From contig OX453275.1 of assembly GCA_949710005.1 (NCBI GenBank), positions 4,605,473 to 4,669,472 on the forward strand: a stretch of DNA of 64,000 nt, written 5' to 3'. The stretch's first letter is position 1; the number at the start of each line of letters is the position of its first letter. Positions 1 to 64,000 of this stretch are shown piece by piece. Made by a program: the position numbers and the translations under genes. A model generated the notes under the pieces. That model had not been told where the DNA came from. It did no database searches and saw only the letters and a program-made list of their open reading frames with translations. The stretch is from Ricordea florida (lineage: Eukaryota > Cnidaria > Anthozoa > Corallimorpharia > Ricordeidae).

Positions 1-217
1 GTATAAAGTACGACACAGAGCAATTCCAAAGGTCGTGCGTTATTCCCAACGAGTACTCTGAACGAAATTCAGTTCTGTTTGTCTGGTATGGTTCTTTTTA
101 CTCCCAACACTAGAGCCAACGCTCTGTGGAAATTTCAAGAAGTGATTTCAAGCGCTAAAATTTACTTTCAGGATATAATTCACTGTTTCACCATTTGCGT
201 TGTACGGAGTCACTTAC
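1..217 (-). other. Start of Cav3 intron 21
   Basis: It follows the exon 21 donor. I see no coding sequence or repeat in it. Confidence 0.6.
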
Positions 218-1198
218 CTTTCCTTGATGTACTTTTTGAAGCCAAGAGCATAAATCTTCAAAATGCCTTCAATAACGAAGATGACAGTGAAAACGTAGTT
301 TGCCCATCTGAGAAATTCGCTCAGTTCCTGTGAGAGATTCAATAATGAATAACTAACAATTGAAATTAAACGGATAGAGTGAAATCGTTCTCATTTAGGG
401 GAGAGGAGTCGGGCACTTACAGAATAAGACTGTGGTGAACCGGTATTTAAAAAGAAAAATATTCAGGTTAAAAAGAAATTCAATTTAGGGTCTTGAAAAA
501 GGTACAGATACGACAAACAGAATTCTGACAGAACACGGCTTAAAAGACTAACATTTAAATACAAAAAAAATTAAGATTATAAAATAGCCAACATCTGATC
601 TGTAGGACTTCTAAACCTGACCAATCAAACTCCCTTGCTTAAAATAACTTTTGCTCGCTTTATTGATTTACAAAAAAATAAACAGATATGAAAAGTAATG
701 GTTCCAGTCGTACTGTGATACACTAACAAATTCTCTCTACCAGAGCAGTGAAGAATCTATAGAAATAATCTATGAGAATATTACCTGTGGCTGATTGTAG
801 TGTTCCATGGCCATACAGATGACATTCAGTACTATGACAGCGGCTATCCCAAGATCAAAGTAGCCATGCGTGCAAATACGGTGAACAAGCCGCCGAGGTT
901 GAGGGAAATCGTCTGCCTCTTCCTCGTCAGCCGCTGTGTAATAAATTAGAAGTGAATTAACCATTTTGATTCCCTGATCTAGCTATCTAGCGGGTGCCGT
1001 ACACTTCTGTACACACTGCCGTACACTTCTGAGTTTGTTGGTTCTCTGCTCCGCTCTGAGAGGTTTTTCTCCGGGTACTCCGGTTTTCCCCTCTCCACAA
1101 AAACCAACATTTGATTTGATTTAATTTATTTCATTTGTGCTTTACAGTGTCCCCAATTAGTACAGCAGTGCTAAATACACTTGACACTCAAATAAAGT

Positions 1199-1230
<32 letters not shown>

Positions 1231-4200
1231 GTACCGGCTACTTTCGAAAATTCAAGGTTACATCAACTCAAATTCCTTAACTTGATAAATTTATGAATTC
1301 TCCTTGCTGTTTGCTCAATAATGTATTGTTATGTAATGTTAGGAGAAGTTCAATTTTGGTGACTCCATGGACGGGTTAAGCTTTTGTTAGAAATTTTTAT
1401 CACCTCTTCAGAGCAGTCTTGTCCGCCTGCGTGATTTCACGTGATTTTGCCATTTTTAGTTACGGGCGAAACTCTGTTTTGATCAAGGCTTCACAGAGTT
1501 TTATTCTACCTTCCAGTTTAGTGTTTTTCTGTTTTCATTAATTGACACTGGGGATAACTTTTCACTTATACCAGTTTGTTACACAAGGAAAATAAAAAAG
1601 GAGGAGATTGTAAATACGAAAGTAATGGCTGGAAAGATATGAAAGACAACATTTCATTTCCCAAAAGCGCGAGAGTTTTTCGCGCCAAAAATCGCATTCT
1701 TGCGCATTCTACATTTTTCCATTAGATCTAAGGCAACGAAAAGCGCCCCGCACATTTTATTCATTGATTAAGGAAACAAATTTGCTAGACAGGTGGTTTC
1801 CCTTCAAAATTCAGTATTCAATAAAAGCGGAAATTTGACACTCTGTGATACAAGTACTCCGCGAGAGAAATAGCAGAGTTTTCACGTACTTCAATTTTGA
1901 ACAATGCCAACTCAAAGTTAAATTTCATTTAGTAGAACAATGAACGTTCTTGGTAGAAAAACCTGATTGCAGTTGCTCTGCCCTTTTGCGTTCTTTCTCT
2001 GCTAATCGATCTTTCTCCATCAAATCTCGACACTTTTGAAAATTCTCCACCACAACACCCACCAACATGTTGAGCACAACAAAACCAGCGAGCAACAAGA
2101 ATGCCACAAAGTAAAGAACATTCCACTTTTGGTTGTTTCTTATTGGCTGCAAAAAAGATCAAAGAAGTATGCGTTATAGATCAAGCGCGAGGTCAGTATC
2201 GCTGCATATTGGTCGAGTTCTTTCTTTGCGTTTTTTATTGACCGAGACAGAGTCCAGGTCAAAAAAACGCAAAAAAGAACGATGCCAATATTCAACCATA
2301 TTGACCCAACCTTTGGTCAAGAAAAATCTACAATTTGGAATTAATTCGCAAGAATAAGTTTTCAAAAACCTGAATTTGCACGAGCCGCTTCGGCAAGTGC
2401 AATTTCAGCTTTTTGAAAAACTCACAAGTGCAAATTGATTCCATATTGAACGAGAAAAACTGCATGATTACTTATTAATAATATAAACATGAAACAAAGT
2501 ATTAGCCAGAGCAAACCTTTGATTCAATGTAGCCATTTATTCCCACTCGAGAAGACGTTTCTTAAAGTTTCCGCAAAAAGGTTTCGTCAACATTTTACGA
2601 GATATCATTGGCTTAGAAAATTTCCTACCATCTTTCAGCCAATCATAATCCAGAATTTCAAAGTGTAATTTGCACAGGTGTTACACTTGAAGTGCACTGC
2701 TCTCAGCCATGTATATTATCATTGGGTAAATAATAATATACATCTATAATAATAATAAAATAGTTGCTGAAATAACAATAGAATAATTTAATTCCTCACC
2801 TGCCTGTCAACTTTGACTGCATCCAGACCTTGATACATGATGGTCACCCAACCGTCTTTGGTGGAAAATACAAACAGTGTCAACAGTGCCTATGATTTGA
2901 AGAAAAGTAAGGCAAGTTTAATAGCTCTGTATTACCGACCGCCTAAAGTGTAATCTTCGTTTGCGTCTCCCGCGGAGGCCGCGAGAACGTTTCGTGCGCC
3001 AGAACCATTCTTGCAAAGTGGTTAAACGTTTTCACTCCTTCACGCTTCGCGAGCCATAACTCAATTGCCAAATACATTAAGGACACCTTCTAAAAACCAC
3101 TTCTTGCACGATGGTTGAAGCTTTTTCACTTTTTCACGTTTCTTGCTCCAAAAATCACTTGTTAAATTTATGAAGGACTATCGCCAAAAAATCTTTTCTT
3201 TCATTGTGCTTTTAACCCTTTCGCTCTAAATATTTTAGTGGTAACTTTTCCTTGTGAGTGCCACTCGTGAAACTCTGATGTTATGTAAGTATGATCTGTT
3301 AAATTTGACCTGACTAGAACGACGTAAAAACGTACCTTGGCCAAATTGTCAAAGTTATACTCTCGGTTTATCCAGACAGAGCCTAAGTCAATACAGTCTT
3401 GTCTGGTTACTACATCTGGATATTCCTTATCTTTACAATGGTAGAACTTTCCCTTGAACAGCTGAGATGAAATAATTAAAACAGAAATGGTCACCACAGA
3501 TTATCATTATCAATATCATCATCATCATCATCATCGTTATCATTATCGCCATCGCATCGCCATCGCCATCGTTATTGTTATCGCTAGCAAATCATTCCGG
3601 TCTAGTTATGTCTGCTACAAAAATCATTCTTGTAAGTAAAGGACACCCTTTTTGCATTATATAATTCACAACCAACTTAAGAATAAGCTTAACGTGAAAA
3701 TCGTCCATTATATTAGTAAGAATAAATGGTTAAAGTTTACCTGAACTCCAAGTATTCCAAAGATAATGAAAAACGTAGCAGCAATAAGCACGATGTTTCC
3801 GATCGGCTTTAGGGACGAAATTAAAGTTTCAACAACAATCTTAAGTCCTGGAGCCCGACTAATCACCCTGAAATGAGACAAAAAAACAGAGAAAAGTTTG
3901 TTAATTCTGTGGAGTTTATTTTCAGTTTTCAATTATCCCCAGAACCATTCTATGGAAAGCTACTGAACAGTACTGTACCGTGATTTTGTTTGTTTTACTA
4001 CATACAGAGTGGGTCTACCTTTTTCATCTGTGGATCAAACTATGCAGAGTGACCATTCTTTGGAAAGCTACTGAACAGTACTGTACCGTGATTTTGTTTG
4101 TTTTACTATATACAGAGTGGGTCTACCTTTTTCATCTGTGGATCAAACCATGCAGAGTGACCATTCTTTGGAAAGCTACTGAACAGTACTTTACTGTGGT

Positions 4201-7200
4201 ACTGTTTGTTTTACTATAAAGAGTGGTTCTAACTTTTTCTTTTGTGAATCAAACTATGCAGAGTGACCATTCTTTGGAAAGCTACTGAACAGTACTGTAC
4301 CGTGATTTTGTTTGTTTTACTACATACAGAGTGGGTCTACCTTTTTCATCTGTGGATCAAACCATGCAGAGTGACCATTCTTTGGAAAGCTACTGAACAG
4401 TACTTTACTGTGGTACTGTTTGTTTTACTATAAAGAGTGGTTCTAACTTTTTCTTTTGTGAATCAAACTATGCAGAGTGACCATTCTTTGGAAAGCTACT
4501 GAACAGTACTGTACCGTGATTTTGTTTGTTTTACTACATACAGAGTGGGTCTACCTTTTTCATCTGTGGATCAAACCATGCAGAGTGACCATTCTTTGGA
4601 AAGCTACTGAACAGTACTTTACTGTGGTACTGTTTGTTTTACTATAAAGAGTGGTTCTAACTTTTTCTTTTGTGAATCAAACTATGCAGAGTGACCATTC
4701 TTTGGAAAGCTACTGAACAGTACTGTACCGTGATTTTGTTTGTTTTACTACATACAGAGTGGGTCTACCTTTTTCATCTGTGGATCAAACCATGCAGAGT
4801 GACCATTCTTTGGAAAGCTACTGAACAGTACTTTACTGTGGTACTGTTTGTTTTACTATATAGAGTGGTTCTAACATTTTCTTTTTGTGAATCAAACCAT
4901 GCAGTGTGACCATTCTTTGTAAAGCTACTGAACAGTACTGTACTGTGGTACTGTTTGTTTTACTATACAATGTGGTTCTAACTTTTTCATCTGTGAATCA
5001 AACCATGCAGTGTGACCATTCTTTGTAAAGCTACTGAACAGTACTGTACTGTGGTCCTTCTCGCCACTCTGTCATTTTAGAACATCTATTCTGTTTTCAG
5101 TTATACTTGTATTGTGGCGTTAAATAAACTTGACTTGACTAACTTTTCTCTTTGCCAAGTTCGTCAAACGAAAAACGCCTCTTTGGTTGAATTTCACAGA
5201 GAACCTTGTGTAGTACAACAGGAAATTCCACCCACCTTAGCGGTCTGAGCGTTCTCAGAGCGCGAAATACACGCAGCACCCCGAGAATAGAGCTTTCTGT
5301 ATCTGTTGTTAGGGTAACGATGACATCAATCCAGGAAATAACCACAAGAAAGCCATCCATTACATTCCAGCCACTGCGAAGATAAGCTGTTTTACATGGC
5401 ACCCAGAGACCACGAGCAATTACCTGAGGGAGGGGAGAGACATTTTAAAAGTCATTGAGACTGAAGAGAAAGCCGAGGGTAATTATGTAACCTCTTGGGG
5501 GAGGGGAAAGAGGGCAATGTAACCACCTGGGGGAGAGGGAGGGGAAGATTAGCTATTGAAACTAAGAGGAAAGATGAGCGAGGGGACGGAGTGAAATGTA
5601 GCCACCTGGGAGAGGGGAAAAGTTGAAGTGTACTTTGTGGACTACAATCCTAATAGAGTAGAAAGTACATAGATGACAATTTCTGGAAATATCCAAAGCT
5701 ATTTACATAGGGCTGTTTTTCAAGTATCATGAACTTTCCTTTAACGTTTGTTTTTGTTTCTATATTTTTTATTAGAGCAATGAGCTCTGAGCTTCTGGAT
5801 AAACGACGTAAGCACTACCATGACACCTTTATAGTTACATTCGCATTTTGTTGAAAACATTTCTGCAGGGGTGGGGGGGAAGGGGGGCTTGAATATTGAG
5901 TTTAACGGATGAACATGCAGAAACAGTTTTCTTACCTTAATCATCATTTCAATTGTGAAGATCCCCAAGAGGATGTACATGCAAATGTCAATGAATTTTT
6001 TCATCTGAAACGAAACAAGATCCAAGATTAGGACCCACCCTGTCCTATTCAGTTTCCCGACTGTTATTATACAACAACAAACAACTAAGTATAGTAGAAC
6101 ATTTGATAAGGGACCGTTCATTTCTTACGAGGGAGGGGAGGGTGGTGGGATTGGGGGGGGCATGCGAAAAAAACGGCTTTCAAGGGGGGCCATCCCAAGA
6201 AAAATAGGTAAAAGGGGGCATCACCTGAAATATTTTCGCCATACTTTGAAATGGCAAAATGCTTTAACAGGAGCCCATCAATGAAATCGCCGCTTCAAGG
6301 AGGGCCATGTTAAAAAAATTTGCAAACTCAGGGGGGTCACGCAATTTTTTAATGGTTCTTCCCGAATCACACGAGTCACCCCTCCCTCGTAAAAAATAAC
6401 GGTCCCTTAACTTTTCAGAGAATGTTATTGCTCAGTTGCGTTAATGATTTAATTTAAAAAAAGAGAAATGTGGGCGTGGAGAAGAGTTGGCAGAGCCATT
6501 CCCTATTTAATTTTATTAAGTGCGTTTTTGTTCCTCCAAATTGTTTTAAATAGCGGCAGTAAATTCGTAGTTAAATTCTAAAGAAGAAAATCTAAAATTC
6601 TGCTTGATATAAAACGACTTCTTTAAAATTCCCCAACAAGATGAAATAGGGTACCGAAATTGTTTCGAATAACACAATGGCCATTCGGACCAATTTTCTT
6701 AAACAAAATTCGGTATTGGCATATTTAAACAAATGTACATAGTTGTTCTGTGGCTTGACAGACACTGTTTTACTCACCGTACTATCCTTGGGTAGGCCTG
6801 GTCTTTCGAGAGCCATAACAACGCAGTTAAAAATGATGAAAAACAGCACGACTCGATCAAACCACTCGTTACAGTGCACTGTTACCATGCACTTACGAAA
6901 CCTGAAAGAAACGTCCACCGTTCGTATCACTTCGTGCGCGCAAGCAGTTAAATATCTGAATGTCAGGTTATTATTAAAAAAAAAATTTGTCTAAACAAAA
7001 CCGAGTACGGCAATTCTTACTATCGAAGTTTACTTGCAAACTTTCCAAACTCAATACACCTTATTCCAAAATGGCCGAAAATATATTATTCTTTTGTCTT
7101 CATGTTAATTGGCCCTCATTGCCTCGTTTTAAGCCAAGGATTCTTTTGAATTCTGCAGTTGCCATCGAGGCAATGAGGGCCAATTAACATGAAGACAAAA

Positions 7201-10200
7201 GAATAATGTATTTTCGGCCATTTTGGAATAAGGTGTATTGAACACTTGACCCTCGTAGCATCAAAGCAATTTTTAATATTTGCGATTTAGTCTGAAAAAA
7301 AGAACAGGTTGGTAAAGGATTCCAGCTAGCGACCTCGCGATTACGGGTGCGATGCTCTAGCCGCCAAATAAAAAATAGGTTCGTATATGGCTGTGTTATC
7401 TCCAAACTTACAATAATCCATGCTTTAAATGCACGTGCTAAAAAGGAACTACAAACACCACATTTCTTAAAACGGCACGGATTCACACCCAGTCCTTAAT
7501 ACTATCGCGCGGCATTCTCTTCCAGTCTCCGGAACAAGCACTAGTCCGAGGTACAACTAAATAGCGGTTATATCGCACCTCTCTCTGGGTTTCGATAACT
7601 TACAAGGGTCATGTTACATTCCTTCCTTCTTTTGGTCTCTCTATTCCTACACTCACTGACTCACTCACCTGTTGGAAGGTGAAAAGATATATAGGGACCA
7701 GTCCTTTCGTCGGGCGAACCAAGACGAGTTTTCCTGAACAATGACATTTTCTTCGTCGTCCTCTCTCGCACTCATCTAATAAAGAAGAAAAAAAGTATAG
7801 ATTGCAAAGATGGTAACAGCACTTACATTCAAAGTGTAATTAGCATTGAAAGGAACTTTTCTGATTGGTTTATGATGTTGAAGCCGCGAGAAAATGCCAC
7901 AATATAGCATTTATATCCAGGATTCGGTGCAGATATAGTTCAGCAAGTGTCTACCGTCAAATTCTGCAAAGTAACATAGAAAGAAATTGATAACGTGCAC
8001 TAAGGAGAACTTCCATTTTGACTTGGTATAGGGATAGCAGTTTGATGAATAACAATTAAATTGATACCGTGGTTACTCAATGCGACCTGGGGAAAAAATC
8101 TTGGGTGAAATAAGGGAAGTGGCGAAAGTTACCAGACAGATGAGCCTTTGGAATATTCAGTGGATTTCGGTTTGAAACCTACGTAAAAAGACAATCGCTT
8201 CCTGTGAGTACCATACCACAGCCGATCACCAGAGTTTAGTCCTGTCGGGCGGGGTTGGTACTTGGAAGGGTGACCGCCTGGGAATACCCTGTGGTTTCTC
8301 GTGTTTCTTGGCTTAAAAATATATTATTTATTGGCAAAGAGAGAAAAATCAACATAAAGCTTTTCCAGCCAAAACCTTTAGAAAAACAAACGGCACGTTT
8401 GCTATTAGTGGCATAAAAGTTTCTATTTTTTGCATCCGTGCAAAAGACATTCCGTGTTCGTTCAAAGCGATCACTCGGCAGTAAATTGCGATGAAAAGTA
8501 CAGAAGTTACTGGATTTTGGTTCAAATCATCACTTAAACTGTTGGCAAAAGACAAATCAACATTTGCAAACAACATTTACTGTGCTTAAGCGATAATCGC
8601 CTTGGTCTTGTATTTACATGTGAAAGTCCGTTTGAAGCCCGAAGTTCGGTCTTTAATAGGGCCGTACTTGGGTAATGTCCGTGAAATCGAAAAAATCGCA
8701 ACGCGAAACGGCTTTTTGCTGCTTTTAAGGACTCCATGTCTTTTTTTTTTGGGTGGTAAGTAATTATTCAGGAATATTTGTTTCCATTGTGAGCTTAAAA
8801 AACGATGTACATCCTTTATAAGAGATAAAAACCATGTCTCGAAAATCATTGTTTTGGATCGATTCACTCGCCGGGCCATAGTACACGGCTGATGTTACAC
8901 TTTTGCTCCGAGTTCCATGCGGTAGGTTGGAAACGATTCTTTTCCCTACCTCCTAAAATTCCAAAACAAGCTTGAGTTTTGCTTTTTGGCGTCGATTCTG
9001 AACTCTGAAAAGGTAGGAGTCAGCTTGGAAATCGCGCAAGTGGTTTAACACTTAATTTGCCGCGCGTGAATTTTAAATGCCTTGGTGGCGCAGTGGTATC
9101 GCACTTGCCCTTCAATCTGATGTTTCGCAACCGCTCGAGTTCACATCTCGGAAGATGTTTTAGTCTCTTGTTGTAAATACACGAAGACGTCTCGCGCGAT
9201 GCGATAAACGTTGAAAAAACGTGTCAGTTTGTGATTACGATGAAAAAAAAATTCAGGAAACCATTTTGGTCCCCTTTGCAGTTTCCAGCTACAATGAATC
9301 CGCCGGTTTTTCACCGTGGTATGTCACAGGTATCCCACTGAAAAACGGGCAAGTCATGCAGCTCCTTAAATCCATCATTTCCGTATGACCCCTACTCGCC
9401 ACCATGATTTGGTTCAGTTTATGGTTCTCAAATGGCAGGCTATGTTTTAGCTCTGATGAAGGCCCAACACTCGAAAAGTCAACATCCCTTACACCTAACA
9501 GTGGTACAACTTACTCCCATAAATAGCACTGACCTCATTTTCGTCCTCAGAGGTAATGCATCTCTCTGCATTCACGGGATTGACTATGACCTTAGTGGTC
9601 TTGTCGCCAAATGATAACGTCTTTCGTGCCACGTGGGGAGACGTGCTGGCGGGGGAAGTTGGGGCCGAGGCGTGGATATCCTTATTTGGAAAGTAATAAC
9701 CTGGGTTAGCGGTTCATAGTGCCCAGTGCCTTTATTTGTAAATGTAATAGGAATTCCTTTAACTCCCTCTTAAAAATTTGCAAGCTAGCACTATTGATGA
9801 AAACGCATGGAAAAGAGTTCCACAAATTTGTTGCGAGGTATAAAAAAGTGCACTGCCCTGAAGCTGACTTGTAGGCTGGGATATTAAGATTATCCTAGTA
9901 TCTGGTGTTACGGTCATGAACAAATGCACATGTCTTTAATACAAATGCACTTGTCTTAAATACAAATGCACGTGTCTTTAATACAAATGCACGTGTCTTA
10001 AATACAAATGCACGTGTCTTAAATACAAATGCACATGTCTTAAATACAAATGCACGTGTTTTAAATTTATTACAAGATAACCAAGACTTACATCTCTGAA
10101 AAGAACACTTTTTGTTGTTAGAGAAGGCAGGGATGAGCGCCTATACTGCTCTTGGTCAGCGGAGTCCTTATACCCGTCTCTAATCATATCGTCACGGGAG

Positions 10201-13200
10201 CCAGAGCGGGCAAGGTTCTCTGCAGGTGATGTGGGACTAACGCAAACAATAGGCACCATGGGATGGGCATGGCCAGAGCAACGGATCAGCTCCATCCCAG
10301 AATGCTGTTCTGTCTCCTGTTTGGACTTCACACTCCACGCACTCCCACTCTTTTCCTAAGGAATAAGAAAAAACAAATTATAATCTAAAGAACGCACTGC
10401 AATGTGTTACTGTTTGTTTTCTGTTTGTGAATCAGATAATGCAGTATGACCATTCCTTGGAAAGCTACTGAACAGTACTGTACTGTGGTACTGTTTGTCT
10501 TACTATACAGTGTGGCTCTTACTTTTTCATCTGTAGATCAAACCATGCAGTGTGGCCATTCTTTGGAAAGCTACTGAACAGTACTGTACTGTGGTACTTT
10601 TACTTTATAGGGTGGTTCTAGCTTTTTCATCTGTGGATCAGATAATGTAGTGTGACCATTCCTTGTAAAGCTACTTAACAGAACAAAACTATGGTACTGT
10701 TTGCTTTACAGTGTGGTTCTAACGTTTTCCATCTGTGTATCAAACCATGCAGTGTGACCATTCTTTGTAAAACTACTGAACAGTACTGTACTGTGGTACT
10801 GTTTCTATTACCATACAGAGTGGTTCAAACGTTTTCATCTGCGGATCAAACTATGGAGTGTAACCGTTCCTTGCCGAACTACTGGTCATTTGTCTTGAGT
10901 ACTGGGGTCAATAAAAGGTGGCATCATTGTTACGTTAAACTGAACGAATGCAGCCTTTACTGAAATACTCTTACTGGCTGATTGGCGAATCCCTCTACCA
11001 AGATGGCTACCAGTAAGTTGAATAGAATGTAGTTTCCTATTGTCATCAGGAGAATAAAATATAGTGCCGCCCACTTTGATGTAAACCGCATTCCATCGTA
11101 CATGACTGTGTTCCAGTCCTCCTGTGTCAAAATCTGAGGCACAAACAAAACTGAAATAATAAAATTCTGTACTAAAATTGGTTAAAATTTGTCAAACCAA
11201 CCCAGAAAGAAATTTGGACTTAAGCAATGTCCGTACCTTGGTTAACTTTTTTTACTTGGACTTAAGGGTGCTTTGACTACATTTAAACACAAAATTGAGA
11301 TCGCCCATTAATAAACATAATTCCACAATATAGTCTCAAAACGACTGCGGCACTTTCCCCGGTTTTCCTCTTACTGACTACGACCAGTGGTTAAAGCACT
11401 CGGAACAGTAAGTAAGTGATTCTCGAGTCATCGATATGGCTTTAACGTCCAATCCATTCCGACATTGGTTGGGTCACGTGAGTCACGTTAAGCCTTTGTC
11501 ACCGAAAGTGGTTTTCATTTTAACTGGAAACACACAGGGTGTTCCGACTTTCACTCTCTTACGTGTGATTTGTTTAATCTTTCAAGGGCTTTAAATTAAA
11601 ACGAACCTTTTATGCACTTTATACCAAGGCTATATGATGACATGAAAGTGAGTACGAGTCACAACAAGCTTAGACAAACCTCAGAATATTTTTCTTTGTT
11701 CCTACGATCATATTCTCCGTAATCTGTCTCGTCACGCAACGGTCGGAGGAGGTAGCGTTGCGTGACGAGCCAGACAAAGGCTACGAAGGCCCGGGGGGGG
11801 GGGGGGTACTGCCATGTATGGGCTATGTAGGTATGTGCCGCTGTGAAGGGTATGGTTTTCAAGCAGTTTACTCTAGAATAGGGTATATAAATCAGAACAT
11901 TTGGGTCCAGAATAAGGTATCATTTTTCAGGAAACTGATCAATTGGTTTAAGATTTTATCTAGACTAGGGAAACAGCTACTCTAGGATACGGGGATTTGG
12001 GGGGTTTACTCTAGTATAGGGTAGAAAAATTTAGCTGAATTAGCTCTGGTATAGGTTAAGGGTTCCAGGGTCCCAGCGGCACATCCCCACCCAGAAATTC
12101 CTAGAGTACCCCCCCCCCCCCGGGTACGAAGGGGACTAAAACGATCAAAGAACAATAAAGAAACGCTAGCAGTCTACTGGAAAATAAAACTGCGCTGGAA
12201 CTATGAATCTTACCTGAAAGACTGTGACCAGAGCCCAGAATAAGTCATCAAAGTGCGCACGGGCTGATGAGTCATACTCGCCGCCAAATAAGTTCATACC
12301 CAGGATGCTCGCGGTGAATATGAAGAGCACCAGCAGGGCCAGAAATGTCACGACGTTATCCATTGTGTGAATCATGACCATCAGTTGACGGCGGAGCGCC
12401 GGCAAAAATCGCACCAGTTTGAATATGCGCAGTAACCTGAAAGACCGCAGTACTGAAACACTGCTTTCTCCGTCACCAAAGAGCTCGACAATGCTGCAAC
12501 GGAAAACAAAAACAAAACAAAACTACTGGTGATGTACAATTTCCATGTTTCGCAGTGATGGTTATTAATTTTAACCCGTTTCATTTGTATAGGTAATCAA
12601 TGGCTTCGAGTGCAATTTGAAATAAATGAGCTCAAGCAAATTTCTCAAAGACTGAGCCTGTAGGGCGAGTGCATTTAGTTGTCCTCCAAAAATTTACGAG
12701 TGCTTATTTATACAAAATTGCACTCAAAATCATTTGCTCACTTGTTAATAATATAGAAGGAAAAACATAACTTCAAATTTCTGCACTCAATTTAAACTTT
12801 CTGCACTGTTTGGGATTAAGTGATGTGCTCGCAGCCAATCAGCGCATGGAAATTTTTGCATGTTATTGTATTTTATCAGAGAACAAACAATTGATGGGAT
12901 TAACATATAGAAAGTTACCATTTTTTTTTCTATTCTTTTATCTTTTGAATTTAACATTACCAACCTACATCCACATTCAGTTATAATGTTACTTGCTTTT
13001 ACTTTACTTTCAATGTAATGATTAACTATTAACCAATAGTTTCTTATTTACAAGTTGAGCAGTATTGCAGAAAAATGCAGTGATTAAAATCTATCAAACC
13101 GGTTTCCATGATGTAATTTATATAAAAATTATTGCTTAAGAGATTCATTTACCAGGGTAAGAAGATTAGAATGTAAGAAAGTTTGTCTCTCGTTGTTGCC

Positions 13201-16200
13201 TTTCTTTACAGGTTATTAACACGTGTTCTACGGTCTTCTTTCCTCCACAAAATTCAATTCGTCTTTGTCTTGAAAACCAACCTAGGTTGAGAATCTTGCA
13301 AAGTTTGTAACCTTGTACAGAGGCATTCACGCCTTGCGAGAAGCGCGTACGAGAATATTCACATAGTGCGCATGCTCACTACTCACCTGATTATTACTAT
13401 GGCGCCATCGAACAAGTTGAACGCGTCTTTGATGTAACCGTAAGAACCGAGGCCAATGAGTTTCAAAAGCATCTCCAGAGCAAAGATGGCCGTGAAAATG
13501 TAGTTTAAAGTCTCCAGCACATCTGTCATTTTTTGGGGCTACAAAGTAGCAAATTTAAGAGAATAAGCAAAATAACTACCACTTGACGTGCAAATAGTAT
13601 AGGCAGATACATTTGAGTTCACATCAAAACATTAAAGGTAGAACTCAGTACCACTGGAAATGCAACCGAATAAGCATTTTGCCGTTGGTCATGATTAATT
13701 GCCAGGTACCATGCTAGAGAACACAAACTTTATTGGAACAACATTAAAAAGGAACTCGCCACTTTAAATGATGCGAGCCCTTAGTTTGTATCATTGTTCC
13801 TGTTTTCTTTATCCTCTGCAGCTATAGTGCTTTGTTACGGGTTGGCCAGCTGCAAAAGGCCTGTTGTGTCGAAAGCGTCGTGGATTCCCCCGCCTACCAG
13901 ACCCTAGAAAGGAAGCTAATCTACCGCAGGTTTAACTCCAGTCTTATATTGCGGCTGCACATTTATGGTGGGGATAGACAGTGTGGAGCTACGTTACCAG
14001 CATAACGAAACAACACACTGCCATCACCAGGCCTGGAATCCCCCTAAAACTGTCGATCGGAAGTCTAAACGCCAGCCACTTCACTACTCTGCCTTTACTT
14101 TTGTTAGACAAGAGGGCTCATAAAGTAACGACGGATTACCTGTCCATGGTATTCGATTCCCATGCTTAGTGTGTTTAAGAATATCGCTGCCATGATGATG
14201 TACATGAACCATTTGCTTTCCACGCTTGAGCGGCATCTGCGACGAAAACGTGAGCACACCTTTCGTTGGCGTCGAGATTCCAAGTCGTTAGTAGAAAGGT
14301 TGCTCTCACTGTCCCCATCCTCTTGATACACACACTCTGATTCATAATCAACTTTAATGTCTTCTTCAACGTGCTCCATTGCGCACGAGCAGGCATTCTG
14401 TATGGCCGTAGCTGCAGCTGTGCTGGCTGTAGCAGTTGCAGTTGCGCTAGAAAGAGAAGCCGCTGATAAAAACGTGTGGGCGGAAACATCCGCGACCGCT
14501 GATCTACCATTTATGGCAACTGCTGCTCTCGCGTTGGTAATCATCTCGCCGGGAATCGAACTCGACGGTTCTTTCCGAACAGAGCACGACGAACCTGTGA
14601 TTATGGAAATCTTTGGTATCGTAGTTGGCTGGCTATCACTCTCACCGTTCGACTGTGATTGGCCAGGCAGTTGACCTGGCACAGTTAGAGTATTACCAGT
14701 AGTAACATTTTTTTCCGGTTTAGGTTGAAGACGACGAAAGTGCGATGATGACGCCTCAGAGGTCGCGTTCACGCTTCCCGGATTCATGGGAATCTGCTGA
14801 CCCATTTCACCGCAAGGACATCCGGGATCTGTGCAGTGGACGTGATGATGGTAATGATGATGATGATGGTGATGATGATGGTGATGATAAACATGTTTGT
14901 TTTTCTTTCGTCTGCGGTTTTTGTGTTTGGAAGTTATTGTTCTTTTATTTTTTCCTTCACAATATTTCCAATGAAACCGCGAATTCATTCGTCTCTTAAA
15001 TCTTCTAACCAAGTGTTCTATGTATCTTAGTATTTCGACCCAGCAACCGTCTCTGTCATAGCGACTGCTGGAAATTGTGCTCGTACTCGTTCCTTGTCGA
15101 CGGCGACTCTCCTTCAATAGCTCATTTTCTCTTTGTTTAGTTTCTTGGAATTGTGTTGTAATTACAACCAAACATAGATTAGTCATAAAATACGACGCAA
15201 TCTGAAATGGGATAAAAAATGGAATGCACCTCAAAAGAGAGAATTACCCAAGAAAATTTTATGGTTTATGCATCAACGAATACAGAAAATAACTAATGGA
15301 AATTCTTGCATCTCTATATCCAACAAAAGAAAAACATGAACGCATGCAACTTTCCATATCTGTAATTCCAAAGCTCAGTTTGTGATTCTTTCAACGACAA
15401 AAAGTATTTAAAACGTGAATTGCAATATGAGATTCTGCCGTGTGTGCCGTTGCTTCTAACAGGCCCGAAACTCTATACAAGACATTAGTTATTGTCTTAC
15501 CACAATAAGAATAACAAAATAAATCCAGTTCCAAAAGCCATGAGCGTCTTGCACAAAATACATAATGTCCGACCAACCTTCCAGAGTAATAACCTGTAAA
15601 TATTGAAAATATGTACTTATTGACTGAGTAGGGGGACCTAGTCGCGCCTTGGTGTACGGGCCGTATACAGGAATTTTTTATAGTGTGTTTCAATAAAAAC
15701 GCGTGCGGGACCGTGCGAGTCGTATGATAAAACATGTTAAGCGCGCGGGACCATACGGGTCATATGATGAAGCAAATTACGCCCAGTTCAGTCTCCCAAC
15801 GTTTGATCAGGAAAACATAATACTTAAATAAAGTGTTTGTTGCATAGAGAACTTGCTCAAATTTTATGTATGATTCACTTTGGGACTGCTAAGTGACGAG
15901 TGTTTCCATATTTCCATATTTCTCCAGTTTTCTGTACACTAACTATCAGAAGGAAGTCTTGCCGACTCAGCACTTCGACAAGGAATCATCATGAGGCGGC
16001 TAATTCTGTACGCTGGGTGAACCTATACAATACTCGGTTTGTGCTTTTTTGGTTCAGGTTCTGTAAAGTCACTTTAAATCCAAACATTTATAAACCCTAA
16101 CTCAAAAGTGATTGAACACTACTTAGCCAAGCAAATGTTTTTAGGAAAATTTTAAATAACGGTATTGTTCAACATTAACTAACTGAACACCAACTAAACA

Positions 16201-19200
16201 TGTTTAGTTAAATCAGGTTTAAAAACGTGAAAATTGGTAACCGAACACTGGAAAACGGGCTTTTACACAGGATTCAAATAAACTTTAACATGTTCTTAAA
16301 TTTGCAGTCAACATGCTGCTACGTTTGTAGTCAGTAAGCAGCTTTTATAAAGGAGACAATTTTTAACCGTGTTTAACTTAAGAGCATTTAAACATATTTA
16401 AGCTTTAGTGTGAACAGGTTATAACATGTACACCGTGGATAACAAACTAAAAAAATCATTTCTCCAGCTTACTATTCAAAAAACTGAGTTTTTCTTGATC
16501 AATGCTAGGCAATCGCTTAGAACAAGGATTTATTAACTTACTTGAAAAATGGCTACCCAGGCAATAAATATGTTATCAAACCCAATAGCGCCCCAGAATG
16601 GGTTATCTCCCTTCTGCTTGCACACATTGTAATATTGGTTCCAGTTTATGCAGGCGTTGGAATTGTTCGAGTTTTGAGTTTGTTTTACGTAAGACTCGTA
16701 GTCCAATGTACAGACACGTGCTGAGTTCTCATACGACGGGATTAATCCACCGTCGCACGTAACCATGCCTGAGACATCAGGGGTAGAACACACGAAGTCC
16801 ATTTGGTCTGGTGGAATGTAAAACTCGGTTAAGTTGAAACTGCAATGGTAAAAGCAATCAACAATAAGAAAAACTTACAACGGAAACGAATAAACAAACC
16901 TAAATCACCAAATAAACTTAAAAAAAAAACAGAAAACAACGATCCAGAACTAGGAAACGTTAAGCAGCTAAAGCAAAGGTACGAGAAACCACGCGAACGA
17001 CTGAACGAACGAACGACCATGCATGGGGAGAAGACAAAAGAGAAAAGTTAAAGAATGAAAAAAACAGTTAGAGCACGAAAAAATAAACGAGAAAATGAAC
17101 AACCAACGCATTAACAGAAGAAAAACAAAAAATGCAACCTAAAACAAACCGACCGATGAACGCTTATGCGGAAAAGTGAATAAGCAGAGGAACACGTATA
17201 GAACGAAAAATTCAAAGTTAAAAGACAAATAAATGGAAAACGAATGATGACAATTGGCACTGTCTATGACTTCATGCGGTTTCCGCTGTTATCATTTAGA
17301 ATATTGTAGTCAAATAAACCATACTCAAGTGCAAAACACTAAACAAACAGGCACAGTGAACGATAAATTGTCTCAAAGAAAAAAGAGCATGGATCAAAAA
17401 TAAAACTTTGAGAACATTAACATTTTCAGTCAACTATGTGTTTGAATAAGCCAATAAATTTTGCCGAGTTAGAAAGAGATTAGTCGCTCCCCGAAGGGTA
17501 CTTGGCAGAGTTCGTTGTGGGCCGCTAAGGGAGGTCGTTCGTATTCTACTGTTTCACTCACTCATTCACTTACTCACTCAAATACTCAGCAGGGCCGGGT
17601 TGTTCGAAGCAGGGTTAAGGTAACCCAGGGTTAGTACGAAATTTAAATGCTGATATGAGAGCTTAAAAAGCACATTCAGAATAATCAGGGTTGTCAATTA
17701 GGGCCGGGGGCCGGGGGCCGGGGATTTCCCCCGGCTACTCACGGCAGGACCCCCGGCTACTTTCGTCGTTATATTAAACCAAACGAGCAGCCGAAAATTC
17801 TACATTAAAAAGGAGATAAGCGTGCTCCATAACCGCTTGCGGCTTTCCCCGGCAACTAACAACAAATACCCGGCAACTTGAAATCTCAGTGACAACCCTG
17901 GGATAATAAAGTTATTGTAGAGGAAAGAAACCCGGATTAAAATTTATCCCTGGATTAGCGCTAACCGGCTTTCGAACAATCGGCTCCAGGACAACATGAT
18001 GATTTCGCCTCCATAGGAGGCAAAGGTCGCAAAAACAATTGCTTCACTTTCTGATGAAATGCTACAGTAGAAGTGACAAAGCCCAAAGAAAGTCTGCGTT
18101 GAAGGCTTTCGATTTTATCACTTTCAAATAACGAGAAACGTACCCGGCTGCTGGGACGTTCGCCGGTAAATTCAGAAAACATCTTCCTCTTAATCTGCCA
18201 CTCCATAATTGAACACCAACTATACCGAAAATGGCAAAGATAAAGAAACATATGGCCAGAACATTCCATAACATTGGCAGTGTGTCCAACAACAAAGTCA
18301 CCAAGATACGAATACCTGACAAAGAAAAGGGACAATTGCACAATAAGAATGGTTCATAATGTAAAAACAACATCATTCAACAAACAATATACAATTTACC
18401 AGCAAGTAGCCGAGCTGAGCAATGACGGGTAGTATGAGGTGTAAATGATAATTATATAATATAACTTGGCTAATTAAATTTGACAGACAGAAAAATATGA
18501 TATATAATGTACTAATAAACAATTAATAAAGCTTCTCCTTGGTGACACAGAGAAACAACGCTGAGTCTAAATTTTAGTCGAAATTTCTTTTGAGTGCTTT
18601 AATACCCTGTTAGGCCCGGTTCATAAGTCTCATTTCTGCCGAACCGAATTCAATTCAAATCATTGAATTCGGCAGAAATTCGACGTCTGTATCAGCTCCC
18701 AAATTTCTACCGCACCTTCGACTGGTCTTGACGCACTATCCGGCAGAAGTGCGGTACCGATTCAAACGTCCCATTTCTGCCGTGTTGAATGTAATAGCTA
18801 TATTTACCTACATTATGTTAATGTCTGATAATTAGTAAATCAAGGCTTACCATGAAAATGGCGTCATGTCGAGCGGCTTACGCGCGGGAATTAGGCGAAG
18901 AAGAAAGCTCCACGTCTGAAGAGAGAGGAAAACCCTCGCAGGAAATCACATGCTACTAGTGCTGGAGAATTACTGCAGCTCTAATGATGACATTGATGAA
19001 GAAGTGTATAGAAAGAAAAATATTTTGGTCCTCCCAAAGAAGAAATAATCCTCCTTGTTGCAATACGCTATTGCATGTTTAATCAGCCAATGATTGCATA
19101 GATGGTTATTCCCAATACGGACCATTCTTTGTTTATATTCAATCAGCTAAAGATCGTGCTAAAAAAAATAATTATTCATGATGAAGTGAGTAGGTGTAAA

Positions 19201-22200
19201 GGGCCGAGTCTGGCGCAATTTAATAAATAAAAAATCAATTTTATAATTCTGGCGCAATTTAATAAATAAAAAAATTAATTATATTTGTTTAAGGTTTGTA
19301 GAAAAAATTTTTGAAAAAAGGTTTAAATAAATAAAAAATATTAATTAAAATGGATCAATTAAATAATTTATATGTTTTCAAATTAAAACTAATTGCTAGT
19401 GAGTTAAAAATTAAAGGAAGATCAAAAATGCGTAAAAAAGATTTTATCAATGAATTTAAAAAATTTAAAGAGGAGGAAATTATTAATTTAATTGAAAAAG
19501 TTTCTACAACTAAATCTTGTATTTGCGAACATGGTATGCTTAAAAGTTTTTGTAAAGATTGTGGCGGCTCAAAAATATGCATTCATGGAAAAGTAAAATA
19601 TCAATGTAAAAATTGCAAAGGGTCACAAATATGTGAGCATGATAGACAGAAAGCGCATTGTAAAGAATGTGGAATGATTAAATTATGTATACATAATAAA
19701 AAGAAAGCATATTGTAAAGATTGCGATGGAACTCAAATATGCGCTCATGGAAAACAAAAATTTTTTTGTAAATTATGTGATGGTTCTCAAATATGCATTC
19801 ATGGAAGAAATAAAGCATACTGTAAAGAATGTGGCGGCTCGCAAATATGTTTACATGATAGACAGAAAGGGCATTGTAAAGAATGCGGAGGATCACAGAT
19901 ATGTGAACATGGAAATAATAAATCAATTTGTAAAAAATGTATTTAATAAAAGATATAAAAAAATAAAATAAAATAAAATAAGAAAATGCTAGAATTATTA
20001 TTTAATTATCTTGATATTAATTGTGGTAAGGGGAAAAAATAATTAATATTGAATATTTTAATGATAACAAATTATGTTTTTATGAATTTATAGAATCAAT
20101 AAAAGAAGATTTGTTAAAAAATTTATCAAAAAATCGAAGTTTAATTTATGAAAAAGAAGAACTTTGTTTTATGTTTGGGGTTGATTATTATAAAAGAAAT
20201 TATGAAGGCGGTTTTTGTTATTTCAGTGATATAAATTTTGGTGTTAATGGTATATGTGTTGTTAACTTTGTAAAAAGTTTATTAGATTTTGGAAATAAAT
20301 ATTATGAATATAATGGTTATTATGATAAGGAATGTAATATTAATAAGTTTGATAAAAACTTTATTGTTGAGTTAATGAAAGTTACTATATGTGTAAATAA
20401 ATATAAATTATTACATAAAAAGAAATTTTATAAATCATTATATGATGAACTAATGCCTATAGCATGGCATCCATCTAGATATTTAGATTGGTGCATTGAT
20501 GTTGAAGAGTTAAGATGTTTGAAAAAATTATGGGGAGAAGAAGATTAATATTATATAATTATGTTATATAACTAAATATAATAGTTACATAACAAAAAAA
20601 TTTATCTAAATCTTAAACTAAAAGTTATTGGAGATCCTTTCAAATCAAATTTTTCCCATTCAGAATTTAATATACTTAAATCAAAGTAATTAATTAAGCT
20701 ATCATATTTTTTAATTGGAATTGTTGGGTAATCTTGTGATGGTATGTTTGCTAGCAATTGTGATGGTTGTATTTTTAAAAGATCAGATTTTTTACTATTC
20801 ATATATGACATTCTATTATCAACTATACTACACATTAATCTCAATGGTTCTTTTATGTTTATATTAATCTCATATATTCTGTTTTTAATTAAAATTTCTG
20901 GCAAACCCAACGAATTTTGTAAACCCCCGCTTAGTTTAATGTTAAATGATTTATTATTTATTATATAGTTAATATTATCACCGGTAAATATTAATATATT
21001 TTTACCTTTTTCAGTTATGCTAATTAATGTTTTTATATCATTAATTGAATATGTTCCAGGATTTATTACCATTAATTTATTATTGATTGTATCACTTATT
21101 TGCTCTAATTTTTTGAAAATAATCAATCTTTTGGATTTTATATCACAATCTAGTAGTTGTAATTCACTAACATATTTAATTGGCGGGTCTAAATAAATCC
21201 GTGTTTCAGAATCATACATTGTAATGCTAAACATTTTTTTGATTAAATTATATTAGTTTTTAGATTAATTAAAAACTAAGAAAATGGAAACTAATATACT
21301 TAAGAGGCGTATATATCTTGAACCTAAATATTTAGATAAAAATATTATGAATCATCTTTTAAAAACAATTAATAAAGTAATGGTTGGCGAATTTGATAAA
21401 GAATATGGATATATTATTTCAGCAAATCGTATAATAAAAATTGTAGATAATGAAAATACTTCTTTTGTTTTAAAATTTGAAGCAAAAACATATAAACCAA
21501 AAATTAAACAAAAAGTTGATGGTGTAGTATGTATGGTTTATGAAGAAGGTATTTTTATTAATGTTTTTGAAAAAATGAAAATTTTAATTCCACATATTTA
21601 TTTGAAAGATTATAAGTTTGATGAAATTTTTAATACATATGAAAATAAGAATAACAAAATTGGAATAGGAGATAAAATTAATGTTGAAATAAAAGCAGTT
21701 AGATATGATAAAAATGGATTTAGTTGTATTGGTTTTTTAGTTTAAATATTTTGTTTTGATTAATCTTTAGATTTTTATAATCAAAACATTAACGAAATAA
21801 AAACCAAGATAACGCCCCGCCTAAAATCATAAACAATATAAGATTGTTTTGATGTGAATCTATATAATTATTTTCTTGTTTAACTTTATCAGTTTTTGTT
21901 TCTTCAACTATTGGATTTAGTTTTCTCTGATTTGTATTTAATAACGAAACTTTTGAAGATCCTAAACTATGTTTTATTCCAACAGTTTTTGTTCCAACAT
22001 TTATTGAATTATTTATTCCAAAGTTCATATCTTCTGTTACCTTTTTCAAATCATTATTATATCCAATAATGCTTTCTGTATTTATTATTAAATTGCTTGG
22101 CATTAACCAAACACCAGGAGCTACAGCTAAATCAAGACGAGATTTTGATTCTTGAACCGCCGTTTGATATCTTTGAATTGATTTGGATATATCATTTTCA

Positions 22201-25200
22201 ACCACAGAACTTTCAAATAAAGATATAAAGTTTTCTTGGGTTTCAAAACCACCTCCTCCTTTACTAACAATTGAAGTTCTAGTATTAACTTGTGATCCTA
22301 AAACACAATAAACAAAAGCTTCAATCGATCTATTTATTCTTCCTAATCCGGCTTTTGTTAATCCATACCCAGATTCTGGTATAAACCACGCATATTGAAA
22401 ATCTACAAAATGATCATTTCGTAGCATAGATATTAAATTTCCATCTATTTTCTTTCCACCATCATCTGAAAATTTAGCTGAATTGCTTGGCCAAATATTT
22501 GCATCAGGATCATAATTTCTTACAATTCTAACGTTTTGATTTCCTCCTCCTTGTCCATGAACGCTTCCAGGAGGCACGTATCCTTTTCCATAGTTAATGA
22601 ATACATCACCAACTCCTCTATTTGCTCCTCCTTTCCATCTGAAATCAGCTAAAGGTTTATTTAATCCCTTAAAATCTTGATTATTGCTTAAGCCAAATTC
22701 TGCGCATAAACGATTATAAGAATTTTTGTTGTATGGATTATTTTTTAAAGAAAAAGTTTTTTCTCCGGGTAATGGTAAATATAATTCATATAATATTCTT
22801 CTTATAGTAAAGTAAATGTGAAATATAAAAAAACTTCTAATAACTCTTGGATAATTTAAACTATCATTTAAACTTACACCACATCCTGATGTTGCGCACC
22901 AAACTGCCATGTTTAATTGCTGAGGCCAGTGATTAATATTTGGTTTATTCAACCAAGCTCTAGCTTCTTTACCGCTAGTAAGTCCTACAGTTTGATTTTT
23001 AAATACATTTTTCATTTGTGCAGTAAAATGGTGTTTATCTGTAACATATATATCTAAAAGTATTAACATTTTTGTTACATCGTTTGCAAATTCATCGAAT
23101 TTAACTCCAGGTATTGGATATGTTTTGTTTGTAAATGATAAAGTTTTTGGAAATGAACTAAACTTAATTTTATTTTCTAAGTTCTTCGCTTCGCTCAGTC
23201 CTAAATCTTTCCATAATAATGTTTTTAAATCATTAGAAAGATTTTCAGTCCAAGTTTTCCCAGAAGGATCATCATTAGACATAATTGTTGTTCCATTAAC
23301 TTTCCATTTAATATACCCACCAAATGAATCATTAATAAATGTAAATTTATCAAGATTCGCGTTTGGATATCGGGTTTTGAAATCGTTTAATAACATCTTA
23401 ATTCTTGTTTGTATCAAATAACGAGATCTTTAAATTTGTAAGAATTAAGATGTAAATTCTCTTCTAATTCCAGCAAAACAATTACAACCAACATCAGTTC
23501 TTTCAAATGAAATCTTTAATGTGTTGTACCGGTTAATTCTTTTAATAGATCTTCTCGAACTTTTTTCCTGATTATAGACATGTCGAAGTTTTTTTGGCTA
23601 TCTTTTCTAAATTTTTGTCTAACTTCTTGTTTTAGTTTTTCAAACTTTTCAGATTCTGATAAAATTATAGAAAATTCTTCATCTGATATTTTCCCATCTT
23701 TAAAAGCTTTAGAAACCAAATCATTAATTGTGTTTAGTTTTGATTTTGCAATTGAAGATGTTTTTTCATGTTTACTGACTTTATTTGAAAGCCTTTTTGA
23801 AGCATAACCAAAACAAACAGATATTCCTCCAAAAATACCTCCTATTACGCCTAAAGGCACTCCAACAACAGCACCAAACCCAGTAAGAGATGTACTAAGC
23901 CCGCTTGCTGATAAGATAATTGAGAATAAACCTCCACAAATACTTATTTTTGTAAATACAAGTCTAGCTCTATTATATTTTTTTCTTACTTCTTCATAAT
24001 GTTTAATTTCTCTTTCAAGATTTTGTAATACTTCACCAGATTTTTGTAACCTGAAATTATTAGGATCTGTATTTTGTAAAACTGGATAAAGTCCGTTATT
24101 ATTAGTATGTGAATAAGTATTTCCGTTGTAATCTGCCATATACTTTTTACTGAAAAATGTGTTATCTTTAGATCTTAGTTTCGTTTTTTCTTAATATTTT
24201 CCACAAAATATAGAACCACGGCCATTATTAATAACCAAGCATTCTCGCCTAAAAATCCAATAACCTGGCCGGCTGTTTTGAATAGAAAGCTAACGATAGC
24301 TCCAACCATTCCTGGTAATATTTCCCCCAGTTTTTTACCAATATTTTTCAAACCATTCCCTACGCCTCTTCCTAAAGTAGATAAACCCTTTGAAAGATTA
24401 GAAACTATAACTCCAATGATAACGCCTGCAGCACTTAAAACAGCAAATGCTGTAAAACCATACTTTTTAAAGATATTCTTTAATCGCTCTCGCAATGGTA
24501 AATTTTTAATTATTTCGTCTTTTCTAGCTTGAATGTCTGATATTTGTTCATCGTTTGAAATTATTTTATTTCTAATTTGCTCTCTTAATTTATCAACCTC
24601 AGATCTTAATCTTTCATTGCTTCGCTCTAGATTTGATGCATTTAATTTATCCTTCTTATATTTATCTATTTCTTCTTTGTATAATTTTATTTCTTTCAAA
24701 ATTTTCTCTTGTTGTATTTTTAACTCTATATTCTGTTTAGCGGTTTGATCAAAAAGTCTTTTACCTTCTGAAGAATCTCTTTCCATATTTTCTTTTTCTG
24801 CTTTTTGGCTTTCAATTACTAAAGCAAGTCTTCTTACTTTTTCTTCATATTGAGCAATTTCTTTTGGATGTACTTTTGAGGCGGCGTCCAATCCTTGCAA
24901 TGCATTATCTAAATCTATAATTCTTTCATTGGCTTCTTTCAATACATTATCTAATTCTCTAATTTTTTCATTAGATTTTTTCAATTCTGACTCAGAATTA
25001 TTATATTTTTCCAGAATTGTTTCATAATCAGCGCCTAGAGCTTTTATCATTGTTTTTGGTAAATCTTCAAGCTTAAGAACTCCATCTTTATCAATTATTA
25101 TATGTTTTACTGCTCTTGGATTATTGCTAAATTTTCCTGATATACTTCCATCTTCCTCAAATTTAACATTAAATGTTGCGTTGTCTGGATTGAAGTCTGG

Positions 25201-28200
25201 TAAATAACGTTTTAGTTCTTGAACTGCTTCTCTCCTTCTGTCATATTCCTCATCTCTTTCTCCTAAAACATCACTTAGATTTCTTCTTCTTTCAGAAGGT
25301 ATATCCCATTCACTCCGGCTCATATCATAATCTCTATCAACAGATGTGGATGTGATTGTAACATCATCATCATCATCATTATCTCTTGATAAATCTTCTA
25401 ATGGTATATTTTCTTCCATGATTTTTTACTAAATCAGTAAGAAATGTTTAAATACTTTAGATGCGCAAATTAAAAATATTTTTTTATCATTTAATAAATA
25501 AAAAATGATTTAAACATTTAAAAAATACAAAAAAATATAAATAAAATGATGAACGAAAATACACAATTAATAGATATTTATAATTATAATCCAAAAGAAA
25601 GCATGGTCTTTTCTAAAGTAATTTTTGGAGAAATTCCAGGCACAAAACCAAAGATTGAATTTAAACGAATTAAAATTTTCACAAAAAATGAAGATGGAAC
25701 TGAAGGAGAACTTGTTATTCCAACTAGTCGTTTATATTCATTTGGAGTTTCAGTAAATAAAAGCCAAGAAACAAATAAAACCGTTGGATATGTTTTTCCT
25801 TTATGTTTATGGAGTGGAATTAAGCCTACCCCTGAAGAAGAAAAATGGGTTGATACTTTTAATAAAATAGTAGATTGCTGTATTGATCATTTATTAGAAA
25901 ATAGAGATAAAATTGATAAATACGAGTTGGAAAGATCTGATCTTACTAAAAGCAAGGGAGGTTTAAATCCTCTTTATTGGAAAATGGTAAAAATCACAGA
26001 TGAAAAAAATAAAACTTATATGCAAAAAGTGCCCGATAGAGGCCCAACATTATATGCAAAATTAATTGAATCTAAAAGACAAGGAGGATTTTTAACTAAA
26101 TTTTATGATATGGATACAGATGAAGAAATAAAAGTAGAAAATTTAATGCATAATAGCTGCTTTGCAGAATGTAATGTTAAAATTGAATCAATATTTATTG
26201 GTAATTTTATTTCACTTCAAGTAAAAATTTATGATGCTGCTGTAAAACAAGATGTTAAAATGAAAAGATTATCTCGTCGTAGACATAACCCAGAAGTAAT
26301 TATTTCTAACGCAACATCCGCATCTGAACTTATGGAAAATTTAGATTTAGACTCTGATGCTGGAAGCCTTATATCATTAGAATAAATATATAATTATTAA
26401 TCTTTTATGTTATATAACTTATGTATTACAAGTTATATAATAATTTATAATAATTTACTAACTGCATAACCTAAACCTAACATTCCAGCTCCAACATATA
26501 TCATTTCTCCATTCTTTTGATCATCGCTTGGTTTGTAATAATCAGAAAATTTTGGTTCATGCATTTGAACATACAATTCAAAAGCTTCATTTGTTTTTGA
26601 AATATTTTTTGATGCTTGATATTCTTCATCTTTTTTCTTATTTTCCCAATCAATTAATTTCTGCCTTTTTTCTTGATATTCAGCGTAATCTTTTTGATAT
26701 TTTTCCATTGCTTTATCGTGTCGTATTTTTTCTGTATCAGCTTTATCTCCAGATAGAGATTTTACAAGATAGTTTCCTCCAACAAAGGCGGTTGCATTTA
26801 ATAAAGCCCCTAAACCCATCATTCCTAATGATGCTAATGCCATGTTTGATTATTTTAGGTTCATCCCTTTAGGTCGGTAAAATCTTTTGATCCTCTAAAT
26901 ATGTTTTTAGATACATACTACCAGACAATACAGCTACCCATTTTGCATAATTTGCAATACTTGAAGATGGGTCATTCAAAAATGATTCTTTCATCATCTT
27001 TTTAGCAACATAGCCAACTCCGGCTCCTAAACCGATAAGTACAGCAGAATCAGTAACAGTTTTCACAAGCTTGTTTTCGTTTGACATAATTTTTTTACTA
27101 CATCAGTAAGAAACCTTTAGATATCTTTATGTAGTAAAAAATAATTTATAATTACATCATTCCAATTTTTGGTCTATCTTTGGGTTGTGGAACTTGGGAT
27201 AAATCAGGTATTCTGTTTTTATAATATCTCATAAACATATCAAATGCTGTAAAACCTATTCCAACAATTGATAATACGGCTGTAAAAGATAGTTCTGGAA
27301 GCCAAGCCTGATTAGATTCACTTTCTTTATTTTCATTTACATTATCTTCTTCACTTTTCATTTGATCCACGTTCCTTTTGTTCTCCCTAGCCAATGCTTC
27401 TTTTGCTTTTTTATTATATTCCGCTAATTTTTTACCAGCAGCAACTTTTTTAGGATCCTTATCCTTCTTTTTTGATGAATTAACTTCTTTAGGCGGTTCT
27501 CTAGTAATTTGCTCAACTACTTCAGTTTGTTCAGACATTATTATTTGGATGTTATTAATAATCCTTTAGATCTGCTTAGTTTACAGTATCAACACCTTCA
27601 TAATTATGCTTAGTATCTTGCTCAGTTATGCTAGAATTACCTGATTTTTCACTTGTAAATTGTTGAATTTTATCTATTTTAACGTGCTTAACAACCTGGA
27701 ATAATCCGCTAGCAAGTGCTACCAACCTTCCTCCTTTTAATGCAATAAGTCCTACAAAATTTGTAAGTTCTCGATTAACTAAAGCATCATTCTTCAAATC
27801 ATTACAAAGACATTCTATATCATCAACAGGAACAAATAAAGAAATAACTTTTGAAACAAATTGAAGAGATGAATCTACCAATCCGCCGTTAATTTTCTTA
27901 CCCATTACTGTTTGATAACGATTAAAATATTTTTCTACATCTTTTTCTGATAATTTTTTTATATCGCCCAAGCTCATTTCAACCCCCAGATATTCCTTTG
28001 TTGTTCCAAGCACCGCGAGAATGGCAAGAGATTCTTGTTTTATTTCAAGTTCATCATTATCTTTTCCCGATCCTCCCTGCAGTTGGTCTGTCTTTTCTTC
28101 AATATAATCTTCAATTTCTGTCATCTTTTTTAAATTACTTCAGGAATCTCTAAATAACAATTAAATGGATGACGTAAAGATAAACATAGTCTAGAATATT

Positions 28201-31200
28201 TTTCAGTTTTCAGGAGTTCTACAAATTTTTTACATGTTTCATAATCCAAATCGCCTCCATAATCTTCGAAAAACATCTTCATACCTTTCTGCGAAGGATT
28301 ATGGAAAGTAACAACACAGGCAACATTTTCTCGAAATGGTTTTGCTATGGATGTTAATTGTTGAGTGAGAACCCACATTGATAAACCATGATGTCTTCCT
28401 GAAAATGCTAAATCTATAAACTTATTAGATCTTTTCTTCAGATCAGTAGATACAGCGCAATCATCTAAAATCATTAATGTGTTTGTTCCAGAGAATAAAG
28501 TTTGGCAGTCGGTTAACAATTCATTAATCTCATCAATGTTACTAGCATCTGGTGATAATACATAGAAATGTTTATCTCCTCGTGCAAAATCATGATATGT
28601 TTTATTTTTAGAATAAGTTGGACAAATTAGAACAATATATTCAAAAACTTTTCTAAATTGTCCTCGGAGTTGATCTATGATGTATTTTGTTTTACCGCAA
28701 TTTGTTGGCCCAGTTATAATACAATGAAAAGGAATTTTATCTCGTAGTTCTTCCATGATTTTGTATCATAACTAAAGGTTTTTAAGTCAGTACTTAATTG
28801 ATTGTAAAGATGAATTCATAATCTCCATCATTGCATCTGCTACAACAAACATATGACATGTTACAGTTCCAGATCCGCTTTGTTTCCTTTTAATTTCTAT
28901 TTTTACACCATCGTGTGTATTATTTAGAGATAATCCTCCACCATGAATACCATTATCTGGGTGAGTTCTCGTATCAACCCAAAGAGCAAACTTATCCGCG
29001 TAAAATTCTTTTTCTTTCAATGAAATTTGTAAACCATCATCCCTATGATATCATTTTTTCACGGATTCCCAAAGATCGGATGGAATCATTCCCCTAGAAT
29101 ATATTCTATTTGGCACACCATCAACATCAATTTCAACGGAAGATATACCAGGATTATAAAAATTTTCAGAATCTCTTGCTCCTGCGGCTTGTGGTAATAA
29201 AAATAAACATAATACCCCAGTCATTGATCTTCTTGGAAGATTAATATGTTGATTAATAACACCATCCCCACCAATTGAAAATGTAAAAGTTTTATGTAAA
29301 GTAATATTTTCATAAAAGAATCCTTTACCAACTTGGTATGTTGATTGCGCCTCTTTCGCCAAGTATTCGCTTGAAATTGAAGAATATTCTAACTCTAAGT
29401 TTTTGATTGAATATGATGGTGTTTTTGTTGTATCAGAATAAATAAGAATATTACTAATTGGAGCAAGTGTAATCTCAAATATTAGATGATTTTCCAATGC
29501 TTTCGGGTAGAAAACTCCATGATCGTTTAAAATTGAGTGATTTATTGGTATTCTATACTTTGAACCGTGAACATTAGCGAGAGCAACTTCTTTTACATCT
29601 TGTGTTTTTGCATCACCAGCTTTTGTTCTAAGTTTTCTAATATTTAGTGAAGAAATACCTTGTTTTAATTTATCTTCTCGCTCTTCTTCGGTTAAAAATA
29701 AATCGCGATATGTTTGAAATAGATCATATCTTTGAGTATCTTGCAGTGTTTCTCCTCCAAAAAGAACTTTTAATCTGGTTACAAGATTGCTAGCTAAATT
29801 ATTAACAACCGTATTATTTGCATGACCCTCAACATCTAAATCAAATAGAAGAGATACACTTCCAGGCACAATCACTAAATTCTCAGAAAGTTTTGGAATA
29901 TTTATGTATAATGTTTCACCGGGGCTGGCTGTGGATGGATTTAGAGTAATTCTATTTAATGTTGATTCCGCTTTCAAACCAAATGGTTCTTTCGGAACTC
30001 TATTTGGATTAATTTTTTCTGACGTCATTGTAATTTATAAGATACTTTGGTTAACCTTTAAACCTGTGTTGTTCTATTATTATTATTCTCTAATTCGTTA
30101 ATAATTTTTAATAGTTTTTCTTTCAAATTTGGTATTTTACTTAACATAAAAAAAACAACACAATTAAAATCTTCATTATATAAATTTTCTTCCTCAAAAA
30201 TTTTATGTATAAAACTTTTAATAACAATTTTTGTTTGTGCTTTTACTTCTTCTTTTTTTCTATCTTCAATCATTGTAATTTATAAAATACTTTTGTTAAT
30301 TTTTAAATGAGTAACGAAAAGATACTTTCAAAAATATATTATTCAACTGAGGGTTATTGGAAAGGATATTCTGCAATCCCTAAATTAGCTGAAAAGGCGA
30401 AAGTAAGTGAAAATGAGGTAAAACAATGGTTGCAGAAACAGGCAATATGGCAAATCTATCTTCCAGCTCCAAAATATATACCTAGACCGCACTGGGTTAT
30501 GAATAAACCCAATCAAATTCACCAATCAGATTTATTATTTTTACCTCATGATAGAGTTGGAAGAAAAACATATAAATACGTATTAGTTGTTATTGATGTT
30601 GCTTCTAGATATAAAGATGCTGAGCCATTAACCACAAAAGAAAGTAGGGAAATATCAAAATCTTTTGAGAAAATATATTCCAGGAAGTTAAAATATCCAA
30701 AAACATTAATGGTTGATCCTGGGAAAGAATTTATGGGCGAGGTTACAAAACTTATGAATTATCATAATGTAAAAATTCAAAGAAGCGAAGCTGGAAACCA
30801 TAGAGCTCAAGCTTTTGTGGAAAACGCAAATAAAATATTAGGCGAAAGAATATTTAGTCATCAATATGCACAGGAAATGACAAGTTATGACCGTTCTAGA
30901 GTGTGGGTGAAAAGATTACCGGATATTCTAAAAACTTTTAATAATACACCAACTAGAATAACCGGTAAAGAACCTGATGATGCTATAAAAATGAAGGAAA
31001 TTTACATTAAACCAAAAAATTACCAACGTATCGTTGGACTTGATGAGGATAAACTACCTCCAGAGGTTAAAGTTAGATATTTATTATCTCCCGGCGAACT
31101 TGAAGGTGGAGAAAAAAGGCGAGCTACAGATCCTATTTGGAGTATTTTGATATATTATATTTTAAGGAGTGTGGTTTCGATTAATCAACCAGTTTTATAT

Positions 31201-34200
31201 TATATTCGCCCGGAGGGTGGGTCCGGCTCCACCGATTTACAAGATAGACCGCGACGAGGATTTGTTCGTGAAGAATTACAGGTTATTCCTTATGATACAG
31301 AACTTCCTCCAGATTCTGTTTTAGTAAGATAATGACCAATAGCTAAAGTATTTATTCCATCTTCACAAATTATTCTCTTGTCATCATTAGCGGATAAAGC
31401 AACTTTATTAATGATTTCAGAAAAAACATCATGTCGGTGGCTTCTAATTACTTTCATATGTCTGTATTGTTCTTTACATTCGAATAAACATTTCTTATAA
31501 TCATCAAAGCTTATGCTGTTTTTTACTACTACCTTTTTTATTCCCTTACATTTCTTTTCTTCTTCACCTTCATCCATTTTGTAAGAATATAGCTTAGCTC
31601 GTAGACCTACAAATTCTGTTATCTGTTTGCCTCCTGCCTCATCTTTAAACATATTGATTACTTTTTTGTTTACACCTGTTTCAATACCTGATGGATGATT
31701 TTTAGGAAAGTTGCTTGTGTCAAACTTATCCCTAACATCTAGACTTATATCTTTATAAAAATCCTTTGTTTCTATATCATAAGTAAGGCTGTCTGTATCT
31801 GTAAACAACAATTTTGCTTTTTCTCCATATTTTGATTTTATATAATTATAATGAAAATTATACATTATTGTTTTACTTAAATCTAAAATACACATACCTA
31901 AATAAACGGGTTTATTGAAATCTAACTTTGTTCTCTTCATTTGAATAGCAACAAGATTTTCACAAAAAATAGTACGATGTTGATAGTTAGGTTTTGATAT
32001 TAATTTTTTCGCATCTTTTTCATTAGTAACTAATTTAATATCAACCCTATTTCTAATATTTTCCATAGTTTTACCAAACACACAATTATTCATTAACTTG
32101 AAAAAATCTTTCTCAAAATCGTTATTTCCTTTAGCTCTGAGTTTGGTATTCAATTCAATGTATGGTTTTAACCAGGCTGATTCTTTGAATTTAATACCTC
32201 TATGAATTTTTGTAATTTTTAATCCAAGACTTTCATAAAATTTTAGTGTTTCATGATGAACAACATATTTTTCCTTATTATTTAGATTTGGAATTAATTT
32301 CTTAACCTTATTAACTAAAATTCTCTCTGGAGCAAGTGGATAATCATTATGTAGTTTGTGAAGTTGGGGTGAATATTCTAAATCAACCTCAAGTATGCAA
32401 GGAATATTTTTCCAGTTTGCAATCTCCTTTTCTTTCATCCATTTAAAACCATGAGTGGGTAATGGTTTACTCATTGCTCCTCCATATAAATTATTTGCAT
32501 CTAGATATATAATATAATTTATTACTTTGCTAATATCAAAATTTTTCATGTATTGATTGTTAGCTTTTCCATATCTAGTAGAAATCATAGATACTCCACC
32601 TCGAATACCTTCCTCAATCATAAGCAACATATCTATGTCAGTTAGCAGCTCTAAATTCACTTTTGTTATCTTTAATGCAGCATCCCAAGCTAATCCAGGC
32701 GCTGTATAATACCAAGCAGGATCCAACCCATAATTCTTTTGGCAAACATCTCTAAAGTTTTCAAACACATCCGCTAAAAGTATAACATCTGAATTAAGAT
32801 AAAGATCATGATAATCCCTCATAGTTTTCATATTGAAAGTTTTCCAAACATTTTGTGCATGTTTATAATCATTATCTGATATATTTTCATCATTTAGTAT
32901 TGAATAGAATGCATCCTTTGAAGGAAGTTGAGTTGTATTTAGTTTATCTAATCCATCCAACCAATCATATGGAAATACACCTTTTCTCAACAATAACTTT
33001 AATTCTTCACCTTTATAGAAATTATTTAAGTTTTTGAAAGATTCTTTTGGTAGATTAGCCACTAATTTTTCTATACTTGTTGACATAAATTTAAATGAAT
33101 CAATGAATCTAATATCACGCTTCACCTCAACCCGCTTACCTTCTTTATTTGTAAATTCATCAACCACAATCTGTTTTGTAAAAGAAATATACTTTTCTTC
33201 ATTATTTGGTATACAGTTTATTTTACCTTCTGTTACACCAAGATTTTTGATAAAAATATGCGCATCATATCCAGATAGATTATGAAATATTACAGGGAAA
33301 AACTTTGGTATCTTATAATTTAAGTTACATTCATTATGAGCCGCTCCTCTATACTTTCCTGTTAGATGACAGTGATCTAATACCTTATCTTCTCCTAATT
33401 CTCTCTCACATATATGACAGTGCGTTGTATTATCATATTCTTTTTTATCTATTTCTGATATATTCTCCGCTTTTTTATGAAATTTTGTATTATTATAAAT
33501 TTTCTTAATATCTTTCTCCAAATTATCTACAAATATCTTTGGTATATCATCATCTGGAGATTCTGCTGTGTATTTTACAAGCTTTGGAGGGAATATCTTA
33601 TCATCAAAAGACTTTATTAAATAGCAGAATCCTACAGGTTTATGTTTCTGGTATTGATTAGTAAAACTTTTTCTTTTATCTGGTTCGCATGTATGTATTT
33701 TCTCGTTAATACATTCAAAATCTGAATATACTACAAATGGTACGCGCATTTTTCTATTATAATTCTTGAATTTAATATATAAAGGATTTCCATCATCATC
33801 TTTTGGCATATTAATCTTTACTTCTTCATTTGTAGCGCAATATTCTAGATGTTTTTCTAGAGAAATTTTTGTAGGAAATGAATTATAGCATCTTCTACAA
33901 AATTCTCGTTTGTGTTGATTATTATTTATTTGCGATGAAACAAGTCTACTAAAATTCTTTATCCAACAGTAATGACTATTTCCTTCTTCATTCATCAATA
34001 GAAGTAATTCAATCAAATAGCCGCTTTGTTTCTTACTTATTCTAAGTGGATATATTTCACCTTTATCTTTATTATATCCATGCACATTAATCGAATAGTA
34101 AGAATTTTGTTTTTCAAACTTATCAATATCTTTCAATTTAGCGGGAAACTCTATTCCTTTCCATTTAAGCTTTTCAGAGTTCTCTCTCATTTGCTTATTT

Positions 34201-37200
34201 AATCTTTGTGGATCTTTATCTTTTGGAAATGCCGCAGAAGTTACTGCCCACTTTAAACATTCATGATCATTTTCGTTTTTAACATTTATAATTGCCTTCT
34301 TTAATTCTAATATTTTTGGTAATTGAATATATGAACTTCCTGAAATAGGCTCATAAGGATCGATGCTGATATCAAAATATTCAACTTTGTCAAATTTCCA
34401 ACCAGAACCTTCATTTTGATACTGTTCAACCAATTCAAGTAAGTAATTTACCATAGTATCAAATAATTCAGATAAATCAGTTGACTCTGTAACTATTTCT
34501 GGTTTTTTACTATGAAAGTTTCCAAATGATATATCACGCATAAATAATGCTTCACGATTAAATTTTTCAAACTTGCATGTAAATATAAATTTTACCTTTA
34601 TCGGTTTCTTTTGCTTATTAATTAGATCTATAACTTTTAGTTTGATATCATTTAAAAATTCTTTAGGGCCGTATCCTAATTTTCCATCTATCCTATAAGT
34701 TTTCAGATATCCTCTCAATGCTGTTTCTTTTTCTTCTATATTAAATTTTCTTTCTGCTAATTCATCACTTACACTATCAGATATAGTTGGCTTTTTTCTA
34801 GTTTTAAGTTTTGTTTGTTTTTTATTTGTAAGTTTTATTATATTTTCATTGGTTAAACTTGCAAGCTTTTTAGAAAACTCATCTTTATCTAACACCTTAA
34901 ATGAATAATTTCCCCAATTAAAAGTTTTGTTTAATTTTTGTGGTTTAAGAGGTTCTAGAATTGGAACATTAATTTCAGGTGTTGGCTCATCAAGAATTAA
35001 TCTTTTTGTTTTATTATCTAGAGCTGCAGAAATTTCTGGATTTTTACGCAACTCTTTTAGAATTTTATTATTAGATAATTTCTTACCTTTTTCTTTCATA
35101 ATTTTATTCAGCTGTTTTACTATCAATCTTTTTAAACTTTCACCATTTTCATCAATAGCTTTTTTTAGCTTTTCTATAAGATTTAATCTTTTTTTCTGAT
35201 CCATTTTAATTAATATTTTTTATTTATTTAAACCTTTTTTCAAAAATTTTTTCTACAAACCTTAAACAAATATAATTAATTTTTTTATTTATTAAATTGC
35301 GCCAGAATTATAAAATTGATTTTTTATTTATTAAATTGCGCCAGACTCGGCCCTTTACACCTACTAAGTGTGATCTGGTAGAAAAACCGTTAGGACGCCG
35401 AAATAAATTTCACTTGTAGGAAAAGTTGTCTTGTTGGAATATTTCCTCATACTGGAAACATAAAGCACATGAGGAAACATGGTGTCAGGAGTGGAAGTCT
35501 AATCTACGATCTGAAAACCGAAGAAATTCATCGATAATCGACAATCGCAGCGAATATTTTTGTGTTCACAGGCCACAAGTTCACCATGGAAGTTCTCGCG
35601 AAAGGACCAATCTTGGATTGGACAAACGACGGAAAACTTCACGAACGTTTCCTAGAATGGAAAAAGAAGGTGTCGATTTTATGCAGAGGTCTTGTGATGA
35701 CCAAGGCAGACCCAGAGTTTGTATGTCTATGCATTTATCAGTGGTCGGGTGAACGCGGACAAAATATTTTGGACAAGGCAACAATTTCATCCGATGATCG
35801 CAAGAAATGGGAAATACATCTCGGAAAGGTGGAGGAGCAATGCAAACCCAGAGGGAGCAAACTAGTCGCGGCTACACAGTACAAAGTGCTCACTCAAGGA
35901 GATATGGAATTACCAGAGTACATCGAAAAGTGCAGACTAGTAACTGATGCATGCGGATGGCCAGAAAACGCGAAGGACATGGCTCTCAGGAACGCTATTC
36001 TCCTCGGTCTAAAGAATCCAAACGTTTATCAAAAGTGTTTGGAAGAAGACCAGGACTCGCTTACCGCCGAACGTGTGATTGAAATTGCAACTCTTTTGTA
36101 CAACAGCGATCGTCAAAGATCAATTATGCAGACTCTCAGTACAGCAACTGCAGCAGCAACTGCAATACAGCAAGGATCAACACAGATTCACAAAGTGCAA
36201 ACAAAGCATCAAAAAGGCGGGAAATCAACGGAGTGGTCAAATCGAGACAAAACGTCTAAAGATAAAGAGCATGGTGAGACAAAAAGACAAACTTGTTTTT
36301 GTTGTGGAACAAAACCTGCTCACGCTAGATCGCAGTGTCCGGCCAAGGATGTTATTTGTTACAAGTGTGGAAAGAAAGGACATTACAAAAAGTGCTGCAA
36401 GAGCAAAACAGGTAAACAAGGTACCATTGGTGAACCTAGGCAGGTTCAAGTACATGGTTTACAAGCACCGCTGACAGGAGCCAGTGTCAATCAGACTTCA
36501 GTTCGTGATCCTACACAGAACTACCACATGATGTTTGGTCCACAGGTACTACAGGACGACCAGCACACAATGTTTCACCATATTCAGACTTTTCTTGTGA
36601 AGAGTATTAATGACACCTCAAGCAAGCATTTTCCGTTTTACTAATGATTTGTTGTAAATTTTTGACTTTGCTATTCATTGCCTTATTGTTAAGTGATCTA
36701 TTTATCATGCTGACGCGAAATGCTAAAACCTCAATGAATTATACTGGAAAGGACGCCAACACTGGAAAAGACGCTGATCCTTCGAACACTGAGTTCGTTT
36801 CTCTTGCGACTCTGAGAGAGATGCTCCAGATACAGGAGCGAATGTTTAAGAACATGTTTGAGTCGGTTTTGTCTTCCGTAAATAATAGAATTGACAATGT
36901 CGTTAAATCTGTCGCTGAATTGAAAGCGAGCTTGGAATATTCACAGCAAGATATCGACGACTTAAAGGAAGCTGCAGACACCATAGACGACATGGACGAA
37001 GAACTTGAGGACATCCAACGTGGCCTACATAAACACGAAGAAAAATTGGAGTATCTCGAGAACCAAAGCCGAAGAAATAATGTCCGTATTGATGGAATTC
37101 GCGAAGAAGACAACGAGACCTGGCTGAATACTGAAACAAAAGCGAAGGAAGTTCTTCAGGAAAAGCTGAACTTGAGCTTTGAACCGGTGATAGAGCGAGC

Positions 37201-40200
37201 GCATCGCACTGGAACACGATCAAGATCAGGTGCTGCTGATGGTATCAACACACGCCCAAGAACCATAGTGTGTCGTTTACGTGATTGGAAGCAAAAGGAT
37301 GAAATTCTTAGAGCCGCCCGAAGGATGAAACCGCCTGGTATATTTTTGAGTGAAGACGTCGCAAATGAGACTATGGAAAAGCGGAAAGCGCAGCTTGACA
37401 AGCTAAAGGAGGCCAAGAGAGCTGGGAAAATGGCATATTTTGTGTTGGACAGACTTGTTATAAAGGACAGACGTAGAGTAGAGTCCAGCTAAGTTCTATT
37501 ATTTATTTACTTACTCCCTTATTATACACTTAGTAATAATAATATGTCCCTAAATGCTTTACCGTTTAGTCATTTAGATGATAATGAATTTGCTGCGGTG
37601 ATTTATGAATTCAGAAATGGACCTGTTCATTTTGATCCTGAGAGACTATCAAACTTATCTATAAATCCTTTGACTTGTGATTTCGAACGGTTTTTAGTTC
37701 GGTCTGATGATCTGGACCCTGACATACATTTCAATATTGATGGTGGATGTTCTTATTATGTAGAAGATAAATTTAATGATACTCTCCAAAATGAAACCAT
37801 GATCAGTCGTGAACAATCGAACCATCTTTCGTTTTTCCATCTTAACATTCGAAGTCTTCAAAATAAGGTTGATGAATTATCGACTCTTCTGTCTACTCTA
37901 AATGTAAAATTTTCCGTTGTTGGGATAACTGAAACCTGGTTACAGGATTCGTCACTTGGAGTCAACATTGATGGTTATAACTTTGTTTACAAAAATCGCT
38001 CTGCCAAAACGGGTGGAGGTGTGGGTTTGTATGTGTCAGACAATCTTGATTTTAGAATTCGCACAGATATTTATGCTTATGAAGATGAGGTGATGGAATC
38101 ATTGTTCATAGAGATCATTCGATCCCATGAGAGAAACGTTATTGTTGGTATAATTTATCGCCCTCCAAATCAAAATGTAAATGATTTCGTGATTAGAATG
38201 AACGACGTATTAGGGAAAATATCTCGGGACAACAAAATATGCTATTTAATGGGAGATTTTAATTTGAATTTGCTGAACAATCAAAATCACAACGCCACCG
38301 GGGAATTTTTGGATGGTCTGTATTCTCATCTGTTTTTTCCCTTATTCACGCTGCCTTCCCGAATTACTTCTCATACTGCTACTCTGATAGACAACATTTT
38401 TTCCAATCATGTCGAGCATAGTTATTTGAGGTCTGGGCTATTGATAACTGACATTTCGGACCATTTGCCAATATTTTCCATTTCCCTTGATCATATGCGT
38501 ACCCATCAATGCCAAGAAAGTTTATTTGTTCGTGACAAAAGCGAACAAAATATATCCAGATTCTTAGAGGAGTTAGATTGTATTGACTGGTCTAACCTCG
38601 ACGGGTATAATGATCCTAAAATCTGCTATAGTAAATTTCTTGAGCGATACACTAAAACTTACGAAAAACATTTCCCTTTGAAGAAACTAAAACGCCGCCT
38701 TCATCCGAGGAGGCCATGGATATCTCAGGGCCTTCTTAAATCTATCAAGCATAAAAATAAATTATATAAGCGATATCTTTCAAATCCTTCTCCTCAGAAG
38801 GAACAGATATACAAAACATATAAGAACAAATTAAATCACTCCTTACGAATTGCGAAACGCTTATATTACGATAAGAAGTTAAACGAGTCAAAATCTAATA
38901 TGAGAGCCACCTGGCGTCTGCTGAATGAGGTTCTAAATAATAAGAAATTGAGACCCAAACCCAACTCTGTTTTCAAGGTTGATGACCAAGAAATTTCTGA
39001 CCCAATGGAGATTGCAAATCGATTTTGTTGTTACTTCAGTAATATTGGACCAAACCTTACCAAACGGATTCAATCTGCCACTTCGCATAAAAATTTTCTT
39101 TTTGGCGATTTCCCTCAGTCTATGTTCCTAAATTTAGCAACTCAGGAGGAGATTGTGGATATTGCATGTAAGTTTCCGGCGGGAAAATCGGCTGGGTATG
39201 ACAACATTCCCATGTCTATTATAAAACGATCTATTGGCAGCATTTCCTCTCCACTAACTCACATTATAAATCTCTCTATTATCCACGGTATCGTTCCAGA
39301 TGAATTGAAAATTGCTCGTGTAGTTCCTATTTTTAAATCAGGTGATAAAGCTCTCTTCAGTAATTACAGACCTATTTCAGTTCTACCTTGCTTTTCAAAG
39401 TTTTTGGAGCGAATAATTTACAACCGTATCATAAATTATCTCAATGACTTCAATGTACTCTGTGATAATCAATATGGCTTTAGGAAAAATCGTTCCCCAA
39501 GCCTCGCGCTTATCGATTTGTGTGATAAAATTTCTTCTGCTTTTGATAGAAGAGAACATGCTATTGGAGTATTTTTAGATCTTTCGAAAGCATTTGACAC
39601 GGTAAATCATGTCATCCTTTTTGACAAACTGGAGCATTATGGGATCCGTGGTCTGGCACTAGAATGGGTAAAAAGTTATTTCTCTGAGAGGAAACAATTT
39701 GTCGAATTTAACAATGTTAGGTCTTCCCCACAGGGGATCTCCTGTGGGGTGCCTCAAGGCTCTATTCTTGGTCCTTTATTTTTTATCTTGTACGTCAATG
39801 ATTTGAACAACGCTTCCATACTTGATGCAATTTTGTTTGCTGATGATACAAACTTATTTATCTCTCACAATGATCCTTTTTACCTAATTAATACATTAAA
39901 TAGAGAATTAAACAAACTGTCAACTTGGTTTGCCGCAAACCGGCTTTCCTTGAATTTATCCAAGACTAATTTTATGGTATTTAAGCCTTGGCAAAAAAAG
40001 CAATCGTTTGGATTTCAAGTTTTTATAAACGAGCAGCCTATCCTTCGTGTTTCTGAAACCATGTTCTTGGGTGTCTTTATAGATGATAATCTGACCTGGA
40101 AACCTCATATATCTCTATTAGCCAGTAAATTATCAAAATCCATAGGAATCATTCACAAATCTAGGTTTTTTCTCTCAACTCAATCTCTCCGTACCTTGTA

Positions 40201-40716
40201 CAATTCAATGATACTTCCATACTTATACTATTGCAATCTAGCTTGGGGTGGCACCTATAAAGCGAACCTTGAAAGAATTGTAATCTTACAGAAACGTGCG
40301 CTAAGAATTGTGAACAACTCTACCTACGATGCCAACACTAGTCCCATCCTTAAGGACCTTAAACTTTTAAAATTTCATGATATCCATTCGTTTCAATTAG
40401 GTTTTTTTATGTTTTCACTCAAGAACTCTACACTCCCTTCCAAATTCAATAACCTCTTTCTAATAAACAGTCAAATCCATAATTATAATACTAGGAATGC
40501 CCATTTATTTCGTTTGCCACTATGCAGAACGAACACCAGACAGTTCTCAATTTACTTCCAAGGTCCAAAGTTTTATAATTCGCTAAATTCTACAATAACG
40601 GCTTCGTCCTCCTCTGCTTCTTCTAAAAGAAAGCTTAAAGAATTCCTTTTCAGTACGTATTAGCTTCAGTATGGGTCCAGTATGGCACTAAGTAGATTAT
40701 TAGATTAATTAATTTA

Positions 40717-40761
<45 letters not shown>

Positions 40762-43700
40762 CGCGGTCAAAGTTAGCCATCATAAGCCCATATTGTAATT
40801 ATATTATCAAGACTAGTTTATCCTAAGTTGAGGAGACCTGACTCATTATAAGCCTCGTGGTTTCTTTCAGGTCTCCTCGCCATTTACTTTTTTTCTAATT
40901 TCATTATTCCAACCTTAAATTGTAAAAATTTTGTATTTATATGGCAAATAAAATGAATGAATGAATGAAAAAGCACATCAAGCCTCTTTGGTTAAGTAGA
41001 GCAAGTGGAGGACCCATATATCAGGTTGAATGCGAGATCGATACAGGCGCAGGATGCAACGTGATGCCTTTGTATCTGCACAAATCTTTATTTGGAGACA
41101 AGAGTCTTACCCCTACCCCTGTGCAGATATTCGGATACGGAGAATCCCCTGTAACAAATCTAGGAGCGTGCACTATTGCCATTCATACTGGTCTTAGACA
41201 ACAGCCACAAATGGCGACTTGTCAAGTGACTGATACTCGAGGGTATCTCATCCTAGGCAGAGAAACAGCCCAGCAAGTTGGCTACATTGCCTTTCCAGAG
41301 GTAACCCCACCCTCCTTAACCAGTACGCCGCAAATCCATACAAGTGTTAACGCTCTGCGACCTGATTCCAGTAAGGTTAACAAGCCTACATGCGAGGTGT
41401 TGGATGATGCTGTCATCCTGAATGGAAAGAGACACTGTTTGCCCATAACAAAGGAGTACGTGTTATCCGAATTCAGAGATATATTCGAAGGTATAGGAAA
41501 ACTCCCAGGGGGAAAGTACCACATCCAGCTCAAGCCAGACGCCCAACCTGTACAGCATCCACCTCGAGCAGTACCTGAGAAGAAGAAAGCAGCATACAAA
41601 GAAGAGCTTGAAAGATTGTGCAGTTTGGGAATCATTGAATCAGTCCAGGGACACACAGACTGGATCAACAGCGTCGTTCCTGTCTCTAAGCCTGATGGAT
41701 CAATTCGACTATGCCTAGATCCAAAGGACCTTAACAAGAGCATCAAAAGGAACCAGTACTATACGAAGACTATTGACGAAGTTAGTGCTGAACTCCACGG
41801 AGGAAAATATTTTACACTTGTTGATGCCAAGTCAGGGTATTGGATGGTGGAATTGGACAAAGAAAGTTCACTCTTAACTACTTTCAACACTCCATGGGGA
41901 AAATACAAGTGGCTCCGACTTCCCTTTGGTCTTAAAGTCAGTGCAGACGTATTTCAGGAGAGGTTAAATGTGGTCCTTAAAGATGTGAAAGGAATCACGG
42001 GATGCATTGACGACATCCTCACGAAAGGGATAGATTCCAAGGACCATGACGCGAATCTACTCCAGTTACTTGAAACGGCACGAATGAACGGAATTAAGCT
42101 CAATCCAAAGAAGCTGCAGTTTAAAACAACTAAGTGCGATTTCTTCGGACAGACCATCACGCCAGAGGGTATGAAGGTAGACGACAGAAAGGTCGAGGCC
42201 ATTAAACAAATGAAAGCACCAAAGGACAAGAAAGCTCTGCAGAGTTTCCAGGGAATGGTCAATTATTTGAAACGCTACTCAGGCAAGTTGACGAGACTGT
42301 TCGAACCACTCAAACCACTGCTTCGGGAGGAAACGGAATGGACCTGGGACTCTTCCCATCAAGATGCCTTCGATGCCATCAAAGAAGAGCTATCCAGGAC
42401 CCCAGTACTAGCGTTCTTTGACCGGAAAGCAGAACACGTTATTCAGACTGACGCTTCCATGAAAGGATTAGGTGCCGTTTTGCTGCAAGAAGGAAAACCA
42501 GTGATCTACGTATCTAGAACTCTCACTCCTGCCGAGGAACGTTACTCCAACATCGAGAGGGAATTGCTAGGAGTGGTATTCGCCATGGAGAGGCTTCACA
42601 ACTATGTGTTTGGTGAACCAGTCAGAGTTCAAACAGACCACAAACCTCTGGAAACGATTTGGAAGAAGATTATTGCTTCTGCCAGCCCAAGACTTCAACG
42701 ACTTCTTCTGAGGCTTGCAAAATACGAAATTCAAGTCGAGTACATTTGTGGGAAGGACAACTCAATTGCAGACGCCCTTAGTCGAGTCGACCCTCTCAGT
42801 CCAAAACCTATGGACTCAAAGCAGATGGATGTGATTCCAGTGCATCACATCACTTCAACTGTTCCAGCCACAGACAACCGACTTGACAGAACCAGAATTG
42901 CCACCACTGCTGATCCAGCCTTGAGCCAGTTAAGGCATTATATCTTTCACGGTTGGCCGCTTCAGAGGCAGCAACTCCCAGAAGGATTGCAACATTATTG
43001 GAATTACCGAGAAGAACTTGCAGTCGAAGATGGCCTGATATTCAAAGCACATCGACTTGTGATTCCGACTTCACTTAGAGCAGAGTATCTTAAGGATCTT
43101 CATGTGGGCCACTTAGGAGAAGAGAAAACTCTGTTGAGAGCACGAGAGACAGTCTTTTGGCCCGGGATCTCGGATGACGTGAGAAATGCAGTTAAATTAT
43201 GTGACGCATGCATGAAGTACAAGCCTGCTCAACAGAAGGAACCACTGGTACCGCATGATGTGCCCAGCTAGCCATGGTTTAAACTTGGAGTTGACATATT
43301 TGAGCATCGTTCTAACCATTATCTGCTGGTTGCTGACTACTTCAGCAAGTTTCCTGTTGTTAAGAAACTAACCAGTCAGACGGCGAGACACGTGATAAGT
43401 CTTCTCAAGACAATATTTTCAGAATACGGGGTACCAGCAACGGTGTACGCAGATCAGGGAACCCAGTTCGTGTCTCAAGAATTCAAACAATTTGCCGTGC
43501 AGTACAGATTCGAAGTGCAACACTCTAGCCCAAGGTATCCTCAGTCTAATGGTTTCATAGAGGCCATGGTCAAAGTAGTAAAGGGCATAATGGAGAAAGC
43601 CGAAGACTCGGGTTCTGATCCGCATCTTGCAATGTTAATTTATCGTGCGACCCCAATCAGACCAGGTCAGCTCAGCCCAGGAGAGATGCTTTCCCAGCGG

Positions 43701-46700
43701 AAATATAGAGCACTCCTTCCCATCCATCAATATCTGCATCCCAATCTGGAGATCAGCAGGGAGGCGCTACTAGCACAGAAACAAGCCCAACGTGATGGCT
43801 ATGATCAGACAGCCAAGAAACTTCAAGATCTACAACAATTTCAGAGTATCCGATTCCAGTTAGATCCCAAGAAACCAATCTGGCAGAAAGCCACGGGGGT
43901 ACAGCAGCCAAATGAAAGTTCGCCCAGGCGATATGAGGTACAGGCTGAATCCGGTGCTCGCTATTTCAGGAATCGTCGCCATATTCGTCCAGCGATTGAG
44001 ATCCAACCAGAAGAATTAAATCAGGTCCCATCAATTCCCGGAACCGAACCAAAGTCACCGGTACCTGGACTTGTCAAGCAGCCCAGCTCAACAACAGCCG
44101 ATGTTTCTGATCAGCCATTGCCCAAACAGTGTGTGCCGGGAAAGACCCCGGTCGGAATTGCGTTGTCTCGTTCACGACGAACTATTAGACCACCAACGAG
44201 ACTAATTGAACATATCTAGAGACACTATAACAATTTAAGAGAAATGTACTTATAGTGTATCGTATAAATAATTGTGTTTTGACAAATTTTCGGATCAGCA
44301 TCTCAACTGTAGCACATACGAGGGTATGAAGTGTGTTCCAACTTTAGAGTACACACAGGTGCAAGAATCCTATGCTAGTTTTCTAGTCAATTATGTCATT
44401 ATCTCTAAAAGAGGGGGGATGTTGCAATACGCTATTGCATGTTTAATCAGCCAATGATTGCATAGATGGTTATTCCCAATACGGACCATTCTTTGTTTAT
44501 ATTCAATCAGCTAAAGATCGTGCTAAAAAAATAATTATTCATGATGAAGAGTGATCTGGTAGAAAAACCGTTAGGACGCCGAAATAAATTTCACTTGTAG
44601 GAAAAGTTGTCTTGTTGGAATATTTCCTCATACTGGAAACATAAAGCACATGAGGAAACACTCCTCCTTCTGGTACCCGGGAGAATTTGCAAAATAAAAA
44701 GCCGTCGCATACGCGTATTACCTTCGTCCGCCATATTGGATACACTACCTTTAACGCTTTTACTGCTGACCGACACACACTGCAGTATCAACTCTTGTGC
44801 GGCACAAGTGCGACGTGTGAATCAACGGTACCATCTCTACCGCCCTTAAATCGAATTGAATTCGACATGGCAGAAATGTGACGTATGAACCGGGCCTTAC
44901 TGGGAATAATAAAAGCCGTACGAGACAAAAAAATCAGTTTCATTGAACTCGGTAGGAATCAAACTATCGACCTCATAATGTACTTAGGAGCAGTAAAACA
45001 AACTTCTCTACGGCCAAAAAGAAATCAACTGAGTGCAAATCTGAGCACCAAAAACCATTCCCTGAAATTCCACCTGACAGTTAGCACTAATGTTGGAATA
45101 AGGAGAACCATAGGTGAGCTAGGAAAAGAATTTCTTTGACTTTCGTGGAGATCGAGCTCATGAATCAGAAATTCAGGAATAGGGCCGTTACTTACTTGGA
45201 ACTCTGTTTATGGCTCGAAGCGGTCGGAGAACTCGTATAGCTCGCACAGCACTCAAGTACTTTCCTTCGTTATATAGCAACTCAAATGTTCTAAAATAAC
45301 AATAAAAAATTGGAGATAATTGATCACACTATTATCAATATACATGCAAAAATTTCAACGCGCTGATTCGCTGAGAACACGTCAGTTAATCCCAAACAGT
45401 GCAGAAAGTAAAATTAAATTTTTTGCATGTACATTATTAACCGGTAATCCAATGATTTCGAGTGCAATTTCGTGTAAACAAACAATTTTTCAATGACAAG
45501 AAATTGCACTCGCCCTACAGGCTCGTGCAAGTTTTTCACTGTTTGAAAAATTTACTGGTGCCCATTTTTTCCAAATTGCACCGGCTTGTAATCACTTGAT
45601 TTCAAATCAGCGCATTGAAATTTTGGAGTGTGTTGTCAACTTTCGAACCTCGACCCTCGTTAGAACCTTCACTCGTTTAACACTTCTCTTCTCAGTAGGC
45701 AACGAAAAGAATGAAATCTCTGCCAACTAAATAAAGAAATCATTTCTGATGCAAATGAATATATGAAAGACCATATATTTGAACTGCGGAGTAATATGTA
45801 ATGACATTAATTGATCATCGCAGCTATGTACACAACTTAAGCAGCTGTGAAATTAAAGCCTGAAAAAAAAAGAAAAAAAAGAGAAAAAAAAGAAAATCAG
45901 GCCTGAACGGGAATCGAACCCATGACCTCTGCCATACCGGAGCAGTGTTGTACCAACTGAGCTATCGCAGAGGTCATGGGTTCGAATCCCTTTCAAGCCA
46001 GATTTTTTTTTTTTTTTAGGCTTTAATTTCACAGCTGCTTACTTGAAGTTGTGTACATAACTGCGATGATCAATTAATACTAGAAATACGACTCCCGCAA
46101 AAACCTCGCGAAGCTAGTTTTTGAAGAAGTCACAATGCTTTTATATTTTATTTTATATTTTTTATATCAGCGTAATCCCCATTATTTTATTTGTTATGCT
46201 ATGTTTGGTACAAAATTAGTGACACCTGGTGAAAATTACATGACCAGTATACCGGTCAACACAGTGCTTAAAAATTGACCTTCATTTAGTTCTTTCACTG
46301 CCACTGAGATTGCACCAGAGGGAATAGAAGTAAAATTATTTATCTTCACAGGGAATACAGAGTCGATGAATTACCACAATAATATTCACTTAACACAAAT
46401 TGAAAATGATTGTAAATCTTTTGCAGGTGAAATCTTGAAGAGTTGATATGAATGCTTGTGTTTACCATGGTGTAAAAACCTGTTTTTTTTTAGTTTTATT
46501 TTCTTAGTCTCTACTGCTTTGTCTCCTTTGTTGTACATCCCTTTTAAACACAATATGTTCTTACACTGAGGATGAGTTGAATGCTCCAATTATTTTTTGT
46601 TTATGTTTTTTGGTTATAATTGGATGAGGTTCATTGTAAGAAGAATCTTCTGATTAGATATTTTATTGTCTACTGCAGTCATTATTTCATTCCTAGGTAA

Positions 46701-49700
46701 CCACAATTGACAGCATTATGAATAGTGCATGTTTCAATTTGTGCACTCTCTTCAGTTGCAATGGTACTCTCAGTGGTAGATAAGAAAATTCCTCTTCCCT
46801 CAAAAGAGATGCCATATCAACAGAAGTGTGAGATACAATGTCATTACATAAAAAATGGGGATAAAACAATTGGATTCTACAACAACTTTGAATAAAGGTT
46901 TGGTAATAGTGAGTGCTGACTGTATAGTATGTGGTTGTTCTATTTTTAGGTCATATCATAAAAACAATACATGAAATAAAGAGTTATTGAAATCTTAATA
47001 TGTTGAAAAAGATTGCTGCACTACGTACTCCTGTAAAAAAAAAATGTGAAATCGACATCAATCAGTTAAAAGTATATACCACATGAAAGTTTAATTGTGC
47101 TGTTACAGAAACAGGCAAAATATCCATACCCAACAAGAGAAGGTTATATTATTTTGAATATATGCAAATTTCTATTATAAAAACTGCAGAAGAAAGATTT
47201 AATATAAGGATGGCATTTCATCGAAAAAGTCATGGCAGCCAGAGGTATTGAACTGTAACCAATGACATATAGTAATGAGAAGCACTATCATTATATTATT
47301 ATCATTATTATTATCATTACTATTATTATTACTGGTATTGATATTATTATTATTACTATTGTTATATTTTTTACGTTTAACATAATATATTTTTATGGGG
47401 TGGGATGCATGCCCTAACCTTTGTAAAGGTATTGTTACTCTATTACTGCAAGCAACACAAAAATCTTCTTAATAGGCTTTCCATCAGAGGTGGTAGTAAT
47501 CAAAACAGCTCCAAACAATACCATTTCTTCTTAAAGGCTTGAAATCTAGTGCGGTCATTTGTCTATAAAGTTTGTGTGGAAAATCATTATTGAAAGGATA
47601 GGGCATTTAGAAAACTTGAAACACTTGTTACTACATACAGCACACTTGCAATGAATATATGAGAAAGATCATAAACATTTTGGCATTACAAAATTTATTT
47701 TCTTCTTTATATAGTTTTTCCGATGTAAAATGTTAACTGTATGTTGTGGTTGTTATTAAATATTGATATTTGACATCATAAAAATGAAGTAAACAACAGA
47801 AAGTAACAAGGTTAATATGTTAATTAAGGCTTGAATTAACATTTTATTTGTGGGAAATGGCCAGGTTTCTAGATTGCAATATTATCAGGGGGGGGGGGGT
47901 CATTGAACTCTAAGGTAAAACTGACCCATTGTGAAAAGGCTATGAAACTTGTTGTCTATACGTAATATTATTGAAACCTTTCAATCAGAGAATACATACA
48001 TATATATAGCAAAGAGAAATACTACTCAGAAGTAAGTTATAACATTTGCTTTATTTTCAAATGATCGCATTGATCACTGATGATATTGCAGAACCAGTAC
48101 TTTATAGTGACACTGGGTATATATTCTGTTGAAAATGCTAAACATAGCTGCTAGATCAAGAAAATTTACAATATTTTCACTGTTGCAATGATATCAGATC
48201 ACATCGTCGTAAATGATTGTTATAACAACTGCAACTCTCTGTGTTGGGAACTTCTTCAAAATGGAAACGCTATCGCTTTATTATGAAAAATACCTACTTA
48301 CATTCTCTTGTAATCTGTTGGTCGTCTTCCTATTCCGTTTTTAGACTAATATAATTATTTTCCAGAGACATCTCCAATCGTTGTAGTTGTTTCTACTCGG
48401 TTTCCCTTCTAAGCCGTTTTGCTAAATTTAGTACGCTAATATATTTCGTTATGTAATCGTTCACTCCTGTTCTGTATTTCTATCAATAACACATTCAAAT
48501 TCAAAACTAACTTGGTTGAATTCCTGGTCCTTTTCCCTGCTGTTTCGTTTGCCTTTTTCTAGAGCGAGCAGTTTTTGTCTTTGCTGCGATGACGGATGTC
48601 TGTTGTTATTCGCCCTGCTGTCGTACTCTTTCCCTGCTTTGAGTCGTGCTTTCCTTGTGTTGATTTTCACGGTGTTCGAACTTACTCGGCGACGATCTCG
48701 GGCTACTCTTTCTTGAATATCTCGGAGATCATCTTGCTGGGATACACTTCCAGGACGAGTGAAATCCGTTTCCACAAAATTTACATTTCTTTCAAAAAGG
48801 CATCACCGCATTCGAAATGGCGGAAATTCAGGAGTTCTCAAATACGCTACTATTGCCAGGTAACCTGGCCTGCGAACGGACACCTTTAAAATATAGATAT
48901 ATATATTTAAGAAATAGAAAACATGTACCGTGTTTCTATCGAGTTATATGTAGTGTTCCGAACGAAGGTATGAATCACAGAAGACAACACAAAGTCAACA
49001 CACCGGCCATATACATGAAACACGTGTACAATCTATTTCTTGTATTCCCAGAATGCTTTGTTACATGAGGCAAGGCGTGTCACGCCACTGTGTAATGCTA
49101 AACATTACATTTCTCCTTTCCTTCAGTTAAGAAGCACACAATCAAGGTAGAGTAACTGGGAATAAGAAACAGCAACAATAGATACAATGCAACAAAATTT
49201 ACACTGTTTAGAATATGCAAATAGACTTGAAAAAGGGGTTATGCGCCTAATGCAACGTTCTTAACTTAAACGTTAAATAGCTAGATGTTCCAAAAGATTG
49301 AAAGTTCATAAATCTCAAACAACGTCTGTAAATCAATTTTCACATCATGGGGGAACAGTCATAACGAATATCCATAAAAAACAATGTTTAAACATAGTTT
49401 AAAAATCAGTCGATCATCCCTAATCAAATCTCTTCAATGAGTCTCCTTGGGGGCACGGATACACGTGGAGACCTTCTAGGCATAGATTCAGTCAGGATTT
49501 CAGCATTTCCACCGGGGTCCACTGGGGGATCTGTGAACCCCTGAACCGAGACTGGAATAGGTGAAGGAGGGCTGCTGGGCTCAGCATCGAGGCCAACTGT
49601 CTCTCCCTCAAGTGCTGGACTGGTTCGGAGAGTTGTATCTTCAGCCAGAAGCTTCTTGAAGTAAGATGAATTACGTGTAACTTTTCGGTCATCGTTTTCT

Positions 49701-52700
49701 GCGGTTAACATACTGTGATGCTTCTTTGTGACAGTTAACGGGGTCGGATGATAGGGTGTTGACAGCTTTTGTTGCTTTGGCTGTTTCACTAGCACTGTGT
49801 CTCCGACCTGAATGTCACAATCTTTGATGGTTCTTCTTGACTCAGCTCTGGTCTTGATCTTGAGTTTCTGATGAGCATCCCTCTGGCGCATGGTTACAGG
49901 GTCATGACTTTCACCACTTGTCACGACAACAGGGTTGGGCAACTTGGTTCTAATTGGCCTGCCAAACAGGGCTGTAGCAGGGGCAACACCGGTAGTACAA
50001 TGGGGTGTGGCACGATAGTTGCGAAGGAACTGATACATATCTTGTTTCCAGTGTGCAGTGGTGCGCAGTACTTTTCCAAAGGTTTTCATAAAGCGTTCCA
50101 CTTCTCCATTGGCTTCGGGCCACAAAGGAGACACCTTTCGGTGCTTGAAACCGAGGTACTTAGCAAATTGTGCAAATTCGCTACCATTAAAGGGGGGACC
50201 GTTATCGGATTTTACCACTTGAGGTATCCCATAAGCAGCAAATATGCGGTCGAGCTTAGGAATCACCGTTTTGGCAGAGGTAGAGTGGACGATCTCGATC
50301 TCAGGAAATCTTGAGTAGTCATCGATTACAACAAGGACATAGTGTCCAGCAACTTCACAAAAATCAATGCTCACTTGTTCCCAGGGACCACTTGGCAAAG
50401 GAGTCATCTGCAAAGGCTCACGGGAAAACTTGGGCATTGCAACTTGACAGGGAGTACATCGTTTCACAATAGAATCAACTAGGCTGTCCATTCTTGGGAA
50501 CCAGACCTTTGAGCGTAACAGGGTGCGAGTCTTAACTAGCCCTTGATGGCCCTCATGAGCCAACTTGACTACTTGCTTCTGAAGGGCATCAGGTATTACT
50601 ATGCGACGTCCACGAAGTACAAGGTTGCCATCCACTGAGGTTAGCTCACTGCGGACATTGGCAAATATCTTGAGAGTATTTGGGTCCACTCCCTCCACTG
50701 GCTTCAGGTTATCCCACTGGCCAGTTGAGATGAGGCGCATTACTTCTTGAAGAGTGACATCTTTTCTGGTTGCTTCAATGATCTCTTCTCTGCTCAAGGC
50801 CTTGGGTGTGGCTTGAGACATCACGAAGTTGACATACTGCTCTGCAGACTCTGCGATGAGATCACAATTCGTGTCACTCTGGAGATGCCTCGAGATGTAA
50901 TCTGCTGGATTCAGGTCACCTCTTGCATAGAACACGTCGAAGTTGAACGATTGCAGCTTGAGACGCCAATTCTCAATCCTGGCTGACGCTTGGGAAGTAG
51001 CGCTGTTGAAAATGGATAACAATGGCTTGTGATCTGTCACGACTTTGAAGTGACTTCCCAGGAGGTAAATACGGAAGTGATGACAACCCCATGCGATTGC
51101 CAATGCCTCACGCTCGATTTGAGAGTAACGCCTTTCCACACTTGAGAGAGCTTTGCTGGCGTAGGAGATCACTTTACCATCTTGAGTTAACACTGCGCCT
51201 AATCCAACAGGACTGGCATCCACGAGCAGGATGGACTTCTCACTAGGGTCGAAATAAGCCATTACTTCATCTGAGGTGAGACTACGCTTGAGTCTATCTA
51301 ATGCTGCTTGGTGAACATCTTCCCATTTGAATTCAACGCCCTTGTGAGTGAGGTTGCGCAAAGGAGCCACAATGTCTGCGTAATCACGTATGAAGCGAGA
51401 CACATAGTTGGTCATGCCCAACAGGCTGCGCACATCACTCACTGAGGTAGGTGCCTCTGCCTGCTTGATCGCTTCCACTTTTGCAGGGTCGGGCGACATT
51501 CCATCTGCACTAAAAACCATGCCAAAAAACTCAATACGTGGCATGTAAAACTGACACTTTCCTTTATTCAGAGTCAAGTTCAACTCCTTGAAACGGGTTA
51601 GAACTGCATGCAAGGTCTTATCATGGTCTTCCGTGTTAACTCCATAGATGATGACATCATCGCTAATGTTCTTGACATTGGGAATGTCACTAATAGCAGT
51701 AGCAATCACATTTTGAAATTTTTCAGCTGCGGCATTTATTCCAAAACTTAGGCGTTTATACCTGAACAGACCAAAATGAGTGGAGAATGTGGTGATATGC
51801 CTGGAGTCTGGGTGCAGGACAAGCTGATGATATCCTTGATTGAGATCTAGCTTGCTAAACACCTTGGCACCGTTGAGGTCGTGTACCACTTCATCAAGGG
51901 TGGGCATGAGGTGTCTTTCTCGGATTATTGCTTTATTAGCTTCCCTCATGTCCACACACAAGCGTACGCCACCAGGCTGTTTGAGCTTGGGCACCAAGAC
52001 CACAGGAGATACCCATGGGGTGGGTCCATCAGACGGCTCAATAATATCCTGTTGTAACAGGGATTCAACACAAGCTTCAAGATTCTTTCTTTGATGAAAT
52101 GGGATACGTCTGTGTGATTGATGAACAGGTTTCACATTCTCATCAATATGCAATTTGACCTCAACACTCTTCATCTTTCCAAGCCCACTAAAAAGACTAG
52201 GGTAATTTTGAAACACATTCCTTTCCACAGACACCGCGTTTGCAATTTGCAGTATCCCCAAGTCTGTAGCAGTTGTGTATCCAAGAAGAGATGTTTTGCC
52301 ATCTACCACAAGAAACTCAGAGTCAACTGAATGACACTTGGATTCCACTAAGGCCTTGAATTTACCCAGCACGGGAAGGGGTTTAGATGAGTTGAAAGCA
52401 TACACTTCAGTATCACAAAGTTCTAGTCTCCTATTCAACATCTTCGACACATCATGACTCACAATGTTCACACTGGCTCCAGAGTCCACTAAGAACTTGC
52501 AGATAACACCATTGACCTTTAATGACACAAAAGGAGCACTGACCTTGGTAGGGGAATCCAACGTAAATGTGTATTCATCACCTGAACTCGACGGCGATGA
52601 GCGTGGCTTTGACTCTTCGTTCACTCGGTTGACAGTTCGCGGGGGCTTGAAGTTTCGACGTCTTTGCGTCCTGTTTCCTTTTCGAGGTGTTCCACCTTTC

Positions 52701-53680
52701 CCAGGAGACTGACCCTTTTGAGAGCCTCGACAACACCGCGCATAATGGCCATATTTTTGGCAAGAGTTGCACTTTCGATTCTGAGCAGGACACCCAGCTT
52801 TAGCATCGTGGGGCCAGCTTCCACCACATTTAAAACAACGAGCCGTCTTGTCCTGTGTTTTGGACTCCTGAGGAAATACAGCATTGGCACTTCCGGGAGA
52901 TTCTATGTCAGTCGCTTGCTGTTCCGAGACCTCCAACGCTCTTGCCTCGGCTAATAGGGCTTCGAGTGTCATAGTCGAATCCCTCAGCGCTTTCCGGCGA
53001 AGACGCTGCGAAGTGCACGACTGAATTATTTGAGATTTAACTTCCTTATCGACATCATGAAATTCACATGTAGCTGCCAACTGCCGCAATCGAGAGTGAT
53101 ACGAGTTCATGGTTTCACCCAAGCTTTGTTTCGCCTGCCGAAACGTGTATATCTCAAATTCCACATTCTTCTTCGGGTCAAAGTACGCATTCAGCTTCGT
53201 TTTGGCCGTTTCGAAATCTTCACCCGTGTCCGGTAGAGTGTCAAAAATTTCAGATACTTCCTCTCCGGCGTAGTACAGTAAAAGAGCTCTCTGTCTCTTC
53301 TTATCACTAATAGCAGCGGCAATAAAGAGGTTTTCGAGACGTTTTATCCACTTTCGCCAACGTTGTGCAATCGCGCCATCCGAATGTATGTCAAACGGTT
53401 CGAAGGTTGGAATCGCTGTAGCCATCACAACGAGTACACACTCGGTCACAAAGATAGTTATGAGTGTTTTGGAGCGATTTGCCGATCCTCGTCGCCAATG
53501 TAGTGTTCCGAACGAAGGTATGAATCACAGAAGACAACACAAAGTCAACACACCGGCCATATACATGAAACACGTGTACAATCTATTTCTTGTATTCCCA
53601 GAATGCTTTGTTACATGAGGCAAGGCGTGTCACGCCACTGTGTAATGCTAAACATTACATTATAGAAACACGAGTGAAAG

Positions 53681-53711
<31 letters not shown>

Positions 53712-53712
53712 G

Positions 53713-53743
<31 letters not shown>

Positions 53744-54305
53744 GAGTTCTCCCAAACTTTCACGAGTGTTTCTATAACTCAATAGAAACACGAAGAACAT
53801 GTTTTCTATTTCTTTTAGAAAACACCGCGACGAAAAAAAGAAAAGCAACTTGTTAGCTTTGATTATCAAACTGTAAATTCTCTTTGCTCGCGTCATCATT
53901 ACGTCAACAGCTCGTGCTAGTTCTGTGTTTCTATCGAGTTATAGAAACACGATTTCTAACCAATCAGCGCGCGTACTTTCTTAGGACTGTTTTCTAAATA
54001 TATATAAATATAAAAATTTAATAAAAATAGACGTTTCGGTCAATGACCTTCATCAGTTGCAGTGCCTTGACCACCTTCAATGAAGGTCATTGACCGAAAC
54101 GTCTATTTTTATTAAATTTTTAAACTTTTTTTAGATTTTTTACTGTATATATATATATTTTTTATTTTTTTTTTTTTTCGCTCGAAGTTGTCCGTCCTCG
54201 TTTTCCACAATTGCCTACAAATTTCATTACTCGAGGTTTGGACTACGAATCCTTTTGGATCCTTCTGGCGTGTGGCATCCCTGTTGGCTCGAAGCATCAT
54301 AACTT

Positions 54306-54381
<76 letters not shown>

Positions 54382-57300
54382 TAAAAACTCTCGGCTCGAT
54401 TTACTCGGGCTTGCGAGCCACGTGGTCTGACCGGAAGCGACACGATTAGTAACCTCGCTTCGCGAGGAATCATTACGTAATCATTTCTACTGAGAGTACT
54501 GAGGTACTCACCCCGCGGCAACAATGAAGCAATCGAGTCTGTTCCATGATTCAGCGAAGTAAGCAAGCTTTCCGAACAAGCCCATGGCCATCCACTTACA
54601 GAGCATCTCAGCCAAGAAAAACGCATAGATGACTTTCTCCATGACATCCAGCACCTGACATCTCTGCGAAACGCATTCCGGGTCAAAAGGATCGTACAGC
54701 CCCAATGTTACACAGTTCACCAGAATTACAAAAATACTTAGACGCTCGAAGTATGTAAGCACAGTCAAGGACAACACAATTTAAGAAAACAAAACAACAA
54801 ATAAACACAGACAAATCAGTGCTTGAATTAGAACTTGTTCTAATCGAATTTCAAACAATGTAACTTGTTTTCAGGCATTTTTTTGTGAAATAGTTTGCCC
54901 CAACCAAAAAAAGCAAGGTTCAGGTTAGGAATCGCCAACTTTAAATAGTAATTCTCCTTAATGTGTGCCATAAGCTTATGTTTATTTTATTTTTGAGAAA
55001 TTGGTGTTAGATCGGTTAGATACCCTTAGGTTGATAATTTTTGTGTTCAATTCTCATATTCTTTTTTCTTGACATTAAACTAATATTGTAAAAAAATTCT
55101 CCTGTTGCGCATAATGAAAGGATTAAAACACTGACAAAAGACCACTGAGCAAGACTTTTACCTTTTTAACTAAGCGATATCTAAAACGAAAGTATTATCA
55201 CCTTTTTATCCCCTAGAGGAATCATGTTTTCTTTACGGACAATGCATGTATATTATTAAGTCCCACTAGCTACTAAATTAAGCATAAGGGCTGGTTCACA
55301 CTTTGACATAAGCATAAGCATAAGCATAAACATAAGCATAAGCATAAACATAAGCATAAGAAAAAATATGTGTGAACCGGGGTTACATAAGCATAAGCAT
55401 AAGCATAAGCATAAGCACAAGGAATGGAACTTTTTCCATTTTCTTATGCTTGTGCTTATGCTTATGTAACCCCCGGTTCACACATATTTTTTCTTATGCT
55501 TATGTTTATGCTTATGCTTATGTCAAAGTGTGAACCAGCCCTAAAGGCTAAATTAAACTTTTATTTCTTGGGTACATTAACTAAACTTGACTGCTTGAAA
55601 ATGCTGCGACTCCACTAAATAGGTTAATATGGAACGGAGCATTTCATGCCTCGTGACCTCAGAGGCCATATTTGATTTTATTCTCTTAGGGACTTCTCAC
55701 CTGTTTAACAGCGAAAGCACTTGATAGTTTGTCGACACAGGAGAGTTCCCGGATATGTTAAAACTGAAACGGTGTGTTTTTCTGTGTAATTATTGCATGC
55801 AATAGTTTACTGTCTCAAATTCAAAACATCGCTGCTAACGAAACGCATTCAACAGTCACCACACGGAAATTAACACCTTTTAAGAAAAAAAAAATTGCCC
55901 GATAAGCTTGGGCGAAGAAAGATTGATTTAACAGTCGATTAAAATTTGCCGCGGAAATCGAATTCTAAAGATTTTCTATATTATTTCAATTTCTAAACAC
56001 ATGTCGCCGGTTTGATTCACTCGTTTTAACAGAATAAGCTTCCAGTGTCTCCAGTCTTGTTGACAAAGTGGTGCTGTTTAGCATTTTATCTAAATACTGT
56101 TTACAGAAGATCATGTTAAACCACCAGAGGAATTAAACACTGAATGAAATGAAAATGAATTTTGTATTTACATGAAAAAATTATTCAATCCCTCCCCCAC
56201 TCACTTAAAAAAAAGTATATCGAATAAATAGCACAATTATTTCAGTCCCCTGTCACGGCTAAAACGATAAAAATGTAGTTCAGTGAAAACTCGAATAAGA
56301 ATTTTTGTCTGCAGAGAACATGCAAGAATTCTTCAGTATTAATGGTGTTATTATATACATTTATATATTACATTTCAATCTTTTAATTGCATTCTGCTTG
56401 GTTTTCCATGCAAATTCCTTGCCATGGTTTTGTTACAAAATCACCCAAGAATAAATTAGATTGACATCTTGCTGTCTGATCATTAATAAAACAGGGATGA
56501 TTTTTTCCTGTTGGAGGACACACGCTGAGCAGAAAACCGTAATTATCTTTGGCAGCGGCTCTTAACAGAAACGTTTCAATTCACATTGACTGGAGTCTTC
56601 TATTAAACGTCTTTCGAGGCAAGTGCGTCAGCGATGGACGACAAGACAACAATAACTCACTGCCGTGAACAATTCCAACTAAAACAGATTCCGGCAAAAC
56701 GCCACCTCCTGTCTCAGTTTTAGAAAGAGACGGGGGGACATTTCAAGAAATAGAAATTCAATTTGCACAGTTAGTTTTATCCAAACTGAATTTAAATTAT
56801 GTATCACGTTTGAAAGTCGTCCTTTTTACTCGGAGCATAGTCACTAACTATGCTCCGAGTAAAAGCTAAAGTGAGCTGGTTACGTAACGTAGTCTAACTG
56901 CCGTCCACAGTGTAGCGCAACAGTTAAGATTTTGACCGCATGATTTTTGAAGGATGATATTCTACGTTAGTAAATTTACTTTCACGATAATAACATTCAA
57001 AAAATTGTTTTCCTCTTTAATCTGCAGCTCTTCAACTTTGACAGTCTTTCGGTTTTAGTTTCACCTACTCGTGAATTTATACTAATGAAACTAACCTCTA
57101 CTTACTCAGAAAAACAAGATCGTTCTAAAAGCAAGCTACAGTCATAAAAACAAGAAACTAGATTCCAAAACTAGTTAATTAAGTCGCCTTATTAATTTTT
57201 TTTTTATTTTATTTTTTATTTTTTGGGCCGAGAACACTTTGCTCTCAATTCCCGTTGCTGCATGCTTATGTCTTTCACTATATAGCGCACTTTTTGGATT

Positions 57301-59033: not shown

Positions 59034-62000
59034 AACGTTTCAATCTCCAAGTTAACAGCGGATTATCCCTTTATCCGGGAAGACGTTACGAAGATGCAAA
59101 GTGAACTCGGCAGGAACCGTCTGGTTCTGTCTTCCTCGATTGCCGGTATCCTCAAGTTTTCTCCTTGTCTCGTTTTGAACTCGTCGCTTTATTACGGTGG
59201 TAGTTGTTTCGCGTTTAAATCCCGCTTCCATGTCCGCGAGCAACTCGAAACATTTGACATTTAGATAAAACTGAACTTACACGCGCTGAGAACGTAATTT
59301 GCCATATTCGCTCCAATTGAGGATAAACTGAATGTGTCTCGGTCACCAGCGGCTGATGATGTGATTATCAAAGATAGAGACAATTTTACTGGACCTCTGG
59401 TAGTAACAGCAGTCTAGGATACCAGAGGTAATCGACGAAATGACAGCTACCAAACTGATTTCCACTGTCAAATAAACTTCACGCGAACTAACACCAGATA
59501 AGAGAACTCACAGGCGCCGACGATCCGTGGGCCAAACGGAGACAAACCTGGATTTCAATGAACAGGGGCGCATTAATGTTACTCTTTCTACGAAAGGCTC
59601 GATTGGTTCCTGAAAAATAAATCAAAGAAGGAAAAGTAGAAAGTAGCAAGTTAGACGCTGAGTCATTCATTAACTGAAAGAGATCCTAAAATATCTCCGA
59701 AATATACTTCAATTGACAGTTAAAATCGCACAAGAGGCTTCACAACGCGACACAAACCAATGAATGGAAGCTAGTGCATGGTGATCTCGTGTGGTTTATG
59801 TCAAGTACATTTTGGGTACAGTGTTCGAATCACAAGACCACCACGTTCTTAATTTGACCATGATTATTATGAAACTCCACAGCCGAAAGAAATCCACGAA
59901 GCAAATTTATTTACAGAAAGCGAAGACGGAAAATGTAAATTACATTCGCAAGAATGTGCGAATGAGTTCTACCTACCATATGCGTGTCGCGAAGGGAAAA
60001 AGGCCGTGAAATTATAACCAGATTTCGATCGACGTTTTTTTTCTGAATGCTGTTTTTTTGCTTCAATTATCTGCGTTTGTCGAGGAGAGAATTTTTTTAA
60101 GAATCTAAGTAAACTTTCACTGCGGGTTACGAAGTAAAAGCGACAGAGAGAAATAAAAGAGACAACGGAGTGGACGTTTGTTCGGTATATAACAAAAATG
60201 TTTCTACGATAATTCAATTGCCCTTGTGTGCCTCAAGCACCTGCGAATCACGTGACGAAAAATAACCAATGGTGGGCCGAGATGGTGTTTTCCTAATCAT
60301 CTTAAAATCTGCTCCGCTCTTGTGAACTTTCTGCGCTTGCAAAAGCCGGTCTTCAAAGTCCACATTTTTAAGCCTTGTTATCGTATCACACAGCTTTTGA
60401 CTGCCATTTTCATCGCCTGCAAAGCTTAAAGGACTGAGATTTTTGACAAATGTGATACGATTGCAAAACATCTGTAACAAAAACGACAACGCGATTGCGT
60501 CGGTGAAGATAAACCAAATGAAGGAATCGAACCGGCACTGAATGTTTGCAATATTACATCTCGGAGACACTAAACGAAGATTTTTCTATTGTTTATTTAC
60601 CATTTATTTACTCTATTCCCTTTCTTTCGCATTTTGATTGTTATGGCGGCAAAGCGTGTGACCATAGATGGAAAGAAGGCGAAAATAGAGGATTATATTT
60701 TACAGATAAAAATCAGTCGTCAGAACCAAGATCCGCTAGGATAATAATAAGAAAAAGAAGTGCTTGGGAGACAAAGCATTGAGGAAAGGTTTTGGTTGAA
60801 ATCAAGAGTAAATTTCGGATCAAATGGATAACAAGAGAGATGAAAATTTGGACCGTTGAATGAATTCATTTAGTAACAATACCGGCTTCTTTCCGTCGGT
60901 CCAACCAGAGTGAATTTGCATTATAAATGTTCCGGCCTATTGCCACGAATTCATACCAACTAAGACACTTGTCAGATATGAAGTTTCTAAAAGCTTTACC
61001 GTCACTTCTATGAATTTTCAGTGACAAAAACATGAAAAAATCAAGTAAATTTTACACTGTCATCCACATAAACTAAATTGGCAACATGCTGTTTCTATCA
61101 CGAAAAACTTTAAAAGCGATTTTTCCTGCGTTTGGGTTAGAATTATGAAGGATTTCTTCAACTTTTGCTGCTTGGCTAATCAAGATAAATTTGCACAAAA
61201 AAAAGCAAACTTCGATTAACACCAAGTTCATTCAATTTTATGCGGCTATAAGGCAGACAATATCTCTATAATTGCAATTTCTATTAATAGCAACCATTTC
61301 TGTTGCTTAGTAATCAATGTGTGCGGATGTCCATTGAGTCTACAATAGAAAGTGAATTTCAAATTAAAAGGTTTTGAAAGACTGAAATTACATTGCAAAG
61401 AAATAACCCAATTCAGTTCCAGTATGATTAGGTAGTCAGAAGAAAAGTATATTTTTAAATTTAGTATTAAAAAGATGATGTACGAAAACTAAGTTTTACA
61501 AAAGTGTAAATAAAGATTGCAACCCCTCGAATCGAAGCGCAAAGGCGTGAAACATTTCGAACGGATTCTGATTTCTGGCGTAACCACTCAAAATGTGCCG
61601 TGGGATAGAAAGGTATTCCTATACGATTAAATCAGTGTTGCTAGAAGCCACAAAACTCTAAAAGTATGTAAAAGAGCACTAAAGGAACGGATTAAATCAT
61701 TGCGGATTGAGTGGTTCGTGTTTCAAGAAATTACATCTCAGTGGAAGACACGAAAAGTTTTTTTCGCACAAGTGTTGTTATATTTAAAGAACGATTTTTT
61801 CTTATTTTTTTCGAATGTTGCGTTCAGACACGTAATGTTAACTCACAGAACTAGCAGATTGAAGAGCAGAATGAATACAAAGTCCTGGGTGACTGACTAA
61901 GGAATATCAAAAATTAAAATAAATTATACAATATCAAAATGAATAGTGAATAATTAATATTAAAAACGAACAAAAATATATTTGAATTGGCAAACCATAA

Positions 62001-62519
62001 TCACTAATCACTGTTTCCGGCTCTAATTAGAAAATAGAAGCTTTGCTTTTTAAAAAGGAAACATTACAAACGAATTCTGGAAAAAAAAAGGTCAACGAGT
62101 AAAATGATTTGCTCTGAAGCAGGGCTGACGCTTGAAACGGTTCGCCTCTTTATCACCTTACTGAATACCGTAACGATTATATAGCTTACCTTGATGCGTT
62201 TGATAACCCCAAATATTTCCTGTCCTTATTTCCCTTGCCCAAAACGGAAAGCGAAAATTACATAATTTGGCAATTATTTTTACCTCGAGGTTACTTTTCG
62301 ACTAATAAAAGTAAAAACACCATTTTGACTTGTACAGATATGCATAGTGTTATTCTTGTACAGAGAACCGTTCGAGACGAGATTTACAAGAGTTTTCCTC
62401 GAGATGATATCAAATTGAAATGATTGCTGTTGGTTTGGCGCCGCACTGGTACAAGTTGAGCTCATCATTATCAATTGAGCTTCTATCATTGGCTCTTTCA
62501 CGTGATACCGGCACCATTA
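59034..62519 (-). other. 5' flank of the Cav3 gene
   Basis: It should hold the 5' UTR and promoter, but I cannot place a transcription start. It is AT-rich, with no long open frame bearing a domain and no CpG-rich block. A partial unit of the downstream satellite is at 62475-62519. Confidence 0.5.
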
Positions 62520-62641
62520 AGAGACGGACCATTAGAAAAGTGATGGTGGGGGGGGGGGGGGGGTGGAGAGTTTTCAGATTGCACGAATTTTTTTCTTCGC
62601 TCACTGCTTGTGCAGGAATCACTTTTCTAATGGTCCGTCCC
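62520..62641. mobile_element. Small TA-flanked MITE inside the satellite
   Basis: The inverted termini share GACGGACCATTAGAAAAGTG and are flanked by TA (62518-62519, 62642-62643). The centre has a run of G. It split one satellite unit. Confidence 0.75.
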
Positions 62642-62644
62642 TAA

Positions 62645-64000
62645 CAGATGAGCTTCTACCATTGGCTGTTTCACGTGATGCCGGCACCATTAACAGACGA
62701 GCTTCTACCATTAGCTGTTTCACGTGATGCCGGCACCATTAACAGATGAGCTTCTACCATTGGCTGTTTCACGTGATGTCGGCACCATCAACAGATGAGC
62801 TTCTACCATTGGCTGTTTCACGTGATGCCGGCACCATTAACAGACGAGCTTCTACCATTAGCTGTTTCACGTGATGCCGGCACCATTAACAGATGAGCTT
62901 CTACCATTGGCTGTTTCACGTGATGTCGGCACCATCAACAGATGAGCTTCTACCATTGGCTGTTTCACGTGATGCCGGCACCATTAACAGACGAGCTTCT
63001 ACCATTAGCTGTTTCACGTGATGCCGGCACCATTAACAGATGAGCTTCTACCATTGGCTGTTTCACGTGATGTCGGCACCATCAACAGATGAGCTTCTAC
63101 CATTGGCTGTTTCACGTGATGCCGGCACCATTAACAGATGAGCTTCTACTATTAGCTGTTTCACGTGATGTCGGCACCATTAATAGATGAGCTTCTACCA
63201 TTGGCTGTTGCACGTGATGTCGGCACCATTAACAGATGAGCTTCTACCATTGGCTGTTTCACGTGATGTCGGCACCATTAACAGATGAGCTTCTACCACT
63301 GGCTGTTTCACGTGATGCCGGCACCATTAACAGATGAGCTTCTACTATTAGCTGTTTCACGTGATGCCGGCACCATTAAATGATGAGCTCCTATTAGCTG
63401 TTTCACGTAATGTCGGCACCATTAACAGATGAGCTTCTACCATTGGCTGTTTCACGTGATGTCGGCACCATTAACAGATGAGCTTCTACCACTGGCTGTT
63501 TCACGTGATGCCGGCACCATTAACAGATGAGCTTCTACCATTGGCTGTTTCACGTGATGTCGGCACCATCAACAGATGAGCTTCTACCATTGGCTGTTTC
63601 ACGTGATGCCGGCACCATTAAATGATGAGCTCCTATTAGCTGTTTCACGTAATGTCGGCACCATTAACAGATGAGCTTCTACCATTGGCTGTTTCACGTG
63701 ATGTCGGCACCATTAACAGATGAGCTTCTACCACTGGCTGTTTCACGTGATGTCGGCACCATTAACAGATGAGCTTCTACCATTGGTTGTTTCACGTGAT
63801 GTCGGCACCATTAACAGATGAGCTTCTACCATTGGCTGTTTCACGTGATGTCGGCACCATTAACAGATGAGCTTCTACCATTGGCTGCTTCACGCGATGT
63901 CGGCACCATTAACAGATGAGCTTCTACCATTGGCTGTTTCACGTGATGCCGCCACCATTAACTGATGAGCTTCTACCATTGGCTGTTTCACGTGATGTCG
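62645..64000. repeat. 49-bp satellite with inverted CCAAT box and TCACGTGA E-box
   Basis: About 27 units run to the window edge. The consensus includes GATGAGCTTCTACCATTGGC and TGTTTCACGTGATGTCGGCA. Each unit has ATTGG (inverted CCAAT) and, 7 bp further on, the palindrome TCACGTGA. In the first 500 bp, units follow a three-type order, giving a 147-bp higher-order period. Near 63380 and 63625 the same shortened unit recurs, showing block duplication. It lies about 3.6 kb upstream of the channel start codon. Confidence 0.95.

Follow-up and report, generated by a model that had tools for sequence, protein, structure and literature searches.

A virus-type Rpb7 gene kept under selection in a Polinton family of the corallimorpharian Ricordea florida

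To our knowledge, Polintons are generally treated as leaving transcription to their host. A gene in the genome of Ricordea florida raises the question of whether an animal Polinton can carry a subunit of an RNA polymerase, where such a subunit would have come from and what it would do. The gene lies in the window, by which we mean the whole stretch of 64,000 nucleotides that was analysed (assembly GCA_949710005.1, contig OX453275.1, positions 4,605,473 to 4,669,472 of the forward strand). An earlier note, made from the letters of this stretch, had aligned the 153-residue product by eye with Rpb7.

Results

Identity and domain features of the Rpb7-like protein

The likeness claimed by the earlier note, across both halves of Rpb7, is borne out by the profile search and the structure prediction that it had proposed. 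The C-terminal S1/OB half gives an S1 match in Pfam above the cut-off (E 6e-8), the SHS2_Rpb7-N match lies below its cut-off (E 5.5e-4), and the predicted fold (monomer models) matches Rpb7 confidently over its full length, SHS2 and S1/OB domains both included. The SHS2_Rpb7-N family is also annotated, as a precomputed assignment, on relatives such as P0006. The product is thus confirmed as a true Rpb7 homologue.

Cellular Rpb7 docks on the polymerase core through a tip formed by the K1 loop and the tip loop (PMC10382679; this and the other papers cited by PMC number are drawn on as excerpts). In the alignment the K1 loop of the Polinton protein is retained and its tip loop shortened. Of 119 family members aligned, 11 have a tip-loop segment of 14 residues and the other 108 one of 19-20 residues; precisely these 11 belong to the 19-row tree clade described below. 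The C-terminus corresponds to residue 163-164 of human Rpb7 (172 aa), and the protein, ending earlier, lacks the last Rpb4-contacting strand (contact list from the excerpt of PMC10382679). Wild-type yeast tolerates the loss of tip-loop residues 63-67, which is lethal in a strain without Spt4 (PMC10382679); trimming of the tip loop therefore need not abolish docking. The partly lost tip loop argues against a standard dock on polymerase II. Because the K1 loop is kept, the tip loop trimmed and the C-terminus early, we read the Polinton protein as an Rpb4-less stalk. The earlier note had taken a lone Rpb7 as a sign of hijacking; the subunit does stand alone among the ORFs scanned, but absence of Rpb4 is normal for such viral stalks, those of the vaccinia and African swine fever virus polymerases lacking it as the element does (excerpt of PMC10881513).

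Architecture of the element

The gene sits in an element of Polinton type (19189-35365; Table 1), bounded by terminal inverted repeats of 188 nt that are 96% complementary. The assignment made by the earlier note is supported by these repeats, the rve integrase and the Pox_A32-type ATPase; the capsid and polymerase genes are represented by a Capsid_N match below the cut-off and by motifs, respectively. The AAGTG pair at the element borders is likely a target-site duplication, although that of Polintons is 6 bp long. The start codons of both terminal genes fall inside the inverted repeats (19350-19376 and 35178-35204), so that one upstream sequence is common to the two. Outside the element, a T-type calcium channel exon lies to the left (18062-18376, E 6e-27) and marks the host as an animal, as does more tentatively a second calcium-channel exon on the same side, with a weak Ion_trans match below the cut-off (14104-15234, -); the ORFs to the right (35426-53449) are retrotransposon-like as judged by eye.

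Table 1. Features of the element and its borders, in order of position in the window
Feature	Position	Strand	Remarks
AAGTG, left direct-repeat copy	19184..19188		5 bp; right copy 35366-35370; sequence read
Left terminal inverted repeat	19189..19376	+	starts AGTAGG; holds start codon of leftmost gene; sequence read
198-aa protein, tandem Cys/His repeats	19350..19946	+	weak Rho_N match, E 1.2e-4, below cut-off
145-aa ORF	20111..20548	+	no Pfam family
Hairpin, 12-bp stem, 7-nt loop	20562..20594		between convergent 145-aa and 210-aa ORFs
210-aa ORF	20602..21234	-	divergent from rpb7, start codons 49 nt apart; no Pfam family
Rpb7-like gene, 153 aa (SHS2 + S1/OB)	21284..21745	+	Pfam, fold match
Hairpin, 11-bp stem, 15-nt loop	21752..21788		between convergent 3' ends of rpb7 and 542-aa ORF
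542-aa ORF	21789..23417	-	no Pfam family; probable structural gene
DUF2738 protein	25546..26385	+	Pfam PF10927, E 9.3e-58
Hairpin, 12-bp stem, 5-nt loop	26410..26440		between convergent DUF2738 and 132-aa ORFs
DNA-packaging ATPase, Pox_A32 type	28130..28756	-	Pfam, E 3.8e-11, above cut-off
Major capsid protein (MCP; weak match)	29051..30028	-	Capsid_N, E 5.3e-4, below cut-off
Retrovirus-type integrase (rve)	30307..31332	+	Pfam, E 9.3e-10
1304-aa protein, PolB by motifs, with endonuclease-VII-like insert	31290..35204	-	Endonuclease_7, E 2.1e-5; alignment
Right terminal inverted repeat	35178..35365	-	holds PolB start codon

The capsid protein of the window has no match in NCBIfam, nor in the PDB by sequence, and its frame is broken after 325 codons, the remainder lying in another frame (28787-29020, -). 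Among 20 other copies sampled, the frame is open for 410-413 codons in seven, the piece examined ends earlier in 12, and the frame of one (L081) stops at 102. The 1304-aa protein, which none of the Pfam, NCBIfam, PHROGs and PDB searches called a polymerase, is one that we take to be a B-family DNA polymerase from its motifs; its N-x-x-GK and DTDS blocks also occur in the divergent counterparts of copies L082 and L085 (alignment). Within this ORF the endonuclease-VII-like segment covers residues 578-628 (33321-33473, -; PHROG endonuclease VII, E 1.9e-6). No protease family was found among the ORFs scanned, a search that a divergent maturation protease could escape, and no other RNA polymerase subunit, catalytic ones included, was recognised among them.

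Copies, selection and linkage in the genome

The same genome (538 Mb, 48 contigs) holds 209 rpb7 candidates, of which the best 150 were scored, at identities of 64-100%; 148 of the 150 are free of stop codons, in a sample where decayed copies are under-represented because it comprises the best of the 209. Substitution rates were compared among 64 copies, namely the window and 63 of the other 149 scored copies picked to span the identities; L001 (the window itself), L004 (which has a stop) and the duplicates L009-L011 were left out. Median dN/dS for rpb7 was 0.22-0.45 in all eight identity bins (2004 of 2016 pairs, which are non-independent), compared with 0.08 for MCP (19 of 20 pieces), 0.13 for the integrase (20 of 20) and 0.19 for PolB (18 of 20). 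The gene is therefore constrained, but less tightly than these three, and an intact frame is very improbable under neutral drift.

The earlier note had suggested looking for the gene beside polymerase and capsid genes in other Polintons, and within this genome it is found there in every copy sampled: in 20 of 20, drawn from different subfamilies, MCP, integrase and PolB all lie within the piece 7-11 kb downstream of rpb7, and that piece reaches the ATPase in six. Open frames, constraint and linkage together make rpb7 a lasting part of this Polinton family. In two of the 20 copies (L082, L085) MCP is 94-95% identical to that of the window and PolB only 22-23%, which suggests an exchange of the polymerase gene within the family. 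In copies L098 and L108 a relative of the 145-aa ORF (35-41% identity) stands at the junction where the window has DUF2738, apparently a cassette exchange beside the hairpin.

Hairpins at convergent 3' ends and upstream boxes

AT-rich hairpins occupy three of the four convergent junctions of the element; at the fourth, integrase/PolB, the genes overlap and no such hairpin is found. The hairpin total of the element (16 with a stem of at least 10) falls inside the range of Markov controls (10-20), so only placement and conservation are claimed, six of the 16 lying outside ORFs though ORFs cover ~94% of the span. At the rpb7/542-aa junction a stem of at least 10 is present in 62 of 64 copies versus 21 of 256 control pieces taken from within the gene, and in one copy group the rpb7 stop codon sits in a hairpin arm with the hairpin retained. 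To the left of the 210-aa ORF, all ten evaluable cases, the window included, show a junction stem of at least 11 (one further case was not anchored). At the DUF2738/132-aa junction the same holds for eight of nine evaluable cases, the ninth having a stem of 9 (two were not evaluable), even where the left neighbour is a different gene; in L090 the best pairing there differs from the usual one. Among copies L089-L108, which were compared, L102 keeps the hairpin in place at this junction with an unrelated sequence. Compensatory two-sided changes occur in two of 11 pairs (12 hairpins), and one pair is broken in two sequences. Mimivirus mRNAs end at a hairpin without sequence conservation and Sputnik has the same signal (excerpts of PMC4402537 and PMC6723459), and the 3' hairpins of the element resemble these mRNA-end signals.

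All 20 of 20 copies have a TTTAAAG or TCTAAAG box ~35 nt ahead of MCP, these boxes being related by descent and not independent. In the window, TTTAAAG, TCTAAAG or CCTAAAG precedes several genes by 30-45 nt, namely MCP and the ORFs that end at 24139, 25419, 26843 and 27538 (-). The recurring TTTAAAG-type box is possibly a late promoter element; TCTAAAG occurs eight times in the element, and only three of these lie at most 45 nt upstream of a same-strand ORF.

Relatives and origin of the gene

Among 5.8 billion proteins searched with a profile, 195 Rpb7 relatives came up, the best 120 of which (147-256 aa) sit on metagenome and other contigs of up to 110 kb. In a tree of 129 rows, built by a quick method with SH-aLRT support only and rooted on two cellular rows (human and yeast Rpb7), a group with 100% support unites the window with eight genome copies, P0002 and P0003 and nests in a 19-row clade (96%) of short, metagenomic virus-type Rpb7s; human and yeast Rpb7 fall far outside this clade, with long branches between. 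Since the relatives were collected by similarity to the viral form, the phylogeny, another check that the earlier note had proposed, shows nearness to virus-type Rpb7 and is in itself no proof of the direction of transfer. The genome copy L066 is almost identical to P0003; the source of P0002 and P0003 may thus be the same or a near species. In the viral fold search the named top rows were mostly Rpb7s of giant or large DNA viruses. On the sequence comparisons, the closest relatives of the Polinton protein are short virus-type Rpb7s, not cellular ones. Capture of the host's own Rpb7 was considered, and is disfavoured by the tree with its two cellular sequences, human and yeast, as root.

The 60-110 kb contigs that bear metagenomic relatives are presumably giant viruses, judging from their size and the viral fold search. 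No relative was confirmed when IMG/VR viral contigs were scanned with the Rpb7 protein, three Rpb7 alignments and PolB, and the ATPase alignment found one locus there (L109, a 53-residue match at 36%). Genome contigs scanned with the Rpb7 alignment, phage records searched with Rpb7 and plasmid records searched with PolB yielded none. The ATPase has 992 relatives at E<=1e-10; among the best 120 of these, inspected by eye, many ~80% identical proteins lie on contigs of 0.1-3.6 Mb, while among the best 120 of the 195 Rpb7 relatives, likewise inspected, none lies on a contig of more than 110,505 bases, which suggests that most related Polintons are without rpb7. Only the contig sizes 920 and 2192 are shared between these two sets of 120; these contigs are short and from different sources, and the match was dismissed as coincidence.

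Discussion

Comparison with known systems

With its SHS2-OB fold the Polinton protein resembles the RPB7 of Mimiviridae, the Rpb7-like protein of iridoviruses, vaccinia Rpo18 and D339L of African swine fever virus, which measure ~140-160 residues in their short forms; RPB7 also stands in a Mimiviridae gene list (excerpt of PMC3620924). Giant and large DNA viruses encode their own catalytic subunits, whereas none is recognised in the element. Cellular Rpb7/Rpo7, in the stalks of polymerase II and the archaeal polymerase, has a longer tip loop and tail. The element shares with Polintons and adintoviruses (Mavericks) its terminal inverted repeats, rve, packaging ATPase and many copies, together with a weakly matching MCP and a PolB recognised by motif, and differs from them in rpb7, the Cys/His-repeat and DUF2738 genes, the conserved 3' hairpins and the lack of a recognised maturation protease, which nearly all Polintons have (excerpt of PMC4642659). 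Meldviruses likewise join PolB and integrase to virion genes resembling those of larger DNA viruses, and in the text consulted from the paper on them (PMC11071296) 'Rpb' is absent and 'RNA polymerase' refers to RNA viruses alone. Mavirus integrates and resembles Polintons in its gene set, and Sputnik has the same hairpin poly(A) signals as its giant virus (excerpts of PMC6723459 and PMC4642659); unlike the element, both have protist hosts.

The earlier note had set the Rpb7 of large viruses against the usual Polinton gene set; rpb7 is indeed foreign to that set, but the contrast with large viruses gives way, the nearest relatives being virus-type Rpb7s. A literature search of 5.39 million papers on Polintons and Polinton-like elements with Rpb7 or RNA polymerase subunits, its coverage mostly outside subscription papers, found no Polinton Rpb7, its sole Polinton and Rpb7 match concerning a Drosophila gene; a search on virophages found no virophage Rpb7, the match being the Mimiviridae paper. 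The excerpts of PMC11071308, PMC11071296, PMC10328495, PMC10120064, PMC12220804, PMC7805220 and PMC4642659 mention no Polinton Rpb7.

A proposed role and its alternatives

We propose, and give an even chance, that the Polinton Rpb7 is a one-subunit virus-type stalk for transcribing the element's own genes. The gene would have been taken up from a pool of giant-virus-type genes and kept by selection in a large Polinton family. Its SHS2 domain, which retains the K1 loop and has a shortened tip loop, would attach to the Rpb1/Rpb6 dock of a multisubunit polymerase, and its S1/OB domain would hold the emerging transcript, as the OB fold of Rpb7 touches nascent RNA and the stalk aids 3'-end formation (excerpt of PMC10881513); the genes of the element would then be transcribed and terminated at the AT-rich 3' hairpins. 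Since no catalytic subunit is recognised and the DNA is nuclear, host polymerase II is the likelier partner, and would be bound in place of, or beside, host Rpb7. What the earlier note had suggested, that polymerase II is hijacked or its mRNA-imprinting role put to use, is a possibility. Against the stalk reading, polymerase II may be docked less firmly by a partly deleted tip loop, MCP, integrase and PolB are all under tighter constraint than rpb7, and the integrase/PolB junction overlaps without a hairpin.

More boldly, the partner could be the polymerase of a helper giant virus infecting the same animal, which would transcribe the element, at least late, in the manner of a virophage, with Rpb7 as a matched adapter and the hairpins and upstream boxes as helper-type signals. 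The giant-virus type of the protein (tree, viral fold search), its tail, which stops where those of other virus-type Rpb7s stop, the box upstream of MCP in all 20 copies, and hairpins fixed in place yet replaceable in sequence (L102), as in the mimivirus and Sputnik signal (excerpts of PMC4402537 and PMC6723459), all favour this. We nevertheless hold it unlikely: the hairpins and boxes have been tied to no particular giant virus, only the placement of the hairpins is notable and they are missing from one of the four convergent junctions, and the tip-loop segment is unlike that of other virus-type relatives too. We also know of no helper virus for this host. The fuller version, a virophage-like Polinton family in an animal genome, with a giant-virus-type stalk and mRNA-end hairpins, that would depend for both activation and expression on the transcription machinery of a DNA virus that infects the animal, strikes us as quite improbable.

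The protein might instead act off the polymerase, as an Rpb7 derivative that binds the hairpins of the element or packages, protects or translates its mRNAs. The better Pfam score of the S1/OB half relative to the SHS2 half, the trimmed tip loop and the lack of any further recognised polymerase subunit among the scanned ORFs would fit, but the whole SHS2 domain, which does the docking in Rpb7, is retained and the protein fits Rpb7 at full length, so that we regard this as rather unlikely. The solitary subunit, with a constraint weaker than that of virion genes, as in host-facing proteins, would also suit a decoy that occupies host Rpb4 or the stalk dock, gives transcription no support and in this way reduces or diverts the synthesis and decay of host mRNA; loss of the last Rpb4-contacting strand (contacts from the excerpt of PMC10382679) speaks against it, and we give it little weight. 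That rpb7 is a functionless passenger spread along with the element is scarcely credible: its constraint is looser than that of the virion genes, yet the frame is open in nearly all scored copies, which neutral drift would very improbably leave, and dN/dS is well under 1 between subfamilies.

Significance

As an observation, the presence in an animal Polinton family of a virus-type Rpb7 under selection is genuine and well supported, its mechanism lying between polymerase II and a helper virus. It suggests that the element interferes with transcription though no polymerase of its own is recognised. If the proposed role is true, at least ~150 genomic copies with a selected giant-virus-type subunit would mean that Polintons can steer the polymerase that reads them, or the ends of their mRNAs. 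Naturally free of Rpb4 and reduced at its tip, such a stalk would offer a test case for Rpb7 acting alone. The finding would also bear on the piecemeal gain of transcription genes by large DNA viruses, and would tie Polintons to giant viruses through gene flow in an animal.
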